From NCBI GenBank assembly GCA_021825445.1, contig JAKAHA010000004.1, positions 1 through 64,000 of the forward strand: DNA of 64,000 nucleotides. Reading direction: 5' to 3'. The translations under genes were made by a program, and so were the position numbers. This DNA comes from a bacterium. Lineage in GTDB: Bacteria; Patescibacteriota; Microgenomatia; UBA1406; GWC2-37-13. Of the stretch, positions 1 to 64,000 are shown one piece after another. Positions within the stretch are counted from its first letter, which is position 1. Each line of letters opens with the position of its first letter. The notes under the pieces are model-generated. The model searched no databases. It saw nothing but the letters and a program-made list of their open reading frames with translations, and was not told the origin of the DNA.

Positions 1-1
1 C

Positions 2-442
2 GGAACAAAATGGATAAGATCAGTCGCTGATAAAGAACCACAACGTATTTATAAAATTGGTCATGCAACATCAAACGATGGTATTAATTGGGAAAAAGAA
101 AACCGACAATTAATAGCGGACAAACTTAATCTGCAAGAATGTCAGGCACTTCCAACAGTTATTAAATTTGATAATAAATATCACATGTTGTTTTGTTACA
201 GACAAGCAATTGATTTTAGAAAAAATAAAAACAGAGGATATAAAATCGGCTACGCTTTTTCAAAAGATTTAATCAATTGGACTCGCGATGATAAAAATGT
301 CGGAATTGATTTTTCAGAAAACAATTGGGACTCGGAAATGCTCTGTTATCCGCACATGTTTCATTGTGATAATAAAATATATCTGTTATATAATGGGAAT
401 CAATTTGGACGATTTGGATTTGGACTGGCAGTATTAATATGA
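2..442 (+). CDS. Glycosidase-like five-bladed propeller protein, 5'-truncated by window edge
   Basis: The reading frame is open from base 2, so the gene begins outside the window; an internal ATG at 185 is not the real start. The visible 146 residues show repeated blade-like units of the type GHATSNDGINW, then GYAFSKDLINW, each followed by an acidic stretch, as in the GH43/GH32/GH130-like beta-propeller superfamily. Such proteins occur in surface polysaccharide loci. The stop overlaps the next ATG by 4 bases, so the two genes are co-translated. Substrate and activity cannot be read from this fragment; it may be a glycosylase or a non-catalytic sugar-binding propeller. Confidence 0.6.
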   Translation, partial: GTKWIRSVADKEPQRIYKIGHATSNDGINWEKENRQLIADKLNLQECQALPTVIKFDNKYHMLFCYRQAIDFRKNKNRGYKIGYAFSKDLINWTRDDKNVGIDFSENNWDSEMLCYPHMFHCDNKIYLLYNGNQFGRFGFGLAVLI

Positions 443-1089
443 AAAATAAACAAAAAATTAATTTTGCCTTTTACGTTTCTGGTGGTGCCTCACGATTATT
501 AAAATTAATAAAGAAAAATTCTAAGATTTTAGATAATACTGTCCTTGTAGTAAACGACAATGCTCCTAATTTAAAATTAAAAACTCTGCTAATAAAGAAA
601 AAAATAAATTATGTTGAGGTTAATTATGAAAATTTAAAGTTGATCGCTAATGAAAAAAATATATATCTTTCTAAATTATTATTAAAAAAATTTACAGAAC
701 ATAATATAAATTATTGTTTTTGTTTTGGAAGAAAAATCTTAACAGAAGATTTATTAAAAAAATACAAAAATAAAATAATTAATTTTCATCCTTCAATCCT
801 ACCGATGTTTCCTGGAGAAAAATCTATTGATAAAGCAAAAAATAATAATGCTTTTCTTATTGGTAATACCGCTCATTTTGTCGACTCAGGAGTAGATACT
901 GGACCCGCAATTATGCAAAGTATTTGTTATAGAGACGCAACTTGTGAAAGTATTCTCGATATGCAAATTCCAATGATCGAGCAAATATACAAATGGATCG
1001 TCGGTGATCGACTAACTATCGGAAAAAAAGGAGTTATTATTAAAAACGCCAATTACAAACAAACTGTATTTTTTCCTAACATTGAATAA
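439..1089 (+). CDS. Formyltransferase of the PurN/Fmt fold, probably sugar N-formyltransferase
   Basis: A 216-residue protein carrying the catalytic signature of the formyl-THF-dependent transferase fold: N115-F-H117-PSILP, then a GNTAHFVDSGVD block with the catalytic Asp at 153 followed by TGP. These match the Asn-His-Asp triad of PurN. It lies among glycosyltransferases and three genes upstream of a DegT aminotransferase (2759), which suggests that it formylates an amino sugar rather than GAR or Met-tRNA. The N-terminal half is divergent. Translational coupling to the upstream gene (4-base overlap) supports a shared operon. Family call is firm; the sugar substrate is inferred from context. 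Confidence 0.83.
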   Translation: MKNKQKINFAFYVSGGASRLLKLIKKNSKILDNTVLVVNDNAPNLKLKTLLIKKKINYVEVNYENLKLIANEKNIYLSKLLLKKFTEHNINYCFCFGRKILTEDLLKKYKNKIINFHPSILPMFPGEKSIDKAKNNNAFLIGNTAHFVDSGVDTGPAIMQSICYRDATCESILDMQIPMIEQIYKWIVGDRLTIGKKGVIIKNANYKQTVFFPNIE

Positions 1090-1095
1090 ATATTT

Positions 1096-1839
1096 ATGAA
1101 TAGCAAAAGAAATTACAATAAAGAGATAAAAGATGTAGATAATCGTAAATATTTTTATGGCTTTGATTATGATGTCATGCATCCTTTAATGCTCAAATCT
1201 TTTATCCCTTTTTTCAAAAAAGGAAATCTTCTTGAACTTGGAAGCTTTAAAGGAGATTTTACCAAAAGATTACTACCGTATTTTGGAGATATTACTTGTG
1301 TTGAAGCCTCTAGTGAAGCAATCAAATTTGCGAAAAAAAAATTAGGTAAAAAAATTAAATTTTTTAACGGACTTTTTGAAAAGACAACTCTACCAACTAA
1401 ATATGACAATATTGTTTTAACTCACGTATTGGAGCATCTTGACAATCCCATAAAATTACTAAAAAAAATAAATGATAAATGGTTATCAGATAATGGTCGA
1501 TTATTTTTGGTATGCCCCAACGCCAATGCTCCTTCACGTCAAATTGCCGTAAAGATGGGTCTGATAAGTCATAATTCTGCGGTAACGCCAGCTGAAAAAA
1601 AACACGGACATAGAATCACATATTCTCTTGATACTTTAGAGCACGATGCAAAAGCAGGGGGACTCAAAGTAATTCATCGTTCAGGTATATTTTTTAAAGC
1701 ACTGGCTAATTTCCAGTGGGATAAATTATTAAAAACTGATATTATCTCGTCAGAATATTTAGATGGATGTTATGAATTGGGTCAACAATATCCCGATCTA
1801 TGTTCTAGTATTTTTTTACTTTGTGAAAAAGGAAAATAA
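1096..1839 (+). CDS. Class I SAM-dependent methyltransferase
   Basis: A 247-residue Rossmann methyltransferase. Motif I (LLELGSFKGDF, residues 45-55) binds SAM, the acidic end of beta-2 is E70, and the HVLEHL motif at 110-115 is typical of the Methyltransf_11/23 families. It sits 6 bases after the formyltransferase gene and 2 bases before a GT2 gene, so it is part of the same operon. The likely acceptor is a sugar or a lipid-linked glycan intermediate. The target atom cannot be predicted from the sequence. Confidence 0.85.
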   Translation: MNSKRNYNKEIKDVDNRKYFYGFDYDVMHPLMLKSFIPFFKKGNLLELGSFKGDFTKRLLPYFGDITCVEASSEAIKFAKKKLGKKIKFFNGLFEKTTLPTKYDNIVLTHVLEHLDNPIKLLKKINDKWLSDNGRLFLVCPNANAPSRQIAVKMGLISHNSAVTPAEKKHGHRITYSLDTLEHDAKAGGLKVIHRSGIFFKALANFQWDKLLKTDIISSEYLDGCYELGQQYPDLCSSIFLLCEKGK

Positions 1840-1841
1840 TT

Positions 1842-2762
1842 ATGAAAATATCATTTGTAGTCGCCGTATACCGAAATGAAGGGTCGATTCGGAGTACTTA
1901 TGAAAAAATAAAATCAGTTTTTACCCGTTTTTTGAAAAAATATAGTTATGAGATTGTTTTTGTTGATGATGGCTCCGACGACGGATCACTTCAAGAAATA
2001 TTGAGCTTACGAAAAAAAGATCCCAGAGTCAAAGCGATATCGTTTACCAGAAACTTTGGTCAGATGGCTGCCATGCTTGCGGGACTCAAAGAAACTACAG
2101 GTAGTGCAACCATAAATATTTCCGCGGACCTGCAAGATCCGATCGAAATGATTCCGCAAATGGTAAAAAAATGGAGAGAAGGATCGGAAATTGTGGTTTG
2201 TTATCGTATCGGTCGTGCTGATTCATTTGTATCTAAGTTTTTTTCGCGTTTTGCTTATGGACTTCTCAAATTGTCTTTTCCTCAACTGCCATCCGGGGGA
2301 TTTGATTATGTTTTGATCGACAAAAAACCATTGGGTCAATATAACTCAATTAACGTAAGAAATAGATCTTTCCAAGGTGATTTACTATGGTCAGGATATC
2401 GAACAAGTTTTATTCCTTATTTTCGACTTAAACGGACTATTGGTCAATCGCAGTATAATTTTGCAAAAAAACTCAAAAATTTTTTGGATGCCTTGCTTGA
2501 TGCATCATATATGCCAATCAGATTTATTTCGTTAATCGGTTTTATGACCTCGATCATCGGGGCTTTATATAGTTTGACAATTGTTTATGCGTGGGCCTTC
2601 CGTAAGACTCCGTTTACCGGTTGGGCACCGATTATGATTGTGATTTTATTCGTTGGAGGATTAATAATGATTATGCTTGGAATAATCGGCGAATATATTT
2701 GGAGGATTTATGATGAACTGAGAAAAAAACCAAATTATATTATAAGAAGTAAACACATATGA
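1842..2762 (+). CDS. GT2 glycosyltransferase, DPM1/GtrB-like, membrane anchored
   Basis: A 306-residue GT-A transferase. The nucleotide-binding motif VDDGSDDGS is at about 41-49, the SADLQDP metal-binding motif at 94-100, and two hydrophobic helices occupy roughly 230-290. This layout matches polyprenyl-phosphate hexose synthases (DPM1, GtrB, ArnC), which load a sugar onto undecaprenyl phosphate at the inner membrane face. Its TGA stop overlaps the next ATG. It is one of four proteins of this type in the window (also 9986, 21113, 36121), which may supply lipid-linked sugars to the polytopic transferases nearby. Sugar specificity is unknown. Confidence 0.87.
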   Translation: MKISFVVAVYRNEGSIRSTYEKIKSVFTRFLKKYSYEIVFVDDGSDDGSLQEILSLRKKDPRVKAISFTRNFGQMAAMLAGLKETTGSATINISADLQDPIEMIPQMVKKWREGSEIVVCYRIGRADSFVSKFFSRFAYGLLKLSFPQLPSGGFDYVLIDKKPLGQYNSINVRNRSFQGDLLWSGYRTSFIPYFRLKRTIGQSQYNFAKKLKNFLDALLDASYMPIRFISLIGFMTSIIGALYSLTIVYAWAFRKTPFTGWAPIMIVILFVGGLIMIMLGIIGEYIWRIYDELRKKPNYIIRSKHI

Positions 2763-3883
2763 AACCGTTTGAAGAGCCCATCTATGTCACAAGACCGATC
2801 ATGCCTCCGCTTGGTGAATTTACGGATAAGATTGAGCAAATTTGGGAAAGCAAATGGCTGTCAAACAACGGAACACAACTTCAATTATTAGAGAGAGAGA
2901 TCCAAAAGACACTCAAGGTACCTCATGCCTCAATATTTAATAACGGCACAATCGCTTTGATGACTGCAATCAAAAGTTTGGAATTAAAAGGAGAAGTTAT
3001 CACAACCCCGTTCACTTTTCCGGCAACTCCCAATAGTCTTACTTGGTGCAATGTCACTCCGGTTTTTTGTGATATTAATCCCGTAACAATGAATATTGAT
3101 GCAGACAAAATAGAAAAAAGTATTACTAAAAAAACGACGGCAATTTTGGGCGTTCATGTTTTTGGTACACCATGTGATGTGAAAAAAATTCAAAAAATCG
3201 CAAAAAAATATAAATTAAAAGTTATTTATGATGCCGCTCACGCTTTTGGAACGGAGATTGATGATGTTGGGATTGGCAATTTTGGAGATATTTCGATGTT
3301 TAGTTTTCATCCGACAAAATTATTTCATACCGCCGAAGGAGGCGCTCTTACCTGTAATGATGTCTTATTAAGAGATAAAATTAATCTGCTTAGAAACTTT
3401 GGAATAAAAAATGAAGTTGAGGTACTTGTACACGGCATTAACGGCAAGATGAATGAAATTCAGGCTGTTCTTGGTTTAGCTGTTTTACCTCTCATTAAAA
3501 CCGAAAGAAAAAAGAGAGAGCTGATTGGCAAAATATATAAACATTACCTTGATGATATTGAGGGAATTACCTATTTGAAAGATCTGGTCGATGTAAAAAG
3601 TAGTTTTCAATATTTTGTTATCAGAATAAATAAAGAAATATTCGGACGCTCCCGCGACGAGGTCTATGATATTTTAAAAACATATAATATTTTTACAAGA
3701 AAATATTTCTTTCCGCTTTGTAGTCAGTATCCTTACTATAAACATTTACCATCTGCAAAACCAAAAAATTTACCAATTGCACACCAAGTAGTTGAAGAAG
3801 TATTAGTCTTACCGTTTTATGGAACATTGCCTATAGGGGATGCTGAAAAAATTATCACTTTAATTCAATCATTTAAAAAATAA
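2759..3883 (+). CDS. DegT/DnrJ/EryC1/StrS sugar aminotransferase
   Basis: A 374-residue PLP enzyme of the fold-type I sugar aminotransferase family. Visible are NNGTIALMTAIKSL near the N-terminus, the VIYDAAHAFG motif with the PLP-contacting Asp, and SFHPTKLFHTAEGG, whose Lys187 is the Schiff-base lysine. It therefore should transaminate a keto-sugar nucleotide, unlike RfbH at 8691, where that lysine is His. Together with the formyltransferase at 439 it could give an N-formylamino sugar. It starts at the ATG overlapping the upstream stop and ends 3 bases before the next gene. Confidence 0.88.
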   Translation: MKPFEEPIYVTRPIMPPLGEFTDKIEQIWESKWLSNNGTQLQLLEREIQKTLKVPHASIFNNGTIALMTAIKSLELKGEVITTPFTFPATPNSLTWCNVTPVFCDINPVTMNIDADKIEKSITKKTTAILGVHVFGTPCDVKKIQKIAKKYKLKVIYDAAHAFGTEIDDVGIGNFGDISMFSFHPTKLFHTAEGGALTCNDVLLRDKINLLRNFGIKNEVEVLVHGINGKMNEIQAVLGLAVLPLIKTERKKRELIGKIYKHYLDDIEGITYLKDLVDVKSSFQYFVIRINKEIFGRSRDEVYDILKTYNIFTRKYFFPLCSQYPYYKHLPSAKPKNLPIAHQVVEEVLVLPFYGTLPIGDAEKIITLIQSFKK

Positions 3884-3886
3884 TAT

Positions 3887-4636
3887 ATGACAAAAAAAGA
3901 TAAGTTTGTCCATGGCATGGACTGGACAAAAAAAGTAAAAAATTATGAGTTAAATAATTATCGAAAATATCAGTATGACCTTATTTCTAAATTCATAGGA
4001 AATAATATATTGGAAGTTGGCAGTGGCGAAAAAGGATTTACAAACGAGATTGTAAATAATAAAAAAAATATTAAAAGATTGATTTCGATAGAACCTTCCA
4101 GTACTCTTTTCAAACTTCATAAAAATAAATTTAAATTTCCAAAATACACTTCCTTTTACATGAAGGATCTTTTTGATCTTAAGAAAAAAACATTTGGATC
4201 TTTTGACACGATATTATTTGTCCATGTACTTGAGCATATAAAGGAAGACAAAAAAGCTATAGAAAAAGCCTACGAACTTCTTAAACCGAATGGAAGGATC
4301 TTAATTGAAGTCCCGGCTTTGCCGTTTTTATATTCTTCTCATGATAAATTTTTGGGGCATTATCGAAGATATACGAAGAAATACATGCTTTCTTTGATAA
4401 ATAAAAGAAAATTTAATATCGTGGATATTTGGTATCAAGATTTTATCGGAATTTTGGGGTCACTTTTATATTTTAAATTCAAAAAAACAATTTTAAATTC
4501 AGACTCGGGGGTTAGTCTTGTAAGTAAACAAGGAAAATTTTATGATCGATACTTGGTTCCTTTGCAAAGTCTTATTGAAAAATATGTACGACCACCTGTA
4601 GGATTGAGTTTAACAGTCATACTACAAAAAAAATGA
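3887..4636 (+). CDS. Class I SAM-dependent methyltransferase
   Basis: A 249-residue methyltransferase with motif I (NILEVGSGEKGF), a SIEPS beta-2 end and FVHVLEHIKED, followed by a GRILIEVPALPFLYSSHD segment common in the Methyltransf_23/12 group. It is the second methyltransferase of this operon; the stop overlaps the start of the next gene by 4 bases. The overall sequence differs from the protein at 1096, so the two are probably not a recent duplication. A glycan or lipid-glycan substrate is inferred from neighbours only. Confidence 0.85.
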   Translation: MTKKDKFVHGMDWTKKVKNYELNNYRKYQYDLISKFIGNNILEVGSGEKGFTNEIVNNKKNIKRLISIEPSSTLFKLHKNKFKFPKYTSFYMKDLFDLKKKTFGSFDTILFVHVLEHIKEDKKAIEKAYELLKPNGRILIEVPALPFLYSSHDKFLGHYRRYTKKYMLSLINKRKFNIVDIWYQDFIGILGSLLYFKFKKTILNSDSGVSLVSKQGKFYDRYLVPLQSLIEKYVRPPVGLSLTVILQKK

Positions 4637-6486
4637 AAAAAAATTATTTAACCATATTATTCTTATTTATTCTTAGTCTGCTTTGGGTTATTTATACCTT
4701 TAATGATCGACTCCAATATCAGACAATCAAGAAGGTCGCATTTAATAATTTAAATATCAATAAAAATTATCCAGAACCTGTTGATTCAAAAATAAAAGAT
4801 ATTGACATAAATTTTTTATTTAAGATCGATAAAGAAAATAATATTTCAACCATTTTTAATTTTGGAACTGAAACTAATCCTTTGATGCTACGGCTTGTCA
4901 AACCATCTTCATTGCAAATAATCATCGGTCATAATAATCCACTTGGCAACAAAGTTTATTCCTTGACGGATTTATTTGAATATGATAAGCCGCATAAAAT
5001 AAGAATAAAAGTTTTTAAAGAAAAACAGCTTTGGGTCGTCATTGATAACGTCGTAGTCATTAATATTTATGATAAAAAATTTAATTTTGATATTGCCGAT
5101 ATAAAAATAGATAAAAATTTTGGAAGAAATATATCTGATGTAAATGTTAAATATACTCTTTATCGTAAATCGCAATTAATGACAATAATTAAATATATTT
5201 TAGTTTTATTTTTCATTGCTTTAAGCACGCAATTACTTAGAAATAATTTAAAATTTTTTACCCGTGAAGAAAGAATAAAATATGTCGCCGCTCTACTTTT
5301 CATTGGTTTTTTAATGGCTATTTTTTATTCGGTCGGTCAAAATATATTAGGCTATACTGACCCAAAAAACACCTTTCTTTTTACACCCGGAAATATGTTT
5401 ACTGATTTTATTGGTCCCGTTAGAGCTCCAGATATCGTTACCTATTCATTTTTTATGACGGCGATAAAACAGTTTTTCCTTTTTATTGGTGAGGAAATGT
5501 CTTTAACTCTCTTTATTGTTGGTTCAATATGTTTATTAACAATAATAAATGCTAAGGAAATTAGTGAAGCAAGACTTAGTAGATCTTCAATTTTCCATAT
5601 CGCCGTTTTTTCTATACTTAGCTATCCTGTACTTTTTGCCATAAATCGAGGGAATTTTGAAATATTAGTTTTTTTTACCTTATATTTATTTGCTTATTAT
5701 TTAAACAAAAAAAAATTTGTAACGAGTGCCGTGTTCCTTTCTTTAGCGATTTCAATGAAACTATTTCCGGTAGTATTTTTAATTGTTTTTTTATCATTTA
5801 GAAAATTTAGAGCTTTTATATATACTTGCCTGCTGACAATATTTTTAAATTTATCATCATTAATAATAATCACCAAGACATTATCAAAGGATATTTATAA
5901 AATTATTGTTGATTATTTGGGTATTTATAGTGGATCCTACATGAAAGAACAGGTTATTGATAATCGAGGATTGGTTTTTGCGCATAGTTTATACGGACTT
6001 TTAAAATTAAAAATATTTAGCTTCTATAAATCAACCAGTATTACTGATGTGACCTTACGGGAAGTCACGCGCCTTTTTAAATTGTATTCATTCGTGGAGA
6101 TAGGGTTATTCGCGTTTATCGCTTCTTATGTTATTTTTATAGAAAAAGAGTTATGGAAAAAAATTACTCTTCTGGTAATTTCGATGAATGCACTGCCCTA
6201 TGTTTCGGCTGATTACAAATTAATAAATTTTTTTATACCCCTATATCTATTTATTAACAAGAAAGAAAAGAGTAAAACTGATTTAATTTATGTAATTTTA
6301 TTTTCACTACTATTAGTACCAAAAAATTATTACACTTCATTATTAAATTTACCCGATGTAAGCTTGGCAATATTTTTAAATCCGATATTAATGATTGCTT
6401 TATCTTCACTAATCATTTTTGAAGGATTAAAAAATATATATAATAAGAATTATGCTAAAAAAATCTATAAAATTATTTCGAAGTAA
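4633..6486 (+). CDS. Polytopic membrane glycosyltransferase, GT87/DUF2029-like
   Basis: A 617-residue protein: an N-terminal hydrophobic anchor, an extracytoplasmic beta-rich domain at about 35-180 that looks like a LamG/concanavalin-type sandwich, then about ten hydrophobic segments. The segment LAISMKLFPVVFLIVFLSFR is typical of GT87 polyprenyl-phosphate-dependent mannosyltransferase-like proteins. It overlaps the upstream gene by 4 bases and the downstream one by 35. A lipid-linked sugar donor and an acceptor on the outer face are likely from family knowledge. The fused N-terminal domain may recognise the glycan, which is inference. Confidence 0.65.
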   Translation: MKKNYLTILFLFILSLLWVIYTFNDRLQYQTIKKVAFNNLNINKNYPEPVDSKIKDIDINFLFKIDKENNISTIFNFGTETNPLMLRLVKPSSLQIIIGHNNPLGNKVYSLTDLFEYDKPHKIRIKVFKEKQLWVVIDNVVVINIYDKKFNFDIADIKIDKNFGRNISDVNVKYTLYRKSQLMTIIKYILVLFFIALSTQLLRNNLKFFTREERIKYVAALLFIGFLMAIFYSVGQNILGYTDPKNTFLFTPGNMFTDFIGPVRAPDIVTYSFFMTAIKQFFLFIGEEMSLTLFIVGSICLLTIINAKEISEARLSRSSIFHIAVFSILSYPVLFAINRGNFEILVFFTLYLFAYYLNKKKFVTSAVFLSLAISMKLFPVVFLIVFLSFRKFRAFIYTCLLTIFLNLSSLIIITKTLSKDIYKIIVDYLGIYSGSYMKEQVIDNRGLVFAHSLYGLLKLKIFSFYKSTSITDVTLREVTRLFKLYSFVEIGLFAFIASYVIFIEKELWKKITLLVISMNALPYVSADYKLINFFIPLYLFINKKEKSKTDLIYVILFSLLLVPKNYYTSLLNLPDVSLAIFLNPILMIALSSLIIFEGLKNIYNKNYAKKIYKIISK

Positions 6487-7717
6487 TTATTTTGTCTTTT
6501 TTGTAGCAATAATTTTTTTTATTACCATCAGGTCTCTTCATTTTACTTCCGCTCTTAACTTTTCCTTTGACCAAGGTAATGGCTTTACTCATATTCTTGA
6601 AATGTGGAGAAATAAAGAGATCACGCTTGTAGGACCTGCAAGCTCAATTTCGGCAGATAATAAGGAATTGCTTCAAGGAAGCATTATTTATTATTTCATG
6701 CTTATTTTTGCTCTTCTTGGAAAATTTGATCCGATTATATCTTCATATATTTTTATGTTGTTTTGTTCGCTTGGAATAATCCCACTTTACCAAGGAATGA
6801 AAAAACTCGCCAATGAAAAAGTAGCTCTTTTTATGGTGATTCTTTACACACTACTTCCAATATTTATTAATTACACCCGTTTCTTTTTTGGTCCAAATTT
6901 TTTAATCCCACTTTCAACTATTTTGATTTACCTTATGGGTTTGCATAAAACCAAACCTAAGAATATTTACTTGTTTTTAATATTTGCTTATATAGGAATA
7001 TTAATGCAGTTTCATTATCAGGTAGTAATTATTTTGGTAATTTTGTTTATTTACTATTTCTGGATCCCCGTTTTCACGGGGATGACAAAACCACTCTTAA
7101 TTATGGTTGGGGGATTTTGCGTCGGTTTTTCTCCAATGATTTTATTTGAACTTAAGAATCAGTTTTATAATCTTAATGTCATAAAAAATTATTTGTTTAG
7201 CTCAAAACCTCATAGCGGTGCTCCTTTTGAATTTCTTCCACATCGATATCTTTCAATAAGCATTCTTTTTTTCGCTCTGGTTGGTACTTATTTTAAAAAA
7301 TATATTTCTTATACGTTAATAATCATCACTACAATTATTTTAATTATCTTAGATGCTTTTATTTATTTACCAATACCTTCTCATGGATTTGGAATGTCAC
7401 CAAATTGGAATTATCTGATGGAGAAAAAAGCCTATAAAATAATTAAAAAACAAAATATTAAAAATTATAATATAGTCAATCACATTTATGACAATCTCTC
7501 GATCGTTGTAAAATTTCATCTAAAAAAAGACGGGGTAAATATTAATTACGATGATTATTACCGCAACGATTATCTCTACGTAATCAGTAAAAATGCAGAT
7601 ATTTTCAAGGATCCTGCTTATGAGATTAATACCTTCGTTCCAAATAAGTTGATAAAAAGTTGGAAGTTAAATGAAGTTTATAATCTATACCTATTTAAAA
7701 GAATTAATGAACTCTAA
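6452..7717 (+). CDS. Polytopic membrane glycosyltransferase, PMT/ArnT-like (GT39/GT83)
   Basis: A 421-residue integral membrane protein with about ten hydrophobic segments. The acidic motif FSFDQGNGF in the first loop corresponds to the catalytic Asp region of PMT/ArnT enzymes, which use polyprenyl-phosphate sugars. The start overlaps the upstream gene by 35 bases. A 29-nt palindromic repeat (7061-7089) is inserted in frame, adding the residues WIPVFTGMTK between two membrane segments. The C-terminal soluble part is short. It is the last gene of the first operon. Confidence 0.68.
   Translation: MLKKSIKLFRSNYFVFFVAIIFFITIRSLHFTSALNFSFDQGNGFTHILEMWRNKEITLVGPASSISADNKELLQGSIIYYFMLIFALLGKFDPIISSYIFMLFCSLGIIPLYQGMKKLANEKVALFMVILYTLLPIFINYTRFFFGPNFLIPLSTILIYLMGLHKTKPKNIYLFLIFAYIGILMQFHYQVVIILVILFIYYFWIPVFTGMTKPLLIMVGGFCVGFSPMILFELKNQFYNLNVIKNYLFSSKPHSGAPFEFLPHRYLSISILFFALVGTYFKKYISYTLIIITTIILIILDAFIYLPIPSHGFGMSPNWNYLMEKKAYKIIKKQNIKNYNIVNHIYDNLSIVVKFHLKKDGVNINYDDYYRNDYLYVISKNADIFKDPAYEINTFVPNKLIKSWKLNEVYNLYLFKRINEL
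7061..7089 (+). repeat. 29-nt palindromic dispersed repeat, in frame within a gene
   Basis: The sequence runs TGGATCCCCG, a TTTTCA loop, then CGGGGATGACAAA. An exact reverse complement lies at 33430-33458 and close variants at 18411-18439 and 20229-20257. The stem is CCCCG/CGGGG. The insertion length plus flanks keeps the host frame open. Confidence 0.9.
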
Positions 7718-7759
7718 GATGGTTTTTTGACGTACTTCATTAATTACTTTTCAGTAGTT

Positions 7760-8401
7760 TTATATTATTTTATTAACATATCTTTTAACTTCATTTTGAA
7801 AAAATTGTTTTAATGCAGTAATGGTGGGCTTAAATTTTTCATTTTTATAAATCAAAGGCTCATCAGTGATATCATCTAGATAACTAAGGCTTTTTAATAT
7901 AACAGTCGAGTCAATCATTGGATACTTTTTTTTTGAAAATGAAAGTAATTGTTCAAGGGAATACATCTTCATAACTTCATATAAATCTATATAATCCTTT
8001 AAGGCAGACCTCTGCATAATCGTAGATAATTTCATACAGGCTATGTCAGGAATTGAAGCAATATTTAAAAATTCAGTCATAATGAGAGAGTTTAACAAGG
8101 GGTAATCATATGTCATAAAACTTATTTTTATTTCAGAATTCAACAAGATAGATAAAGTGTTTTTTTCAATTTGAGTCACAGTAAATAACGTATGACCAAA
8201 AATCGATGAAAGACGTTTTATTAACTTATTTGGATCAAATGAATTATTCGAAAAAAAATCGAAATCAACGCTGTCACGATGTCCAATTTGAAGAGCGAGT
8301 CCGGTCCCTCCAGCCAAATAAAACTCGTTTTTCCATGAAATAAAAGTTGGAATAATTTTTTTCCTACTCTCAGATAATATAAAGAGTTTTAGTTTGTCCA
8401 T
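7760..8401 (-). CDS. AbiEii/AbiGii-type nucleotidyltransferase (toxin family)
   Basis: A 213-residue protein. The signature AGGTGLALQIGHRDSVDFDFF is the GG-x-x-LALQ plus D-x-D core of the AbiEii (former DUF1814) nucleotidyltransferase family, which includes type IV toxin and abortive-infection proteins. It starts 3 bases after the 92-residue ORF at 8405 on the same strand, giving a two-gene module. It interrupts the glycan locus and lies opposite to the preceding operon. The toxin role is family knowledge; activity here is not shown. Confidence 0.82.
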   Translation of the reverse strand: MDKLKLFILSESRKKIIPTFISWKNEFYLAGGTGLALQIGHRDSVDFDFFSNNSFDPNKLIKRLSSIFGHTLFTVTQIEKNTLSILLNSEIKISFMTYDYPLLNSLIMTEFLNIASIPDIACMKLSTIMQRSALKDYIDLYEVMKMYSLEQLLSFSKKKYPMIDSTVILKSLSYLDDITDEPLIYKNEKFKPTITALKQFFQNEVKRYVNKII

Positions 8402-8404
8402 GTA

Positions 8405-8683
8405 TTAAATTCTTCTATTTTTTGGGTTAATTGAAAGAACGAGTCTCCAAAGTGATAAAGATTTTTTGTTCCATTGAAATAAGGGGATATCATTTACCAC
8501 AGATGTAATTAACTCAAAACCATATTGCTTAAATAACCATTTAACTGCTTCTTCTGAACCAAAATTAAGAACTTGAAAAATTATAATTTTCTTATGTTTA
8601 TCTTTTTTTATTTGATCCAGTTTATATGACCATAAAACCGAGTTAACTGATTGAGGTAAGTCGTTAACCAATGAAATAACCAT
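8405..8683 (-). CDS. Small cytosolic partner of AbiEii-like protein (candidate antitoxin)
   Basis: A 92-residue protein with no membrane segment. The pattern is LWSYKLDQI, then KKIIIFQVLNFGSEEAVKWLFKQYG, then a basic C-terminus, resembling small proteins (DUF6922-like) often encoded just upstream of AbiEii toxins. The 3-base spacing to the toxin gene implies co-translation. An antitoxin or regulatory role is inferred from position only. Confidence 0.6.
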   Translation of the reverse strand: MVISLVNDLPQSVNSVLWSYKLDQIKKDKHKKIIIFQVLNFGSEEAVKWLFKQYGFELITSVVNDIPLFQWNKKSLSLWRLVLSINPKNRRI

Positions 8684-8690
8684 GCTTATA

Positions 8691-9944
8691 TTATACCAAA
8701 TTAATGAATTTTGTTATTTTTTCTTTCACATACTCTAACATCTCTTCATTAATTCCAGGATAAACTCCTAACCAAAAAGCATTATTCATAATCAGGTCGG
8801 CGTTTTTCATATCCCCAATAATCTTAAAACTTTTCTTACGGTTGACGTAAGCAGGGTGACGAAGAATATTTCCTGAAAAAACATTTCTCGTTCCAATTTT
8901 ATTTTTTTCCAAATACTCGGTAAATTCATTCCTTGAAAAAGGGGAGTCGGGTTTGACGATTGCTGGAAATCCAAAATAACTTACTTCTTCTTTCTTATCA
9001 TTTTTCATTAAAATAAAATACTTTTTATATTGTGAAAAAAATTCATAAAGAGCCTTGTAATTTTCCTGTCTTTTTTTAATGAAAGTTGGCAGTTTTTTAA
9101 GTTGCGCAACGCCGATTGCCGCCTGGAAATCCGTCGCCTTTAAATTGTAACCAATTTGAGAATAAATATATTTATGATCGTATCCTTGAGGAAGATCGCC
9201 CAATTTCCATCCAAATCTTTTTCGGCAAGTATTATCACGCCCTGTATCGCACCAGCAATCACGACCCCAATCGCGAAATTGGCGGATCGATTTGTGAATC
9301 AAAGAATTATTAGTGACGACAGCTCCGCCCTCGCCCATAGTCATCTGATGTGCCGGATAAAAACTGAAGGTCGCAATATCTCCAAACGAACTAACAAGTT
9401 TTCCGTCATATTTTGAACCCAAGGCATCGCAGGAATCTTCAATCACCCAAAGATTATGTTTTTTTGCCAACTTCATAATTTTTTTCAGATTATAAGGTTT
9501 TCCCAAAGTATGAGCCATCATGATCAATTTAGTTTTTTTGGTAATCGCTTTTTCAATTTTGTCAACGTCGATGTTTAGAGTGTCAATCTCTGCATCAATA
9601 AAAATCGGCTTTAAGCCGTATTGAAGACCGGGGTTGACGGTCGTTGGGAAAGCAACTGAACAGGTTATAAATTCATCGCCTGGTTTAAGTTGGCGTTCTC
9701 CAAAGACTGAAGAAGTTAGAGCAGATAAAGCAACTAAATTGGCAGATGATCCAGAATTAACAAGCGAAACATAATTGACTCCAAGAAATTTTTTAAATTC
9801 TCTTTCAAATTCTTTAGTCCATCGTCCTTCAGTCCACCAACCCTCGCGTGCTGCCTCAATTGCATTATTTATCTCCCTCTCGTCATATACTTTACCTGAT
9901 ACTGGAACGTAAGTCTCTCCTCGAATAAATTTGTTCATTTTCAT
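8691..9944 (-). CDS. rfbH: CDP-4-keto-6-deoxy-D-glucose 3-dehydrase (E1)
   Basis: A 417-residue PMP-dependent, DegT-fold dehydratase. The usual PLP lysine is replaced by His199 in SFYPAHQMTMGEGG, and the [2Fe-2S] ligands follow the E1 pattern Cys-X57-Cys-X-Cys-X7-Cys at C172, C230, C232 and C240. These spacings match E1 of the ascarylose/abequose pathway. The enzyme removes the C3 hydroxyl of CDP-4-keto-6-deoxyglucose with a reductase partner (RfbI/E3), which I do not find in the window. Its partners RfbG and RfbF are encoded at 22060 and 23162. An in-frame Met at residue 3 (9938) is an alternative start. Confidence 0.95.
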   Translation of the reverse strand: MKMNKFIRGETYVPVSGKVYDEREINNAIEAAREGWWTEGRWTKEFEREFKKFLGVNYVSLVNSGSSANLVALSALTSSVFGERQLKPGDEFITCSVAFPTTVNPGLQYGLKPIFIDAEIDTLNIDVDKIEKAITKKTKLIMMAHTLGKPYNLKKIMKLAKKHNLWVIEDSCDALGSKYDGKLVSSFGDIATFSFYPAHQMTMGEGGAVVTNNSLIHKSIRQFRDWGRDCWCDTGRDNTCRKRFGWKLGDLPQGYDHKYIYSQIGYNLKATDFQAAIGVAQLKKLPTFIKKRQENYKALYEFFSQYKKYFILMKNDKKEEVSYFGFPAIVKPDSPFSRNEFTEYLEKNKIGTRNVFSGNILRHPAYVNRKKSFKIIGDMKNADLIMNNAFWLGVYPGINEEMLEYVKEKITKFINLV

Positions 9945-9971
9945 AATTTTATCAAAAAAAAAGCTTTATAG

Positions 9972-9977
9972 TATAAT
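9972..9977 (+). promoter_or_regulatory. -10 promoter element (TATAAT) for the 9986 gene
   Basis: TATAAT ends 8 bases before the ATG at 9986, with an AT-rich TTATCA-like -35 about 17 bases upstream. Transcription would start at or within a base or two of the start codon, so the mRNA is probably leaderless. It lies in the divergent gap with rfbH. Confidence 0.6.
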
Positions 9978-9985
9978 ATTACCTA

Positions 9986-10921
9986 ATGAAATCTAAAAAA
10001 CTTATCTCCATTGTCATTCCTATTTATAATGAGGAATTAGGAATTCCAGAACTGGTCAAGCAACTAACAAAATTTATTGGTGGAAACAAAAACTATGATT
10101 TCGAAATTATATTCGTCGAACATGGATCACATGACGATTCTTTCAATCTTTTGCAAGAATTTGCTAAAAAAAACAGTCAGATAAAAATTCTTCAACTTTC
10201 TAAAAATTTTGGTTGTGATGGCGGGATTGCTGCAGGTATGCAGTTTGCAAAAGGCGACGCTTTAGTAATTATGATGGCAGATCTTCAAGAGCCGATAGGA
10301 TTAATTTTGGAATTTATCAAAAAATGGGAAGCTGGTTACGAGATTGTTTATGGCGTAGTACAAAAAAGGGCAGCTGGATTTTTGAGAAATTTTAGCTCTG
10401 TTTTATTTTATAAAGTAATAAATTTATTTACCAAAAACATGTTCCCGGAAAATGCCAGTGACTTTCGACTGATAGATCGAAAAGTTTATCTAACAATAAA
10501 TCAAATGGGGGAACAAAACAAATATTTAAGAGGATTAATTATGTGGACTGGTTTTAAAAATATTGGAATTCCCTTTAATAGGTCAAAACGATTTGCAGGA
10601 GTTTCAAAAGCTAATTTTGTCACAGTACTCAAAGTCGCGCTTAACGGCATTTTTTCTTTTTCCTATTTACCTTTACGATTTGTCACAGGGCTGGGAATAA
10701 CGATTACAATTGTCTCTTTTATAATGATATTTTTTTATCTTTATCTATTTTTTATTCATGGTCGAGAAGCACCGGGAGCCGCAACAACAATTTTGTTGAT
10801 ATTGAGTTTGTTTGGAATTTTATTTTTTATCCTGGGAATCATTAGTGAATACCTGGCGAGGATCTACGATGAAGTCAAAGCCCGACCATCTTTTATTGTA
10901 AAAAATAAAATAAATTTGTAA
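9986..10921 (+). CDS. GT2 glycosyltransferase, DPM1/GtrB-like, membrane anchored
   Basis: A 311-residue GT-A enzyme with SIVIPIYNEE at the N-terminus, FVEHGSHDDS in place of the usual VDDGSxDGT, MMADLQEP as the metal-binding motif, and two C-terminal hydrophobic helices at about 230-300. It looks like a polyprenyl-phosphate hexose synthase. The change from DD to EH in the nucleotide-binding loop is unusual and may alter donor specificity. It is the first gene of the plus-strand set running to 22063, and a TATAAT box sits just before its start. Confidence 0.83.
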   Translation: MKSKKLISIVIPIYNEELGIPELVKQLTKFIGGNKNYDFEIIFVEHGSHDDSFNLLQEFAKKNSQIKILQLSKNFGCDGGIAAGMQFAKGDALVIMMADLQEPIGLILEFIKKWEAGYEIVYGVVQKRAAGFLRNFSSVLFYKVINLFTKNMFPENASDFRLIDRKVYLTINQMGEQNKYLRGLIMWTGFKNIGIPFNRSKRFAGVSKANFVTVLKVALNGIFSFSYLPLRFVTGLGITITIVSFIMIFFYLYLFFIHGREAPGAATTILLILSLFGILFFILGIISEYLARIYDEVKARPSFIVKNKINL

Positions 10922-10928
10922 TAGACAA

Positions 10929-11819
10929 ATGAAAAAAATTAAGGTCGGAATTATTGGTACTGGAAATATTGGCTCTGATCTATTAATTAAAATTATAAGA
11001 TCTCCATATTTGGAGTGTGGAATTTTTACTGGACAAAATCCTGACTCTGAGGGAATTTTGAGAGCCAAAAAACTTGGAGTCAAAACTTCTTTTGAGTCAA
11101 TCCGCGCGATTGAAAAAAATCCTAAATGCTGTGAAATAGTTTTTGATGCAACTTCAGCTAAAGGACATTTATATAATGCTCCCATCTTAAAAAAATTAAA
11201 AAAATTTGTCATTGATATGACCCCATCAAGAATTGGCAAGATGTGCGTCCCAAGTCTTAATTTGGAAAGTTCATTAAAAGAAAATAATATTAATATGGTT
11301 AGCTGTGGAGGACAGGCGACCACCCCGATTGCCAAAGCCATCATGAAAATTAATCCTAATACCCAATACATTGAAATTGTTTCCAGCATTTCTTCAAAAT
11401 CAGCTGGTATTGGTACACGAAATAATATCGATGAGTATACTCAAACCACTAGTGAAGCTCTAGTGTATTTTAGTGGTGTCAAAAAAGCTAAGGCAATTGT
11501 CAATCTTAATCCTGCCGACCCACCTATTTTAATGCATAATACAATTTATGCTCAAATTAAAAATCCAAAAATAGATTTGACTACTAAAGAAATAAAAAAA
11601 GTAGTAAAAAAAATTCAACAGTATGTTCCTGGTTATAAATTAGTTTTAGAACCTGTTTACGATAATGGTCGATTGACAACTATGATAGAAGTGATTGGAC
11701 GAGGCGATTTTTTGCCAATATATGCGGGCAATTTAGATATAATTAACTGTGCTGCAATTGCCGTAGCTGAAGAATATGCCAGGCGAAAATTAAAAATAAA
11801 AAAACATGAAATCAAATAA
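10929..11819 (+). CDS. mhpF: Acetaldehyde dehydrogenase (acylating), MhpF/DmpF family
   Basis: A 296-residue enzyme. The N-terminal Rossmann motif is IIGTGNIGSD, the catalytic thiolate is C126 in VSCGGQATTPI, and SSKSAGIGTR and NLNPADPP follow the family. It interconverts acetyl-CoA and acetaldehyde with NAD(H). The stop overlaps the aldolase gene by 14 bases, as in meta-cleavage operons where the two proteins form a channelling complex. Here the neighbours are sugar-nucleotide enzymes, so the pair probably feeds a biosynthetic route rather than aromatic degradation; that is inference. Confidence 0.9.
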   Translation: MKKIKVGIIGTGNIGSDLLIKIIRSPYLECGIFTGQNPDSEGILRAKKLGVKTSFESIRAIEKNPKCCEIVFDATSAKGHLYNAPILKKLKKFVIDMTPSRIGKMCVPSLNLESSLKENNINMVSCGGQATTPIAKAIMKINPNTQYIEIVSSISSKSAGIGTRNNIDEYTQTTSEALVYFSGVKKAKAIVNLNPADPPILMHNTIYAQIKNPKIDLTTKEIKKVVKKIQQYVPGYKLVLEPVYDNGRLTTMIEVIGRGDFLPIYAGNLDIINCAAIAVAEEYARRKLKIKKHEIK

Positions 11820-12864
11820 TAGGGAAGTACTTATCGTTGACTCAACTCTTCGTGATGGATCTCATGCTATGAAACATCAATTTACTGTTCAAGACATTGT
11901 TCAATATGCCAGAGGGGCAGAGCTCGCCGGAACGAAAATACTTATGGTCGGACATGGAAATGGATTGGGCGCTTCTTCACTCCAACTAGGACTATCTTTA
12001 GTATCTGATAAAGAAATGTTAGTTGCAGCAAAAAAACAACTAAAAAAAACTCAGCTTGGAGCCTTTCTGATTCCAGGATTTGGAACTATTAAAAATGATA
12101 TTGAGCCGGCGATCGTCGATTATGGGGTTGATGTTATCATGGTTGCTTGTCATTGTACCGAGGCAAATATAACTCGCCAACATATTCAATATGCCACAAA
12201 AAAAAATATTAAAACTTATGGTGTTTTGATGATGTCTCATATGATTTCGGCTGAAGAACTTCTGGTACAAGCAAAATTAATGGAAGAATATGGAGTGGCA
12301 GGAGTTTTGCTTATGGACTCAGCTGGAACTTACTTACCAAAAGATGTATCCGAAAAAGTATCAACCTTAGTTAAAGGTTTGAAAGTTGATGTGGGTTTTC
12401 ATGCTCACAATAATTTAGGTATGGCGGTTGCCAATTCTTTAATTGCTGTGGAATCTGGAGCTAATATTTTAGATGCTTGTTCTCGTGGGCTAGGGGCTGG
12501 AGCAGGTAACTGTCAACTGGAAGTAATCGCGGCAGTTCTCAATAAAGTTGGAATAAAAACCGGATTGGACCTTTACCAACTGATGAATAATAGTGAAAAT
12601 ATTATTGCAAAATTAATGAAAGCCCCGATTGAAATAAATGATATTACTTTAACAAGTGGTCTTGCCGGCGTTTTTTCCGGATTTGCTCCTCATGCAAAAA
12701 AAGCTGCTATTAAATTTGGTATCGACGTCCATGATTTATTAATTGAACTTGGAAAAAGAAAAATTATAGGTGGTCAAGAAGATATAATTATTGACGTGGC
12801 AAATTTCCTCAAACAAAAAAAAGAATTTAAAGATGAAGATTATCAGATAGAATCATTATTATAA
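11806..12864 (+). CDS. mhpE: 4-hydroxy-2-oxovalerate aldolase, MhpE/DmpG family
   Basis: A 352-residue TIM-barrel aldolase of the HMGL-like family. DSTLRDGSHAMKH near the N-terminus holds the metal-binding Asp and catalytic residues, and GFHAHNNLGMAVANS supplies the His metal ligands; the C-terminal communication domain is present. It joins or splits pyruvate and acetaldehyde via 4-hydroxy-2-oxopentanoate. It overlaps the acetaldehyde dehydrogenase gene by 14 bases and is followed after 15 bases by two ThDP enzymes that could use a 2-oxo acid as acyl donor. That coupling is a hypothesis. Confidence 0.9.
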   Translation: MKSNNREVLIVDSTLRDGSHAMKHQFTVQDIVQYARGAELAGTKILMVGHGNGLGASSLQLGLSLVSDKEMLVAAKKQLKKTQLGAFLIPGFGTIKNDIEPAIVDYGVDVIMVACHCTEANITRQHIQYATKKNIKTYGVLMMSHMISAEELLVQAKLMEEYGVAGVLLMDSAGTYLPKDVSEKVSTLVKGLKVDVGFHAHNNLGMAVANSLIAVESGANILDACSRGLGAGAGNCQLEVIAAVLNKVGIKTGLDLYQLMNNSENIIAKLMKAPIEINDITLTSGLAGVFSGFAPHAKKAAIKFGIDVHDLLIELGKRKIIGGQEDIIIDVANFLKQKKEFKDEDYQIESLL

Positions 12865-12879
12865 ATTTAAAATAATTAT

Positions 12880-14658
12880 ATGACCGTTAGCGATTATATT
12901 TTTAAATTTTTAACAGATAAGGGAGTTGATACGATATTCATGATTACAGGAGGACAAGCGATGTTTTTGAATGATGCGGTTTTTCGCAACAAAAAATTAA
13001 AATATATCTGTGGGCACCATGAACAAGCGCTTGGAATGTCAGCTGATGCTTATGGTCGAATTACTGGAAAACTAGGAGTTAGTTTGGTTACCGCCGGACC
13101 TGCTGCTATCAACATTATAAACGGAGTCGTTGGTGGATGGGTTGACTCATCTCCAATGATGGTCATTTCAGGTCAATCGGCTTTGTCTTTTGTTCAATAT
13201 CAGCAAAAAACCAAAATTAGACAGTTTGGAATTCAAGGCATAAATATTAAGCCAATTGTTGAAAAAATTACCAAATATTTTGTTACTGTGGACGATCCTT
13301 CTCTAATTCAGTACTATATGCAAAAAGCTTATTATCTGGCACTAAGCGGTCGACCCGGTCCAGTATGGATCGAAGTTCCTCTCGACATTCAGAGAATGGA
13401 AGTTCCTAAAAAGCTCCTAAAAGAATTTATCCCTGAGGAAAACAAAGATCTAGACAGTGATCTTTCTACAAAAGTAAAAGAAACGTTGGAATTATTATCA
13501 AAATCTAAACGACCAATTCTTTTTGCTGGTCAAGGAATTAGATTAGCAAATACTTTTAATGAATTTGATAAAATTGTCAAAAAACTTCAAATGCCAGTTA
13601 TCACCTCTCGACTAGGGATTGATCTCATTGATAGTGATAATAAGCTATATGTAGGACGACCTGGAACATATGGAGAAAGAGCTGCTCATTTTGCAATTCA
13701 AAATTCAGATTTAATTTTGGCTATAGGTTCCCGACTTTCAACATCAACGGTTGGTCATAACTCAAAGGAATTTGGTAAAAATGCCAAAAAAATCGTTGTT
13801 GATATTGATATCGAAGAACTCGAAAAACCAGGTATAGACATCTTCCTAAAAATTAATACCGATGTTAAATTATTTTTAAATGAACTATTAAAACAGATAG
13901 GTACGCATAAAATTCCAAATTATAAAAATTGGGTTGAAAGATGTAATTTTTGGAAGTATAAATATCCGGTGGTTTTACCAGAATATAAAAAAGAAAAACC
14001 AATTAACTCTTATTATTTTACTGAAAGATTATCATGCCTTGCCTCTGACCGTGATATGATCTTAGTTGATACAGGATCTTGTTTTCATGTTGCCTGTCAA
14101 GCATGGAAAATCAAAAAAAATCAGCGTTTTTTGACGACCGGTGGAATCTCTTCGATGGGCTATTGGGCGGCAGGAATTGGTGCATGTCTAGCAAATAATC
14201 GAAAAAATACGATTGTAATAACGGGGGACGGAAGTCTTCAATTTAATATCCAAGAATTTGCAACGATCAAACATAATAATCTGCCCATAAAAGTTTTCAT
14301 TTTAAATAATAACGGATACTTATTAATCAGACACACCCAAAAGAATTTTATGGACGGAAGGCTTATGGGGGAGAGTGAGAAAAATGGTGTTTGGTGTCCT
14401 GATTCTTTAAAGATCGCTACAGCCTATGGAATTAAGGGGGTAAGAATTAGTTCTATCGACGAAATTGATAAAAAAATTAAAGAAGTCCTTGATTATAAGG
14501 GACCTGTAATTTGTGATGTGATGACTCCTGAGTGGCAACTGTTGATTCCAAGGACGGCATCAGAAAAAAGACCTGATGGAACACTGGTTGCCAAACCATA
14601 CGAGGACATGTTTCCTTTTTTGGATAGAAAAGAATTTAAGCAAGCCAACCACCCATAA
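12880..14658 (+). CDS. ThDP-dependent acetolactate-synthase-like enzyme, candidate sugar acyl-branching enzyme
   Basis: A 592-residue three-domain ThDP enzyme. The activating Glu is E48 in GHHEQALGMSADAYGR. The cofactor motif is G449-D450-G451 with N476-N477 (GDGX24NN), followed by NGYLLIRHTQ. Acetolactate synthase of branched amino-acid synthesis would normally have a small regulatory subunit nearby; none is seen. In CDP-3,6-dideoxyhexose loci the related YerE transfers an acetyl unit from pyruvate to C4 of the keto sugar. Next to RfbH and a 2-oxo-acid aldolase, such a role is plausible but unproven. Confidence 0.85.
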   Translation: MTVSDYIFKFLTDKGVDTIFMITGGQAMFLNDAVFRNKKLKYICGHHEQALGMSADAYGRITGKLGVSLVTAGPAAINIINGVVGGWVDSSPMMVISGQSALSFVQYQQKTKIRQFGIQGINIKPIVEKITKYFVTVDDPSLIQYYMQKAYYLALSGRPGPVWIEVPLDIQRMEVPKKLLKEFIPEENKDLDSDLSTKVKETLELLSKSKRPILFAGQGIRLANTFNEFDKIVKKLQMPVITSRLGIDLIDSDNKLYVGRPGTYGERAAHFAIQNSDLILAIGSRLSTSTVGHNSKEFGKNAKKIVVDIDIEELEKPGIDIFLKINTDVKLFLNELLKQIGTHKIPNYKNWVERCNFWKYKYPVVLPEYKKEKPINSYYFTERLSCLASDRDMILVDTGSCFHVACQAWKIKKNQRFLTTGGISSMGYWAAGIGACLANNRKNTIVITGDGSLQFNIQEFATIKHNNLPIKVFILNNNGYLLIRHTQKNFMDGRLMGESEKNGVWCPDSLKIATAYGIKGVRISSIDEIDKKIKEVLDYKGPVICDVMTPEWQLLIPRTASEKRPDGTLVAKPYEDMFPFLDRKEFKQANHP

Positions 14659-14676
14659 TATGATAAAATACCATGT

Positions 14677-16503
14677 ATGAAAGATACTAAAATAAAGCTT
14701 TCTGATTATGTAATTCAATTTATAGAAAATCTTGGAGTAAAGCATATTTTTTTAATTTCTGGTGGCGGAAATATTCACCTTGTTGACTCCCTTGGAAAAA
14801 GCAAAAAAATAAAATATGTTTGCAATCATCACGAACAAGCTTCTTCAACCGCAGCTGAAGCGTATGCCAGAATTGCGGGCTTTGGGGTTTGCTTGGTGAC
14901 AACAGGACCTGGTGGAACAAATGCCATTACCGGCGTCCTTGGAGCCTACCAAGATTCAATACCTATGCTTGTCATATCAGGACAAGTAAAAAGAGAAACT
15001 ATGGGAGCGGGAAAAATCACCAGACAGTACGGAGACCAAGAAGTAAATATTATAGATATCGTCAAACCGTTAACCAAATATGCCGCAACTATTATGAATC
15101 CACTTGATGTCGATTACGAGCTATCAAAGGCTACTCATATTGCCAAATCCGGCAGACCGGGTCCAGTTTGGATCGATATCCCGCTTGATATTCAAGGATC
15201 AACGATTGAAATCGAAAAGTTAAAAAAATTTGAATCAAAAGAAATTAAACCCGATTTTAATACTGACAAGAAAAAATTAAGTGAATTGGTTAGTAAAACA
15301 ATTGAAAAAATTAAAAATTCTAAACGCCCGGTTTTATACGCAGGAAACGGAATTAGACTTGCCGGTGCTTATAAAGAGTTTTTAAAATTAGTTGACCTTC
15401 TGAAAATTCCTGTTTTGACAAGTTATGCAGGTTACGACCTGATGCCGTCCGCTCATCCATATTTTTTTGGTCGGGGACATGCTTTTGGTCAACGAGCTGG
15501 TAATTTTGTTTTACAAAACAGTGATTTATTACTTTCAATTGGAGCCAGATTTGATATTAGGACGATTGGATTTACTTATAAAGCATTTGCCAGAGCCGCC
15601 TACAAGATAATGGTTGATATTGATATGAAAGAGATAAAAAAACCAATTCTTTCAATTAACATGCCTGTTAATTTTGACGCTAAAGATTTTATCGAAGAAA
15701 TGATAAGACAACTAAAAGAAAATTCGTTGAAATTACAAATAAATGATTGGCTGGATTACGGAAGAAAATTAAATAAAAAATACCCGGTAGTTTTAAAAGA
15801 ATATTGGCAGGAAAAAAAATTTGTTAACAACTACTGTTTTATTGAGGCTATTGGAAAACAACTTAAGCCAAATGAATTAATTGTTGAGTCAAATGGAGTC
15901 GGACCCCTAAACTGCATGTACCAGGCATTTTATGTAAAACCGGGTCAAAGAATTATTCTCAATAACGGTTGTGCCCAGATGGGGTATGGACTACCTGCTG
16001 CCGTTGGAGTCGCCTTTGCCGCCGATAAAAAACAAAGAGTCATCTGTTTTGATGGTGATGGAAGTATTCAACTAAATATCCACGAACTCCAAGTGATGAA
16101 ACATCATAATCTTCCAATCAAATTATTTATTTATACAAACGACGGTTATCTTTCAATTAAAAATACCCAAAATAATTTATTTGCAGGAGTTCATGTGGCA
16201 GTTGACAATGAGTCTGGAATCAGTTGTCCGGATATTGTGAAAATCGGAAAAGCTTATGGAATTAAAACTATAAAAATCAACAACCACGCAGATATGGATG
16301 AAAAAATAAAAAAAGTATTATCTACCCCCGGTCCCGTAATCTGTGATATTAATGCTGTCAGAAATTTGGCACTTGCACCAAAACTGATGGCAAAAAAATT
16401 ACCTAACGGTCAGTTCGCTTCGCCTCCCCTTGAAGACATGGGACCATTTTTGCCAAGAGATGAATTTGAAAAGAACATGTTAATTCCGTTGTGGAAAGAA
16501 TAA
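14677..16503 (+). CDS. Second ThDP-dependent acetolactate-synthase-like enzyme
   Basis: A 608-residue paralogue of the preceding protein. The activating Glu is E53 in NHHEQASSTAAEAYAR and the cofactor motif is G460-D461-G462 with T487-N488-D489, so the first Asn of the usual NN pair is Thr while the metal-ligand Asn is kept. The loop after it reads GYLSIKNTQ, like the first copy. Two diverged copies in tandem (18-base gap) suggest two different acyl donors or acceptors. Catabolic acetolactate synthase is unlikely in this sugar-nucleotide context. Confidence 0.85.
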   Translation: MKDTKIKLSDYVIQFIENLGVKHIFLISGGGNIHLVDSLGKSKKIKYVCNHHEQASSTAAEAYARIAGFGVCLVTTGPGGTNAITGVLGAYQDSIPMLVISGQVKRETMGAGKITRQYGDQEVNIIDIVKPLTKYAATIMNPLDVDYELSKATHIAKSGRPGPVWIDIPLDIQGSTIEIEKLKKFESKEIKPDFNTDKKKLSELVSKTIEKIKNSKRPVLYAGNGIRLAGAYKEFLKLVDLLKIPVLTSYAGYDLMPSAHPYFFGRGHAFGQRAGNFVLQNSDLLLSIGARFDIRTIGFTYKAFARAAYKIMVDIDMKEIKKPILSINMPVNFDAKDFIEEMIRQLKENSLKLQINDWLDYGRKLNKKYPVVLKEYWQEKKFVNNYCFIEAIGKQLKPNELIVESNGVGPLNCMYQAFYVKPGQRIILNNGCAQMGYGLPAAVGVAFAADKKQRVICFDGDGSIQLNIHELQVMKHHNLPIKLFIYTNDGYLSIKNTQNNLFAGVHVAVDNESGISCPDIVKIGKAYGIKTIKINNHADMDEKIKKVLSTPGPVICDINAVRNLALAPKLMAKKLPNGQFASPPLEDMGPFLPRDEFEKNMLIPLWKE

Positions 16504-16519
16504 ATTTATAAAATAATTT

Positions 16520-17506
16520 ATGGTCAAATTAGCAGAGGGAGTACAAGGTTTTGATACTACGAAGTCTGCTGAATCTTATGCAAGATTAAATTCAATAGGT
16601 TACGATACTTCTGTAAAAGCCATTGTTGACAAAATGACACTTTTTCTCAAAAATATAAAGGGTCATGCTTGGATTGTAGAGATTGGTGCAGGTCAAAGAA
16701 AAGCTACTATAGGAATTGACGCCTCACTTAAAAAACATGGTTTTTCAAACGTAACAATTATTCCATTGGAACCGTCTTCGGAACAAACAAAAATGGCACC
16801 TAAAGTTGATTCGGGAGATCAGTCAACCCCTCCTTTAATTCGAAATGGTGAAATTCTTCCGATTAAAACTAATTCTGCCAAAGGCTTTTTATCTTCTCAG
16901 GTACTTCATTGGGTTACTACAAGCAAAAAATTACTGGAATTGTTTAAGGAAGGATCACGAATATTAGTAAAAGATGGTTTTTTAGTTCACGCAGTTTCCG
17001 GCTTAGTTGACTTGAAAGAATATAATAAATATCATTTTACCCGTGCACCTTTTTATCTTGAAGCCTATCTTCCAGAAGTTAAAAAATTATTAATTGAACA
17101 TGGGTTCTGGAGTGAAGATCAAGGTGAATTTGTACCATGGAACCACAAAGTTAATCCTTTTTATCACAAATATACTCTTCATGACATTCGTAAAATAATC
17201 AAAAAAGCTGGTTTCAAAGACGTAAAAATTGATATATACTTTGCCCGTCTTGGTCCAGAAGAATGGAAAAAAAGATGTGCTGAATTATCAATGTTAAAAA
17301 TGCATCTTTTTAAAAGCAAAAGATTAAAAGAAATACCTGAGAATTTAATGGAAGAAATTGGCAAACAGGCTTTTGAGCAAGCTAAATTGAGTCGCTCTGA
17401 TTTATGGAATGAATTATCACAAGAAACTAGTGAGGTTATGAATCAAATGCCAGAAAATTTAACACATGGAGAACCTGTGCCAGTTATTACTGCTAGAAAA
17501 AAATGA
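16520..17506 (+). CDS. Divergent class I SAM-dependent methyltransferase
   Basis: A 328-residue protein with a recognisable SAM-binding motif WIVEIGAGQRKATIGID at about 51-67 and a SSQVLHWV post-motif segment; the long C-terminal half is alpha-helical and unfamiliar. It lies between the ThDP genes and an epimerase on the same strand; the stop overlaps the next start by 4 bases. C- or O-methylation of a sugar nucleotide intermediate would fit, but no substrate motif is visible. Confidence 0.65.
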   Translation: MVKLAEGVQGFDTTKSAESYARLNSIGYDTSVKAIVDKMTLFLKNIKGHAWIVEIGAGQRKATIGIDASLKKHGFSNVTIIPLEPSSEQTKMAPKVDSGDQSTPPLIRNGEILPIKTNSAKGFLSSQVLHWVTTSKKLLELFKEGSRILVKDGFLVHAVSGLVDLKEYNKYHFTRAPFYLEAYLPEVKKLLIEHGFWSEDQGEFVPWNHKVNPFYHKYTLHDIRKIIKKAGFKDVKIDIYFARLGPEEWKKRCAELSMLKMHLFKSKRLKEIPENLMEEIGKQAFEQAKLSRSDLWNELSQETSEVMNQMPENLTHGEPVPVITARKK

Positions 17507-18435
17507 ATAAAAAAACAATTTTTATCACCGGGGCGGGGGGGTTTATTGGAAAGAATTTGACGGAACAATTAAACGGAAAATATAATCTGTTGACACCCGG
17601 ACATAAGGAACTTGATTTGTTGGACGAAAAAGCTGTTGATAATTTTTTCAAGAAAAATAAGATTGACGTTGTCATTAACTGTGCCGTCATTGGCGGAAGC
17701 AGAAAAGAAGAACACGTCGACTCCTCACTTTCCGGAAATTTAAGAATATTTTTCAATCTTTTGAAAAATAAAGGTCGATATAAAAAGATGATTCATCTTG
17801 GGTCAGGTGCAGAATACGACAAAACCAAACCGATTATCAAAGTAAAAGAAACTGATTTGGGAAAAACCATTCCCAAAGACGAATATGGTTTTTTCAAATA
17901 TATTTGCTCAAAATATATTGAAAAAGAAAAAGATATTGTTTGTATTAGAATTTTTGGTCTATTTGGAAAATACGAAGATTACAGATATCGCTTTATCTCC
18001 AATGCGATCGTTAATAACTTAAAAGGGCTTCCTATCACTATGAATCAAAACGTCTTTTTTGATTATACGGATATTAACGATTTTGTTAGGATTGTTGATC
18101 ACTTCATCAATCATAAAGCAAAACATAAGTTTTATAATATCGGTACCGGGAAAAAAATTGATATATTGACGATTGCCAATAAGATAAATAAGATCGCTGA
18201 CAAAAAATCGAAAATAACGATAAAAAATAAAGGACTGAATAACGAATATACTTGTAACAGTTCGAGATTGAAAACTGAGCTAAAAAAATTTGAGTTCACC
18301 GACTTTGATAAATCTTTGAATGAACTATATAGGTGGTATAGAGATAAGTCTGTGTCATTCCCGCCCCCGATCGGAGTCGAGGGCAGGCTCCTGCGGGAAT
18401 CCAGAAATCATGGATCCCCTTTTTCAAGGGGATGA
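17503..18435 (+). CDS. NAD-dependent sugar epimerase/dehydratase with repeat-derived C-terminus
   Basis: A 310-residue extended SDR. TGAGGFIGKNL binds the dinucleotide, SGAEYDK replaces the usual Ser/Thr segment and YGFFK gives the YxxxK dyad. It could be a C4 reductase or epimerase acting on the CDP-sugar, similar in type to abequose or GDP-fucose synthases. The natural end appears to be near LNELYRWYRD; the last 28 or so residues are encoded by two palindromic repeats (18351-18403, 18411-18439), the second of which supplies the TGA stop. Confidence 0.78.
   Translation: MNKKTIFITGAGGFIGKNLTEQLNGKYNLLTPGHKELDLLDEKAVDNFFKKNKIDVVINCAVIGGSRKEEHVDSSLSGNLRIFFNLLKNKGRYKKMIHLGSGAEYDKTKPIIKVKETDLGKTIPKDEYGFFKYICSKYIEKEKDIVCIRIFGLFGKYEDYRYRFISNAIVNNLKGLPITMNQNVFFDYTDINDFVRIVDHFINHKAKHKFYNIGTGKKIDILTIANKINKIADKKSKITIKNKGLNNEYTCNSSRLKTELKKFEFTDFDKSLNELYRWYRDKSVSFPPPIGVEGRLLRESRNHGSPFSRG
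18351..18403 (+). repeat. 53-nt palindromic repeat, exact inverted copy of 24588-24640
   Basis: The element begins TGTGTCATTCCCGCCCC and ends CTGCGGGAATCCA. Base for base it is the reverse complement of 24588-24640. It sits at the 3' end of the 17503 gene and is translated in frame. Confidence 0.92.
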
Positions 18436-18439
18436 CAAA
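18411..18439 (+). repeat. 29-nt palindromic repeat, variant of the 7061 element
   Basis: It begins TGGATCCCC and ends GGGGATGACAAA, 7 bases after the 53-nt repeat. Its TGA serves as stop codon of the 17503 gene. Confidence 0.88.
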
Positions 18440-18467
18440 CATTAATTTGATAAAATAAGAATAAAGT

Positions 18468-19136
18468 ATGAGCAAGAAAACTGTTTTTATTACCGGAGCC
18501 GGGCGGGGAATTGGCGAGGCGATTTACAAAAAATTAAAAACAGAAAAATACAAAATAATCGCTCCCTCTCGAGATGAACTTGATCTCAATGATAATGTTT
18601 CAATATATCGATATATTGAAACACACAAAAATTTAAAAATAGATATTCTTATAAATAACGCCGGGGTAAATTTTCCCAGTTGGATTGATGAATTGACTGA
18701 TGACAATATTGATAAACATATGCAAATAAATCTTATAAGTCCCATCAAACTGATTCGAGCTTTTGTTCCATATATGAAAAAAAATCAGTGGGGGAAAATC
18801 ATAAATATTTCTTCAATTTTTGGAGTTGTTGCCCGAGGAAAGCAGACAATGTATTCGGCCACAAAACACGCCATAAACGGAGTAACAAAAGCCTTGGCAC
18901 TTGAACTTGGACCAAGCAATATTTTAGTCAACTCAGTTTGCCCAGGCTTTACCAATACCGATTTGGTAAAACGTAACCCTCCGGAAAAAAATGCACTGAT
19001 CGCCAAAGATATTCCCATGGGTAGATTTGCGCAGCCCGAGGAGATCGCAGAACTGGTCTCATTCTTAATTTCCGATAAAAATACTTATATCAACGGTCAA
19101 TGTTTAGTGATTGACGGTGGATTTACCTGCAGATAA
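18468..19136 (+). CDS. Short-chain dehydrogenase/reductase (FabG-like)
   Basis: A 222-residue classical SDR with TGAGRGIGEA, NNAG at about 64-67, and a Ser-Tyr-Lys triad in INISS and YSATK; the C-terminus has NSVCPGFTNT and INGQCLVIDGG. It is an NAD(P)-dependent oxidoreductase. In this operon it probably reduces a keto group on a sugar or on an acyl branch introduced by the ThDP enzymes, which would parallel the reduction step that completes yersiniose. The substrate is inferred. One base separates its stop from the next ATG. Confidence 0.85.
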   Translation: MSKKTVFITGAGRGIGEAIYKKLKTEKYKIIAPSRDELDLNDNVSIYRYIETHKNLKIDILINNAGVNFPSWIDELTDDNIDKHMQINLISPIKLIRAFVPYMKKNQWGKIINISSIFGVVARGKQTMYSATKHAINGVTKALALELGPSNILVNSVCPGFTNTDLVKRNPPEKNALIAKDIPMGRFAQPEEIAELVSFLISDKNTYINGQCLVIDGGFTCR

Positions 19137-19137
19137 T

Positions 19138-20220
19138 ATGGACAAACTAATTATCAAATCCCGTATTAGAGATTTTGACGTTGAGTTTGTTGATGATTTT
19201 TCTTTTGTAGATAAACTCCTTGATTTAAAAAACTATGTTGTCATCGTCGGGCAAACTGTTTACAAACATTATAAAAACACAATTTTTTCCCGTTTCCCCA
19301 AGGAGCAACTAATTATCATCAAACTTGATGAAAAAAGAAAAACTCTTGATACGGTCATGAAAATTTACAAAAAACTTCTTCCCCTTTCCTCAAAAAAAAA
19401 TCTTACTTTAATTTCTTTTGGAGGTGGGATCAATCAGGATGTGACCGGTTTTGTTGCCTCAACTCTTTATCGAGGTATCAATTGGGTATATATCCCAACA
19501 ACGCTCCTAGCTATGGCAGATAGTGCGATTGGTTTAAAAACTTCTCTGAATCACGAATCTTATAAAAACGTTTTGGGAACTTTTTATCCTCCTTCAAAAA
19601 TTTATATTTGTACTGATTTTTTAAAGACATTAAAAAAAACAGATTATCTAAGTGGAGTCGGAGAGATAATAAAATTTATGCTGATGAAAAAAAATCCTGT
19701 TAAAAATCTTGACGGATCAATAAATAAAATTGAAGAACTCAAACTAAACAATAATAAAAAATTTATCATAAACGTAATTAAGGAAAGTATTGAAATTAAA
19801 AAATCTTACATGGAGGGTGATGAATTTGATTTGGGAAAACGTAATCTTTTAAATTACGGACATGAACTTGGACACGCACTGGAGGCAACCTCAAATTTTG
19901 CCGTCCCTCATGGCATCGGCGTGATCATCGGAATCATTTTTGCTAATCTTGTCTCAGTGCATCGGGGTTGGATTGATGAAAAATTAAATAAAAAAATAAA
20001 TAGATTACTACTTCTACCAAATATAAAAACTATAAAACTAAAAAAAGAATATTTTAATTATGAAATAATTTTGGAAAAAATAAAAAAAGACAAAAAAAGA
20101 ATTTCTGATAAGTTACCACTCGTATTGCCAAAAAATAATTTTGAACTTGTAAAAATAATTGATTTGGATTTTGATGAATTTGGTACCACACTTCATAAAC
20201 TAATTAAGATTATCGTATAA
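19138..20220 (+). CDS. 3-dehydroquinate-synthase-like sugar phosphate cyclase
   Basis: About 360 residues from the ATG at 19138; an in-frame TTG at 19111 lies inside the previous gene and is less likely. Dehydroquinate synthase landmarks are kept: SFGGGINQDVTGFVAS, PTTLLAMADSAIGLK, a KNVLGTFYPP loop, DFLKTL, GVGEIIK and NYGHELGHALE, the last with metal-binding His. No other shikimate gene is nearby, and the next gene is an HpcH/HpaI aldolase. It may be a cyclase making a cyclitol or carbasugar-like unit rather than AroB, though AroB cannot be excluded. Confidence 0.78.
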   Translation: MDKLIIKSRIRDFDVEFVDDFSFVDKLLDLKNYVVIVGQTVYKHYKNTIFSRFPKEQLIIIKLDEKRKTLDTVMKIYKKLLPLSSKKNLTLISFGGGINQDVTGFVASTLYRGINWVYIPTTLLAMADSAIGLKTSLNHESYKNVLGTFYPPSKIYICTDFLKTLKKTDYLSGVGEIIKFMLMKKNPVKNLDGSINKIEELKLNNNKKFIINVIKESIEIKKSYMEGDEFDLGKRNLLNYGHELGHALEATSNFAVPHGIGVIIGIIFANLVSVHRGWIDEKLNKKINRLLLLPNIKTIKLKKEYFNYEIILEKIKKDKKRISDKLPLVLPKNNFELVKIIDLDFDEFGTTLHKLIKIIV

Positions 20221-20228
20221 TTGTTTCT

Positions 20229-20257
20229 TGTGTCATCCCCGTGAAAACGGGAATCCA
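20229..20257 (+). repeat. 29-nt palindromic repeat between genes
   Basis: TGTGTCATCCCCGTG, then AAAACGGGAATCCA. It is a member of the 7061/33430 family with two changed bases, in the 93-base gap between the cyclase-like gene and the aldolase gene. Confidence 0.85.
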
Positions 20258-20313
20258 TGCAGCGATAGCCTTTCCTATTGACATATTCAAAACAATATGT
20301 AAAAATATTGCCA

Positions 20314-21111
20314 ATGAATACGCTCGAATACAAAATGGTAGAACTTCTTCTCGACATGAAAAAAAACTACGGAGTCATCGATTTAAAAGCAGAATTTGAA
20401 GCCGAAGGATCACGAATTAATGAGTTAATGAGGCTTAAAGAAATTGCAAGCAATGCAGGACTCTCGATTGCTATGAAAATCGGAGGAGCTGAGGCAATTA
20501 CCGATATTTTTGAATCACAAAAAATCGGAGTCAGTGCCCTCGTTGCTCCAATGCTCGAAAGTCCATACGCACTTTCCAAATATCTGCTCGCACTTGAAAA
20601 ATATTTACCAAAAGATGCAAGAAAAAATATTAAATTTGTTGCCATGATTGAAACTATACAGGGATATAAAAATGTCGACGAAATGTTGGCTATCGATAAA
20701 AATAATTTTTTAAATATAATCAGTGTTGGAAGGGTTGATTTATCAGGGTCATTGGGTTTGCAACGTAATGAAGTAAATAATGACAAGATGTATCAGATAG
20801 TAGAAGATATTTTTACAAAAACTAAAAAAAGAAAATTAGAAACCGTCATGGGCGGAGGAATTGCAAAAGAGGCAATACCTTTTATCAAAAAACTTGTATC
20901 AAAAAAACTTCTTGATCGATACGAAACAAGAAAAATAATTTTTCATACCGACCCTCAGGCAACCGCCACTAAAATGGAAGAGGGGATAATCAAAGCAAAT
21001 TTATTTGAGCTGTTCTGGCTACAAAACAAAAAGAAATATTACACAAATATTGCCATGGAAGATGATTCCAGAATGGAAATGTTAATGTCCCGCATTTATA
21101 AAATAGATTAA
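20314..21111 (+). CDS. HpcH/HpaI aldolase/citrate lyase family protein
   Basis: About 265 residues from the ATG at 20314; a TTG at 20278 is an upstream alternative. GVIDLKAEFEAEGSR, AMKIGGAEAITDI, VAPMLESPYAL, VAMIETIQGY and SVGRVDLSGS follow the class II aldolase/CitE barrel, with the usual Arg, Glu and Asp metal-site residues. The family joins pyruvate, acetyl-CoA or PEP-type donors to aldehydes. Placed directly after a dehydroquinate-synthase-like gene and before a GT2 gene, it probably builds a surface sugar precursor; the substrate is unknown. Confidence 0.8.
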   Translation: MNTLEYKMVELLLDMKKNYGVIDLKAEFEAEGSRINELMRLKEIASNAGLSIAMKIGGAEAITDIFESQKIGVSALVAPMLESPYALSKYLLALEKYLPKDARKNIKFVAMIETIQGYKNVDEMLAIDKNNFLNIISVGRVDLSGSLGLQRNEVNNDKMYQIVEDIFTKTKKRKLETVMGGGIAKEAIPFIKKLVSKKLLDRYETRKIIFHTDPQATATKMEEGIIKANLFELFWLQNKKKYYTNIAMEDDSRMEMLMSRIYKID

Positions 21112-21112
21112 A

Positions 21113-22063
21113 ATGGCTACAAAAAAGAAAGTCCTCTCGATTGTTATTCCTACATATAATGAAGAAGAAAATATCCAATACGCATATAAAGAAACGGTCA
21201 AGGTAATGAAAACTATGCCTAAATATAATTATGAAATTATTTTTGTTGATAATTACAGCACTGACAATTCTCGAAAGATTATTAGGTCCATTACAAAAAA
21301 AGATAAAAAAACCACAGCGATATTTTTATCTAGAAATTTTACTTCGGAATATTCTTCACATGCTGCCATGAGACAAGCAACTGGTGATATTTTGACGATC
21401 CTTGACTGCGATCTTCAAGATCACCCGGAAGTTTTACCAAAATTTCTTAAAAAATTGGATGAAGGCTATCCGGTCGTCATTGGAGTCAGAAATGTCATCA
21501 ACGACACTTTCATAATGAAATATGTAAGAAAATTTTTTTATGTCATCTTTAAAAAAATGGCAAATATTGAGATGCCACTTAACGCTGGAACATTCTGTGT
21601 GCTTGATAGAAAAGTGCTTGATGTAATTATAGAATTACCTGAACGAAATCGTTTTTTCAGGGGTCTTAGAGCATGGGCAGGATTTAAAACGGCTTACGTT
21701 GAATATGAAAGAAGAGAAAGAAAATTTGGAAAGACAAAAAATTCACTACTGGATTATATTCGCGATGCCCAAAGAGGTTTGCTTGGATTTTCATTTATAC
21801 CATTGGATCTGATGTCGACTCTTGGATTCTTAATTACTTTTTTTTCTTTTGTTCTGGCAATTGGCTATCTTTCTTGGGTAATATTTTTTGGAAATCCGAT
21901 CAATGCCTCAATTCCAATCATGCTTTCGATATTTGTTTTCGGTGGGATACAAATGCTTGGAATCAGTATCGTCGGGAAATATATTCAAATTGTTTTTGAA
22001 GAGGTTAAACGCAGACCTTCGTACGTGATTGAGGAAATATTAAATAATCACAAAAAAAATTAA
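21113..22063 (+). CDS. GT2 glycosyltransferase, DPM1/GtrB-like, membrane anchored
   Basis: A 316-residue GT-A protein: SIVIPTYNEEENI, FVDNYSTDNS as the nucleotide loop (Asn in place of the second Asp), LDCDLQDHPE as the metal motif and two C-terminal membrane helices. It has the architecture of polyprenyl-phosphate sugar synthases. It starts one base after the aldolase stop and its end overlaps the convergent rfbG end by 4 bases. Together with the 9986 protein it brackets the branched-sugar gene set. Confidence 0.85.
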   Translation: MATKKKVLSIVIPTYNEEENIQYAYKETVKVMKTMPKYNYEIIFVDNYSTDNSRKIIRSITKKDKKTTAIFLSRNFTSEYSSHAAMRQATGDILTILDCDLQDHPEVLPKFLKKLDEGYPVVIGVRNVINDTFIMKYVRKFFYVIFKKMANIEMPLNAGTFCVLDRKVLDVIIELPERNRFFRGLRAWAGFKTAYVEYERRERKFGKTKNSLLDYIRDAQRGLLGFSFIPLDLMSTLGFLITFFSFVLAIGYLSWVIFFGNPINASIPIMLSIFVFGGIQMLGISIVGKYIQIVFEEVKRRPSYVIEEILNNHKKN

Positions 22064-23007
22064 TTTCTATACCACTTCAATATTTTCTCCGCTGTTGATT
22101 TAACGTTTTCCTTTGGTTTCCAGCCAAGCAACTTTTTTATTTTTGTATAATCGAGCGACTGATAGGGAATTTCGTTTTTAGCGTTATTTAAAATTTTAAA
22201 TTTTATTTTTTTACCTAAAACTTTTTCTACTTGTTTAATTACATCGATAACTGTTAGTGTGTCGTCAGAACCAAAATTAAAAGCCTCACCTTTTACTTTT
22301 TCTATATTTTGTGCAAGTAATAAATAGCCTGCAACAACATCTTTGACGTATAAATAATCGCGAACATACTTACCATTACTCCTAATTTTTAATTCTGAAT
22401 TTTTAATTATTGAATTCATAATCCCGGGAATAATTCTTGAAAAATTTAGATCACCTTCACCATAAATATTTCCAAAACGAGTAATGACTACCGGAATTTT
22501 ATAAGTTTTATAGTAAGTTGAACTTAATAAGTCGGTGACGGATTTTGAAGTGTCGTACGGATGATCTCCTGATAGAGGATCGGTTTCAATATATTTCTGT
22601 TTCTTTAATTTTCCGTAACTTTTGTCAGAAGAAGCGACAATCACTCCCTTTATCCTGGAATTTGTTCTTACTGCCTCGAGTATATTGATCGTACTGACAA
22701 TATTATTTTCAAGAGTGTACTTTGGGTCTTTATAGGCATCCTCAACCAGTGCTTGGGCAGCCAGATGAAAGATTAACTCAATTTTATATTTTTTAATCAG
22801 GTTTAAGAGTTTTTTGTAATCACAGATATCCTGTTTTATCAAAACACATTTTTTATCTTTATTACGCTTTAGATATGACTTTTTATTAAATAAAATATCA
22901 ACAACGACAACATTGGCTTTCTGATTAATCAATTCTTCAACCAGGTGTCCGCCAACAAAACCAGCTCCACCTGTGACTAAGACATTCTTATTTTCTAAAC
23001 TGAACAT
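22060..23007 (-). CDS. rfbG: CDP-glucose 4,6-dehydratase
   Basis: A 315-residue extended SDR. VTGGAGFVGGHL binds NAD, HLAAQALVEDAYKDP and VASSDKSYG match the CDP-glucose dehydratase subfamily, and the active-site dyad is PYDTSK (YxxxK). It converts CDP-glucose to CDP-4-keto-6-deoxyglucose, the RfbH substrate. It is transcribed with rfbF upstream, with a 154-base spacer rich in hairpins. The assignment rests on the HLAAQALV and SDK motifs plus the neighbouring cytidylyltransferase. Confidence 0.88.
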   Translation of the reverse strand: MFSLENKNVLVTGGAGFVGGHLVEELINQKANVVVVDILFNKKSYLKRNKDKKCVLIKQDICDYKKLLNLIKKYKIELIFHLAAQALVEDAYKDPKYTLENNIVSTINILEAVRTNSRIKGVIVASSDKSYGKLKKQKYIETDPLSGDHPYDTSKSVTDLLSSTYYKTYKIPVVITRFGNIYGEGDLNFSRIIPGIMNSIIKNSELKIRSNGKYVRDYLYVKDVVAGYLLLAQNIEKVKGEAFNFGSDDTLTVIDVIKQVEKVLGKKIKFKILNNAKNEIPYQSLDYTKIKKLLGWKPKENVKSTAEKILKWYRN

Positions 23008-23024
23008 AATAAAAAGTAATTATA

Positions 23025-23128
23025 GACTGGTTCCGACTTAGTCGGGAGACAGTCAATAATAAACTGATGTAAAAGTGGGACGCTTAATTTTTTTCGACTT
23101 GGGAGTCCCCGAAAAGGGGAAGGTTCCC
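23025..23128. repeat. Two hairpins between rfbF and rfbG
   Basis: First hairpin 23025-23054: inner CCGAC-TTA-GTCGG with outer GACTG/CAGTC arms. Second hairpin 23101-23128: CCCC-GAAA-AGGGG core with GGGA/TCCC flanks. No T-run follows, so these look like repeat-family palindromes or processing sites in the rfbF-rfbG transcript rather than terminators. Confidence 0.7.
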
Positions 23129-23161
23129 ACGGAGAAATAAAATTTAGTGTCACACTTTTAA

Positions 23162-23941
23162 TTAACGCCAAACTTTCCAAGGTGCATTTCCTTTTTTCCA
23201 CATCTTATTTAAATCTTCAACTTCTTTATAAGTATCCATACAAAACCAAAAACCGTCATGTTTTTTTGCTGATAATTCTCTTTCGCTACTTAGTTTTTTT
23301 AAAGCTGGATGTTCGGTTTCTCCTGGTTTTAGATAATTAAAAACTCGCCTATCAAAAACCATATATCCACCGTTTACCCAATCATTTAAAATCGGCTTTT
23401 CAACAAATTTATTAACTAAATTTTTTTTGTCAATATTTACTAATCCATATTTTGATCTCGGATGGACTAATGTTATCGTCCCGATGGTTTTTTGTTTTTT
23501 GTGAAATTTGACTAGAGCATCAATATCTAAGTCTGTAACACCATCTCCATAGGTAACCATAAAATATTTATCTTTTTCTGGAATATATTTTTTACATCTT
23601 AGAATTCTTTCTCCAGGCAATGTATCAACACCAGTGTTGACAAACGTTATTTTAAAATTATCAATTTCTTGACGGTCATCAAGATAAAACTTTGTCTTGT
23701 GATGGCGAGTTTCCAATGAAAAATCTGAGGTAAAAGCTTTTTGATTAAGAAAAAAATCTTTTATGTAGTCGGCTTTATAACCGAGCGCAAGGATAAATTC
23801 GTTATAACCGTAGGAGGCATAAATCTTCATTATGTGCCACAAGACTGGTTGACTACCGACGTAAACCATTGGTTTTGGTTTATATTCCGTTTCCTCTTTA
23901 AGCCTCGTGCCCGTCCCACCACAGAGAATGATTACCTTCAT
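23162..23941 (-). CDS. rfbF: Glucose-1-phosphate cytidylyltransferase
   Basis: A 259-residue nucleotidyltransferase: the N-terminal LCGGTGTRLKEETEYKPKPM signature loop, FMVTYGDGVTDLDI with catalytic Asp, GYMVFDRRVF and a C-terminal FWFCMDTYKEVEDLNKMW. These are hallmarks of RfbF rather than RmlA. It makes CDP-glucose from CTP and glucose 1-phosphate, the entry step of the CDP-3,6-dideoxyhexose pathway. It is divergent from the DUF2142 gene at 23976. Confidence 0.92.
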   Translation of the reverse strand: MKVIILCGGTGTRLKEETEYKPKPMVYVGSQPVLWHIMKIYASYGYNEFILALGYKADYIKDFFLNQKAFTSDFSLETRHHKTKFYLDDRQEIDNFKITFVNTGVDTLPGERILRCKKYIPEKDKYFMVTYGDGVTDLDIDALVKFHKKQKTIGTITLVHPRSKYGLVNIDKKNLVNKFVEKPILNDWVNGGYMVFDRRVFNYLKPGETEHPALKKLSSERELSAKKHDGFWFCMDTYKEVEDLNKMWKKGNAPWKVWR

Positions 23942-23975
23942 ATGATGTTATTATATAATAAATACGTCGATTTTT

Positions 23976-25361
23976 ATGAATAAAACTTTTTTAAAATTAG
24001 TTCTTTTCTTGCTAATCCCTTTTCAACTTTTTATCTTCACCTTTCTGGTTCCTCCTTTTCAAAAACCCGATGAGCAACCGCACTTTGAAAAATCATTACT
24101 CTTCAGCAAGGGTTATATATTTTGTGATAAAAAAATCAACAACATAGTCAAACTTGAAAAAAAATATGTCGATTTGATAAAAACTCCATATCTTGATTTA
24201 CTAACTCATGGAAAATCAAAACTACCAACGAAAGTATTTTTAAAAGATTTATTTGCTAACAATCAGTCAAATACGCTAGTTGATTTTAATGTCGATCAAC
24301 TTTGTAGTTTTCCAGTAATTTCTTATCTACCTCAAGCATTTACTTTAATAATATTGACCTTGGTAAATATTAATCCAATCCAATCAATTTATTTTGTTCG
24401 CTTAGCTATGGGTGTACTTTGTTACTTTTGGTTTTTATATCTTTATAAAAAAATTAATCATCACTATAAATTAATTCTTCTTTTTACTTTTACCTTGCCG
24501 ATGACGTTACATCAAGTTTCGTCGTTTAGTTATGACGCATTGCATATTATGTTTGGGTTGACGTTTTTTGTGTTGTTGATAAACACATGGATTCCCGCAG
24601 GAGCCTGCCCTCGACTCCGATCGGGGGCGGGAATGACACAAACAACAAAAAAATATTTTAATCTTTTTTCTATTCTCTTTTTATTCCTTGCCAGTAAAAA
24701 AATTGGTTATGAAACATTTTTTTTATTTCTTTTTTTGATTCCAATTGAAGTAAAACCGATGATAATGTCGAGCTTAGTTTTTATACCTTTTTATATTTTG
24801 TCAAAACTCACCGGGTCTTTTGATTTACAGGCCTCCTTAACTAATACTGCTATAAATCCTTTGCAACAAATAAATTTCTTAATCTCAAACCCGCTGAATA
24901 TTTTTAGTATCTTGATATCCACTTCTATCAATAGATTTCCTTTTTATCTGCAAAGCTTAATTGGAATTTTTGGCTGGCTTGAATATGGGCTGGATCCGGT
25001 GTCATATATTCTTTACGGTTTGTTTTTTATTTATGTTATCGTAGAGACAAGGCATGCCTTGTCTCTACATAAAAACAAAACAATATTATTATTTGCCATA
25101 TTGATTTTTTCCTACATTTTTATTATTCTATTGGCTTTTGTTTTTAATACATCACCGGGAACGCAGATTGCTCATGGAGTCCAGGGAAGATACTTTATTC
25201 CATTTGTACCATTTATCATATTGCTAATTACACAGTTTACGCAGAAAATAAAATTTCCGAAACTAAAAATTAGCAAGTGGATACTAAATATTATTTATAT
25301 TTCCACAATCTTGTACCTAACATCAGCAACTTTTTGGAGTGTTTACAATAGATATTATTGA
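23976..25361 (+). CDS. DUF2142-family polytopic membrane protein with two in-frame palindromic insertions
   Basis: A 461-residue membrane protein with about ten hydrophobic segments. The first loop has FLVPPFQKPDEQPHFEKS, the signature of DUF2142, a family related to membrane glycosyltransferases. Two palindromic elements sit in loops and are translated: a 53-nt element at 24588-24640 and a perfect 28-nt palindrome at 25041-25068. The reading frame stays open across both. The catalytic role is unknown; by analogy it would use a lipid-linked sugar. It converges on the 25365 gene. Confidence 0.72.
   Translation: MNKTFLKLVLFLLIPFQLFIFTFLVPPFQKPDEQPHFEKSLLFSKGYIFCDKKINNIVKLEKKYVDLIKTPYLDLLTHGKSKLPTKVFLKDLFANNQSNTLVDFNVDQLCSFPVISYLPQAFTLIILTLVNINPIQSIYFVRLAMGVLCYFWFLYLYKKINHHYKLILLFTFTLPMTLHQVSSFSYDALHIMFGLTFFVLLINTWIPAGACPRLRSGAGMTQTTKKYFNLFSILFLFLASKKIGYETFFLFLFLIPIEVKPMIMSSLVFIPFYILSKLTGSFDLQASLTNTAINPLQQINFLISNPLNIFSILISTSINRFPFYLQSLIGIFGWLEYGLDPVSYILYGLFFIYVIVETRHALSLHKNKTILLFAILIFSYIFIILLAFVFNTSPGTQIAHGVQGRYFIPFVPFIILLITQFTQKIKFPKLKISKWILNIIYISTILYLTSATFWSVYNRYY
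24588..24640 (-). repeat. 53-nt palindromic repeat inside the DUF2142 gene
   Basis: Exact reverse complement of 18351-18403. It adds about 18 residues (TWIPAGACPRLRSGAGMT) in a loop between hydrophobic segments. Confidence 0.92.
25041..25068. repeat. Perfect 28-nt palindrome inside the DUF2142 gene
   Basis: Half-site GTAGAGACAAGGCA followed by its exact reverse complement, with no spacer. Translated in frame as VETRHALSLH within a loop. Confidence 0.92.
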
Positions 25362-25364
25362 ATC

Positions 25365-26576
25365 TTACAACCAACACAATAGCAGTGATATTGCTGATCG
25401 AGCTTCGTTGGTAAACCAGCCATTTTTTTGCACAAGTTTTTGAATTTGTGCCAAATTTAACCAATACCCCTGTAATTTAGTATTTGCCTTTCCAACATCA
25501 ATAATTCTATATTTAGTTACATCTTTAAAAAATCTTCCACCTTCATCAGACTGCAGGACGGATTTGATTACTTTTGCCGTCGGACAATTTATTACAGCAG
25601 GTGATAGTTCGGCATTATTGTAAAGACCGGGTTCATGAATAATTTCAAAATAAAAATGCAAAACACCGTCAACCCTTCCGCAAATCAGATCAACTTTAGC
25701 TTCATTATAACTATCGATGATCGGCTGATCCCACTCGGGTACTTCACGACTTTTGGCAATTATTTTTATATATCTTATTTTAAATAATTTTTTTTCTAGA
25801 GAATCTATACCAAAATCTGTAATTTTCCAATTTGGCAATTGATCTAATGAGATGATTTTATTTATATATTTTTTTCGTCGCATTATAGTGATTTCTTTTT
25901 TCATCTTTTTAAATTCAGCATTTTCAGTTTTTTGTTCATACGAAAATAATAGTTCATTGGAGAAATTTGTATTATGACTAGTGAATGGGGTATGGTTAAC
26001 TAACTTCCCCCACATACTACAAACAAGAACTGATCTGGCATCAGTATTGACAATATAATTTGCTGATAATAAATTTAATAACGTATCGACAGGTATCCAC
26101 CTGTGAGAGTCTGGCAATTTTAATGACTCCGAATAAAAAGCTAAAATATTTCGATTATGTTTTTTATAAAATCTTGTCCCTTGTTCACTTTGTAACGTGC
26201 TATTGATAATACGTGGATGTTCTTTTGTAAATAGATGTGAAAAAGGCGGTTCTTTTCCACCATGGATCATTAGAGAATTACTTTCTGTTGCCTGGCATGT
26301 TGGAGCCAGTTGAATAATATGCGAGTTTCCAGGTTCAATTTTTGCCTGAACCAAAATTTCATTTTTTTGTTTTGTTTTTCTTATCAAAAACCCCAATGTG
26401 CCAATTTCACGCTGATCAATAAACGGCTGATTAGCTAAACCAATTATTTTAAAAAATCGTCCGGATTTGTGGACGATCTTGCCTTTTTTAAAACACCAAA
26501 AACGACTTTTAGAAAGGGGAATCCATTCTAGATGAAAATTGGATTTTTTAATGAGAGTTGAAAACCAGTTATTCAT
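25365..26576 (-). CDS. NDP-hexose 2,3-dehydratase family protein
   Basis: A 403-residue protein made of two tandem homologous halves of about 200 residues, each with W-I/V-P-x-x-x-L, a HKSGRFF or GRFFKD-type block and an ILVQAKIEPGN or DLICGRVDGV segment. EPGNSHIIQLAPTCQAT and SLMIHGGKEPPF in the first half match the dTDP-4-keto-6-deoxyglucose 2,3-dehydratases of 2,6-dideoxysugar pathways (EvaA/TylX3/SpnO type). It would remove the C2 hydroxyl of a 4-keto sugar nucleotide. Its end overlaps the following gene's start region by 8 bases on the same strand. Confidence 0.82.
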   Translation of the reverse strand: MNNWFSTLIKKSNFHLEWIPLSKSRFWCFKKGKIVHKSGRFFKIIGLANQPFIDQREIGTLGFLIRKTKQKNEILVQAKIEPGNSHIIQLAPTCQATESNSLMIHGGKEPPFSHLFTKEHPRIINSTLQSEQGTRFYKKHNRNILAFYSESLKLPDSHRWIPVDTLLNLLSANYIVNTDARSVLVCSMWGKLVNHTPFTSHNTNFSNELLFSYEQKTENAEFKKMKKEITIMRRKKYINKIISLDQLPNWKITDFGIDSLEKKLFKIRYIKIIAKSREVPEWDQPIIDSYNEAKVDLICGRVDGVLHFYFEIIHEPGLYNNAELSPAVINCPTAKVIKSVLQSDEGGRFFKDVTKYRIIDVGKANTKLQGYWLNLAQIQKLVQKNGWFTNEARSAISLLLCWL

Positions 26577-27564
26577 GATTAGTTAATCTTAATTTACCCC
26601 TGCGTTTAATAAATTCTCTTCTTAAATCTGCACCAAAATATTCCAATATCTCTTTACTTACTACTTTATTATTTAGCAATTTTGCCATTAACTGATCGGC
26701 AAATAAATTATGATGAGGGGTATTAAGTCTCCAAGCAAATTTAGCTAAGGAAGCATATTGAATGTTTATAGATTTATTGTCTTTTGGCATAATCTCTGGA
26801 AAAACATAATTTAGATATTTATTAACCGGCCATTCAGTATAACGATTTAAAATATCAACATACTCCAGAGCACTTCGAGAATATACTTCCTTCATAGGAC
26901 GACTGAAGTTTACTCCTTTAACCACTCTCATCTTCATGAGTATTTCATCAATTATATGGATCTGCCCTAATCCCGCCAGACGAACCCAAAGATCATAATC
27001 TGACATCTGTACCATACTTTCATTAAACCCACTTAGTTTTTTTAGATTGTCTTTTTTTACAATCGCAGACGCGATCCCAAAATTAAATCCTGATGTAAAT
27101 AAAATTCTAAGCCAAGCATCATTATTTCTATTTTCTCCAGCGATATTTTTATTCGCCCAAGAATTTTTTAAAGTCTTTCCTTTTTCATCGATTATTTCAA
27201 AACGCGTAAAACAAACTGACGTTTGTTTATTTTTTTCCATCCAACTCATTTGTTTTTCTAATTTACTTGGGAACCAAATATCGTCAGAATTTTGAAATGC
27301 AATATATTTTCCACGAGCTATTTCAATCCCTAAATTTCTTGGATGATAACGACGGTTAGGTATAAGTCTAATAAGTTTTAAACGTTTGTCATTAATTTTT
27401 GCAACGACGTCGGGAGTACCATCATTTGATCCGTCATCCAATACTAAAAGTTCCAAGTCAGACATTGTCTGATCCAATACAGTTTGAACTGCTTGATGAA
27501 TAAAATCGACATGGTTATAGGAGGCTAGGACAATCGATACCAGTGGCTTCTTAAATATATTCAT
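26569..27564 (-). CDS. GT2 glycosyltransferase (cytosolic type)
   Basis: A 331-residue GT-A transferase with VSIVLASYNHVDFIHQAV, VLDDGSNDGTPDVV and AFQNSDDIWFPSKL as donor and metal motifs. It lacks C-terminal membrane helices, unlike the DPM1-like enzymes here, so it probably extends a lipid-linked oligosaccharide at the inner membrane face. It is the first gene of a two-gene minus-strand unit with the 2,3-dehydratase. Confidence 0.86.
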   Translation of the reverse strand: MNIFKKPLVSIVLASYNHVDFIHQAVQTVLDQTMSDLELLVLDDGSNDGTPDVVAKINDKRLKLIRLIPNRRYHPRNLGIEIARGKYIAFQNSDDIWFPSKLEKQMSWMEKNKQTSVCFTRFEIIDEKGKTLKNSWANKNIAGENRNNDAWLRILFTSGFNFGIASAIVKKDNLKKLSGFNESMVQMSDYDLWVRLAGLGQIHIIDEILMKMRVVKGVNFSRPMKEVYSRSALEYVDILNRYTEWPVNKYLNYVFPEIMPKDNKSINIQYASLAKFAWRLNTPHHNLFADQLMAKLLNNKVVSKEILEYFGADLRREFIKRRGKLRLTNHE

Positions 27565-27595
27565 AATGTCTCATAATTTTACCACAGTGAAAATG

Positions 27596-27601
27596 TATAA
27601 T
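27596..27601 (+). promoter_or_regulatory. -10 promoter element (TATAAT) for the 27609 gene
   Basis: TATAAT ends 7 bases before the ATG at 27609; a TTTACC-like -35 lies upstream. The transcript is predicted to be leaderless. Confidence 0.55.
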
Positions 27602-27608
27602 AACCCTA

Positions 27609-29045
27609 ATGAAAATTTTTAAAAAGTACTGGTTTTTAATTATTTTGGGGCTACTTAGTTTTTTTATATTTTCTTACAAAATCAAATCGGCTGTTTCATT
27701 TGAGGGTGATCTAGGACGAGATTTATTTGAAATTGCAAAAATAAGTTTTGGAAATCTTACCTTACTTGGACCAAAGGGCAGCTTTGGTGGAATTTATACC
27801 GCTCCTTATTATTACTACTTGCATCTTCCAGCATTCCTCATTACTGGAAGGCAGATTGATGGAGTTTTGTTTTTCAATATATTTATATTTATTTCTGCTT
27901 TGATTTTTTTTAGTTACAATTCCATTAAAAAATTCGGGGTGGTCAACGGGTCTCTATCTGGATTGGCTTTAGTGTTGTTGCCATTTTTTATTTTTTCTGC
28001 CAGAAACCCTGGAAATGGTTTTATCCCAACAGCCTTTTTTGTGATATTTTTGACGATTATTTATTTCTACGATTTAAATAAATTTAGTTCTGCAAAAATT
28101 TTAGTACTTGGTTTTTTCTTTGGTGTCATACTCTCGACACTGTTTGCTTATATTACAGTTTTTTTTGCCATTTTTTTTCTTTTGTATTTTTTGCTAAAAA
28201 ATAAAAAAATGTTAATTCTTTTTATTGCTGGTATTTTTGTAGCATTTTTTCCCTTAATTATTTTCGAGTTAAAAAATAATTTTGTTATGTTGAAAAATAC
28301 TTTCATTGATAAGTCATATTTATCCTTTGTCAATAATACAAATCTACCCGATGGAATAAAATTAAATAAAAATATTTTTTTTAATGCTATAGATTTGGAT
28401 GAGCGAATCTACCTTTTAACTGGCATAAACATTTATTCAATTTTTTTATTTTTAATATCCTTAATTTTTTTGATAAAAAAATTTAAGGATAAACTTTTTA
28501 TCTATGCATCGGTATTTGGTTATTTTATTTTGATTTTCATGGTTAGATTTCAATATTCTACCCACTATCTAATACCATTTTTGACGCTTCTGATGTTCAC
28601 ATTTTTTATCACTGTCCTTAATAGTAAATTCGGTAAATATTTTTTTATTTTTTTTATTCCGATGTTTGTAATCTTTTTATCAAGTAAAAATTACACAACT
28701 GCTACGAGAAACTATGATTTAGTAAAAAATCGCACTGAAAAAATACTATCAAAACATCTCATAAAAAAAGGCGACCGTTTCAATATCATCATGAAGCGTA
28801 CAGATAATTTACCAACGCCAACAGGTAATGAGTACCGCTTTTTCTTTCTTATAAATGGATTTGAACCTCAAAGCGAATTTTTATATAAGGATTCATCAAA
28901 ATTATTTATATTTAGCGAAGATAAAAAAATAAATTTTGAAAAGTTTAATACTTGGGAAATGTCCGAGTTTAATTTCAAAGAAGTTAAAAAAATCTCTTCA
29001 TTTAGAACTGATAAAAAAATGACTGTATATCTGTTGGAAAAATAA
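27609..29045 (+). CDS. Polytopic membrane glycosyltransferase, PMT/ArnT-like
   Basis: A 478-residue membrane protein with an N-terminal helix, the acidic loop motif FEGDLGRDLFEIAK at about 34-47 (the Asp-containing first loop of PMT_2-type transferases), about ten further hydrophobic segments, and a soluble C-terminal domain of about 110 residues. A YYYYLHLP segment follows the first loop, as in ArnT relatives. It likely moves a sugar from polyprenyl phosphate to a protein or glycan on the outer face. A TATAAT box sits 7 bases before its ATG. Confidence 0.7.
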   Translation: MKIFKKYWFLIILGLLSFFIFSYKIKSAVSFEGDLGRDLFEIAKISFGNLTLLGPKGSFGGIYTAPYYYYLHLPAFLITGRQIDGVLFFNIFIFISALIFFSYNSIKKFGVVNGSLSGLALVLLPFFIFSARNPGNGFIPTAFFVIFLTIIYFYDLNKFSSAKILVLGFFFGVILSTLFAYITVFFAIFFLLYFLLKNKKMLILFIAGIFVAFFPLIIFELKNNFVMLKNTFIDKSYLSFVNNTNLPDGIKLNKNIFFNAIDLDERIYLLTGINIYSIFLFLISLIFLIKKFKDKLFIYASVFGYFILIFMVRFQYSTHYLIPFLTLLMFTFFITVLNSKFGKYFFIFFIPMFVIFLSSKNYTTATRNYDLVKNRTEKILSKHLIKKGDRFNIIMKRTDNLPTPTGNEYRFFFLINGFEPQSEFLYKDSSKLFIFSEDKKINFEKFNTWEMSEFNFKEVKKISSFRTDKKMTVYLLEK

Positions 29046-29063
29046 TTTGATAAACTTAAATCT

Positions 29064-30221
29064 ATGATAATCGGTGTCGATATTACCATGCTTGTTTATG
29101 CAGGATCTGGGGTTGCCAACTATACATTTAACCTTGTCAAAACTCTTCTTGAAATAGATAAAAATAACAAATACCGTCTTTTTTATTCAAGTTTAAGACG
29201 ACCAAAGAATTTTTATTATTTAAACGAGTTAAAAAAATTTGGAGGAAAAATTTATGAATATCCGTTTCCACCATCGTTTTTAAAAATCATTTGGGGGAAA
29301 TTTAATATTATTCCGATAGAATGGTTTACGGGAAAAGTTGACGTATTTTTTTTCTCGGATTTTCTTCGACCGCCACTTTTGCCCGGAACAAAAGGTGTCA
29401 CCACTATTCACGATCTTACTTGGAAAATTTTCCCCGAATATCACGAAGAAAGAATAATAAAAGCTCATGAAAAAAAACTCGAAAAAACGATTAAATATAA
29501 TGACACGATCATCGTTGATTCTCAAAGCACTAAAAACGACTTAATAAAATTTTACCCGAAGGTTAAAAAAAATAAAGTTCATGTAATTTACCCAGGTATC
29601 GGAGAGGGGTTTAAACCGATAACAGATCAGCCAAAAATAAAAAATGTTCTTATAAAATATAATATTTTAAAAACTACAGCCTACCCCCTACAACCTACCC
29701 CCTTCTTATTATACGTTGGAGCAATAGAGCCCCGCAAAAATCTTGTCCTGGCAATTAAAGTTTTTAGTGAATTGATCAAAGATAATAATTTTTCCAATTA
29801 TAAATTTATAATTACCGGTCGAGCTGGGTGGAAAAATGAAGATGTTTTTCAATCGATTAAACGATTGAAGTTGGAGGATAAAGTGATATTTACAGGTTTT
29901 GTCGAAGATGAGGATCTACCATACTTGTATAACGCGACTAATTTAACGGTTTATTTGTCATCGTATGAAGGTTTTGGGCTTCCACCTCTCGAATCTCTTG
30001 CCTGTGGTACACCTGTTATAGCTGGAGATAATTCATCACTTGTTGAAACAGTTGATAAAAAATTTTTAGTAGACATTGCCGACAAAAATAAAGTGTTGGA
30101 AAAAATGAAATACTTACTTAATAATAAGATAAAAATTAACGCTAAAGAAGTGCAAAATAAATTTAACTGGAAAAAATCAGCACAGCAATTTTTGAAAATA
30201 ATTACTGATTTAACCGATTAA
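29064..30221 (+). CDS. GT4-family glycosyltransferase (GT-B fold)
   Basis: A 385-residue protein: an N-terminal GSGVANYTFNL glycine motif, TTIHDLTWKIFPEYH typical of the Glyco_trans_4_4 group, and C-terminal LLYVGAIEPRKNL plus YEGFGLPPLESLACGTPVI, the EX7E donor-binding motif. It adds a sugar, often mannose-type, to a lipid-linked glycan in the cytosol. Residues KTTAYPLQPTPFL at about 204-216 come from a C-rich repeated stretch (29673-29704) and look like a small insertion. It converges on gmd with a 4-base overlap. Confidence 0.85.
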   Translation: MIIGVDITMLVYAGSGVANYTFNLVKTLLEIDKNNKYRLFYSSLRRPKNFYYLNELKKFGGKIYEYPFPPSFLKIIWGKFNIIPIEWFTGKVDVFFFSDFLRPPLLPGTKGVTTIHDLTWKIFPEYHEERIIKAHEKKLEKTIKYNDTIIVDSQSTKNDLIKFYPKVKKNKVHVIYPGIGEGFKPITDQPKIKNVLIKYNILKTTAYPLQPTPFLLYVGAIEPRKNLVLAIKVFSELIKDNNFSNYKFIITGRAGWKNEDVFQSIKRLKLEDKVIFTGFVEDEDLPYLYNATNLTVYLSSYEGFGLPPLESLACGTPVIAGDNSSLVETVDKKFLVDIADKNKVLEKMKYLLNNKIKINAKEVQNKFNWKKSAQQFLKIITDLTD

Positions 30222-31201
30222 ACCGATTTAACCGAATACCTTTTAAGATCTGCCTCGACCATCATTTTCACCAAATCATCAAACGAAGTCTTAGCTTTCC
30301 AACCCAATTGTTTTTGAGCTTTATTTGGTCGTGCTTTAAGATTTGGTACTTCAGCTGGTCTATTGAATCTGACGTCAACTACAACATGTTTTTCCCAATC
30401 ATTAATACCCGCATGTTTAAAAGCTAATTTTACAAATTCTCGAACGGAGTGATTTTCGCCAGTTCCAATCACATAATCATCGGGCTTTTCATTTTGCAGC
30501 ATCAGATACATTGCCTCGACATAATCTCCGGCAAAACCCCAATCACGTTTAGCATCCAAGTTTCCTAAGCTTAACTTATCCATCAAACCCATTTTTATTT
30601 TTGCAACTCCATCGGTGATTTTTCGAGTAACAAACTGCATACCTCGAATAGGGGATTCATGATTGAATAAAATTCCATTGCACGTAAAAATATCGTAAGA
30701 TTCTCGAAAGTTCACGGTCATCCAATAAGCATAAACCTTAGAAATTCCGTAAGGCGATCGAGGATGAAAGATCGTATTTTCATCCTGAGAACCGTTTTCA
30801 TGACTGGTACCAAACATTTCACTTGTTGACGCTTGATAAAATTTTGTTGTTGGGGAAAAGAGTTTAATAGCATTAAGCATATAAAGGACCCCTAAAGCAT
30901 TAATTTCAGTAGTTAATTTGGCTTGTGCCCATGAAGCCCCTACAAACGATTGAGCCGCCAAATTATAAATCTCATCAGGCATAGTCCTTTTAACTAAATG
31001 AAGAAGAGAGGATTCGTCGGTCATATCCCCCTCAACAAAATTTATTTTTTTAGTAATGCCCAAGTAATCAAGATTGTCAAAAGAAATATTTGAATAACGA
31101 CGAATCAAGCCGTAAACCTTATAACCTTTCTCAAGAAGTAACTTTGCTAAATAAGGTCCATCCTGACCCAAGATCCCCGTGACTAGTGCTGTTTTTGCCA
31201 T
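30218..31201 (-). CDS. gmd: GDP-mannose 4,6-dehydratase
   Basis: A 327-residue extended SDR. TGILGQDGPYLAKLL is the characteristic NADP-binding motif of Gmd, TSEMFG gives the catalytic Thr, YGISK the YxxxK dyad, and ESPIRGMQFVTRKI is diagnostic. It makes GDP-4-keto-6-deoxymannose, precursor of GDP-fucose, GDP-rhamnose or GDP-perosamine; no dedicated GDP-fucose synthase is certain nearby, although the 17503 protein is a candidate reductase. TATAAT lies about 10 bases before its ATG. Confidence 0.93.
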   Translation of the reverse strand: MAKTALVTGILGQDGPYLAKLLLEKGYKVYGLIRRYSNISFDNLDYLGITKKINFVEGDMTDESSLLHLVKRTMPDEIYNLAAQSFVGASWAQAKLTTEINALGVLYMLNAIKLFSPTTKFYQASTSEMFGTSHENGSQDENTIFHPRSPYGISKVYAYWMTVNFRESYDIFTCNGILFNHESPIRGMQFVTRKITDGVAKIKMGLMDKLSLGNLDAKRDWGFAGDYVEAMYLMLQNEKPDDYVIGTGENHSVREFVKLAFKHAGINDWEKHVVVDVRFNRPAEVPNLKARPNKAQKQLGWKAKTSFDDLVKMMVEADLKRYSVKSV

Positions 31202-31238
31202 AATAGTGTAAATTATAACAGATTATTTTAATTTCAAT

Positions 31239-31244
31239 TATAAT
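31239..31244 (+). promoter_or_regulatory. -10 promoter element (TATAAT) for the flippase gene
   Basis: TATAAT ends 6 bases before the ATG at 31251, again implying a leaderless transcript. It lies in the short divergent gap with gmd. Confidence 0.55.
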
Positions 31245-31250
31245 TAATAA

Positions 31251-32561
31251 ATGATCAAAAGAATATTTGATTTTATCAAAAAACCTACCAGTAAAGATAT
31301 TATCATTAATACTATTGGTAATTACCTAAATGTGGTTTTTATTGCATTTTTTGCCTTCCTGTTGGTAAGGATAATGCAACCTTCCGAATACGGGATACTA
31401 AGTGTACTTTTGGGAATTGCCTACGTCCTGGCAAATCTTCTTGATTTTGGGACCACGGCAAGTATTTATTCGTACCTTCCTCCAATGATTGAAAAGAAAC
31501 ACAAAAATATTTATATTTTTCTAAAAACGATTTTATCGTATCAGACTGGATTTTCAGCAATTGTAATTACAATACTTTTAATTTTTTTTCCATACCTCGA
31601 TAAAATATTTTTTAAAACAGGAGCACCTGCATGGGAGCTTTATATAACTACTTTTTCAGTATTATTTTTTGTCTGGCAAAATTATGCAATCAACGCTCTT
31701 AACGCAGCCAAGCAATTTTTTAAAGCTAATCTGTTTTTAAATTTATCAAACTTAATCAAAACGATAATCATCATTAGTCTTATACCTTTTAAGGCCGTCG
31801 GTGTCGGGACAATCATTTTTACTTTTGGAATTCTTGGACCGATGGTTTTCTTCATTCTTCTGTTTTTTGAAAAGAAGCACATTTTTTTGAAAGTTATCAC
31901 ATCTCCAATTGTCAAAAGCGAGTTTAGGCTAGGGTATACTCTAACATTTTTTATTGCATCGCAATTTTTTAATCTCGCCCTTCGAATGGATTTATTTTTA
32001 CTATCTTTTTTTCTTTCCCGTTCTCCAGAGATAGGTTACTATGGACTTTCTCAAAAAATTATCTTAACCGTGATGGCTTCAATTGCCTCAATCACTCAGG
32101 TTCTATCACCTAATTTTTCCAATATTAAAACGAGGGAGGAAATAAAGCATCAATTCAAGATTGGTTTTTATTATTTACTTATTCCAACGGTTCTTTTTAT
32201 ATTACTATACTTGACTCCAAACTGGATTTTCTTTATTTTCTTTACGGAAAAATTTGCACCAACGGCAACAATTACAAAAAATCTAAGTCTTGCGTTTCTC
32301 ATCTACCCAATCTTGAATCTTCCCTTGTTATATCTTTTATATACTGTTAAAAAACCAATCTACATTTTGGTTTCTAATCTTGTGACTTTTGTCACAGTTG
32401 TAGTCGGATGTTATATCAGCATTCCTTTAAAGGGTGTTTCTGGACCACCGTATGTTTTGGCACTTTCGTTTTTTCTTGGAGGAATTGTTCTTCTTATAGC
32501 TTCAATTTATGAGTACAAAAAACTACCTATCATTAATTCTTCACCCATTGTTCGTAAGTAA
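31251..32561 (+). CDS. Wzx-like oligosaccharide flippase (MOP superfamily)
   Basis: A 436-residue protein with about twelve hydrophobic segments. The N-terminal block NTIGNYLNVVFIAFFAFLLVRIM followed by PSEYGILSVL is the classic start of polysaccharide-biosynthesis flippases. It would move undecaprenyl-linked oligosaccharide to the outer face. It provides the export step for the cytosolic glycosyltransferases around it. Its 3' end overlaps the convergent 32533 gene by 29 bases. Confidence 0.83.
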   Translation: MIKRIFDFIKKPTSKDIIINTIGNYLNVVFIAFFAFLLVRIMQPSEYGILSVLLGIAYVLANLLDFGTTASIYSYLPPMIEKKHKNIYIFLKTILSYQTGFSAIVITILLIFFPYLDKIFFKTGAPAWELYITTFSVLFFVWQNYAINALNAAKQFFKANLFLNLSNLIKTIIIISLIPFKAVGVGTIIFTFGILGPMVFFILLFFEKKHIFLKVITSPIVKSEFRLGYTLTFFIASQFFNLALRMDLFLLSFFLSRSPEIGYYGLSQKIILTVMASIASITQVLSPNFSNIKTREEIKHQFKIGFYYLLIPTVLFILLYLTPNWIFFIFFTEKFAPTATITKNLSLAFLIYPILNLPLLYLLYTVKKPIYILVSNLVTFVTVVVGCYISIPLKGVSGPPYVLALSFFLGGIVLLIASIYEYKKLPIINSSPIVRK

Positions 32562-33903
32562 CTTCACGAAAACTATATTCTTTTTTCAAACTATATCCCA
32601 CCTTACCAAGTGTTATTTTATAATCCAATCCATAGATCTGCGATGCATAGGGGATAACAACAACTTCTTTTTCTTTACTTTCAACTTGCAAACTATTTAG
32701 GTCTTTTATTATTAAATTATTCGAGTAATAATTAATTGGATCTTTCGAACTACCTGTCATATAGATAGGCTTATTTTTCGGCAAATTTTTAACTAAACTT
32801 TTCCAATCTTCCCGATAAAATTGAGGAAACAATAAATAAGTCAGCGAAAAAATAACAAAACCAAACATTAATATAAGATTCATTACTATCTTGGTGCGAT
32901 CGCTCCAAGATAGCAATTTACCTGAACCCAACAAAATACATATTATTGGAATTAAGTAGATGAATCTAAAATACTGTAACATCGGAATGAAAAATGAAAC
33001 TATAAATCCTAAGATCAACGGAAAAATCAGTAAAAAAAGGACTCTCCTTGTAGGGTCAGTCCTTATAAGGACTGACCCTATGAAAGTTGTCCACCCTCCG
33101 GCAATCAACCAATACAGCCATTTTGGAAGAAAACTAATTCTGCCTATTGAAAATTTGATGGGAATCAATAATAGGTTTTTAATATTGGCTTTTCCTAAAA
33201 TCATTGACCAATTAGCCACATGTCTCAGCGCAATTTTAGAATTAATTAATTGTTGATAAAGTAAGGGGCTGACTAATAAAGTAGTAAGTATTAAGTAGCA
33301 AGTATTAAGCATAAAAAATTTGTAATTTTTTTTATATAAAGAATATATTAAAAAACTAACTATAAAAAATATCGATCCGTAAAATGTTAAAAATGCCAAC
33401 GATATAGATAATCCAAAAAATAATTTGTCTTTGTCATCCCCGTGAAAACGGGGATCCAGAACTTTTGTATTTTGTATTTTTAAAAAATAATATAAACCCG
33501 CTGTCAGAAAAAACGTTGCCATCATGTACATCCTGGCTTCCTGTGAATAATAAACAATAAGCGGGTTAAATAAAAAAAAGATTGCACTCAATAATCCAGC
33601 AATGTAGCCATTTAACAATTTAGCAATTTTGAATACGAAGTAACCAGTTATTAGTGAAAACATTATCGACGGAAATCTCAAAGATACTTCACCATACCCA
33701 AACATATTTGTCCATAATTTCATAAACAAATAATAAAGTGGGGGATGAAAATCAGTCGGCGAAAACTTTGTAATAATATTTATAAAACTAAAATTCTTGA
33801 CAACGTTGGCTGTCACCGCCTCGTCAAGCCATAGGGACTGACTGAGGGCAATCAAGCGAATAAGAAAAGCAAAAAGAAAAATGAGAAGAATTTTTTTGTT
33901 CAT
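32533..33903 (-). CDS. Polytopic membrane glycosyltransferase, PMT/GT39-like, carrying three repeat insertions
   Basis: A 456-residue membrane protein: SLWLDEAVTANVV in the first loop (catalytic Asp-Glu motif of GT39/PMT_2 proteins), FHPPLYYLFMKLW in the second, YYSQEARMYM further on, and about eleven hydrophobic segments. The gene carries a 29-nt palindrome (33430-33458, read as LDPRFHGDDK), a 30-nt perfect palindrome (33051-33080, read as LIRTDPTRR) and a CTTAATACTTGCTAC-type tandem (33281-33311), all in frame. A polyprenyl-phosphate sugar donor is inferred from the family. Confidence 0.75.
   Translation of the reverse strand: MNKKILLIFLFAFLIRLIALSQSLWLDEAVTANVVKNFSFINIITKFSPTDFHPPLYYLFMKLWTNMFGYGEVSLRFPSIMFSLITGYFVFKIAKLLNGYIAGLLSAIFFLFNPLIVYYSQEARMYMMATFFLTAGLYYFLKIQNTKVLDPRFHGDDKDKLFFGLSISLAFLTFYGSIFFIVSFLIYSLYKKNYKFFMLNTCYLILTTLLVSPLLYQQLINSKIALRHVANWSMILGKANIKNLLLIPIKFSIGRISFLPKWLYWLIAGGWTTFIGSVLIRTDPTRRVLFLLIFPLILGFIVSFFIPMLQYFRFIYLIPIICILLGSGKLLSWSDRTKIVMNLILMFGFVIFSLTYLLFPQFYREDWKSLVKNLPKNKPIYMTGSSKDPINYYSNNLIIKDLNSLQVESKEKEVVVIPYASQIYGLDYKITLGKVGYSLKKEYSFREVTYEQWVKN
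33051..33080. repeat. Perfect 30-nt palindrome inside a membrane glycosyltransferase gene
   Basis: Half-site TAGGGTCAGTCCTTA followed by its exact reverse complement. It has no similarity to the CCCCG-stem family and is translated in frame. Confidence 0.92.
33281..33311 (-). repeat. Short tandem AGTATTAAGTAGCA-type repeat, in frame
   Basis: On the plus strand the motif AGTATTAAG recurs with GTAGCA between copies. On the coding strand it is read as LNTCYLILTT. It is a low-complexity insertion in a loop region. Confidence 0.65.
33430..33458 (-). repeat. 29-nt palindromic repeat, exact inverted copy of 7061-7089
   Basis: TTTGTCATCCCCGTG, then AAAACGGGGATCCA, the exact reverse complement of the copy in the 6452 gene. 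Both hosts are membrane glycosyltransferases. Confidence 0.93.
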
Positions 33904-33922
33904 TTAGTATAATTATACAAAA

Positions 33923-33993
33923 GCGGGATTAGTTCATCGGTAGAACATCTGATTTCCAATCAGATAGGACGGGTTCGACTCCCGTATCCCGCT
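33923..33993 (+). tRNA. tRNA-Gly (anticodon UCC)
   Basis: A 71-nt cloverleaf: acceptor GCGGGAT/ATCCCGC, D arm GTTC-ATCGGTA-GAAC, anticodon stem TCTGA/TCAGA with loop TTTCCAA (TCC), and a T arm with TTCGACT. Discriminator T; no CCA is encoded. A TATAAT box at 33908-33913 lies 9 bases upstream. The 3' end overlaps the stop of the convergent galE gene by one base. Confidence 0.97.
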
Positions 33994-35012
33994 CATTTTT
34001 CCCAACCGTTCGGATGAGCTTTGTACCAGACAAGCAGTGACTTGACGGAGTCTTCAATCGTTCTTTTTGGTTCCCAACCCAATATCTTTTGGGCTTTTTT
34101 TATATCGGCGATTTTTTTGGCGTCGTCACCTTGGCGTATATTGGCTTTTTCGATCGGAATCTCGATACCTGTTAATTTTTTAACTTGAGAGACAACTTCA
34201 AGTACTGAACTTCCTGTTCCCGTACCCAAATTTATTATTTCACTTTTTTTTGTAGACAGTAAATATTCCAATGCCTTTAAATGTGCTTCATTCAAATCGA
34301 CTACGTCGATATAATCTCTTATAGGAGTCTTGTCTGGAGTCTCAACCTCTGGGCAAGTCAGATAAAACTTTTCAATTCCAAGTGCACCTCGCACGGCATT
34401 TTGTACAAGAAGGCTTGATGGTTTTTTTGAGTCTCCGATTGACCCGTCGTCCGACGCCCCGCAGACATTAAAATAACGGAGGATACAATACTGTATCCCC
34501 TTAATCTTGGCAAACCATTGAATAACTTCTTCTGCCATTTGTTTTGAAGCACCATAGGGTGTCGTTGGATTAAGAGGATGCTTTTCATCAATCGGATAAT
34601 ATTCCGCCTCGCCATATACCGCACATGTTGAGGAAAAAATAATATTTTTGATATTAAATTTATCCATCGTTGAAAGAAGATTTGAGGTAACGGCAACGTT
34701 ATTCAAAAAATATTTACCAGGATCCTTCATCGACTCGTCAACCAGGCATGAGGCCGCGTAATGGATGACCGCGTCAAACGCGGCTTCGCGACCTTTTGAT
34801 TCTTTCTCGAAGATAGGGGAGAGGTCGCTTTTTAAATCAGTCTCGTAATAACTAAATTTACCCGGGTATTTGTTTTTTAAAAGTTCAAGCGGCTCTCTGT
34901 AGCCAGTTTGAAAATTATCAATCCCGACCACTTCATAACCTTTCGCTAAAAATATGTCAGCGGCAACTGAACCGATGTAACCTCCACAACCGGTGATTAA
35001 AATTTTAGACAT
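33993..35012 (-). CDS. galE: UDP-glucose 4-epimerase
   Basis: About 339 residues from the ATG at 35012; a start at 35027 would add five residues (MLKYI). ILITGCGGYIGSV binds NAD, SSTCAVYGEAEYYPIDE holds the catalytic Ser, PYGASK is the YxxxK dyad, and LRYFNVCGA matches GalE. It interconverts UDP-glucose and UDP-galactose, or the GlcNAc/GalNAc pair. Its C-terminal codon shares a base with the tRNA-Gly gene. Confidence 0.92.
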   Translation of the reverse strand: MSKILITGCGGYIGSVAADIFLAKGYEVVGIDNFQTGYREPLELLKNKYPGKFSYYETDLKSDLSPIFEKESKGREAAFDAVIHYAASCLVDESMKDPGKYFLNNVAVTSNLLSTMDKFNIKNIIFSSTCAVYGEAEYYPIDEKHPLNPTTPYGASKQMAEEVIQWFAKIKGIQYCILRYFNVCGASDDGSIGDSKKPSSLLVQNAVRGALGIEKFYLTCPEVETPDKTPIRDYIDVVDLNEAHLKALEYLLSTKKSEIINLGTGTGSSVLEVVSQVKKLTGIEIPIEKANIRQGDDAKKIADIKKAQKILGWEPKRTIEDSVKSLLVWYKAHPNGWEK

Positions 35013-35029
35013 AATATATTTTAACAAAA

Positions 35030-35080
35030 ATTGACCTAATTAATCTAATTGATCTAATTATTCTAAATAATACCTAATAA
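35030..35080. repeat. AT-rich direct repeats upstream of galE
   Basis: Imperfect copies of TAATTGATCTAATT-type units (TTGACCTAATTAATC, TAATTGATC, TAATTATTC) fill the gap between galE and the EamA gene. They are low-complexity repeats; a related GGTCAATTAGG motif recurs at 35110. Confidence 0.5.
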
Positions 35081-35109
35081 TCCAAATTGAAGTTTGAACA
35101 TTTCTTAGG

Positions 35110-36033
35110 TCAATTAGGTAAATTAGAAATTAGAAATTTTTTTATCATATGGAAAGGGTGCCAGTGTACTCTTCCTTCGGCAAAATAAATTCCGCCAAAG
35201 ATTAAGACCCCACCTATCACATAAAACAAATTTGGATACTCATGAAGTAGAGGAGCAGCAACGATTATTGCCGCAAGCGGATCGATATATGTAAAAATTC
35301 CTACATCTTGTGCCTTAAGGCGAGAAACACCATAGTAAAAAAGGAAATAAGCTAAGGCTGAGGAAAAAAACACTCCAAATATTATCCCTGTCCAACCTGC
35401 CAAATTTAAAAACGAAATATCCCAACTAGTAAGCTCTTTTGGAATAAACGGAATAAATGAAAGACTTCCAAATAAAAAAGTAATTGCTGAAACTTGAATT
35501 GCATTAATTTTTTTCAAAACATCCCGTCCAATTATCGTTTGAAAAACACTACCTAACGTCGCGATTAATATAAAAATATTTCCTTCAATCGCACCCAATA
35601 TCAATTTTTTTCCGTCTAAAATAAGTGGGGATAATATAATGAGTAATACTCCAAGCAGCGCAAATAACATTCCAGCCAATACTTTTAATTTTGGTTTTTC
35701 ACGCAAAAATAATATTGAGAGTAAATAAATAAATACCGGACCAGATGAGGCAATGATTGGAACATTGATACTCTCAGTCTTGACCACTCCCAAAAAGAAA
35801 AAAGAAATATTTATCGTAATTCCAAAAAATCCAACAAGTAATACTTGAAACCATTGTTTTAATGTTAATTTCTGCCATTTATTTAAAGTCAATGGTAAAA
35901 ATATTAGTCCGGCAAAAAAGAAACGAATAAATGCCAAAGAAAAGGGAGGAATGTTTGTCAATGCAAATTTAAAGATTGGGCTCGCCATACCCCAGATGAC
36001 ATTGGCGATGATAAGGGCGAGAATAGGATTCAT
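35110..36033 (-). CDS. EamA-family (DMT superfamily) transporter
   Basis: A 307-residue protein with ten predicted membrane helices in two EamA repeats. NVIWGMASPIFKFAL at the N-terminus and AFIRFFFAGLIFLPL are typical, and the second repeat has FGVFFSSALAYFLFYYGVSRL. The family exports amino acids, sugars or other metabolites. The neighbours are galE and a GT2 gene; a link to glycan synthesis is possible but not shown. Confidence 0.88.
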   Translation of the reverse strand: MNPILALIIANVIWGMASPIFKFALTNIPPFSLAFIRFFFAGLIFLPLTLNKWQKLTLKQWFQVLLVGFFGITINISFFFLGVVKTESINVPIIASSGPVFIYLLSILFLREKPKLKVLAGMLFALLGVLLIILSPLILDGKKLILGAIEGNIFILIATLGSVFQTIIGRDVLKKINAIQVSAITFLFGSLSFIPFIPKELTSWDISFLNLAGWTGIIFGVFFSSALAYFLFYYGVSRLKAQDVGIFTYIDPLAAIIVAAPLLHEYPNLFYVIGGVLIFGGIYFAEGRVHWHPFHMIKKFLISNLPN

Positions 36034-36120
36034 ACAAAATTATAAATATTAAATCTCAAATCACAAATAAATTTTAAACGTTTTAAATTTAAAATTTTAA
36101 ATTTGTTTGGAACTTGGTAT

Positions 36121-37026
36121 TTAGGATTTAGAATTTTTTTTACTCAAATACACAATTAGCTCCCCAATAATCCCTGTCATCATAACTTGTATTCCAATAA
36201 TGATCAACAATATTCCCAACCAAAGAAGCGGGCGAGTGACAAGCAGTACTCCGAAAAATAATCTCTCGATCGTCAAGTACAAAGAAATTAGAAAACCAAT
36301 TAAAAAAGTAATTCCTCCAATCGTTCCAAAAAAATGAAGTGGCTTTTCCGAAAATTTAAACAAAAAATAAGCCGTTAAAGTATCAAGTAGTCCAGTAAAC
36401 AATTTACTGGGACCAAATTTTGATTTGCCAAATTTTCGCTCGTTATTTTTTATACTAATTTCAGTCACCTTATATCCATTATAAAACATGGCGAGAGGAA
36501 AAAAACGGAAGTTATTTCCATAGAAAATAAAATCTTTTAGAACGTCACGTTTAAAAGCTTTGTACCCGCAATTAATATCAGTATAAGGAGAGCTCAAAAA
36601 AGATTTCAAAAACCAGGCAACAATCTTTGAATAAAATTTAACAATTAAATTGTCTTGTCTCTTTTCTCTAATCCCATTAATAAAATCAAAGCCTTCATTA
36701 ATTTTTTCAAGAAATTTTGGCAAATCTTCTGGATCATCTTGTAAATCTCCATCCATAAAGACAACGACATCTCCTTGAGAATTTTCTATTCCTGTCTTCA
36801 AAGCTGCTCCTTTTCCTAATCTTTTTTTATGTTTAAAAATTTTTACATTTGGATTTGATTTGTCATTTGTAATTTGTAATTTGTAATTTTCTGTCGACCC
36901 ATCATCCACCAAAATAATCTCCCATTTTTCTTTGACCGCCGTAGTTTTAAGTATGTCGACTAACTGCTCAGCTAACACTGGAATGTTTTCTTTTTCATTA
37001 TGAAAGGGAATTATTATTGAAATCAT
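36121..37026 (-). CDS. GT2 glycosyltransferase, DPM1/GtrB-like, with repeat insertion
   Basis: A 301-residue GT-A enzyme: SIIIPFHNEKENI, VDDGSTE, FMDGDLQDDPEDL as metal motif and two C-terminal membrane helices. A TTTGTAA tandem (36864-36888 on the plus strand) is inserted right after VDDGST and is read as ENYKLQITNDKSN. The insertion lies in a surface loop next to the nucleotide site, yet the frame is intact. The gene overlaps the upstream DUF2079 gene by 4 bases, so the two are coupled. Confidence 0.86.
   Translation of the reverse strand: MISIIIPFHNEKENIPVLAEQLVDILKTTAVKEKWEIILVDDGSTENYKLQITNDKSNPNVKIFKHKKRLGKGAALKTGIENSQGDVVVFMDGDLQDDPEDLPKFLEKINEGFDFINGIREKRQDNLIVKFYSKIVAWFLKSFLSSPYTDINCGYKAFKRDVLKDFIFYGNNFRFFPLAMFYNGYKVTEISIKNNERKFGKSKFGPSKLFTGLLDTLTAYFLFKFSEKPLHFFGTIGGITFLIGFLISLYLTIERLFFGVLLVTRPLLWLGILLIIIGIQVMMTGIIGELIVYLSKKNSKS
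36864..36888 (-). repeat. TTTGTAA tandem array within a GT2 gene
   Basis: Three to four copies of the 7-nt unit TTTGTAA, read in frame on the coding strand as YKLQIT-like residues. Confidence 0.8.
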
Positions 37027-38459
37027 ATTTTTTTGTAAACTTCTATACTATCATCCTTTTGGTCGTCTGTAAAAATCATTTGAAATTTTTTGTCATCCAA
37101 TAATTTAAAATAAAATTTAACTGGGAAACCCTCTTTTGCCATGTCTCCAATTTCCGACCGATTAATGATAATATAATCGGCTAAACTATATTTATCAATT
37201 TCATTTTTGTAGATATCCTCGTCGGTTTTGCCCATCGTCGCATATGAACTATCATAAAGAAAATTAAAATAATATTTTCTATTAGTAAAAAATGGGGCAA
37301 GTTTTGGAGTTGTTGATACTTTGATATTTTCGTCTTTAAGTTTATTTATCCAAATTTCGATGGAACTACTTTTTGTTTTGTTAATTTCTTTATAGTCTAC
37401 TGAGTATTTTACAAAATAGGGGATTGGATTGTAAAGATAAATTGATCTAAAATTAAGGAAAATAAAAATTAAAAAAAATATTATTTTTATTATTTTATTT
37501 TTAATAAATTTATCAAAATTTTTATATCCTAAAATTAAGGAATAAAATAAGAAAGCAATGATTATTGAGTTGTAGTGAAATAAAACAGATCTCTGATTAC
37601 TATTGATACTTATGATATTAATTGCCCATTCAGGCAAGCTAATAAGAAGTGTCAAAGGAGAAAATAATGAATAAAATACCGGATTAATCATCAATCTTGA
37701 ATAACTAATTCCTTCCTTTATTATGTTTGGAATTCTTGATTTTATATCTACAAAATACCCCGTGGCAAAATGCTCACTACCGCGAAAATAAGGGATAATA
37801 AAATATACTGTAGTGAAAAAAAACACTAGTCCTAAAATTGCAGTTATTGTTCCAATCTTTTTCTCTTTCTTTATAAAAAATATATAAATACCTAAAAAAA
37901 ATACTACCAACCCTGTATGTTCTTTAGTCAAAAGTGCCAAAAAAATAAAAACAAAAAACCAACTCCATTTTTTTAATTCTTGAAAATAAAGTCCAAATAA
38001 AAAAAACGTTGTTGCCAATGTCACTGCGTGAAAATCAAAAAGGGCGGCACGCTGTATTGCAAAATATGATAAATATGTAATTGAAAAAATTAAACTAATT
38101 AATTTTTTTTTCAAAACTTTCTGAGAAATTAAAAAAATCGCCAATGCTCCCAAACCCAATACTATTGCTTGTCCAATCAACAATACTTCTGGACCTTCAT
38201 ATAATTTATAAAATGGTGCAAACATAGCTAAAATCGGATCAAAGTGAATTGCCAGTCGGGAAACATTTTTCTTCAAATCCTGGTTGGTCATTTCAAGAAA
38301 CCGTCCTTGTGAAGTGTTGTAGGCGACTTGATTCATAATTCCCAAATCGTAGTAATAAGAATTTAAAGTCTTATATCGACGGATTGAAAGATATGAGAAT
38401 ATTACAATAAAGAAAATAATCGACAAGCTTAACAAAATTTGAGTAATATATTTTTTCAT
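37023..38459 (-). CDS. DUF2079-family polytopic membrane protein
   Basis: A 478-residue membrane protein. YYYDLGIMNQVAYNTSQGRF in the first loop and IHFDPILAMFAPFYKLYEGPE in the second are the DUF2079 signature; about ten hydrophobic segments and a soluble C-terminal region of about 110 residues follow. The family is related to PMT-like glycosyltransferases. The gene overlaps xer upstream and GT2 downstream by 4 bases each, an operon-like arrangement in which the GT2 could charge the lipid donor. Confidence 0.78.
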   Translation of the reverse strand: MKKYITQILLSLSIIFFIVIFSYLSIRRYKTLNSYYYDLGIMNQVAYNTSQGRFLEMTNQDLKKNVSRLAIHFDPILAMFAPFYKLYEGPEVLLIGQAIVLGLGALAIFLISQKVLKKKLISLIFSITYLSYFAIQRAALFDFHAVTLATTFFLFGLYFQELKKWSWFFVFIFLALLTKEHTGLVVFFLGIYIFFIKKEKKIGTITAILGLVFFFTTVYFIIPYFRGSEHFATGYFVDIKSRIPNIIKEGISYSRLMINPVFYSLFSPLTLLISLPEWAINIISINSNQRSVLFHYNSIIIAFLFYSLILGYKNFDKFIKNKIIKIIFFLIFIFLNFRSIYLYNPIPYFVKYSVDYKEINKTKSSSIEIWINKLKDENIKVSTTPKLAPFFTNRKYYFNFLYDSSYATMGKTDEDIYKNEIDKYSLADYIIINRSEIGDMAKEGFPVKFYFKLLDDKKFQMIFTDDQKDDSIEVYKKI

Positions 38460-39394
38460 TTATTTCCTGAGTGAAACTTTTCATGAATTTGTTTCAGTCC
38501 AAAGTTTGTCACATGAGTATAAATTTGAGTCGTGGCAATATTTTTGTGCCCCAACATTTCCTGGACTGATCTTAGATCTGCCCCATGTTGAAGAAGATCC
38601 GTGGCATAGCTGTGGCGTAAAATATGAGGACCAATTCGTAGAGTAATTCCGGCTATTTTTCGATACTTATCTATCATTCGCTCAATTGACCGGGCAGACA
38701 ACCTCAATTTCTCATCAGTCAACCCTTCGTTTCCCTTTGGTCCCGAATATCTAATAAAAAGAGGTTTATAGGGATCTGATCTTTTAGTCAAATATAAACC
38801 TAGCCAAGTTTTTGCTTGTTTTGTAAGAAATACAACGCGACCTTTTCCGCCCTTTCCAACTACTCCAAACTCGCCAGATTGAATATTGGCTTGATCACGA
38901 TTTAAAGATACTAGTTCGGATACTCGAAGACCTGTTGAAAAAAGCACTTCAAGGATTGTCCTGTCCCGAAGTCCTGGCTCGTTTTTTGTATCCACGACTT
39001 CAAACAATTTTTTTAGTTCTGCAGGCGACAAAAATTTTACTATTCTATCTCTATTTTTTCCAAGTTCAACCATGTCCGGAGAAAGCGACTCCACATGTTG
39101 ACGAACCAAGTAGCGAAGCATACTTCTTAGAGCTACCAAAAAATAATTTTGTGTCTGACGTTTTAAAGCCCCTTTATCTGGATTTTTATACTCATGACTT
39201 AGATACAATCGAAAATTACGAACAATATTATCGTCGATTTTTACAACTGAAAAACTTTCGGTTTTATTACTTGAATACAACCATTTTTGAAAAAAATTTA
39301 AGTAATAACTATACATTCTGACAGTTTTAAGTGATAGATTTTTATCAAGCTCGCAGTATTCCAAAAAACGTAAGATAGCCTCTTTTATTTCCAT
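38456..39394 (-). CDS. Tyrosine recombinase, XerC/XerD-like
   Basis: A 312-residue recombinase with an N-terminal SAM-like core-binding domain (about 1-100) and a full catalytic set: R157 in STGLRVSEL, K181/K184 in the GKGGKGR beta-turn, H257 and R260 in PHILRHSYA, H283 in LGHKN and nucleophile Y292. It is most likely the chromosome-dimer resolvase; an integrase for the accessory segment at 55-61 kb is possible but remote. The gene is 13 bases from the cyclophilin gene upstream. Confidence 0.88.
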   Translation of the reverse strand: MEIKEAILRFLEYCELDKNLSLKTVRMYSYYLNFFQKWLYSSNKTESFSVVKIDDNIVRNFRLYLSHEYKNPDKGALKRQTQNYFLVALRSMLRYLVRQHVESLSPDMVELGKNRDRIVKFLSPAELKKLFEVVDTKNEPGLRDRTILEVLFSTGLRVSELVSLNRDQANIQSGEFGVVGKGGKGRVVFLTKQAKTWLGLYLTKRSDPYKPLFIRYSGPKGNEGLTDEKLRLSARSIERMIDKYRKIAGITLRIGPHILRHSYATDLLQHGADLRSVQEMLGHKNIATTQIYTHVTNFGLKQIHEKFHSGNK

Positions 39395-39406
39395 GTACTA
39401 ATTTTA

Positions 39407-39958
39407 TCACTTTTCCTGAATCTCGACTGAAATAATTTTTATTGGAGTAACTGGTGTTGACATTTCGCCCATATAACTTGGCTCTACTGGAGATTTCGCG
39501 ATTTCATCAACGACATCCATCCCTGAAATGACCTTTCCAAAAATCACATAGTTTTTTGGTAACGGGTTATCCGCATGCATGATAAAAAATTGACTACCAT
39601 TTGTGTTTGGACCGGCATTTGCCATCGCAATCGTACCACGAGTATACTCTCCTGTGAATGGTTCATCGTCAAATTTATACCCAGGTCCACCGGTGCCATC
39701 TCCCTTAGGATCTCCACCCTGGATCATAAAACCCTTAATGATTCGGTGAAAAATAGTTTTATTGTAAAAACCTTTTTTGGCTAAAGTAACAAAGTTATTA
39801 ACTGTTTTTGGAGTTTTTCCTGTTGTCAATTTAAGAGTTATATTTCCTTTTTCAGTTTTTAAAATTACCGTAGTTGTTTTCATATAGTTTATATAGTATG
39901 CAATCGCAGTGAATATTATAACACCAAAAACAAACAGTACGAGCAGCTTATTTTTCAT
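39407..39958 (-). CDS. Membrane-anchored cyclophilin-type peptidyl-prolyl isomerase
   Basis: About 183 residues from the ATG at 39958; a TTG at 39970 is an alternative. An N-terminal helix (about 5-25) anchors the protein outside the membrane. The cyclophilin domain has [15 protein letters not shown] with catalytic Arg, [18 protein letters not shown] and [15 protein letters not shown]. It should catalyse proline isomerisation during folding of exported proteins. Divergent from the 39992 gene. Confidence 0.92.
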
Positions 39959-39991
39959 AAGATACTTCAAGTATAATTAATACTTGATCTT

Positions 39992-40849
39992 ATGTCAAAA
40001 CTTGCCCGCCCTCAATATTTAGTTTCGACCGATTCAATTGGATTTTTAGGAAGTTCGCAGCAATTTCTTTTTCTTTGGAAAGAATTTTTTGACGATAAGA
40101 CTCTTGATGGAGTAGAGATAGTTGCTTTCAAACCCTTAGATCGGTTGAATAAATTAATTGAAACTTTGAAAAATAATAATATTCCAGTTCTTTCTTTTCA
40201 TGGAAAAACCGGAGGTGAAAATTTACTTAGTCTTTCGGGAAAGATTATCATGACATTCATCAATCTTTGCATAATCGACGCTGAAATACTTTTAAAAAAA
40301 TTTCCTGAAATTGAATTTTTGTCTCATGCACCATATTTTGAAAAAGAATTAATAAAACAAACTATACTTAAACAACAAGCTAAAAAAATTTGGATTGAAA
40401 ATCATCTGCCTGAGAAAAAAGGAGTGGATGATGCAATTAAGCAAATAAATATCTATAGGGAAAATAAAATTAATGCAAGCGGGATGTTGGATATTTACCA
40501 TTATGTAGCCAATTATGCCCGTAGTCTACAAATAAATTGGCAAAGGTTAGTCTCAGAATTAAAATCGTATATTCTTTTAACAGATAAAAATGGTAAGCAA
40601 ATTTTTAATGGTATCCATTTTCCAATTGGTAGTAGACTGGACGATTCGCTTCCTATTGATGTTATGACAGATGAAATGCTTGTGCTGTTTGCTCAAGAAA
40701 TTATTCCAAATGTTGAAAGAGTTGTTTTTGAAAATCAGCAAAATTTTCCAGGTATACTTTTTTCGACAAATAAAGTACTTGAAAAACAAAAAATTAGGAA
40801 TACTATGATAATAGACAGACTAAAAAAAACAGGAATTATTAAACTATGA
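39992..40849 (+). CDS. Unrecognised 285-residue protein, possibly TIM-barrel-like
   Basis: I do not recognise a family with certainty. Alternating strand-helix segments with FHGKTGG, IWIENHLPE, GMLDIYHYVANYA and FNGIHFPIGS resemble the beta-strand ends of xylose-isomerase/AP-endonuclease-type barrels, including conserved His and Glu residues that might bind metal. No signal peptide or membrane helix is visible. A TATAAT box is at 39972-39977. Its stop overlaps the next ATG, so it is co-translated with a dockerin-like small protein. Confidence 0.55.
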   Translation: MSKLARPQYLVSTDSIGFLGSSQQFLFLWKEFFDDKTLDGVEIVAFKPLDRLNKLIETLKNNNIPVLSFHGKTGGENLLSLSGKIIMTFINLCIIDAEILLKKFPEIEFLSHAPYFEKELIKQTILKQQAKKIWIENHLPEKKGVDDAIKQINIYRENKINASGMLDIYHYVANYARSLQINWQRLVSELKSYILLTDKNGKQIFNGIHFPIGSRLDDSLPIDVMTDEMLVLFAQEIIPNVERVVFENQQNFPGILFSTNKVLEKQKIRNTMIIDRLKKTGIIKL

Positions 40850-41187
40850 AAAAAGCAATTACCATTTCGTTGATTATTGCTGCTATTAGTCTTCTCATAT
40901 ATTTCTCAACTGGTTTTTTAAAAAAGATTTTATCACCAGCACCTTCTTATAATCAGTCAACTTCTGTTTATAAAAAAGAGGATATTGACAAGAATGAAAA
41001 AGTTGATGAAGCTGATCAAGAATTTGTTAATAAACAATTAAACTGTAAAAAGGGTGATCTCTGCTGGAATAAGGTTGTTGGAAAAACGATAAATGGAGAC
41101 AATCCCATTTACGCATTTGACTTGGATTTAAATAATGATGGTGTGATTGATCAGCTTGATGCTGCCCAAATTCAAAACGCTAAATAA
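40846..41187 (+). CDS. Small anchored protein with dockerin-like EF-hand pair
   Basis: A 113-residue protein: one N-terminal membrane helix (about 5-27), a Ser/Tyr-rich linker, then two calcium-loop-like motifs, DIDKNEKVDEAD and DLDLNNDGVIDQLD, flanking a NCKKGDLCWN segment. This is the layout of a dockerin type I module, faced outwards. A cohesin partner is not visible here. It overlaps the upstream gene by 4 bases and the convergent gene by 8. Confidence 0.7.
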   Translation: MKKAITISLIIAAISLLIYFSTGFLKKILSPAPSYNQSTSVYKKEDIDKNEKVDEADQEFVNKQLNCKKGDLCWNKVVGKTINGDNPIYAFDLDLNNDGVIDQLDAAQIQNAK

Positions 41188-41707
41188 TTTTATATTTTAA
41201 AAGTAGCGTTCCTATTTTATTAATTTTTTTGCTACTTATAAGTTGCATCTTGGTGTTTAATAACTGTCCCTCAGCAATATTTTTACCTACTCCAAAAATT
41301 CTTGGTTCGATCGTCAAATAAAGCTCATTAACTAAATTATGTTTTAAAAACAAACCGTTGATAATGCCGCCGCCTACAAGTAGCATTTTTTTATAACCTA
41401 ACGATGCTAGTCGTTGAATTAATTCTTCTGGAATCTCATCGGAAAATTCCAGTTGCCCAGTAACTGTCTGATTTAAATATTTTTTTGGATTTCTTGTCAA
41501 GACGATTCTCAACTTCCCCTTTTCCAACTTTATTACTGGGCGAGATGCTTCATAAGTTTTTCTTCCCATGACAATCAAATTGTTTTTTTTAATTAGAGAA
41601 AAAAAATGTTTTTGGTCTTCGGCAGATGACCAAGTATAAATATTTTTATCGTTTGCAAAAGTAGTCCTACCATCAATTGACGAAAGCATTACTATCGTTA
41701 TTTTCAT
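41180..41707 (-). CDS. RibD C-terminal/dihydrofolate-reductase-like protein
   Basis: About 175 residues from the ATG at 41707, which forms an ATGA overlap with the stop of the upstream gene; a longer reading to 41731 is less likely. ITIVMLSSIDGRTT, IVMGRKTYEAS and MLLVGGGIINGLFL match the RibD_C/DHFR fold, which binds NADPH. It could be a pyrimidine reductase-type enzyme or a substitute dihydrofolate reductase. No other riboflavin gene is present, so the substrate is open. Confidence 0.82.
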   Translation of the reverse strand: MKITIVMLSSIDGRTTFANDKNIYTWSSAEDQKHFFSLIKKNNLIVMGRKTYEASRPVIKLEKGKLRIVLTRNPKKYLNQTVTGQLEFSDEIPEELIQRLASLGYKKMLLVGGGIINGLFLKHNLVNELYLTIEPRIFGVGKNIAEGQLLNTKMQLISSKKINKIGTLLLKYKII

Positions 41708-42381
41708 TTTTCTTGATTTGCTTTTAGCCATTTAACCCCGACATAAACAAAAGGAGTTTCAATAACCGACATAAAACATTTCATTGCCCAATAGGGGAGA
41801 ATAACACTTACTAAAAAGCTGTAGTTTTCCGCAAATGATTTATCAAAAGCATAGAATGCTAAAGTCATAAAAATAACTGTGTCAAAAAATAAAGAAATAA
41901 TATTTGAAGCATTATTCCTAAACCATAAGGCTTTTTTACCCATACTTTTTCGTATTTTCATAAATATTGCCAGATCCAACATGTCTGAAATCGCAAAAGC
42001 TAATAAACTAGCTATAGAAATTCTCGCAGTTTGTTTAAAAATCAAATCATAGGCAGGTTCACTTTTTAAATAACGAGTTGACGGTGGAAGAGATGTAAAA
42101 AAAAGTGAAATTATGGAAAGTAAAAAAACCATGATTATGCTTGATCTGATGATACTTCGAGTCCGCTCTGGTCCAAATACTTCGGTGATAATATCGTTGA
42201 TCGAATAAATTATTGGTAAAACAAAAATAGCAGTACTGGCATTGAGTTTAAAAGCTCCAAGCGAAAGAATTGGAAATGTTTTTGATCCCATCAGCTCCGA
42301 AACAATTGTACAAAAAACATACAGAGCAATTAGAAAATCAAGTTTCTGAATCGCAAACCAAGATTTAATCTTTGTAATCAT
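41704..42381 (-). CDS. yhhQ: Queuosine precursor transporter, YhhQ/VUT family
   Basis: A 225-residue membrane protein with about six helices. ELMGSKTFPILSLGAF, YSINDIITEVFGPERTRSII and AFAISDMLDLAIF are characteristic of the VUT/YhhQ family (PF02592), which imports queuosine precursors such as preQ0. The organism would therefore depend on salvage, in keeping with a reduced genome. It is coupled to the reductase-like gene by a 4-base overlap. Confidence 0.88.
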   Translation of the reverse strand: MITKIKSWFAIQKLDFLIALYVFCTIVSELMGSKTFPILSLGAFKLNASTAIFVLPIIYSINDIITEVFGPERTRSIIRSSIIMVFLLSIISLFFTSLPPSTRYLKSEPAYDLIFKQTARISIASLLAFAISDMLDLAIFMKIRKSMGKKALWFRNNASNIISLFFDTVIFMTLAFYAFDKSFAENYSFLVSVILPYWAMKCFMSVIETPFVYVGVKWLKANQEK

Positions 42382-42405
42382 ATTAGGGAATACTTTATCA
42401 AATTG

Positions 42406-42708
42406 TTATTTCCATTTCAACCACTTTTCTTCAACCTCTTTTTCCAAATCAATTTTGTAAAATTTTGAAAGTAACAAAACGTGACAAAAAACGTCGGCAA
42501 CTTCGTTGCGAAAATTTTCTTTTATCTCTTCTTCCGTCTTCCCTTTATGGCGTCCTTGTTTTATCATCATCAGGTACGATTGGATCAACTCTCCCATTTC
42601 TTCTTGAAGTTTAAGGACAAACCAATTACCGTCTCGATCGATATCAAATCGTTTGGAATAGATTTTTGAGACTTCTTCGACTTCGCGAGTTAAATCCTTG
42701 ATGTTCAT
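42406..42708 (-). CDS. MazG-like nucleoside triphosphate pyrophosphohydrolase
   Basis: About 100 residues from the ATG at 42708; a TTG two codons earlier is less likely. LQEEMGELIQSYLM followed by NEVADVFCHVLLLSKFY forms the EExxE...ExxxD metal site of the all-alpha NTP pyrophosphatase superfamily. It may hydrolyse non-canonical nucleotides or dNTPs. It lies beside ung, another sanitation or repair gene, separated by two palindromic repeats. Confidence 0.82.
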   Translation of the reverse strand: MNIKDLTREVEEVSKIYSKRFDIDRDGNWFVLKLQEEMGELIQSYLMMIKQGRHKGKTEEEIKENFRNEVADVFCHVLLLSKFYKIDLEKEVEEKWLKWK

Positions 42709-42736
42709 TATCAAATTGTATCAAATCGTGCTGTTC

Positions 42737-42764
42737 TTGTCATCCCCGCGGAGGCGGGGATACA
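42737..42764 (+). repeat. Palindromic repeat of the TGTCATCCCCG family
   Basis: TTGTCATCCCCGC, then GGAGGCGGGGATACA. It shares the TGTCATCCCC end with the 7061/33430 family but has a different loop. It lies in the gap between the MazG-like gene and ung. Confidence 0.85.
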
Positions 42765-42780
42765 GTGCTTATTTTTCTGG

Positions 42781-42797
42781 TCCCGCCTAAGGCGGGA
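42781..42797. repeat. 17-nt palindrome, TCCCGCCT-A-AGGCGGGA
   Basis: Perfect arms around a one-base centre, 16 bases after the preceding palindrome and just before the ung stop. Confidence 0.8.
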
Positions 42798-42801
42798 AAC
42801 T

Positions 42802-43470
42802 TTATTTCCAATCTATCTCTTTTATATTGTGTTGACTGAGATATTTATTACATTTTGAAAAGTGATGATTGCCGTAAAATAATTGCACCGAATATGGTGA
42901 AGGATGAGCAGAAATCAAAACTAAATTTTTTTGTCTATCTATGACTTCGCCTTTTGTTTGAGCATATTTTCCCCAAAGCAAATAAACAATATTTTGACGT
43001 TTTTCATTAAGAATCTTGATGACTGCATCAGTAAACGTTTCCCAACCTTTTGCTTTGTGAGAAGCTGGATTGCCTGCCAAAACTGTGAGAACGCTATTTA
43101 ACATTAAGACCCCCTGCGAAGCCCAACGAGAAAGATCGCCTGATGGTAGAGGAGCAATCCCTAAATCATTTTGAATTTCTTTATAAATATTTTTGAGAGA
43201 TGGGGGAAGAGGGATTCCATCATTCACTGCAAAAGATAAACCATTGGCTTGACGGGCACCATGATATGGATCTTGTCCAACGATGACAACCTTGACTTTG
43301 TCTAAGGGGCATAGATCAAAAGCCCGAAAAATATTTTTGGCGTGCGGATATACTTTACCGGATAAATATTGTTGACGAACAAACTCCGTCAATTCTTCCC
43401 AATATTTTTTCTCAAACTCTGGCTTCAAAACCGCTTTCCAAGTTGGATCAATTTTTACATTTCTAACCAT
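42802..43470 (-). CDS. ung: Uracil-DNA glycosylase, family 1
   Basis: A 222-residue enzyme. VGQDPYHGARQANGLSF contains the water-activating Asp (D67) and H70, LLWGKYAQ is present, and HPSPYSVQLFYGNHHFSKCN is the minor-groove loop motif with the catalytic His. It removes uracil from DNA in base excision repair. Length and motifs are typical. The 231-base region upstream holds a palindrome and a terminator-like hairpin facing the other way. Confidence 0.96.
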   Translation of the reverse strand: MVRNVKIDPTWKAVLKPEFEKKYWEELTEFVRQQYLSGKVYPHAKNIFRAFDLCPLDKVKVVIVGQDPYHGARQANGLSFAVNDGIPLPPSLKNIYKEIQNDLGIAPLPSGDLSRWASQGVLMLNSVLTVLAGNPASHKAKGWETFTDAVIKILNEKRQNIVYLLWGKYAQTKGEVIDRQKNLVLISAHPSPYSVQLFYGNHHFSKCNKYLSQHNIKEIDWK

Positions 43471-43486
43471 ATTGTATTTTTTGTAG

Positions 43487-43506
43487 TGGAGCGATTCATC
43501 GTTCCA
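43487..43506. repeat. 20-nt palindrome upstream of ung
   Basis: TGGAGCGAT-TC-ATCGTTCCA, a hairpin with one G-T pair, 17 bases upstream of the ung start. Confidence 0.75.
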
Positions 43507-43658
43507 TAATTTTATTTACAATCTTTCAGCTTTTCTTCAGAATCAAAGATTAAAAGTAAGTTAAGTGTATATCAGGGTTATACATGAGTCAATAAAAAAG
43601 TAATCTAACAAACAAAACACCAAACAATAAAAATATTTGTTTTACGATAACTTTTTAT

Positions 43659-43698
43659 ACTCAGAGCACTTCATTTCACAAGCTCTGGGTATTTTTTT
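43659..43698 (+). terminator. Rho-independent terminator-like hairpin on the plus strand
   Basis: Arms ACTCAGAGC (43659-43667) and GCTCTGGGT (43682-43690), one G-T pair, then a run of seven T at 43692-43698. No plus-strand gene precedes it, so it either ends an unannotated small RNA or reflects antisense transcription into ung. Confidence 0.6.
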
Positions 43699-43701
43699 AA
43701 A

Positions 43702-44676
43702 TCAAATTATTTTATAATAACTTCCTTTGGTTTTTCCAATTTTAATAACTAAATTTTTATCACAAAGTTTTTTTAAGTCATATCTTAAAGTTCGAGATGG
43801 TACTTTTAAAAATCTTCTTTTTATAAAATCTAAAGATACTATTTGATGATCTTTTATTATTAGCAATATTTCTTCTTGGCGGGGTGGAAGGAATATTTTT
43901 GTTTTATTACTGACTTCTTTTTCAATTTCCTTTTTTAATTTTTCTGTTTGCTCATAAAAAGCTTTCAACATAAACAACAAATAGTCATTTGTGCTTTTCA
44001 AACCTATATCAAGATAATAGTAGTAATCGTTTTTGTGTTCATTTAAATATTCTTCAAACGAAATATTGGGATAAAATTGATAATGGTCTTTTTTACATAT
44101 TAGATAAATAATCAGTCTCCCAACTCTTCCATTACCGTCTAAAAAGGGGTGAATTTTTTCAAACATTAAATGAGTAATAAAAGCTTTTATTAAAGGAAAT
44201 TTTTCTTCATCTGAATTTATATAGCTTGTCAATCGATTAATCGATTGCATAATTTGTTCAGGAGGTGGACAAACATAGGCAGCTACTCCGGCTTGATTAA
44301 ATATTGCACTCATTTCTCGTCTAAAATTTCCCGCTTGATAATGGACATTATTCATCGCCAATCTATGAATGGTTTTAATTAAAGAAATATTTATAATATT
44401 AATTTTTTGTTTTGAAATATAATTTATTGATTTTAAAATATTTAATATTTCTAATTTTTTTATTTTGTCGGTTGATCGTTTATAATCATCAAGTGATAGG
44501 GGATTACCTTCTATTTTTGCGGAAAATAAAGAACTTTTGAGTAAACTGATCCGTTGGATTTTTTGATTAATAATCGAAGAAATATTTAGTGATTTGAGAT
44601 ACTGTCTATTGCCTTCAATTTTTCCAAGTAACTCAATCATCTCTTGTGTAATTGAATACTTTGGAGGAATTATCAT
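43702..44676 (-). CDS. Fic-family AMPylator-type protein with C-terminal winged helix
   Basis: About 324 residues from the ATG at 44676 (a TTG lies six codons upstream). Numbered from that TTG, the Fic motif HPFLDGNGRVGR is at 182-193, and an N-terminal inhibitory motif SAKIEGN (58-64) matches the class II [S/T]xxxE[G/N] pattern that blocks ATP binding. The C-terminus, RQEEILLIIKDHQIVSLDF onward, is a winged helix-turn-helix. The enzyme may AMPylate a protein and also bind its own promoter, where five 10-bp repeats occur. Confidence 0.9.
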   Translation of the reverse strand: MIIPPKYSITQEMIELLGKIEGNRQYLKSLNISSIINQKIQRISLLKSSLFSAKIEGNPLSLDDYKRSTDKIKKLEILNILKSINYISKQKINIINISLIKTIHRLAMNNVHYQAGNFRREMSAIFNQAGVAAYVCPPPEQIMQSINRLTSYINSDEEKFPLIKAFITHLMFEKIHPFLDGNGRVGRLIIYLICKKDHYQFYPNISFEEYLNEHKNDYYYYLDIGLKSTNDYLLFMLKAFYEQTEKLKKEIEKEVSNKTKIFLPPRQEEILLIIKDHQIVSLDFIKRRFLKVPSRTLRYDLKKLCDKNLVIKIGKTKGSYYKII

Positions 44677-44723
44677 ATTACCTAATATTACCAAATCTTG
44701 CCGAATATTGCCAGATATTGCCG
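44674..44723 (-). promoter_or_regulatory. Five 10-bp direct repeats over the fic promoter and start
   Basis: On the minus strand, successive units are CGGCAATATC, TGGCAATATT, CGGCAAGATT, TGGTAATATT and AGGTAATATG; the last contains the ATG. The 10-bp period equals about one helical turn, as expected for cooperative operator binding on one DNA face. The Fic protein's winged helix is a candidate binder. Confidence 0.65.
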
Positions 44724-44730
44724 AATAAAA

Positions 44731-45420
44731 TCAACTTATTTTCTTCAATATTTTTTCTCGATGAAATTTTACATTTCTTGAATTTGTAGCTAAATCTAAA
44801 AACATATTTACTCCGTCAATTACTCCTAGTTTAATTCTCACAATATAAGTTATTCCATCTATAACAGCAATTCTATAAGGAATAATATTATCGCCAAAAT
44901 ATCTTTTAACCAAATCCTCAATTTCATTGGCATTTAATTTTGTATCAATATCAATTTGAATGTGGGGTAAAAACTCATCATAGTTTTCAGAACTTTTTTC
45001 AACCGGGACAAACTCAATTAAAGGTTTTTGCCAATTGCAAGTATTTCCTACAAATAACCATAAACCAAAATCATTTGATTCTTCTTCGTATAAAAAATAT
45101 TTTGTTTTCTGAACTAATTTTATTAGTCTCTGTTTTTCCATCTGCTTAGAGTTAACCAAATAACCAAAACCTATATGATTAAGTCGAATAATCAAATCTT
45201 TAGTATTAAAATAATTTACTAAACTTTTAAGCAAATTTAAGTCTATTAATTTATCTTTAATCTTGCTTTTTTGTTTAAACAAAGCTAAGGAGTTACCAAT
45301 CGGAGTAGCTATCTCCGTCGAAGAAATTCTAAATAAATCTTTATAATTAAAACTTAATCTAGTATCAAATGATAAATTTTCAATAATTGATCTTAATGAT
45401 TCTAATAACTTATTTTTCAT
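44731..45420 (-). CDS. Uncharacterised 229-residue soluble protein
   Basis: I do not recognise a family. The start is set at the ATG at 45420, since the open frame further upstream overlaps the 45429 gene. No signal peptide or membrane helix is evident. The second half contains IEFVPVEKSSENYDEFLPHIQIDID and DGITYIVRIKLGVIDGV, a mixed alpha/beta pattern. It lies 8 bases after a small membrane protein on the same strand and upstream of the fic promoter repeats. Function unknown. Confidence 0.6.
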   Translation of the reverse strand: MKNKLLESLRSIIENLSFDTRLSFNYKDLFRISSTEIATPIGNSLALFKQKSKIKDKLIDLNLLKSLVNYFNTKDLIIRLNHIGFGYLVNSKQMEKQRLIKLVQKTKYFLYEEESNDFGLWLFVGNTCNWQKPLIEFVPVEKSSENYDEFLPHIQIDIDTKLNANEIEDLVKRYFGDNIIPYRIAVIDGITYIVRIKLGVIDGVNMFLDLATNSRNVKFHREKILKKIS

Positions 45421-45428
45421 AAAAAATA

Positions 45429-45680
45429 TTAGTGGAAGAAATAATTGATTATTCCAAGAGAGATGACAATTGTAACCATTATAGTTGTTACTAAAAGTCC
45501 AATTTGTCCCGCTTTTTTGTATGCCTTCCAAGAAGAGTAAAGCCAAAACGGCTGAGATATTAAATTTATAACCAACCCCCATTGAGGGTATTTTAAGGCA
45601 ATTGCAATCTGAGTTCCCACCGTTAAAACCGGAATCGCTACTTGAGTAAGTGTATTAAATAAACTTTTATTTTTATCCAT
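45429..45680 (-). CDS. Small membrane protein, two to three helices
   Basis: An 83-residue protein. Hydrophobic segments lie at about 10-28, 33-48 and 58-78, with WGLVINLISQPFWLYSSWKAYK between the first and the last. The Pro-Trp and Gln residues in this central part recall SemiSWEET-like or PQ-loop proteins, but the similarity is weak. It sits 6 bases after the GNAT gene and 8 bases before the 45420 gene, so an operon is likely. Confidence 0.6.
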   Translation of the reverse strand: MDKNKSLFNTLTQVAIPVLTVGTQIAIALKYPQWGLVINLISQPFWLYSSWKAYKKAGQIGLLVTTIMVTIVISLGIINYFFH

Positions 45681-45686
45681 ATTTAT

Positions 45687-46529
45687 CTATCCCAATTCAA
45701 AACTTGTTACGCCAAAAACTTTATTCAAATCAATTTTCGGTTCTTTTCTTGTGTACATTCTAGCAGTTTCAAACATAGGTTTCATTTTATATTTACTGAC
45801 AATCTCAAGTGCTTCTTTATTTACTTCCGGGACATCTAAAAATATTGGAGAATCAATAGCACAACTATTTAACTTTTTAAAAAGTTTCTCTGCAATCAAT
45901 TTGTTATCGGCAAAAAGAGGACCGATTTTGTAACCTGTCACGCATTTCCTGATCATTCCATATCCGGATAATTTATTCTTCTTTAATAATCCTAAGGTTA
46001 GACTTTCTTTTTCATTGATCCAAGACTTGAGAAATCGCGGTCGAGAAACAGGAAAGAGCTGAGAGTCATATTTTATTAGATCGGAAAATGGGATCGAATT
46101 TATTTTGACAATATTACTGTTAATTTCAAATTTTTTACCAACCCCTTGATAACGAATATTTCTGTAAGCCAATTTAAAACCTGATTTTTTGTAATTTTCT
46201 TGTTGATCAACCACTCCATCCAAGCCAATATTTTGTGCTTTTAAATAGTCAATGGCTTTCTTCCAAATCTTTATTCCGTATCCTTTATTTCTGTAATCAG
46301 AATGGACTATATAAAAACCGATAAAACCAAAAGATTTTCCATATGATACGGCGGAGATACATGAGATCGGTTTTCCATTTAAAAATCCCATAAAAAAACC
46401 ATTGGGATCTGTATTATAAAACGGGTCGCCATCATGAAGTCCAGGATTCCAGCCTTCCTTTGCAGCCCAGGAGATAGCAAGATCTAAGTCTTCTCTTGTC
46501 ATCCGACGTATGATATATTTGTTTTTCAC
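45687..46529 (-). CDS. GNAT acetyltransferase with YitH/HolE-type C-terminal domain
   Basis: About 280 residues from a GTG at 46529; a GTG at 46574 would extend it by 15 residues. IIRRMTREDLDLAISWAAKEGWNPG, GFIGFYIVHSDYRNKGYGIKIW (acetyl-CoA loop) and LDGVVDQQENYKKSGF form the GNAT domain, and IFLDVPEVNKEA near the end marks the second acetyltransferase-like domain. A TATACT box lies 9 bases before GTG 46529, which favours that start and a leaderless mRNA. The acceptor is unknown. Confidence 0.85.
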   Translation of the reverse strand: MKNKYIIRRMTREDLDLAISWAAKEGWNPGLHDGDPFYNTDPNGFFMGFLNGKPISCISAVSYGKSFGFIGFYIVHSDYRNKGYGIKIWKKAIDYLKAQNIGLDGVVDQQENYKKSGFKLAYRNIRYQGVGKKFEINSNIVKINSIPFSDLIKYDSQLFPVSRPRFLKSWINEKESLTLGLLKKNKLSGYGMIRKCVTGYKIGPLFADNKLIAEKLFKKLNSCAIDSPIFLDVPEVNKEALEIVSKYKMKPMFETARMYTRKEPKIDLNKVFGVTSFELG

Positions 46530-46599
46530 GTCAAAAGAAGTATAGCAAAAAAATATTATGCGTAGATCCAACACTTCATTATATTAATATAATGAAGTA

Positions 46600-47832
46600 T
46601 TATTCTTCTACAAAAGTTAGAGCGGTTCCGCTTAAATTGGCACGACCGGTACGACCGATGCGGTGAATATAATCTTCGTAAGTCTGGGGAATATCATAGT
46701 TTATCACGTGGGTGACGCCCGCAATATCAAGTCCGCGGGCGGCAACATCTGTTGCCACCATGATCGAAACGACATCTTCTTTAAACATACGGATAGCCTG
46801 TTGGCGCTGAAACTGAGCTTTGTCTCCGTGGATTGAAGTCACCTTAAATCCTTTTTGGAATAAATCTCTTGCAACTCGCTCAACTCCATGTTTAGTTCTT
46901 CCAAAGACCAAAACTTTTTTAAACTCTTCTTGTTTTAAGAGTGAAGAAAGTTTTTCCATTTTCCCCCCAATGACTTTTTTATCAAGTCTTACTAAATCTT
47001 GCTTAATGTTGCTGAGCGTTTCTTGAGTTTTGACGGAGATTGTGACCGCGTTTTTTACAAATGAATTAATAAGCGATGTGATTACAGGAGTGATGGTAGC
47101 TGAAAAAAATAAAGACTGTCTTTCTTTTGGCAAATATGAAATGATCTCTTTGATGTCGTTGACGAAACCCATATCAAGCATCTGATCAGTCTCGTCGAGT
47201 ATTATCATTTTAAAATTCCCTAATCTTAAGATTCCACGGTTAATAAGATCTTTGAGTCTGCCCGGTGTTCCCACAACAACATGAGGATTATGACGAAGAC
47301 CCGAAATCTGCATCTGCATCGAAGATTGTCCGATACATAAAGTACTATAAATTGGCATGTTGCCTGAAAATTTTCGCAGTTCATCACGAGTTTGCAAAGC
47401 TAGTTCTCGAGTCGGGCTGATTATCAAAGCTTTATAGTTAAAATCTTTTAAAATATTTTCAACAAGTGGAATTAAGAAAGCAGCTGTTTTTCCAGTTCCG
47501 GTGTTGGCAATTCCTATTACGTCTTTTCCCGCCCGAATGGCTGGAATTCCCTGTACTTGAATTGGAGTTAAATTAATGTAGTTGTGACGAGCAATAGTTT
47601 CTTTTAATGTCGCCGGCAAGTCAAGACTCGAATATAATATTTGTGGAGTTTCGGTAACGGGGGCAACTGGAATATTTTTTACATTGGCTCGCCTAATAAA
47701 TTCATGAATATTTCCGCCCATCATACCTCGCCCACGTCCGCCACGACCTCGACTTCCACCAAAACGGGAATTACCCGCTGGTCTACTAAAACGATTAAAC
47801 CTATTTGATGTCTGAAAATGCCTGTTGTACAT
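46600..47832 (-). CDS. DEAD-box-type RNA helicase with RGG-like N-terminus
   Basis: A 410-residue helicase. The N-terminal 40 residues are rich in Arg and Gly (SRGRGGRGRG). Motifs: Q region LTPIQVQGIPA, I ANTGTGKT (109-116), Ia PTRELALQ, Ib TPGRL, II DETD (213-216) instead of DEAD, III SAT, V ATDVAARGLDI and VI YIHRIGRTGR. It ends soon after motif VI, so the usual basic C-terminal tail is missing and the Gly/Arg tail lies at the other end. It probably remodels rRNA or mRNA. Confidence 0.93.
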   Translation of the reverse strand: MYNRHFQTSNRFNRFSRPAGNSRFGGSRGRGGRGRGMMGGNIHEFIRRANVKNIPVAPVTETPQILYSSLDLPATLKETIARHNYINLTPIQVQGIPAIRAGKDVIGIANTGTGKTAAFLIPLVENILKDFNYKALIISPTRELALQTRDELRKFSGNMPIYSTLCIGQSSMQMQISGLRHNPHVVVGTPGRLKDLINRGILRLGNFKMIILDETDQMLDMGFVNDIKEIISYLPKERQSLFFSATITPVITSLINSFVKNAVTISVKTQETLSNIKQDLVRLDKKVIGGKMEKLSSLLKQEEFKKVLVFGRTKHGVERVARDLFQKGFKVTSIHGDKAQFQRQQAIRMFKEDVVSIMVATDVAARGLDIAGVTHVINYDIPQTYEDYIHRIGRTGRANLSGTALTFVEE

Positions 47833-47865
47833 AGAAATAATAGAAAAAAAATTATAAATAGAAGT

Positions 47866-47943
47866 AAGAGCCCAAAGGCTCTTCTAGAATAATGAAGAAG
47901 AACCCTGTCCGTCCGAAGTGCCGCTGAGCGGTACGAAGGCGGA
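47866..47943 (-). promoter_or_regulatory. Hairpin-rich 5' leader of the helicase gene
   Basis: A perfect 7-bp stem AAGAGCC/GGCTCTT with 4-base loop (47866-47883) follows a palindrome centred on CCGCTGAGCGG (47921-47931) within 47912-47943. These lie upstream of the helicase start on its coding strand. They may be a structured leader, or simply members of the dispersed palindrome families. Confidence 0.45.
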
Positions 47944-48019
47944 TTAAAATACAATGTTCACCTGACCTTACAATCTAGAACTAATTATAACAGAATATAT
48001 CTATTTAGCAATTGAATCT

Positions 48020-48295
48020 TTAATCTCTTCTATAAACTTTATCGTGGGTCCCGATAGCAATAAAATATGCCTCGTCCGATTCCAACAAAATATAAATCAT
48101 TCTTAAACTTTTTGACAAAGAAATACTCCAGCGATTTTTCATTTTCCCAGTTAATTTATGAGTCCTTAACGATGGATGTTGTGGTTGAAGTTGAAACAAT
48201 TTTAATTGTTTATTTACTTGGACAATTAAAGTTTTGTCAGTTTTTTTAATTTTTTTTAGAAGCTTAATAAAATCCTGTGAGAATCTTATTTTCAT
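48020..48295 (-). CDS. RelE/ParE-superfamily toxin
   Basis: A 91-residue toxin-like protein: FSQDFIKLLKKIKK, a HKLTGKMKNRWSISLSKSLR segment and an IAIGTHDKVYR end, matching the RelE/StbE or YafQ fold with basic residues for ribosome-bound mRNA cleavage. It lies 6 bases after the 83-residue antitoxin gene. The order antitoxin-toxin and lengths are typical of type II modules. Confidence 0.87.
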   Translation of the reverse strand: MKIRFSQDFIKLLKKIKKTDKTLIVQVNKQLKLFQLQPQHPSLRTHKLTGKMKNRWSISLSKSLRMIYILLESDEAYFIAIGTHDKVYRRD

Positions 48296-48301
48296 GGTTT
48301 T

Positions 48302-48553
48302 TTATATTTTGTTAAAAAAATCGTCAATGTCGTCAACTAATATTGAGCTATCTAATTCTTTTATAGCTTTTTCTGATATTTTTTCAAGTTGAGACGATGC
48401 GGTAAAAACTGGGATTTCGTCTTCAATGTCTTTGACAATAATATATTTTATCAACTGGGTTACTGGTAATCCAAGACGTGCAGCTTTATATTTAAGCAGT
48501 TCGTTTAGCTTATCTGATACACTTATTTTTATTTGTGCCTGATTGCCGTTCAT
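48302..48553 (-). CDS. Antitoxin with N-terminal ribbon-helix-helix-like domain
   Basis: An 83-residue protein. The N-terminal part AQIKISVSDKLNELLKYKAARLG resembles a ribbon-helix-helix DNA-binding domain, and the acidic C-terminus (SILVDDIDDFFNKI) would wrap the basic toxin. It is encoded just upstream of the RelE-like gene. Such antitoxins repress their own promoter; no operator palindrome is obvious upstream. Confidence 0.8.
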   Translation of the reverse strand: MNGNQAQIKISVSDKLNELLKYKAARLGLPVTQLIKYIIVKDIEDEIPVFTASSQLEKISEKAIKELDSSILVDDIDDFFNKI

Positions 48554-48622
48554 ATTGATAAAAAAACTTAATTAATACCTAAATTATACCTATTTCATCC
48601 ATATTGTCAAGAACAAAAGGGT

Positions 48623-48652
48623 TTGCATTTTGGTAAAAATGTTTAGTATTAT
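48623..48652 (+). promoter_or_regulatory. Promoter of the 48662 gene
   Basis: TTGCAT (48623-48628), 18-base spacer, TATTAT (48647-48652), then 9 bases to the ATG. Spacing to the start codon again suggests a leaderless or near-leaderless transcript. Confidence 0.5.
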
Positions 48653-48661
48653 GGTCTAATT

Positions 48662-50635
48662 ATGGTAAAAAAAGGCTTTAGTTGGTTGGTTGTAGTTTTG
48701 CTAGTCGCCCTTGTTGCAAGCACTGCAGGAGGAGCATATTATTTAGGTCAAAGATCTTCATCAAAAACTTCTTCAAAACAAACCGATGTGTCTATTTCTC
48801 CTCAATCAACTCAAGAAAAATCTCAAGAATCACTTTTTTCCGGAAGTGTAAAAAAAATTTCTCAAGATCTTGGGCTTTTTAAAATAACCGATGTTGATCG
48901 TGAAAACGATATTTCTGATTATATCGTTTATTATGCAGCCGGCGTCTTTCTTCGCGGAGAATTTAAGGATTACACACGCATACTTGCAATTCGACCCTCT
49001 GAGGGTCCCGGACCAAGTCTTCAATTTATTTTAGCTACAAAAGATTACAAAACATATTTGCTAGATGACCCGGAAAACAAAACAACTGATTATCCAGAGT
49101 CCGATTGGGATAATCCCTATATGTATATAGATAAAAGCAAAATTTCAAAAACTGTCGTGCTCGATACAGAACATCCAAAAACAATCAGTTTGGAAAAGCC
49201 TTACGGACTTATCAAAGAGGGGAGTGTGCTAACAAAATTTGAAAAGAAAGGGCAAAAAGATAAAAATGGAAACGATATTTATCAAGACGCTCCAATTACC
49301 GAATTTGAAAAAACACAGTCACTTAAGTCGACAGAAAAACAACTTGCATTTTTTGCCGGAATCACTGATTGGGGAAATGGTGAAGGATATAGTGATACGG
49401 AAAAAAAAGCACTTGAAATCCGAAAAAAATATTTACATTCAACAACTCTTGTACATGCTCAAGATTCTACCGGACTTACATATTCATACATCTTAACTAC
49501 ACAAAAAGATATAAATGAGTATTTGAGCAAACTTTCAAATTATGAGCAAGATATGATTACTTACAAAAAACAGTTGGTTTTATTTAATGAAAAAAAATTA
49601 AAAGAATATCCAAAATCACCAGAATATTTGTCGCTTCCAGGAATGAAGATGACCAAACCGCTAGCTGGTTTTTACGAGACTTACGAATCGGCTTTCCCCG
49701 GTGCCTGTGGTGGTTCTCAGAGCACTTTCATAGTTGATTCAGTCAATGATGAGGACATGGAAATAGTCATTTCGTCGACCCCTTATCCGCTTTATTTTCT
49801 TAAAGACAATAATCATCCTTTATATAAGCTAGCCTATCAAACCAAAGCAGATATTGATGATGAAACTTATAAATCGGTCAACGATGGAAAAGCTAAGCCT
49901 ACCTACCAAGAATACATCGCCAAACATCCTCTACTTTTTTTCAAGGATGCTTGGGGAAGGTGGGGCGTGATGGGGGAGTTCGATATAAAGCTTATGGGTG
50001 GTTGTGGAAAACCAGTTATTTATTTGTATCCAGACAAATCGACTGATATTCACATTTCTTTTATGACACCCGTGACTCTGGATACTCAAATACCAATTTA
50101 TAACAATGGTTGGTTAGTCAAGGCTCAACCTGACGGTGTCTTAACAGATCTTCAACCGCAGTATACTGACTGTTCAAAGATTGATAGTTCAAAATTTGGA
50201 TCAGAATATGCAAAAAAAGCCTGTCATAATAATACTTATCCATATCTTTACTGGTCAGGTAAAGTGGTCGAAAATAACTATCCGAAAACCAATGAAGGGT
50301 GGATAGTTGAACAAAAAGATTTGAAAAATTTCATGAATGAAAAATTGAAGGCGATTGGTTTAACTAAAAAAGAATCTGGCGACATGACTTCTTACTGGAC
50401 ACCAAAGATGAAAGAAAAGAACGCTCCATATTATCAAGTTAGCTTTTTGACAACGAATCAAATGAATAAGTTTATTCCGATGAAAGTTGATCCTTTACCA
50501 AGTTCTGTTCTTCGAGTTTTTCTTGACTATAAAGCACTCAGCAAAAAACCGACAGTTAGCATAAAACCACAGCGGTTTAATACGTTTGTCAGACATGGGT
50601 TTACATTGGTAGAATGGGGCGGATTACATAAGTAG
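48662..50635 (+). CDS. Large secreted or anchored protein with CGKPVIYLYP domain
   Basis: A 657-residue protein with an N-terminal hydrophobic helix (about 8-28) ending in AGGAYYLGQ, then a Ser/Thr/Gln-rich linker, so it is anchored outside or secreted. A central region with Cys and Gly-rich FPGACGGSQST is followed by GGCGKPVIYLYPDKS at about 455-470, a recurring domain start in bacterial proteins of unknown role; a C-terminal YLYWSGKVVE and VLRVFLDYK belong to it. Transcribed alone from a local promoter. Function unknown. Confidence 0.65.
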   Translation: MVKKGFSWLVVVLLVALVASTAGGAYYLGQRSSSKTSSKQTDVSISPQSTQEKSQESLFSGSVKKISQDLGLFKITDVDRENDISDYIVYYAAGVFLRGEFKDYTRILAIRPSEGPGPSLQFILATKDYKTYLLDDPENKTTDYPESDWDNPYMYIDKSKISKTVVLDTEHPKTISLEKPYGLIKEGSVLTKFEKKGQKDKNGNDIYQDAPITEFEKTQSLKSTEKQLAFFAGITDWGNGEGYSDTEKKALEIRKKYLHSTTLVHAQDSTGLTYSYILTTQKDINEYLSKLSNYEQDMITYKKQLVLFNEKKLKEYPKSPEYLSLPGMKMTKPLAGFYETYESAFPGACGGSQSTFIVDSVNDEDMEIVISSTPYPLYFLKDNNHPLYKLAYQTKADIDDETYKSVNDGKAKPTYQEYIAKHPLLFFKDAWGRWGVMGEFDIKLMGGCGKPVIYLYPDKSTDIHISFMTPVTLDTQIPIYNNGWLVKAQPDGVLTDLQPQYTDCSKIDSSKFGSEYAKKACHNNTYPYLYWSGKVVENNYPKTNEGWIVEQKDLKNFMNEKLKAIGLTKKESGDMTSYWTPKMKEKNAPYYQVSFLTTNQMNKFIPMKVDPLPSSVLRVFLDYKALSKKPTVSIKPQRFNTFVRHGFTLVEWGGLHK

Positions 50636-50705
50636 CAGAGCAAGCATTTGTCTGCTAATCAGCGTATAAAATATATTTGGAGCGTTCTATCAATCTAAAC
50701 TGTGA

Positions 50706-52154
50706 TTATTTTTCCAGATCTAACACTTCATCAATCCTTACTTGAGAAACGAAGTCGGGGACGTGGGAGACCAAAATCATCATGCCTTTATAATTACTTA
50801 AAGCCTCGGCAATTTGCGGAAGATGACGGAAATTAATATGATTAGTTGGCTCGTCAAGAATGAGTAATCCTGGTTTTTGCAATACTAGACGGGCAAATGA
50901 AACTAGTCCTTTTTGTCCTTCGGAAAGAGAGCCAATTTTGCTGTGGATGTGCTCTTGAGTAATCAAAAATCCTGAAGCAACCGAGCGAATATGTTGTTCA
51001 TTAATAACCCCATCTATTTCTTTTAAAACTTTTGTAAAAGATTCATAAACCGTGTCGGTAAAATCCAACGTTGAGAAGTCCTGGCGATAATATCCGATAC
51101 GAATGCCATCTGTATACGTAACTCCTTTGGCTGTACGATTGGCAAGTGATTCAATCAACGTACTTTTCCCGATTCCATTTGGACCACTTATCAATAGATG
51201 TTTGTTTTTTACCAAAAAAATCCTCGCTGGTTTTATCACCTCTTTATGATCTTGCATGACCGTGAATGACGAAATTCTTAACTCTTCGTTGACTAGACCT
51301 TCTTGAGTGGGGATGATAAACGAGCGAATAGTTTTGTCTTCACGCCTTACGGCAACCTTTTCACTCTCCATTTTCTCGGCTTTCTCACGCATTTTTTTAG
51401 CAACTAGCCTCATTTTTCCTCCTTTGTGAGCAAAGAAATTTGATCGGTCTTTATTTTCCTGTATTCCTCGCTCCATCTGGGCGTTTTGCATTCGCTCTCT
51501 CTCAATTCGTACCGCAATCTGTTCAACTACGTCGTTATAATCGCCGGAATACTGTTCGATTTTTTTAGTAAAACTATCAAGATACAAAACCCCTTGGGTA
51601 AAGGCATTTAAAAACTCTGCGTCGTGAGAAATGACAATAACACTCTTTTTATAGTTCATTAAAAATTCTGTCAGATGATAAATTCCCATCGCGTCAAGAT
51701 TGTTGGTTGGCTCGTCAAGAAGTAATAAATCTGGATCTTGAATAAGAGCTGAGGCAAGTAACAATCGGGCTTGCTGTCCTCCGGAAAATGATTTTATGAT
51801 TTTGTCTAGTGGAGCTTTTAAGTTCACAACGGATAAAACGGTCGCCAATCTTCTGTGAAGCTCATGAATTTCCACATCATTCAAATGTTTTTGAAAATAT
51901 TGCTCGACGGTAAGCGTCATATCGTGAGGTGCAATCACTTGATGGGCAGTGGCAACAACCAGTCTTTTATCAACCGAAATCGTGCCTGAAGTTGGTATTA
52001 ATTTTCCAGTAATTAATTTAAAAAGAGTACTTTTACCTGCACCATTTTGACCCATCAAAGCAACCTTCATGCCACGACGCACTGAGAAACTAACCTCGTC
52101 AATAATTGTTTTGTCCCAGCCAAAGTCAAAGGAGACCTGTGAGAACTTGATAAT
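50706..52154 (-). CDS. ABC-F family ATPase with non-ATG start
   Basis: Two ABC domains: Walker A GQNGAGKST, signature SGGQQ, Walker B LLLDEPTNNLD; then GPNGIGKST, LSEGQ and LILDEPTNHIN, separated by a charged linker. ABC-F proteins act on stalled ribosomes. The first strand region FSQVSFDFGWDKTIIDEVSF is encoded upstream of the GTG at 52082, so that GTG cannot be the true start. No ATG exists between the in-frame TAG (52170-52172) and 52082; ATT at 52154 (giving MIKFSQ) or CTG at 52163 are candidates. Confidence 0.85.
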   Translation of the reverse strand: MIKFSQVSFDFGWDKTIIDEVSFSVRRGMKVALMGQNGAGKSTLFKLITGKLIPTSGTISVDKRLVVATAHQVIAPHDMTLTVEQYFQKHLNDVEIHELHRRLATVLSVVNLKAPLDKIIKSFSGGQQARLLLASALIQDPDLLLLDEPTNNLDAMGIYHLTEFLMNYKKSVIVISHDAEFLNAFTQGVLYLDSFTKKIEQYSGDYNDVVEQIAVRIERERMQNAQMERGIQENKDRSNFFAHKGGKMRLVAKKMREKAEKMESEKVAVRREDKTIRSFIIPTQEGLVNEELRISSFTVMQDHKEVIKPARIFLVKNKHLLISGPNGIGKSTLIESLANRTAKGVTYTDGIRIGYYRQDFSTLDFTDTVYESFTKVLKEIDGVINEQHIRSVASGFLITQEHIHSKIGSLSEGQKGLVSFARLVLQKPGLLILDEPTNHINFRHLPQIAEALSNYKGMMILVSHVPDFVSQVRIDEVLDLEK

Positions 52155-52169
52155 CGTTTCCAGAGAAGA

Positions 52170-53036
52170 CTATTTTACCACAGAAAGGTATCGAAGTATT
52201 CGCCTCATCATCCAATCCCAGATTGATGAAGGTAACAATTTCCTCAAAAAATATCCAACACCCGCCCCTTGACCTATAACGTATCTCAGTCGAGGATTTT
52301 TTGATTGAATAATTTTAAAAACTAAATCAGCAACCAACTGTGGATCTCTTTTTTTACTGATAATATTATTTTCTGCTCCCACATGCCGATTTCGAATATT
52401 TATGACATTTCTATACCAAGAGGGGATTAGTTCATCCTTTTTGATTTTTAGTCCAATTGAGTTTTTTGTAAAATTCGTGTCAAATCCACCTGGTTCAATT
52501 AAAGAGATTTTAATATTACTGTCAAACAATTCATATCTTAAAGCTTCTATAAAGACTTCGACAGCGTGTTTCGATGATGCATAGAGACCATAGGCTGGGG
52601 CTATGACAAGCCCCGCGATTGAAGAAATTGTTATAATTTTTGGTCTTAAACTTTTCTTTAAAAGCGGTAAAAAAGTATATATCATCCTGACAACGCCAAA
52701 AAAATTTGTTTCAAACTGATTTTTCACATCTTGTACAGTGTATTTTTCAACCGGACCAAGAATTCCAAATCCGGCGTTGTTGATAAGAATGTCAAGACCC
52801 CTATCTTTTATAGAATCAAAAACAGTGTTAATTTGACTTTGTTTGGTGACGTCCAGCTCATACCATTCAATCGGTAAATTTTCTCGTTTAGTTATCTCCT
52901 GAACTTCTAAGACTCCTTCCGACTTTAGATTTCTTGCAGTTGCGTAAATCTGATAGCCCTCGCGTGCTAATTTTAAAACAATTAGTTTTCCAAATCCAGA
53001 ACTACAACCGGTCACAAGAACTGATATTTTTTTCAT
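52170..53036 (-). CDS. Short-chain dehydrogenase/reductase
   Basis: A 288-residue classical SDR: VTGCSSGFGKLIVLKL, NNAG, ISSIAG and YASSKHAVEVF give the cofactor motif and the Ser-Tyr-Lys triad; a C-terminal helical extension is present. Its family often uses retinol, steroid or other lipophilic substrates. It overlaps the upstream flavoprotein gene by 4 bases; its TAG stop is in the same frame as the ABC-F coding region downstream. Confidence 0.88.
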   Translation of the reverse strand: MKKISVLVTGCSSGFGKLIVLKLAREGYQIYATARNLKSEGVLEVQEITKRENLPIEWYELDVTKQSQINTVFDSIKDRGLDILINNAGFGILGPVEKYTVQDVKNQFETNFFGVVRMIYTFLPLLKKSLRPKIITISSIAGLVIAPAYGLYASSKHAVEVFIEALRYELFDSNIKISLIEPGGFDTNFTKNSIGLKIKKDELIPSWYRNVINIRNRHVGAENNIISKKRDPQLVADLVFKIIQSKNPRLRYVIGQGAGVGYFLRKLLPSSIWDWMMRRILRYLSVVK

Positions 53037-54295
53037 AAAAAATTATGACGAATATTATAGATATCTTCGATGACCTTCTCAATCACAATATCTTCTGTTG
53101 CTTTAAAAATTTCTCGAGTAATAAACATGTATTCTTTTTTAGGTAAAATTTCCGCTAATTTTTTAAATCCAAATTTACTCACAATTGTTTTAACAAGAAT
53201 TCCAACTTCAGAAATGCTTAACCGTAAAAAAATCATATTTTTTATAATTTTATTAGGTAAAATTCCAAACATATCAAAAAAAATCTCAGCTTGTTCCGGT
53301 TTTGAATTAAGCAAAATCAAACCGATTATTGTTTGAATGTCTCGATTCATTTGTTCTAATTTATCGAATATATAATTCAGATTTGTTTCTTTGAGAGTAT
53401 TATTAACTAAATTATCAGATAGATGCTTGGAAATCCTTTTATAGTGCGAAATAATATTTGAAAATCCTGTACATGCAATTGGTGAACCCATAAGATCTGT
53501 ATCTCCAAAGAAAAAAATATTATCAACGGCATTTTTTTTGATTTCACCTATTGGTATCATTCCATAAACCTCCCTGATCATTTTTTTCCCTTTTAATTCT
53601 TCTTTTAGATAACAGTTCTTTATTTGACTTTCATGAATCTTTCTTAAAGTTTTTGGGTCAATGTTTTTATCTAAAAATTGAAATGTATATATTATTGTTT
53701 GGTTTGAATTAAACGGAAATGCCTCAAACCAACTTATTGGAAAATTTGAATCAATTACCCCTATAAGACAAATTTCTTTATTTTTTAAAGATACATCATA
53801 GATGCCACCATAAGTTGGGTTATAATAAATTTTTTCATAAATCTGATATTTCGTCGTTAACTTTGAATTTATTCCCGAACAATCAATAAGTAAACGGGTT
53901 GAAAAGACACCTTCGCTTGTTTTGATATTTACATTATTTTCTTTTGTTTCAATAATGCCTATAAAATTACAATTTTCTAAAATTTTAGACTTATTATCTT
54001 TAATAGTTTTTTCATAAAAATTTAGGATGGCAATGTCATCAACGGTCACACCTTTATCATAAAAATAATTTTTTTCTTTATCTAAAAATTTCAAAAATAA
54101 TTTATCGAAATGAGCTGTGATAAATTTTTCTAATCCCGCGTCTTTGATGATGGATTCTTCCGTCGTCCAAGTTTTGTGCTCTTTTTTTATCTGACCTTTT
54201 TCAATAACTAGAACATTATGTTTTTTTGAAAGCTCACTCCCAAGACTTAAACCGGCGAGTCCCGCACCAATAATAATCACGTCGTAACTTTTCAT
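53033..54295 (-). CDS. FAD-dependent oxidoreductase, lycopene-cyclase-like
   Basis: A 420-residue flavoprotein. VIIIGAGLAGLSLGSEL is the dinucleotide-binding motif; LLIDCSGINSK and FFGDTDLMGSPIACTGFSNI match the lycopene cyclase/geranylgeranyl reductase-like group. Carotenoid synthesis genes are absent nearby, so the substrate may be an isoprenoid lipid. It is coupled to the SDR gene by a 4-base overlap, so the two may act in sequence on one compound. A TATACT box lies about 12 bases before the ATG. Confidence 0.75.
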   Translation of the reverse strand: MKSYDVIIIGAGLAGLSLGSELSKKHNVLVIEKGQIKKEHKTWTTEESIIKDAGLEKFITAHFDKLFLKFLDKEKNYFYDKGVTVDDIAILNFYEKTIKDNKSKILENCNFIGIIETKENNVNIKTSEGVFSTRLLIDCSGINSKLTTKYQIYEKIYYNPTYGGIYDVSLKNKEICLIGVIDSNFPISWFEAFPFNSNQTIIYTFQFLDKNIDPKTLRKIHESQIKNCYLKEELKGKKMIREVYGMIPIGEIKKNAVDNIFFFGDTDLMGSPIACTGFSNIISHYKRISKHLSDNLVNNTLKETNLNYIFDKLEQMNRDIQTIIGLILLNSKPEQAEIFFDMFGILPNKIIKNMIFLRLSISEVGILVKTIVSKFGFKKLAEILPKKEYMFITREIFKATEDIVIEKVIEDIYNIRHNFL

Positions 54296-54322
54296 ACTTT
54301 ACAAATCAGTATAAAGGATAAC

Positions 54323-54892
54323 TTATGGAGTTGGGGTAGGAGTTGGAGTTGATGTTAAAGTAGGGGAAGCCGATGAGGCAGGAGTCGGACTTGCGGTTTC
54401 AAATATTTTTCCACCTGTCACAATCACAACGTCAAATTCGCTCGTCGAACCCAAGTTTGGTGAGACAACTGTGATTTTTTCAAAAGTTGATTTTAACGAG
54501 TCTTCAATATCTTTAATTATTTCATCATAATTTTCTTTTGCTGTGATTGAGGTCGTCAAATTATCAAATTTTTCTGCATTGCCTGTTTTAATGTTGTCTG
54601 AAACATATCCTGCACCAGTTAAAGCTTTGACAACCAATCCCGCTTGTCCTGGAGTACCCGTACCATTTTGGACTTGAATCTTGACGGTTTTTTTATCAAT
54701 TACCGGACGAGGAGTAGGGGATACTTCTTTCGTTTCGGTGACGACAGGCTTTTTCTCTTCATCTTTTTTTGATTTGTTTAAGATCAAAAAACTTCCAACA
54801 ATCGCAGTCAATAAAACCGCCACAACTACAACATTTGGTAGTATTTTATTTTTTTTTGGTTGAGTAGTGTATTGAAAAGTTGTTGGTTCCAT
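54323..54892 (-). CDS. Membrane-anchored LytR_C-domain protein
   Basis: A 189-residue protein: one N-terminal helix (about 21-41), a Pro/Lys linker, then a LytR_C domain with VKIQVQNGTGTPGQAGLVVKALTGAGY and FDVVIVTGG, and a tail rich in Thr-Pro and Ser-Pro (PTPTPTP). The domain is found C-terminal to LCP cell-wall ligases; here it stands alone without the catalytic LCP part. It probably acts in the cell wall zone. The low-complexity tail is typical of surface linkers. Confidence 0.8.
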   Translation of the reverse strand: MEPTTFQYTTQPKKNKILPNVVVVAVLLTAIVGSFLILNKSKKDEEKKPVVTETKEVSPTPRPVIDKKTVKIQVQNGTGTPGQAGLVVKALTGAGYVSDNIKTGNAEKFDNLTTSITAKENYDEIIKDIEDSLKSTFEKITVVSPNLGSTSEFDVVIVTGGKIFETASPTPASSASPTLTSTPTPTPTP

Positions 54893-54989
54893 TTGTTTAC
54901 AAGTTTATTATAATACTTAATAATCATTCGTCAACCCTAAAATAAATTTCCTCACCATTTATTCGTGATATAATTTGCTATCAAATATT

Positions 54990-55105
54990 GGAGAAGTCGC
55001 CTAGCTGGTTTATGGCGCAGACCTGGAAAGTCTGTATGGGTGAAAACTCATCGCGAGTTCGGCGCGTCATACGACACGCCGCCCTATCGAATAATAGGGC
55101 GAATC
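54990..55105 (+). pseudogene. Broken tRNA-Ser copy interrupted by two adjacent hairpins
   Basis: 54990-55060 matches the intact tRNA-Ser at 55380 from the first acceptor base through TTC of the T loop, with changes only in the variable-arm loop. Then 40 bases are inserted (55061-55100): GGCGCGTC-ATAC-GACACGCC and GCCCTAT-CGAATA-ATAGGGC, each 20 nt. The T-loop sequence resumes as GAATC (55101-55105) and then diverges, so the 3' acceptor strand is lost. A TATAAT box lies upstream, so a truncated RNA may still be made. Confidence 0.85.
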
Positions 55106-55115
55106 AAATTTTAAT

Positions 55116-55394
55116 ATGTACTACGTATATTTCTTGCTTCTTTCAAATAAACATTTTTATACTGGATTTACTTCAGATTTAAAAGTAAGATTTTTAGAAC
55201 ATCAATTAGGAAAAGTAAAATCTACAAAATCATTTATACCATTACGCTTAGTTGGTTATGAAAGCTATATTAAAAAATCTGACGCACTGCGCAGAGAAAA
55301 ATTTTTAAAAACCACGGAGGGAAAGCGGCTATTTAGACAGCAATATCGTGATATAATTCTAGAATCCAGTACTTGTAATGGAGAAGTCGCCTAG
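55116..55394 (+). CDS. GIY-YIG nuclease family protein ending inside tRNA-Ser
   Basis: A 92-residue GIY-YIG protein: YYVYFLLLSN and FYTGFT stand for the GIY and YIG strands, the catalytic Arg is in DLKVRFLEH and the metal-binding Glu in LRREKFLK. It lies between the broken and the intact tRNA-Ser. The last five residues (NGEVA region) and the stop are encoded by the first 15 bases of the intact tRNA gene, so its tail is a run-on and the tRNA promoter lies within its coding region. Confidence 0.85.
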   Translation: MYYVYFLLLSNKHFYTGFTSDLKVRFLEHQLGKVKSTKSFIPLRLVGYESYIKKSDALRREKFLKTTEGKRLFRQQYRDIILESSTCNGEVA

Positions 55395-55467
55395 CTGGTT
55401 TATGGCGCAGACCTGGAAAGTCTGTATGGGCGCAAGCTCATCGCGAGTTCGAATCTCGCCTTCTCCG
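55380..55467 (+). tRNA. tRNA-Ser (anticodon GGA)
   Basis: An 88-nt class II tRNA: acceptor GGAGAAG/CTTCTCC, D stem GCC/GGC, anticodon stem CAGAC/GTCTG with loop CTGGAAA (GGA), long variable arm TGGGC-GCAA-GCTCA, T arm GCGAG-TTCGAAT-CTCGC, discriminator G. No CCA is encoded. TATAAT about 30 bases upstream resembles that of the broken copy. Confidence 0.96.
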
Positions 55468-55468
55468 C

Positions 55469-55536
55469 CTTCGTCTCGACGAAGCCCCGATGAAATCGGG
55501 GCGAAGTCGGAATTCATTGCTAATATTCGTCGAGAC
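55469..55536. repeat. Adjacent hairpins immediately downstream of tRNA-Ser
   Basis: CTTCGTC-TC-GACGAAG (55469-55484) abuts GCCCCGAT-GAA-ATCGGGGC (55484-55502). GTCTCGACGAA at 55473-55483 recurs inverted at 55526-55536, so the whole block is a nested inverted repeat. The region up to 55600 has more GACGAAG-type arms. Confidence 0.8.
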
Positions 55537-55611
55537 TTCGGTGAGACACTGTCCGCTTTCAGATAGACGAAGCACGAAGTGTGAAGTCGCTTTTCTTGAT
55601 AATATTATATT

Positions 55612-55848
55612 ATGTTCTACGTTTACGTTCTTCTTTGTAAAGATGACAAAACCTATTTAGGATGTTGTGATAATCTCAAAGAAAGGATAATCAGGCATGA
55701 AAAGGGGAATGTCCCCGCAACCAAAGATAGATTACCAATAAAACTCATTTCCTACTTCGCATTTTCCAACAAATACACTGCTTTTAACTTTGAAAAATAT
55801 CTCAAATCCGGTTCAGGAAGAGCTTTCATGAAGAAACATTTATTTTGA
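55612..55848 (+). CDS. GIY-YIG nuclease family protein
   Basis: A 78-residue GIY-YIG protein: MFYVYVLLCK and TYLGCC strands, Arg in NLKERIIRHEKG, a PATKDRLP loop and the metal-binding Glu in FNFEKYLKSGSGRAF. It is a different sequence from the 55116 protein, so the two are not a simple duplication. It follows the tRNA-Ser and its hairpin block. Small free-standing members may act in DNA repair or as mobile nucleases. Confidence 0.87.
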   Translation: MFYVYVLLCKDDKTYLGCCDNLKERIIRHEKGNVPATKDRLPIKLISYFAFSNKYTAFNFEKYLKSGSGRAFMKKHLF

Positions 55849-55888
55849 CTATAAAATTTATGCTAATATTAATTGTCATATCAATAAT

Positions 55889-56401
55889 ATGAACCTAACT
55901 TTCTTCACCACATTAATACCAAATGAAACAGTACGATTTTATTTCTTCATGGTCTTATTTATTGTATTGATCGCAGTAGCCAGAAAGTTATTCATGAAAG
56001 AGGAAGAATACCCATACTACGAAAATCCACATTTCATGACGGAAAGCGAAAAACATTTTTTTAAAGTCCTCAAAAATGCTGTAGGAGATAAATATTTTAT
56101 CTGCTGTCAAGTAGGACTAATAAGTTTATTAAAAATTAATAAAACAGGTCGAGAATGGTGGAAACATAAAGGAAAACTTGGTCAAAAATCAGTTGATTTT
56201 GTTCTTTTAGGGTTAGGCGATATGAATAAAAAAATAGTAATAGAATTAGATGACTCATCACACCTACTACCCACAAGACAAAAAAGAGATGAATTTGTTG
56301 AAAAAGCTTTGAAAGTGGCAGGGATACCGTTAGTAAGAATAAAAAATCAATCGAGCTACAATGAAGTTGAAATAAAGAAAAAAATAATGGAAAAAACTTA
56401 A
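55889..56401 (+). CDS. Membrane-anchored DUF2726 protein, restriction-endonuclease-like fold
   Basis: A 170-residue protein with an N-terminal helix (about 15-34) and a DUF2726 domain: MTESEKHFFKVLKNAV, then SVDFVLLGLGDMNKKIVIELDDSSH, whose D and ExD pattern recalls PD-(D/E)XK nucleases, then PLVRIK. The family is common in mobile and variable regions. It lies in the accessory segment after the tRNA-Ser. Nuclease activity is not demonstrated for the family. Confidence 0.75.
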   Translation: MNLTFFTTLIPNETVRFYFFMVLFIVLIAVARKLFMKEEEYPYYENPHFMTESEKHFFKVLKNAVGDKYFICCQVGLISLLKINKTGREWWKHKGKLGQKSVDFVLLGLGDMNKKIVIELDDSSHLLPTRQKRDEFVEKALKVAGIPLVRIKNQSSYNEVEIKKKIMEKT

Positions 56402-56443
56402 TTCAAATTGATTCTTTATTTTAATTTCAGTAACATTCAATTA

Positions 56444-57355
56444 ATGGATAAGAAAGTTAACCTCATTTATAAACTGGAAGGAAGTTTGGTAAATAAAGGA
56501 ATCGATGTATTTGAACTATCACCCTTACTCCTGTCAATTGGTAAATTGATCCAAGAAAGTAACGATATTGTTCATCCAAATTCAGAAAGAATAAGCGTCA
56601 ACGTAAAGCCTTTTCAAAAAGGTTCATTTGTAATAGAGTTAGCATTATCTGCCTCTAACAACTTACAACAATTAATCCATTTTGTAAATCAAGATAATGT
56701 TAAACAAATAAAAGAATTGCTTGAATGGATTGGAATAATAGGAAGTGGTGCTGGCGTTATCGGAATATATAAATTTTTAAAAGGTCCACCCAAAAAGACA
56801 GAAGCAAAAGCAGACGAAGTAAAAATAACAGATCAGAATGATAATTCGATAACTGTTAATAAGAAAGCATTTTCTTTATTTCAAAATAATAGTATTCAAC
56901 AAGATATTTATAATATTTATGGAAATTTTTTAGGCAAAGATGGGGTTGATAGTGTAAAAAGCTATATTAAGGAAGAACAAAAGGAAACAGAAGTAAAAGT
57001 TATTAAAGATGAAGTCCCCTATTTTAACCCTGCTAATGCGTTGCTAGACGAAGTAAAAGATAATAAAAGAAATATAACTCAATGTTTTTTAAAGCCTAAA
57101 AGATTAAGTGTTGAAGGTGAGCCAGATAACTGGTCATTCAGGAAAGGTGGAGAAACCGTTATAACCGCTACAATCAAAGATCAAGATTTTTTAGATAAAA
57201 TTAAATCGGGAGAAATTAGACTATCCAAAGAAGACTTACTCGAAGTAAATCTGTTAGAGATACAAGAAGTTAATGGCGAAGAAATATATGCAAAATATGA
57301 GGTTTTAAAAATACTCAATTATAAACCTTCACCAATTCAACAAAAACTAATCTAA
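56444..57355 (+). CDS. Unrecognised protein of accessory segment
   Basis: About 303 residues from the ATG at 56444; a TTG at 56408 is an alternative. FELSPLLLSIGKLIQESN and RISVNVKPFQKGSFVIELALS form an N-terminal domain seen in uncharacterised island-borne proteins; a hydrophobic segment follows (about 98-118, IIGSGAGVIGIYKFLKG), then a charged linker and a C-terminal beta-rich part. It begins 43 bases after the DUF2726 gene. I cannot assign a function. Confidence 0.6.
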   Translation: MDKKVNLIYKLEGSLVNKGIDVFELSPLLLSIGKLIQESNDIVHPNSERISVNVKPFQKGSFVIELALSASNNLQQLIHFVNQDNVKQIKELLEWIGIIGSGAGVIGIYKFLKGPPKKTEAKADEVKITDQNDNSITVNKKAFSLFQNNSIQQDIYNIYGNFLGKDGVDSVKSYIKEEQKETEVKVIKDEVPYFNPANALLDEVKDNKRNITQCFLKPKRLSVEGEPDNWSFRKGGETVITATIKDQDFLDKIKSGEIRLSKEDLLEVNLLEIQEVNGEEIYAKYEVLKILNYKPSPIQQKLI

Positions 57356-57414
57356 AAAAATCATAATTTTTACTGCGTTATCCATAATGACCTTTGTTAT
57401 AACACTGCCAGCTG

Positions 57415-57420
57415 TATAAT
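57415..57420 (+). promoter_or_regulatory. -10 promoter element (TATAAT) for the 57427 gene
   Basis: TATAAT ends 6 bases before the ATG at 57427, a leaderless arrangement. Confidence 0.55.
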
Positions 57421-57426
57421 TAAGCT

Positions 57427-57831
57427 ATGGCTAACGATATTACCAAACTAAACACATTTTGTAAAAGATGGTGTTATCAACAAACTACTTACTTAAAATT
57501 TGTGTGGAAGAGTTTTAGTGCATTTTTATCTCACTTTCCACTAGGTTATGTAAACTTGATTTTACAATTGCTAATAACAATAGTTTCTTTTCCTGTTTTT
57601 CTAGGACAAGCCTTAGAATTCTGGATTGCATCAATGCTAATAATAAAACCAACAATGGAAGATGTTGGAAGTGTAACTGACGATACTAGTAGAAAATTAA
57701 TTGCTAAAGCACAAATCAGAGCAATAGATGATTATAAAGAAATTACAAAAACCATAATAACATTTGTTTTAGGAGTAGTAACAACAATATTAACTTTATA
57801 TTTTACTACTAGTTTCTTTAAAACTCGTTAA
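57427..57831 (+). CDS. Small membrane protein of unknown function
   Basis: A 134-residue protein with hydrophobic segments at about 44-75 (possibly two passes) and 107-128, joined by a charged stretch with KAQIRAIDDYKEITK. It has a Cys-rich start (CKRWCYQQ). I do not recognise a family. It has its own TATAAT box and is the last gene before a hairpin-rich gap. Confidence 0.6.
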   Translation: MANDITKLNTFCKRWCYQQTTYLKFVWKSFSAFLSHFPLGYVNLILQLLITIVSFPVFLGQALEFWIASMLIIKPTMEDVGSVTDDTSRKLIAKAQIRAIDDYKEITKTIITFVLGVVTTILTLYFTTSFFKTR

Positions 57832-57862
57832 AGTATAATTTGTCATTATATAAGTTCCAACA

Positions 57863-57909
57863 GCGTCTTTCGGTCACCGAAGTTTTAACGCAGGAGACCC
57901 ACGCTCTCC
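57863..57909. other. Twin hairpins in the gap before the DUF4395 gene
   Basis: GCGT, an inner TTCGG-TCA-CCGAA stem, then ACGC (57863-57891), directly followed by GGAGA-CCCACGC-TCTCC (57893-57909). The second resembles a T-arm and the ending CTCTCCGC weakly echoes the 3' end of tRNA-Ser. A TATAAT lies about 25 bases upstream. It could be a small RNA, a decayed tRNA end or another twin-hairpin repeat. Confidence 0.4.
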
Positions 57910-57951
57910 GCAAAATTTTATTTGTCTAAATTTTCTTTATTTGGTATTCTA

Positions 57952-58623
57952 ATGATTGAAATGAAAAAACTAATCAGATTTGGTGAAGACGTAAAAGGAT
58001 ACAATGTCCCTGTCTTAAACGAGCGGGAAATCCGGGCTGCAGCTGGAATCCTGTTTTTGGCAACATTTATTTCGTGGATGTTTATCCTGTTTAAAGAAAA
58101 CTTTATTCCAATAAAATATGTAATAACTCTTTTTTTCACGGATTTGATTATACGGGTTTTTATAAATCCTAGATTTTCTCCTTCATTGATAATTGGACGT
58201 TGGATTGTCCAAGATCAAACACCTGAATACGTTGGTGCTCCCCAAAAAAAATTTGCTTGGACAATCGGAGTAGTACTATCTGCCACCATGTTTTTTCATC
58301 TTATCATCTTGAATGCTACCAGTCCGATTGCGGGTATTTTTTGTATTATTTGTCTTGCGTTTCTATTCTTTGAATCAGCTTTTGGAATTTGTTTAGGATG
58401 TAAATTTTATCCTCTCTTTTTTAAAGATAAAACACAATACTGTCCAGGTGAACTCTGTGATGTAAAACAAAAACAAGATATTCAAAAAATATCTAAAGAA
58501 CAATTATTTATTTTGCTTGTGTTTATTATTTTTATCTGTCTTGTTGGTTATTTTTTTAACGCCAAATTTAGTATCAAACCTTACGATTTACTGGGAATTA
58601 ATAATGCTGAACAAAATAAGTAA
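57952..58623 (+). CDS. DUF4395 family membrane protein
   Basis: About 223 residues from the ATG at 57952 (ATG 57961 and TTG 57922 are alternatives). VLNEREIRAAAGILFLA, FINPRFSPSLIIGRWIV and the GICLGCKFYPLFF segment are DUF4395 features, the last with two Cys that may be redox-active or metal-binding; CPGELCD adds two more. Four to five helices. Some family members are linked to thiol/sulfur chemistry. Starts a plus-strand run of membrane proteins. Confidence 0.8.
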   Translation: MIEMKKLIRFGEDVKGYNVPVLNEREIRAAAGILFLATFISWMFILFKENFIPIKYVITLFFTDLIIRVFINPRFSPSLIIGRWIVQDQTPEYVGAPQKKFAWTIGVVLSATMFFHLIILNATSPIAGIFCIICLAFLFFESAFGICLGCKFYPLFFKDKTQYCPGELCDVKQKQDIQKISKEQLFILLVFIIFICLVGYFFNAKFSIKPYDLLGINNAEQNK

Positions 58624-58626
58624 AAA

Positions 58627-59307
58627 ATGAATATTTATAGAAGGACTGCTCTAATCGTTGGGATTCTATTCATCATTGGAACCCTTTCTGGTATATTAGC
58701 TGGTGTTGTCACCGCTTCGATCAGAGTAGATTTGACGTATCCACTCAACATATTCACAAATGAAACCCAATGGATTATTGGATCTTTCTTCGTCTTACTG
58801 ATGGGATTATCCCTCTCCATGATTCCAGTGCTCTTGTACCCAATCTTTAAAAAACACAATGAAGTTCTGGCTTTTGGATCAGTTCTATTTAGGGGAATAT
58901 TTGAGCAGGTAGGTGAGATACTCTATGTGATCAGTATACTCCTATTGTTGACCGTTAGTGAGATTTATGGAAAGACTGGAGCTGCAGATCAATCGCTGGG
59001 TTCTATGCTCATCGCTGCAGGACATTGGATCCAAAATATCAATGGAATCATTTTTAGTGTTGGGACACTGATGATGTTTATTCTGTTTTACCAAACCAAA
59101 CTAATTCCCAGGTGGCTATCAGGCTGGGGAATTGTTGGTGCAGTGCTATATCCCATTGCCTATATTATGAGTATGTTTAGCCCCCTACATTTGGCTCCAG
59201 ATATAGGCGTCGGAATAGGACTCCTGCTAATCCCAACTGCCATTCAAGAGATTGTGTTTGGAGTTTGGGTAATAGTTAAAGGGTTCAATCATGAAAAAAT
59301 ATATTAA
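58627..59307 (+). CDS. DUF4386 family membrane protein
   Basis: A 226-residue protein with six to seven helices. RRTALIVGILFIIGTLSGILAG at the N-terminus, LFRGIFEQVGEILYVI in the middle and RWLSGWGIVGAVLYPIAYI near the end match DUF4386. Base composition is slightly richer in G and C than its neighbours, which may mean recent transfer. Its end overlaps the next gene by 17 bases. Function unknown. Confidence 0.82.
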   Translation: MNIYRRTALIVGILFIIGTLSGILAGVVTASIRVDLTYPLNIFTNETQWIIGSFFVLLMGLSLSMIPVLLYPIFKKHNEVLAFGSVLFRGIFEQVGEILYVISILLLLTVSEIYGKTGAADQSLGSMLIAAGHWIQNINGIIFSVGTLMMFILFYQTKLIPRWLSGWGIVGAVLYPIAYIMSMFSPLHLAPDIGVGIGLLLIPTAIQEIVFGVWVIVKGFNHEKIY

Positions 59308-59788
59308 AAAAATATTTACAAACGGCTTTATTCTTTTAATTCCAATTTCTGTTTGGAATATTATTTTTAGTTCAAAATTACCACCTGCTTTTGATCTAAA
59401 AAATTTTAATAGTAATATTCCACCGCTTATTCTTATTGGCGAAAACTTATTCAGAACTATTATTTTTGTAATTCCTCTATTTATGAAAATTAATATTCAT
59501 AAAACAGCAGCAAAGAGGGGATTGGTTGTCTATATTGCAGGTAGTGTAATTTATTATCTATCGTGGTTAGTGCTTATGTATGCTCCAAATTCTATGTGGA
59601 GCAATAATATATTGGGGTTTGCCGCACCAGCATATACTCCAATTATCTGGCTTGCTGGTATAAGTCTTATGACTGATTCATATTACTTTAAAATAAAATA
59701 TAATAAGTGGCATTTTATCATCCCAAGCATTGCCTTCTCAATTTTTCATATAACACACACGATACTGATTTACATGAGAATATTTTGA
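59291..59788 (+). CDS. Unrecognised polytopic membrane protein
   Basis: A 165-residue protein with about five helices. FKIKYNKWHFIIPSIAFSIFHITHTI at the C-terminus is rich in His and aromatic residues. It overlaps the DUF4386 gene by 17 bases and so is probably co-translated with it. I do not recognise a family. Confidence 0.6.
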   Translation: MKKYIKKIFTNGFILLIPISVWNIIFSSKLPPAFDLKNFNSNIPPLILIGENLFRTIIFVIPLFMKINIHKTAAKRGLVVYIAGSVIYYLSWLVLMYAPNSMWSNNILGFAAPAYTPIIWLAGISLMTDSYYFKIKYNKWHFIIPSIAFSIFHITHTILIYMRIF

Positions 59789-59826
59789 TAATTGCTAAAA
59801 TAAATTTTATATAGTATATTATCTCT

Positions 59827-60711
59827 ATGAACCCTTTGAAAACTTTTTTTTATTCTCTAAAAAGATCTCTTTTTGAGCCAAAGTATTATTTAGACGTTGC
59901 AAAAGCAAGTTTTGGATTTTCATTTAAATATCTTTGGTTTCTGCTTTTTTTATTGACAATTATTAAGATTTTTACATTTGGTGGGCAATATTTAAAAACT
60001 CGCCCACAGATTAAACCTGGGGTAAATAAACTCTTACTTTACGCTGAGAATTTTTATCCAAAGGAGCTTAAACTCGAAATCAAAAAAGGTCAATTGTCAA
60101 CGAATGTTAGAGAACCATATGTCTTTGATTTAGAAGAAAATAAATTTCAATCCGATCAGAAACATTTGTTGATAATTGATACTCAAGGTTCAATTGAAAA
60201 TTATCCAAGCTATGACAGCTATATATTGGCGACTCGTAACGCTGTAGTTTATCCATCAAAATCAAACAATAATCGAGTAGGGGAGACCTCAGTATTTTAT
60301 TTCCGAAATTTGAAAAAAGATTTTATTATAGATAAAAAATCATATGACAATGTCTTAAATATCGCTCGTCCATATGTGCCAAAAGTTACTTTATTTTTTG
60401 ACTACGTGGTTTTGGCATTTTCACCGCTATGTATGATATTTGGGTCGTTTTTTTGGACAATAGGAGTAATGTTTGGGCTTTTGTTTACAATATTTTTTGT
60501 TTGGATAATAAATTTGGTATTTAAAAAGGGATTTAGTTATGGATCTTTGTATAAAATGGGAATGCATGCAGTTACTTTACCAATTTTGGTAAGCGAAATT
60601 TCAAAATATTTAAAATCTCCTTATCCAACATATTATTCTTGGGTACTTTTTATTTGGATGATGGTGATTATATTCTCACAAAAAAAATCTTCAGCCAAAA
60701 AAAGAGCCTAA
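59827..60711 (+). CDS. DUF1189-family membrane protein
   Basis: A 294-residue protein: FYSLKRSLFEPKYYLDVAKASFGFSFKY at the N-terminus is the DUF1189 start, followed by a helix, an extracytoplasmic domain of about 130 residues with LLIIDTQGS and VYPSKS, and a C-terminal group of three to four helices. Function unknown; the family is often found near cell-envelope genes. A TATATT box lies 8 bases before the start. Confidence 0.75.
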   Translation: MNPLKTFFYSLKRSLFEPKYYLDVAKASFGFSFKYLWFLLFLLTIIKIFTFGGQYLKTRPQIKPGVNKLLLYAENFYPKELKLEIKKGQLSTNVREPYVFDLEENKFQSDQKHLLIIDTQGSIENYPSYDSYILATRNAVVYPSKSNNNRVGETSVFYFRNLKKDFIIDKKSYDNVLNIARPYVPKVTLFFDYVVLAFSPLCMIFGSFFWTIGVMFGLLFTIFFVWIINLVFKKGFSYGSLYKMGMHAVTLPILVSEISKYLKSPYPTYYSWVLFIWMMVIIFSQKKSSAKKRA

Positions 60712-60848
60712 CTTCTTGGTATAATATATCACTGAATGAAACATAATTTCTAATTTTTAATTACTGATTTCTAATCAATTTCAAATTTCTAAAATTTAGA
60801 TTTAAAAATTGAATAAAAATTTAAAATTTTAAATTAAGAATTAATTTT

Positions 60849-60930
60849 GCCGGGGTGGTGAAACTCAACTCGTAGTTTCCGATACGAAGTGAGGAACTAC
60901 TACGAGTTAGTCCCAGAAGTGGGATGGTAT
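60849..60930 (+). pseudogene. Broken tRNA-Leu 5' fragment interrupted by two adjacent hairpins
   Basis: 60849-60863 (GCCGGGGTGGTGAAA) is identical to the first 15 bases of the tRNA-Leu at 60954. A 61-base insertion follows: a long imperfect hairpin (60864-60910, arms CTCAACTCGTAG and CTACGAGTTAG) and a second TCCCA-GAAG-TGGGA (60911-60924). The next six bases, TGGTAT, are those that follow in the intact tRNA, after which similarity ends. Confidence 0.65.
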
Positions 60931-60953
60931 TAAAATAGTTCATTTAAATTGTA

Positions 60954-61036
60954 GCCGGGGTGGTGAAATGGTATACACGCAAGTTTTAGGAACTTGTGCC
61001 TAACAAGGCGTGAAGGTTCAAGTCCTTTCCCCGGCA
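60954..61036 (+). tRNA. tRNA-Leu (anticodon UAG)
   Basis: An 83-nt class II tRNA: acceptor GCCGGGG/CCCCGGC, D arm with GGTGAAATGGTATACAC, anticodon stem CAAGT/ACTTG with loop TTTAGGA (TAG), variable arm TGCCTAACAAGGCGT and T arm with GGTTCAAGTCC, discriminator A. No complete CCA follows. Confidence 0.96.
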
Positions 61037-61132
61037 CCTAAAAAATCGGGTGAATATGGACAATGATGCGTGAATTTGATATAATTAAGCGTATTAAAAA
61101 CACGTTAAAATTTTAATGCAACAATATTAGTC

Positions 61133-61546
61133 ATGATTGAAAAAATAGGGAGACAAGGTCGAAGTGGGTACAAAGGATCTTTATTGGCAAATTTATTTGC
61201 ACGTACAAGAACAACTCATGAAGTAATTGTCAATGGTGAAATAAAGAAGAGTATAGAAACACCTGTTGTACCATGGATGGCTGAAAGTGGCGTCTGTGCC
61301 GACGATGTTATAAATACTTTTGCCGATGATCAAGGAGTAATCGATCTATTAAAATCTCACGGAAAGTCGCTTTTAGATTATAAAAATATAGCACAAGTTA
61401 AAACTGCAATTTCATGGATGGCAAACGAAGGAAAAATGGAAGCAGATATTGTAAAAATGCAAGCAGAAAATAGAGAGAAAATAAAAGCAGATCTTGATAA
61501 TTTGATTGGTGATCCTAATAATCCAAATCAATACGATGGGGTTTGA
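61133..61546 (+). CDS. Unrecognised 137-residue soluble protein
   Basis: No family is recognised. The N-terminus is basic (RQGRSGYKGSLLANLFARTRTT), followed by PVVPWMAESGVCADDVINTFADDQG and a helical, charged C-terminal half. No signal peptide or membrane helix. A TATAAT box at 61079-61084 lies about 50 bases upstream, giving a normal leader here. Confidence 0.55.
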   Translation: MIEKIGRQGRSGYKGSLLANLFARTRTTHEVIVNGEIKKSIETPVVPWMAESGVCADDVINTFADDQGVIDLLKSHGKSLLDYKNIAQVKTAISWMANEGKMEADIVKMQAENREKIKADLDNLIGDPNNPNQYDGV

Positions 61547-61626
61547 TTAATTTTGAATGAAGTTTATAGAATAAATTTCTTACGTTTTGCTGCAAAATTC
61601 TCATCTACTTTTCGGACTACTTCATC

Positions 61627-61632
61627 TATAAT
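61627..61632 (+). promoter_or_regulatory. -10 promoter element (TATAAT) for the cytochrome b5-like gene
   Basis: TATAAT ends 6 bases before the ATG at 61639, a leaderless arrangement. Confidence 0.55.
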
Positions 61633-61638
61633 GAATTT

Positions 61639-62118
61639 ATGAATACAAAAAATGAATTAATAATCGGAATAGTTGGTTTTGTAATAATTATTGGAATGAC
61701 CGTTTTTTATGCCAATCAATATAAATCAAATATTCAAAGATTAAATACGAAAAAGGTTGCAAATCAAAATTCGATTGTTAAGTCGGCATCCAAAGTCAAT
61801 TTAACAACTGCTGAGGTTGCCAAACACAATACTGAATCCGACTGTTGGCAGATAATTGGCAATGGGGTTTATAATGTAACAAGTTATTTAAGTTCCCATC
61901 CAGGAGGGGTTTCGATCATGCTTCCGTATTGTGGATCTGATGCAACAGTTGCTTATAATACCAAGGACGGTCGAGGATCCTCTCACTCTTCAGGAGCAAA
62001 TCAAGATCTAAAATCACTGAAACTTGGAAATTTAAACGATACGATCAATTCTGTCAATATTGATGCTGTTAAAAATTCCCCAGGACCAAGAAGAAGGAGA
62101 GAGTACGAAGATGATTAA
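61639..62118 (+). CDS. Membrane-anchored cytochrome b5-like heme protein
   Basis: A 159-residue protein: an N-terminal helix (about 7-25) then a cytochrome b5 domain, LTTAEVAKHNTESDCWQIIGNGVYNV, with axial heme ligands H87 in HPGG and H116 in SSHSSGA. The domain faces outside. It probably carries electrons with the downstream membrane protein, which overlaps it by 8 bases. The tail (GPRRRREYEDD) is charged. Confidence 0.88.
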   Translation: MNTKNELIIGIVGFVIIIGMTVFYANQYKSNIQRLNTKKVANQNSIVKSASKVNLTTAEVAKHNTESDCWQIIGNGVYNVTSYLSSHPGGVSIMLPYCGSDATVAYNTKDGRGSSHSSGANQDLKSLKLGNLNDTINSVNIDAVKNSPGPRRRREYEDD

Positions 62119-62377
62119 ACTATATTTATTTTCCAAATCAGTTCACAGAATTCTTGTAATAATCATTACCACAATTGGTTTTTTGATGTCAATCACTGGC
62201 ATTCTACTAAAATACACATTCATTGCAACAAACTTAAAATTCCTCAACTTAAGCCAAGTACGATATATTCATAATAATTTAAGCCCTCTTTTTTCAATAG
62301 TATTCATTCTTATGATTTTAACAGGAATAATCATGTACATTTTTCCTCTTATTAGAAAGCATGCCTCTTCAAATTGA
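62111..62377 (+). CDS. Small membrane protein, possible heme-binding partner of cytochrome b5-like protein
   Basis: About 88 residues from the ATG at 62111, overlapping the previous stop; a start at 62060 would run 17 residues inside that gene. Two helices: KSVHRILVIIITTIGFLMSITG and VRYIHNNLSPLFSIVFILMI. A His near the start of each helix (H12, H53) could ligate heme, as in b561/PepSY-type membrane modules. Translational coupling to the b5-like gene supports a joint electron-transfer role, which is inference. Confidence 0.6.
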   Translation: MIKLYLFSKSVHRILVIIITTIGFLMSITGILLKYTFIATNLKFLNLSQVRYIHNNLSPLFSIVFILMILTGIIMYIFPLIRKHASSN

Positions 62378-62380
62378 TGA

Positions 62381-62386
62381 TATAAT
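62381..62386 (+). promoter_or_regulatory. -10 promoter element (TATAAT) for the ZIP transporter gene
   Basis: TATAAT lies 4 bases after the previous stop and ends 6 bases before the ATG at 62393. Confidence 0.55.
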
Positions 62387-62392
62387 ATTGCT

Positions 62393-63139
62393 ATGTTAAT
62401 TTGGATATATTCCCTTGTAAGCGTTTTTGTCGTTAGTCTTATTGCTTTGATCGGTATTTTTACTCTTTCAATTAAAACAGATAAATTAAAAAATATTTTA
62501 ATTTATTCTATTAGTTTTTCTGCCGGTGCCTTATTTGGCGATGTTTTTATACACTTACTTCCAGAAATTGTAAGAAAAAAAGGCTTAACTCCAGAAGTTG
62601 CAACTTTTATCTTGATAGGAATAGTCTTTTCTTTATTTATTGAAAAAATTATACATTGGAGACATTGCCATATGCCAGTTACTAAAACCCACATTCATCC
62701 TTTTGCATACATGAATTTATTTGGCGATGCTGTTCATAATTTTATCGATGGCTTGATTATTGGAGCTTCATATTTAGTGAGTGTTCCTGTTGGGATTGCA
62801 ACAACTCTTGCGGTGATATTTCATGAAATTCCACAAGAAATTGGCGATTTTGGAGTGTTGGTCCACGCAGGAATAGATAGAGAAAAAGCACTCCTTTATA
62901 ATTTTTTAACAGCAACTACCGCTATTCTTGGAACTTTAGTTGCTCTCCTTCTTTCATCAAAAATATCAGGAATTACAACCTTTTTATCAGCATTTGCCGC
63001 CGGTAGTTTTATTTATATTGCTGGATCGGATTTAATTCCAGAACTTCATAAAGAAACACAACTTAAAAAAAGTGCCGTACAAATTTTTACTTTCATTTTA
63101 GGAATTGCGATTATGTACGGGTTGTTAATTTTGGGATAG
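62393..63139 (+). CDS. ZIP-family metal transporter
   Basis: A 248-residue protein with about eight helices. DAVHNFIDGLIIGASYL and FHEIPQEIGDFGVLVHAG are the metal-binding TM4 and TM5 motifs of ZIP proteins, and a His-rich loop (HWRHCHMPVTKTHIHP) precedes them. It probably imports zinc, iron or manganese. Neighbouring heme and thiol proteins suggest a redox or metal theme. It has its own TATAAT promoter. Confidence 0.92.
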   Translation: MLIWIYSLVSVFVVSLIALIGIFTLSIKTDKLKNILIYSISFSAGALFGDVFIHLLPEIVRKKGLTPEVATFILIGIVFSLFIEKIIHWRHCHMPVTKTHIHPFAYMNLFGDAVHNFIDGLIIGASYLVSVPVGIATTLAVIFHEIPQEIGDFGVLVHAGIDREKALLYNFLTATTAILGTLVALLLSSKISGITTFLSAFAAGSFIYIAGSDLIPELHKETQLKKSAVQIFTFILGIAIMYGLLILG

Positions 63140-63169
63140 TTTTAAATAGTTATAAATAGCAAAAACTAA

Positions 63170-63820
63170 ATGAATAAAAATACAATAATAATTTCTTTTG
63201 TTTCAATAGTCGGAACTTTCATATTTTTGTTTGGTGTCTATAAATTAATTAATCAACCAGAAATTACCAACTTTCCTCAAGCCAAACAGCTTAGTTTAAC
63301 CGATCATATAAAATGGGCACAAGAGAAAAAAAATATTTTAGTCGAATACAGCGATTTTCAATGTCCGTCGTGTAAAAGTGCGCACGATTTTTTAAAAACT
63401 ATTGAAGCGTCAGGAAGTGCTGACATTGACATAACTAAAAAAGTCACTTTTGTTTATAGATACTTTCCTCTTTACCAAGTCCATGACAAAGCATATTTGT
63501 CTGCTTACGCTGCAGAAGCAGCAGGTAAACAAAATAAGTTTTGGGAAATGTCAAATTTATTGTTTGACAATCAACAAGCTTGGTCAAAAAGTAATAATCC
63601 ACAAAAGGAATATTTCTTAAACTTTGCGAAAAAATTAAAACTTGATGTCAATAAATTTGAAAAAGACTTTAATTCTCAAGAGGTAAAAAACAGAGTTGCG
63701 CAGGACTTAAACCAAGGTCAACAAATTAGAATTGACTCAACCCCAACTTTTTTCTTAAACGGACAAAAAGTCGACGTCAATTCATATGATGAATTTAAAA
63801 AAGTATTAAAAGTATTATAA
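63170..63820 (+). CDS. DsbA-like thiol oxidoreductase, membrane anchored
   Basis: A 216-residue protein with an N-terminal helix (about 5-24) and a thioredoxin-fold DsbA domain: VEYSDFQCPSCKSAH with active-site C65-P-S-C68, FVYRYFPL, and the cis-Pro loop DSTPTFFLNG. It would form or isomerise disulfides in exported proteins. No DsbB/VKOR partner is visible in the window. Confidence 0.92.
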   Translation: MNKNTIIISFVSIVGTFIFLFGVYKLINQPEITNFPQAKQLSLTDHIKWAQEKKNILVEYSDFQCPSCKSAHDFLKTIEASGSADIDITKKVTFVYRYFPLYQVHDKAYLSAYAAEAAGKQNKFWEMSNLLFDNQQAWSKSNNPQKEYFLNFAKKLKLDVNKFEKDFNSQEVKNRVAQDLNQGQQIRIDSTPTFFLNGQKVDVNSYDEFKKVLKVL

Positions 63821-63833
63821 CTTTTGCCACACT

Positions 63834-63856
63834 GTACTAACCTCGGAGGTTAGTAC
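63834..63856. repeat. 23-nt palindrome with 11-bp arms
   Basis: GTACTAACCTC, one G, then GAGGTTAGTAC. No T-run follows. It lies between the DsbA-like gene and the hydrolase start and is a further palindrome family. Confidence 0.9.
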
Positions 63857-63881
63857 AAGGTTGGCAGGAACAAGATAAATA

Positions 63882-64000
63882 GTGAAGAATAATCAAATAA
63901 ATTGCAAACAGTTGGTTATTAATAATCTCCTTATCAATTATTATTCTGTTTTGTCTAAAAAAAAATCTGGCAAAACTCTAGTTTTTCTTCATGGTTGGGG
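63882..64000 (+). CDS. Alpha/beta hydrolase, 5' part only
   Basis: The frame opens with a GTG at 63882 and continues to the window edge (39 complete codons). The last residues read KTLVFLHGWG, the first strand and oxyanion-hole HG motif of alpha/beta hydrolases. The nucleophile region is outside the window. Substrate unknown. Confidence 0.7.
   Translation, partial: MKNNQINCKQLVINNLLINYYSVLSKKKSGKTLVFLHGW

Follow-up and report, generated by a model that had tools for sequence, protein, structure and literature searches.

Two candidate aldolase-carboligase modules for C4-branched sugars in a patescibacterial CDP-3,6-dideoxyhexose cluster

We found an operon that probably (we put this at about 60%) makes two C4-branched CDP-3,6-dideoxyhexoses, each through its own aldolase-ThDP module and both from a shared acceptor. 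It lies in a 64,000-nucleotide stretch of DNA (hereafter the window; contig JAKAHA010000004.1, positions 1 to 64,000) from a tiny, probably host-dependent member of the Patescibacteriota. The reading is built on gene content, family membership, gene pairing, phylogeny and active-site differences, all observed directly. The individual chemistry has precedents; the two-module gene logic seems to be little described, and our literature search returned no report of the combined gene set, nor of HpcH with dehydroquinate synthase in O-antigen loci.

Family searches showed that the genes named in a first-pass annotation are real and all fall within 8691..23941. RfbH (8691..9944, - strand), an E1-type CDP-4-keto-6-deoxyglucose 3-dehydrase predicted to remove the C3 hydroxyl, scores 636.6 bits against the NCBIfam RfbH model (NF011936, E = 1.8e-191), above the cut-off of 423. 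Its iron-sulphur cysteines, as first annotated, are present with the spacing C172-X57-C230-X1-C232-X7-C240, and His199, in FYPAHQMTMGEGG, replaces the PLP lysine; this spacing together with the Lys-to-His change is the motif of Yersinia E1. RfbF (glucose-1-phosphate cytidylyltransferase; 23162..23941, - strand) and the RfbG-like CDP-glucose 4,6-dehydratase (22060..23007, - strand) find their best families where the annotation had placed them, in TIGR02623 and TIGR02622, although both fall below the cut-offs: RfbF scores 263 bits (cut-off 300; next family 84 bits), and RfbG 208 bits (cut-off 278; dTDP model 195 bits). For RfbG, CDP-glucose is thus favoured over dTDP-glucose only slightly by score, and its predicted CDP specificity rests partly on adjacency. 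The three genes flank a run extending from GT2a (9986..10921) to GT2b (21113..22063), all on the + strand and mostly overlapping or separated by gaps of less than 35 bases, hence probably one operon; the two ThDP genes within it accordingly belong to a CDP-3,6-dideoxyhexose cluster. Four genes had been overlooked previously: those for an AroB-like protein, an HpcH/HpaI-like aldolase, GT2a and GT2b.

The ThDP enzymes ThDP1 (12880..14658, + strand) and ThDP2 (14677..16503, + strand) are relatives of YerE and JanthE and not IlvB proteins, and by sequence are predicted to be carboligases. Both match the IlvB model below its cut-off of 538 (370 and 386 bits, respectively), and both find their best PDB match in JanthE (8RPH), with 412 bits for ThDP1 and 456 bits for ThDP2 against about 244 and 261 bits for acetolactate synthases. 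True acetolactate synthases form a separate clade in our tree (support 100/99, branch length 0.82) with ThDP1 and ThDP2 outside it, and the Trp/Gln position of these synthases is Thr in the ThDP proteins. The sub-cut-off scores and the tree position do not fit an IlvB identity, and the clustering with IlvB that would have undone the first-pass annotation is absent. JanthE was the only characterised YerE-type reference in this tree, which does not settle its exact placement. ThDP1 has the catalytic Glu and a canonical GDG motif; JanthE, although the nearest solved relative of both enzymes, has CDG instead and differs from them in its pocket residues. Among plasmids, ThDP1 matched a single protein at E up to 1e-80, annotated as an acetolactate synthase; the phage-record matches listed share at most 31% identity with ThDP1, and those annotated include acetolactate synthases.

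ThDP1 and ThDP2 belong to lineages with different genomic partners. Ten of the ThDP genes linked to MhpE and MhpF (MhpEF) form one clade (91/90), that of ThDP1, and ThDP2 falls in a clade containing HpcH-linked enzymes; MhpEF-linked proteins are not strictly monophyletic if a divergent fusion (G101) is included. In JanthE numbering, the pocket has I/L/V121 with S/G/A/P293 in 10 of 11 MhpEF-linked enzymes, and D121 with R293 in 11 of 12 HpcH-linked ones. These differences track the clades, and ancestry could be their cause.

The HpcH/HpaI-like aldolase (20314..21111, + strand, its start reset to an ATG common to homologues) is divergent: it matches PF03328 (E = 1e-8), and a single-sequence PDB search returned no match, as for a remote homologue. 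Its AlphaFold2 model (pLDDT 89.8) resembles the folds of HpcH/HpaI and of pyruvate kinase, with Z about 18; pyruvate kinase, the citrate synthase SbnG and pyruvate aldolases are all among its nearest folds. The class II HpcH/HpaI fold and Glu/Asp metal-ligand motifs are present; alignment located no clear counterpart of the pyruvate-binding Arg70 of HpaI, in place of which a conserved Lys67 may serve. In five of the six class genomes carrying HpcH, a ThDP2-type gene lies nearby; in the sixth a contig end falls at the position expected for ThDP2. The pairing occurs in both Patescibacteria and Bacteroidales, and in the latter HpcH lies directly 3' of the ThDP gene; Sanguibacteroides sp. GM7 (L075) is one carrier of the HpcH-ThDP module; two members of the ThDP2 clade (G025, G214) have no visible HpcH.

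The AroB-like sugar-phosphate phospholyase (19138..20220, + strand) was reset to start at the ATG at 19138, about where homologues start, and scores 384.5 bits against TIGR04425 (AroB-related phospholyase), just below the cut-off of 400. Its catalytic, zinc and carboxylate-binding residues are invariant relative to the AroB of the same genome, at positions whose roles are presumably those in 3-dehydroquinate synthase. As the residues for cyclisation are kept, the product may be a carbocycle, which would be unusable as a ThDP donor. This opens an alternative that we consider unlikely, in which ThDP2 carries out a yersiniose-type or other acyl transfer of its own while HpcH and the AroB-like enzyme make a separate carbocyclic or ulosonate sugar of the same glycan. 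The complete set of dehydroquinate synthase catalytic-position residues is consistent with it, as is the name of TIGR04425, cyclizing phospholyase; however, HpcH adjoins ThDP2-type genes where the AroB-like gene is missing (in Bacteroidales and at other loci), and the D121/R293 pair in the HpcH-linked pocket also argues against it.

The first-pass annotation had both ThDP enzymes working on a single long branched sugar, one (here taken as ThDP1) with 4-hydroxy-2-oxopentanoate and the other (ThDP2) with pyruvate. The two genes are indeed adjacent within one operon, and YerE itself takes pyruvate (PMC12247030). Against this, either module can be found by itself beside a set of RfbF/G/H, the MhpEF module without HpcH in G133, L065 and L066 and the HpcH module without MhpEF in L072, L073 and L110, and ThDP2-type genes come paired with the HpcH-like aldolase, which lends no support to pyruvate use. 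The cluster moreover has two polyprenyl-phosphate-type GT2 genes. A single sugar made by one pathway is therefore improbable, and we prefer two sugars. GT2a is PgfS/ArnC-like (NF047588, E = 8.5e-68, under cut-off) and has homologues directly upstream of MhpF in G049 and G106 as well, but it is not specific to MhpEF clusters, since it occurs outside them; homologues of GT2b (PF00535) adjoin HpcH in G209, G216, G060 and G295. The number of GT2 genes correlates moderately with that of ThDP genes (Spearman 0.44), which lends the two-sugar reading slight weight.

MhpF, MhpE and ThDP1 are conserved together as a triad. MhpF (10929..11819, + strand), an acylating acetaldehyde dehydrogenase, scores 379.6 bits against TIGR03215 (cut-off 282) and retains the catalytic-Cys motif CGGQA; MhpE (11806..12864, + strand), a 4-hydroxy-2-oxovalerate aldolase, scores 395 bits against TIGR03217 (cut-off 286), has the TLRDG and HAHNN motifs and, like DmpG, carries the communication domain (PF07836). 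In searches of the order (83 genomes) and class (233 genomes), MhpF lies beside a YerE-like ThDP gene in all ten distinct MhpF-bearing genomes, usually with RfbF/G/H, so the linkage first proposed holds among relatives. The triad is also present in Goldiibacteriota, Elusimicrobiota and Clostridia (L065, L066, L068), and is maintained across four phyla; its three members diverge in a correlated way (Spearman 0.77 and 0.75; Mantel P = 0.0004 and 0.0002). That MhpF/MhpE are catabolic, or MhpF only an acetaldehyde source for ThDP, and are neighbours merely through transfer history is very improbable: these families are familiar chiefly from the breakdown of aromatics (E. coli mhp operon, to whose proteins those of the window are about 43-44% identical), but here they are linked to sugar genes, the cluster has no recognised genes of the mhpA-D type, the triad has been retained with correlated divergence, and acetaldehyde is not used by ErwE (PMC12247030).

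For the two-module reading we infer all substrates, reaction directions and products as follows. RfbF, RfbG and RfbH would convert glucose-1-phosphate to CDP-4-keto-3,6-dideoxyglucose. In the first module, MhpF would reduce acetyl-CoA to acetaldehyde, MhpE would join this with pyruvate to give 4-hydroxy-2-oxopentanoate, and ThDP1 would decarboxylate the latter and transfer a 3-hydroxybutanoyl unit to the C4 ketone, after which an SDR would reduce the branch ketone to an erwiniose-type 1,3-dihydroxybutyl branch. In the second, the HpcH-like aldolase would combine pyruvate (or PEP) with a longer, probably phosphorylated aldehyde, the AroB-like enzyme would eliminate phosphate, and an SDR would reduce the product to a longer polyhydroxylated 2-oxo acid, whose unit ThDP2 would transfer to C4; a 3,7-dideoxy-hept-2-ulosonate-type donor would perhaps give a caryophyllose-like hexyl branch. 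GT2a and GT2b would pass the branched sugars to polyprenyl phosphate. The epimerase-type SDR (17503..18435, + strand; PF01370, E = 1e-26), which has a homologue at most 12 kb away from 40 of 57 YerE-like genes, is the probable acyl-branch ketone reductase, and the classical SDR (18468..19136, + strand; PF13561, E = 5e-48), whose orthologues in G209, G237 and G295 immediately precede the AroB-like gene, the probable reductase of a donor or product ketone; neither is exclusive to one module. The operon also encodes a SAM methyltransferase with a weak family match (16520..17506, + strand; PF08241, E = 9e-5); L062 has a fusion of a ThDP enzyme with a methyltransferase.

Published relatives make such donors plausible. 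The YerE-like ErwE (erwiniose, Pectobacterium atrosepticum) prefers 4-hydroxy-2-oxo-butanoate, -pentanoate or -hexanoate, with CDP-4-keto-3,6-dideoxyglucose as acceptor (PMC12247030). The donor type and acceptor proposed for ThDP1 are the same, a likeness drawn from published description and not from sequence, and the window adds a second module. The 4-hydroxy-2-oxopentanoate donor of the first-pass annotation is therefore supported, but given ErwE its novelty was overstated. MMAR_2332 (caryophyllose, Mycobacterium marinum), likened by description, is also YerE-like and uses hydroxylated 2-oxo acids as ErwE does (PMC12247030), for a long 1,3,4,5-tetrahydroxyhexyl branch (PMC5706390). JanthE accepts longer aliphatic 2-oxo acids and ketones, whereas YerE takes donors of a C3 chain at most, mainly pyruvate (PMC12247030). 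The yersiniose A system, judged from review and gene context and not from sequence, shares family and acceptor chemistry with the window and, unlike its modules, needs no dedicated aldolase.

It is possible, if rather doubtful, that a long 2-ulosonate, deoxygenated at its end, is made jointly by the AroB-like enzyme, the HpcH-fold aldolase and an SDR, and that a YerE-like enzyme grafts its acyl part onto the CDP-deoxysugar beside the MhpEF-fed erwiniose-type route; if true, dehydroquinate-synthase chemistry would gain a new role, and caryophyllose-like sugars would have an enzymatic route. Most YerE-like enzymes have no known branched sugar, and hence no known natural donor (PMC12247030). The donor can apparently be read from the neighbouring genes: 4-hydroxy-2-oxopentanoate where these are an MhpF/MhpE pair, and a longer 2-oxo acid where the neighbour is an HpcH-like aldolase. 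Such a rule would allow long-branched sugars to be decoded from genomes and would supply aldolases and carboligases that are already matched to each other for use in synthesis. The findings also suggest that ultra-small Patescibacteria devote genes to elaborate sugars of the cell surface.

The window belongs to a contig of 97.5 kb in a genome of 1.02 Mb. Publicly named relatives, Candidatus Roizmanbacteria in the same family and Microgenomates in the same order, place this bacterium in the Patescibacteria. Within 8691-23941, a co-oriented gene run extends from GT2a (9986) to GT2b (22063). Three minus-strand genes flank it: RfbH precedes GT2a, and RfbG and RfbF follow GT2b. Family profile matches and motif checks bore out the gene calls of the first-pass annotation and the cluster it had described, but its list overlooked an AroB-like gene (19138-20220) and an HpcH/HpaI-like aldolase gene (20314-21111), which enlarge the cluster; both were called with TTG start codons in the initial set of ORFs, and homologues of their products begin at about the ATGs at 19138 and 20314. 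An NDP-hexose 2,3-dehydratase family protein (25365-26576, minus strand; PF03559, 1e-82) adjoins the cluster and, with GDP-mannose 4,6-dehydratase (30218-31201) and GalE (33993-35027), represents further sugar pathways. The genes at 439-3883 (plus strand), for a formyltransferase, a methyltransferase, a GT2 and a DegT aminotransferase closest to DesI, look like an N-formylated aminosugar module. A phage-type integrase (38456-39394, minus strand) adjoins the polysaccharide genes and is a possible sign of mobility. A single FAD_binding_6 reductase domain was detected genome-wide; it lies outside the cluster (G000:C29:4613-4894, locus L119) and is a candidate E3, which would pass electrons to RfbH.

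The tandem ThDP genes, ThDP1 (12880-14658) and ThDP2 (14677-16503), were rejected as acetolactate synthases, as both score more than 150 bits under the IlvB cut-off. JanthE, a YerE-like enzyme of solved structure (PDB 8RPH), matches both far better than does any acetolactate synthase of known structure. In a maximum-likelihood tree of 74 rows, one clade on a branch of 0.82 (100/99) unites the true acetolactate synthases; ThDP1 and ThDP2 both fall outside it, in two different YerE-like clades. Scores against ThDP1 in relatives form two groups, above 360 bits and at most about 260 bits, and a separate IlvB-type gene is present elsewhere in the genome (L001).

When window homologues were mapped around 57 long YerE-like genes, MhpF and MhpE (10929-11819 and 11806-12864 in the window) were directly upstream of every ThDP1 homologue with at least 53% identity. 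When MhpF was searched for independently, in 83 order-level and 233 class-level genomes, ten distinct genomes carried it, beside a YerE-like ThDP gene in 10/10, so that the linkage assumed in the first-pass annotation holds in relatives; the ThDP gene is a divergent ThDP-methyltransferase fusion in G101, and the G098 case is split over two frames. MhpF and MhpE identity matrices track that of ThDP1. The triad also occurs with RfbF/G/H in Goldiibacteriota and Elusimicrobiaceae, and without RfbF/G/H nearby in a Clostridia genome; these were found through ThDP1 and are therefore not independent evidence of linkage. At the G101 locus (L062:192-6430, contig C126), the ThDP-SAM methyltransferase fusion (853 aa) is accompanied by MhpF, MhpE, an SDR and an HpcH/HpaI aldolase; the fusion unites two kinds of gene that the window carries side by side but unfused. 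Another locus (L094:4149-10580, G158:C9) has the order aldolase then ThDP twice: MhpF (split in frame), MhpE and a ThDP1 type, followed by another HpcH/HpaI aldolase and a second YerE-like ThDP gene.

In yersiniose, erwiniose and caryophyllose, YerE-like enzymes put acyl units of differing length on CDP-4-keto-3,6-dideoxyglucose. ErwE favours 4-hydroxy-2-oxo acids with a chain of four to six carbons, accepting neither pyruvate nor acetaldehyde, and MMAR_2332 has a similar donor preference (PMC12247030). MhpF and MhpE, exactly the enzymes able to make 4-hydroxy-2-oxopentanoate, would supply that donor. Its decarboxylative transfer would leave a 3-hydroxybutanoyl group, and reduction of this group would give a 1,3-dihydroxybutyl branch. 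The branch of erwiniose is 1,3-dihydroxybutyl. In yersiniose, the acyl branch has been proposed to undergo reduction, in work that did not characterise the reducing enzyme (PMC4753412); an epimerase-type SDR, found near 40 of the 57 YerE-like genes, is the obvious choice for this role.

ThDP2 homologues sit with an HpcH-like gene in both Patescibacteria and Bacteroidales. The order reductase-SDR-AroB-like-HpcH recurs in the window, G209, G237 and G295 (the ThDP gene of G295 is not seen because its contig starts inside the reductase), and these four cassettes with HpcH and an AroB-like gene are all from Patescibacteria; G216, G060 and G049 have the HpcH-like gene without an AroB-like gene. In Bacteroidales, HpcH follows within a few bases of ThDP, and in four Bacteroidales-type loci (L072:12699-13340, L075:12587-13378, L076:12697-13344 and L077:11802-12584) a HAD-type phosphatase adjoins HpcH or stands between HpcH and ThDP, with no AroB-like gene found in these loci. 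As the phosphatase and the AroB-like enzyme are two phosphate removers beside the same aldolase, we infer that the aldol product may be phosphorylated. By profile search and by its AlphaFold2 model (pLDDT 89.8), the HpcH-like protein belongs with the HpcH/HpaI and pyruvate-kinase folds, and the metal-site Glu and Asp are invariant in the alignment, in which the pyruvate Arg of HpaI is not clearly present; aldolase activity is thus likely. One genome from the Clostridia, G110, carries both modules, each at its own locus. Beside a ThDP2-type gene without HpcH (L089:3061-5504, G214:C18), a transaldolase/fructose-6-phosphate-aldolase family gene and an archaeal-type PEP carboxylase are maybe another donor route. 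Genes of 2-hydroxyacid dehydrogenase families near or next to YerE-like genes (L040:12074-13024, PF02826; L041:12170-13210, PF02615) perhaps form a 2-oxo acid by oxidation, and a NeuB-family synthase (L037:2507-3577, G049:C44) is near a third YerE-like gene of the same cluster.

The branch of caryophyllose is 1,3,4,5-tetrahydroxyhexyl (PMC5706390). A donor matching it would be a 3,7-dideoxy-hept-2-ulosonate. As a 7-deoxy compound related to the substrate of dehydroquinate synthase, it makes the presence of an AroB-like phospholyase next to an aldolase of the pyruvate type suggestive. A canonical AroB is encoded elsewhere in the genome, next to a DAHP-synthase-like gene, and the cluster copy is therefore a dedicated paralogue, which may stop after elimination or proceed to cyclisation.

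Positions 121 and 293 are among the sites picked by a docking study of JanthE (PMC12188165), whose residue numbers agree letter for letter with the PDB sequence. They are small or hydrophobic in the MhpEF-linked enzymes and Asp and Arg in the HpcH-linked ones, which fits a small methyl-ended donor for ThDP1 and a polar donor for ThDP2, although these differences also track clades. The first-pass annotation had proposed that the two ThDP enzymes use 4-hydroxy-2-oxopentanoate and pyruvate and together build one long branched sugar; linkage, phylogeny and literature precedent favour the donor half of this proposal, but the single-sugar half is not supported. The cluster represents a variant of the YerE-like systems for branched sugars already described.

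Follow-up and report, generated by a model that had tools for sequence, protein, structure and literature searches.

The interrupted tRNA-Ser gene described here was likely produced by a small selfish element that homes into tRNA genes, leaves the resident copy split and carries its own rescue tRNA. This reading is drawn from sequence comparisons made in and around a 64,000-nucleotide stretch of DNA, referred to below as the window; the evidence is comparative, and the genomes are metagenome-derived. With somewhat less assurance, such elements may be taken as a bacterial 'home-and-rescue' class, in which a mini-nuclease would destroy an essential tRNA gene, the element would seal the cut and supply a replacement tRNA, and the hosts would be driven to exchange tRNAs across phyla. 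The features of the window locus are as follows.

54,900-54,989, no strand assigned: upstream flank, common to genus-mate G015 (locus L030)
54,990-55,061, plus strand: 5' part (positions 1-72) of a tRNA-Ser(GGA) copy, ending in the T loop at TTCG
55,062-55,079, plus strand: hairpin 1, 18 nt, GCGC-GTCATACGAC-ACGC, with one C.A mismatch and the apical motif GTCATNCGAC
55,080-55,081, plus strand: inter-hairpin CG
55,082-55,099, plus strand: hairpin 2, 18 nt, CCCT-ATCGAATAAT-AGGG
55,100-55,105, plus strand: CGAATC, a CG repeat with which the T loop resumes, after which tRNA similarity is lost
55,116-55,394, plus strand: ORF A, a small GIY-YIG nuclease of 92 aa (Pfam PF01541, E 4.4e-11)
55,380-55,469, plus strand: intact tRNA-Ser(GGA), the proposed rescue copy (ARAGORN; Rfam, 55.1 bits)
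55,470-55,611, plus strand: hairpin-rich leader between the intact tRNA and ORF B
55,612-55,848, plus strand: ORF B, a second small GIY-YIG ORF of 78 aa, downstream of the intact tRNA

The tRNA-Ser locus of the window

The preliminary description of this DNA reported a tRNA-Ser copy that is continuous to the TTC of its T loop, is followed by 40 nt forming two abutting hairpins and then resumes with GAATC, and both the sequence and its predicted fold bear this out. Up to the T loop, the broken copy shows a few differences from the intact one, in the variable arm. The TTC occupies 55,058-55,060 and the last CG of TTCG 55,060-55,061, and the insertion can be read either as TTC, 40 nt and GAATC (55,101-55,105) or as TTCG, an 18-nt hairpin, CG, an 18-nt hairpin and CGAATC. 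The two registers are equally readable because of the CG repeats; the CG-flanked 18-nt register is the version conserved in relatives. The apical motif of hairpin 2 is the reverse complement of that of hairpin 1 (RTCGNATRAY).

The 40-nt insert folds (DNA minimum free energy) into two abutting hairpins at -11.6 kcal/mol, with z = -3.6; only 1 of 200 shuffles folds as stably, and the insert is among the top six 40-nt stretches of the 64-kb window in stability. Loosely defined pairs of abutting hairpins number 101 in this AT-rich window, against 66-103 in shuffles; such pairs are common by chance, so the presence of two hairpins per se means little. The weight of the case lies in the stability, in the exact T-loop place and in the same motif at the same place in other genomes. 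The interrupted copy is truncated after the insert, and no intron family was found in the window at Rfam gathering scores; the locus is not a group I intron or intein, which are self-splicing and leave the host gene functional.

The preliminary description regarded the inserted element as a twin hairpin. The hairpins stand, and the insertion extends beyond them, with a GIY-YIG nuclease gene following before the intact tRNA is reached. ORF A, which lies between the broken and the intact tRNA-Ser, starts ten bases past GAATC, and its stop codon TAG falls within the intact tRNA-Ser gene. The two window ORFs score 43.4 and 40.4 bits against PF01541 (cut-off 22.6), which places both proteins in the GIY-YIG nuclease superfamily. 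ORF A has the catalytic residues Y5, Y15-x-G17, R25 and E61, which are invariant in six family members. By sequence, the nearest solved structures are small GIY-YIG proteins of the UPF0213 / SLX1 kind (PDB 1zg2, 1ywl, 7wme), which are uncharacterised or structure-specific repair nucleases and are not known as mobile. No match to PHROG families was obtained for the two window proteins. ORF B is also present in G015 and is therefore older than the insertion. The segment 55,470-55,848 has what is termed here the type-B layout, consisting of an intact tRNA, a hairpin-rich leader and a GIY-YIG protein ending in ...KYLKSGSGRAFMKKHLF. This layout is common after tRNA-Ser in the family, and the tRNA 3' fragment is usually not visible in it.

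Comparison with empty sites, which had been suggested as a check, was possible in a genus-mate. The same upstream flank is found in G015 (L030), where it is followed directly by a single intact tRNA-Ser and nuclease B, and to judge from this arrangement L030 is the empty site of the window insertion. The intact tRNA-Ser(GGA) of the window is 70-72% identical to those of three genus-mates and 91-96% identical to those of G035, G025 and G026, which belong to three other genera. With its foreign-like identity, and with no other GGA tRNA-Ser found in the assembly, this tRNA was most likely exchanged. The displaced 3' half of the resident tRNA is not recognisable at the window locus; both tRNA-Ser copies there are of the same foreign type, and of the interrupted gene only the 5' part can be recognised. 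Either an earlier exchange may have preceded the broken copy, or the flank may have decayed. As no resident 3' half can be recognised in the window, the full split-and-rescue picture rests on other loci. At the best-resolved of these, the broken halves are the resident and the intact tRNA is the newcomer, and 'duplicated tRNA', the term used in the preliminary description, is not the best one.

Recurrence of the layout and the twin-hairpin family

For a survey of loci, 215 distinct small GIY-YIG ORFs were gathered. A protein-only search in the same family, unbiased as to tRNA neighbourhood, gave 113 ORFs, of which 55 have a tRNA on the same strand within 200 nt and one stands beside an opposite-strand tRNA; when only matches in named GTDB contigs are counted, 37 of 83 are near a same-strand tRNA and none is near an opposite-strand one. 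About 1% would be expected by chance, as estimated from 46 tRNAs in the 1.02-Mb draft genome to which the window (contig C14) belongs. Nineteen tRNA isotypes are involved in the linkage. In 55 testable cases with an intact tRNA downstream, the stretch preceding the nuclease gene was aligned with that tRNA, and loci of other isotypes served as controls. In 36 of the 55, a broken 5' copy of the same tRNA scored above the 99% control quantile, and in 44 above the 95% quantile; the layout looked for in related genomes, a tRNA fragment with adjacent hairpins, recurs. Most breaks are in the D, anticodon or T loop, and where an insert is resolved the tRNA usually continues with the next base; at L167 and L159, hairpins occupy all three regions of one broken tRNA.

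Several further loci beside small GIY-YIG genes are present in the genome of the window itself. A tRNA-Met carries a hairpin insert between GGTA and GAGC of the D loop, a tRNA-Lys has two hairpins in the D loop, and a tRNA-Gly has a hairpin in place of the anticodon arm. The mirror form also occurs, with an intact tRNA-Glu, a nuclease and an interrupted 3' piece of tRNA-Glu. From these comparisons, the element family appears to be widespread, mainly in Patescibacteria.

Additional layouts were seen during the survey. GIY-YIG genes lie directly after tRNA-Phe at L072, L083 and L120, where a second tRNA-Phe copy or fragment has a similar hairpin (e.g. TCCTCCGAATCGGAGGA) replacing the anticodon arm. 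At L004 (G000:C9:41633-44854), a small GIY-YIG gene away from any tRNA has inverted palindromes TGTCATTCCCG...CGGGAATC on both sides, as if another hairpin class accompanied it. In records of other phyla, GIY-YIG genes stand beside tRNAs at L163 (Kiritimatiellae), L164 (Lentisphaerae), L165 (Planctomycetota), L168 (Cloacimonadota) and L184 (Nitrospirae), several of them also with tRNA fragments and hairpins.

The twin hairpins themselves form a family with the motif S1-GTCATNCGAC-S1' + S2-GTCGNATGAC-S2', in which the two loops are mutually reverse-complementary; the whole amounts to two inverted copies of one motif, TCATNCGA and TCGNATGA. The outer stem bases vary yet pair, with 95.5% of cells paired against 79.6% when shuffled and 25 compensatory cells against 7.6, in an alignment that was chosen by motif and hairpin shape and so favours pairing, a bias that called for an independent test. 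When 373 genomes of the class were scanned with a strict pattern, three places were returned, all adjoining an intact tRNA and with T-loop sequence around the hairpins. A covariance model was then built from the hairpins alone, with no tRNA sequence. When searched against 72 genomes of the family and 380 of the phylum, it found 46 places, 41 of them outside the training set; the match in the window (55,062-55,099, E 2.7e-9) is itself a training sequence. With the T loop defined as TTCR before and CRANYC after the twin hairpin, it flanks both sides at 19 of the 41 new places, against 6 of 16,819 random positions. This excludes a chance match of GAATC, a doubt raised in the preliminary description, and the precise T-loop insertion proposed there is strongly supported, since the twin hairpin recurs at an identical T-loop position in independent genomes.

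Twin hairpins were also found in anticodon loops (L256, L257) and D loops (L249, L263, L269). Taken over all sites, twin hairpins number 1-5 places per genome, mostly in tRNA loops; the single-hairpin and D-loop classes differ in sequence. Many T-loop twin hairpins have no nuclease nearby. This nuclease-free form consists of an intact tRNA, a 10-60 nt spacer, GTTCG, the twin hairpin and a displaced tRNA 3' half.

A few places depart from these patterns. In G627, a twin hairpin (L278:1001-1038) lies inside the RNase P RNA gene (RF00010, 116.9 bits), and neither a duplication of that gene nor a nuclease was found near it. A 39-nt twin hairpin in G579 (L281:1001-1039) lies in frame within a long ORF of a proline-rich protein, resembling Rickettsia palindromic elements. 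At L277, L254:2526 and L283, the T loop has TTCA; CA stands on either side of the twin hairpin and its reverse complement TG at the join, in place of CG throughout. This replacement of CG...CG...CG by CA...TG...CA beside TTCA T loops rests on about two genomes and is treated as a hint, not as a claim. The strict twin pattern gave four matches in viral contigs, all without a tRNA and read as chance; with these matches all tRNA-free and no PHROG match, a phage origin was rejected.

The travelling unit and its proposed movement

The limits of the unit are best seen by comparing L053 (G021) with L054 (G083), which have hairpins, nuclease and tRNA-Ser(CGA) in common. Their identity starts exactly at the junction of TTTCG and the hairpins in the anticodon loop and ends at the T-loop junction GAATCC. 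The tRNA-Ser(CGA) is 100% identical between them, and the nuclease shows a dN of 0.063 and a dS of 0.73 (dN/dS about 0.09) and is under purifying selection. The flanks of L053 belong to a different tRNA-Ser, with the 5' half GGAGAGG...TTTCG and the 3' half GAATCCCACCCTCTCCGC pairing as one acceptor stem. The breakpoints and the resident flanks together make the travelling unit the hairpins, the nuclease and a complete tRNA, inside a split resident tRNA. Similarly, a foreign tRNA-Ser(CGA) lies between GGAGAGGTCGCA and CGACTCCCACCCTCTCCGCC at L266. This locus, L248 and L267 each have a displaced 3' half with an acceptor-pairing 5' remnant upstream of the intact tRNA, and L275 has a weak acceptor-pairing remnant of 8 nt; elsewhere, the displaced half is a match to the intact tRNA or a 5' remnant was not found. 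As in freestanding homing endonuclease genes, the nuclease gene appears to sit in its own interrupted target, resident tRNA halves flanking the element at the best loci, and a genus-mate has an empty site, L030.

In the proposed mechanism, the GIY-YIG nuclease would cut the tRNA gene in a palindromic loop, which in the clade of the window would be the T loop TT-CG-AA, with a 2-nt CG stagger. Such a 2-nt stagger is known for I-TevI and Eco29kI, and the CG repeats around the hairpins are consistent with it. Homing repair of the break from the donor copy would leave the resident tRNA gene split around the element, and the covarying twin hairpin, filling the cut site in the split copy, would block re-cutting. 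Since the cell cannot do without the tRNA, the element would carry a complete one of the same kind, which would take over and rescue the cell. An intact tRNA that retained the site could be cut again, which could produce arrays. G023 has a tandem array of 13 identical 357-bp units across a contig break (L044, G023:C2:1-6000, and L045), such as a retained target would allow. Each unit consists of a tRNA-Ser(TGA) 5' part, a twin hairpin in the anticodon loop and a GIY-YIG gene, and the array ends in an intact tRNA-Ser on the neighbouring contig.

Some observations sit less easily with this mechanism. The intact tRNA of the window still carries TTCGAATC and so should be cuttable, which conflicts with the model unless the nuclease reads more than the loop. 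At 5'-type loci, tRNA sequence continues for a few bases past the hairpins before it is lost, a pattern suggestive of at least two steps. There are also the many twin hairpins without a nearby nuclease and the few outside tRNA genes, in RNase P RNA and in a protein-coding ORF.

A nuclease tree (49 sequences, 86 columns, few forks resolved) was compared with the loop in which each insertion lies. The loop label needs 12 changes, against 18.8 when shuffled, and none of 200 shuffles was as low. For the anticodon-loop label, which is scattered over the tree, 50 of 500 shuffles were as low, and clear clustering is confined to the T- and D-loop groups. Saccharimonadota, Giovannoniibacteriota and Kueneniibacteriota are all found on the T-loop branch, with Lentisphaerota in a neighbouring row; this mix points to transfer between phyla.

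Known systems and alternative explanations

The statement in the preliminary description that no element of this form has been described proved too strong, as parts of the design are also found in mitochondrial double-hairpin elements, REPINs and fungal mobile endonuclease ORFs. Fungal mitochondrial mORFs, known from Allomyces atp6 and Glomus atp6/atp9/cox2/nad3, place an endonuclease ORF in a gene together with a foreign replacement part and displace the native part (PMC3630166), and they are the best match in logic to the tRNA-loop elements. Foreign replacement and a displaced native part can likewise be recognised, on sequence grounds, at L053/L054, L266, L248 and L267. The mORFs replace 3' ends of mitochondrial protein genes, whereas the bacterial elements target a tRNA loop, can carry a whole tRNA and have twin hairpins marking the junction. 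SegB, one of the freestanding GIY-YIG homing endonucleases of T4-like phages, is intron-free and tRNA-linked and can drive tandem amplification of a tRNA-nuclease segment (PMC13096335), which is a precedent for array formation. It is a phage protein beside tRNA clusters, whereas the genes here are chromosomal, with a tRNA split at a defined loop, hairpins and a rescue tRNA. In CPR rRNA genes, GIY-YIG-encoding insertions not within introns have been reported, and most insertions of all kinds are at stem-loops (PMC11270868). They share GIY-YIG genes, RNA-gene targets and the host group with the tRNA elements; the targets are rRNAs, no rescue copy or twin hairpin was seen in that paper, and its main text says nothing of tRNA.

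Other explanations of the same loci were weighed. An unlikely one, though the strongest of them, is that the twin hairpin is itself mobile, as a REPIN-like miniature element transposed into tRNA loops by the GIY-YIG protein or another enzyme, with tRNA duplication or replacement as a by-product of repair. REPINs are pairs of inverted short palindromic motifs associated with RAYT tyrosine transposases and present in hundreds of copies in extragenic DNA (PMC3116915). The inverted doublet TCATNCGA / TCGNATGA resembles a REP doublet, with loops that are reverse complements and stems that covary; the CG on both sides looks like a 2-nt target duplication, and nuclease-free twin hairpins occur at many places, besides the RNase P RNA and ORF cases. 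Small mitochondrial elements of two adjacent hairpins (double-hairpin or repetitive hairpin-forming elements) are apparently mobile as well (Paquin et al., 2000, as cited in PMC2800124), and those of Allomyces are described there as lacking flanking duplications. These are organellar; here the commonest site is a tRNA loop, CG repeats flank the hairpins and a nuclease gene is linked. The REPIN-like reading does not agree with the low copy number, the preference for tRNA loops over dispersed extragenic sites or the GIY-YIG linkage in place of RAYT, no tyrosine (HUH) transposase having been recognised at twin-hairpin loci, and it leaves the joint travel of nuclease and complete replacement tRNA unexplained.

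It is improbable that the broken tRNA serves as a regulatory leader, a tRNA-like structure with hairpins that controls how the GIY-YIG gene and the tRNA after it are expressed or processed. The broken tRNA does directly precede the ORF on the same strand, and the tRNA promoter would drive its transcription; the hairpins have covarying stems and occupy loops where a tRNA fold tolerates them. Such a role does not account for 3'-type loci, where the broken piece is downstream of the tRNA and often without an ORF, for fragment lengths of about 10 to 72 nt, or for L053 and L054, whose fragments differ between the genomes while the remainder is common to both.

Still less probable is integration into a tRNA gene by an integrase that restores the gene. 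Integrase islands are classically recognised by their tRNA target, by direct repeats of part of the tRNA and by an intact gene that has been restored, and partial tRNA repeats are present at these loci. The unit is only about 390 bp, however, with a GIY-YIG nuclease as its sole coding content; differences between the rescue tRNA and the resident halves can extend over the entire tRNA, and the crossover site is replaced by hairpins.

Ordinary duplication and decay of a tRNA gene beside an unrelated nuclease, with hairpins that are chance or a terminator, is hardly credible: tRNA duplication is common, as are loosely defined abutting hairpins by chance, but there are dozens of independent cases in many isotypes, at exact loop positions and with the same hairpin motif, the strand bias is near-total (1 opposite against 55), breakpoints are seen across genomes and no T run follows the hairpins. 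The motif, its site and its covariation are not common by chance, and a terminator or chance hairpins were rejected.

Homing into tRNA loops with a carried rescue tRNA is the preferred reading. No description of bacterial GIY-YIG genes linked to split tRNA genes was found in the open-access literature, and within that literature the combination of tRNA loop, GIY-YIG nuclease, twin hairpins and rescue tRNA appears not to have been described. If the reading is true, selfish elements of less than 400 bp horizontally replace tRNA genes of Patescibacteria and some other phyla. This would bear on tRNA phylogenies, on tRNA annotation, where broken copies and missed loci are concerned, and on the evolution of streamlined genomes. 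It would also provide a natural bacterial counterpart of designed home-and-rescue drives, built around a nuclease of under 100 residues.
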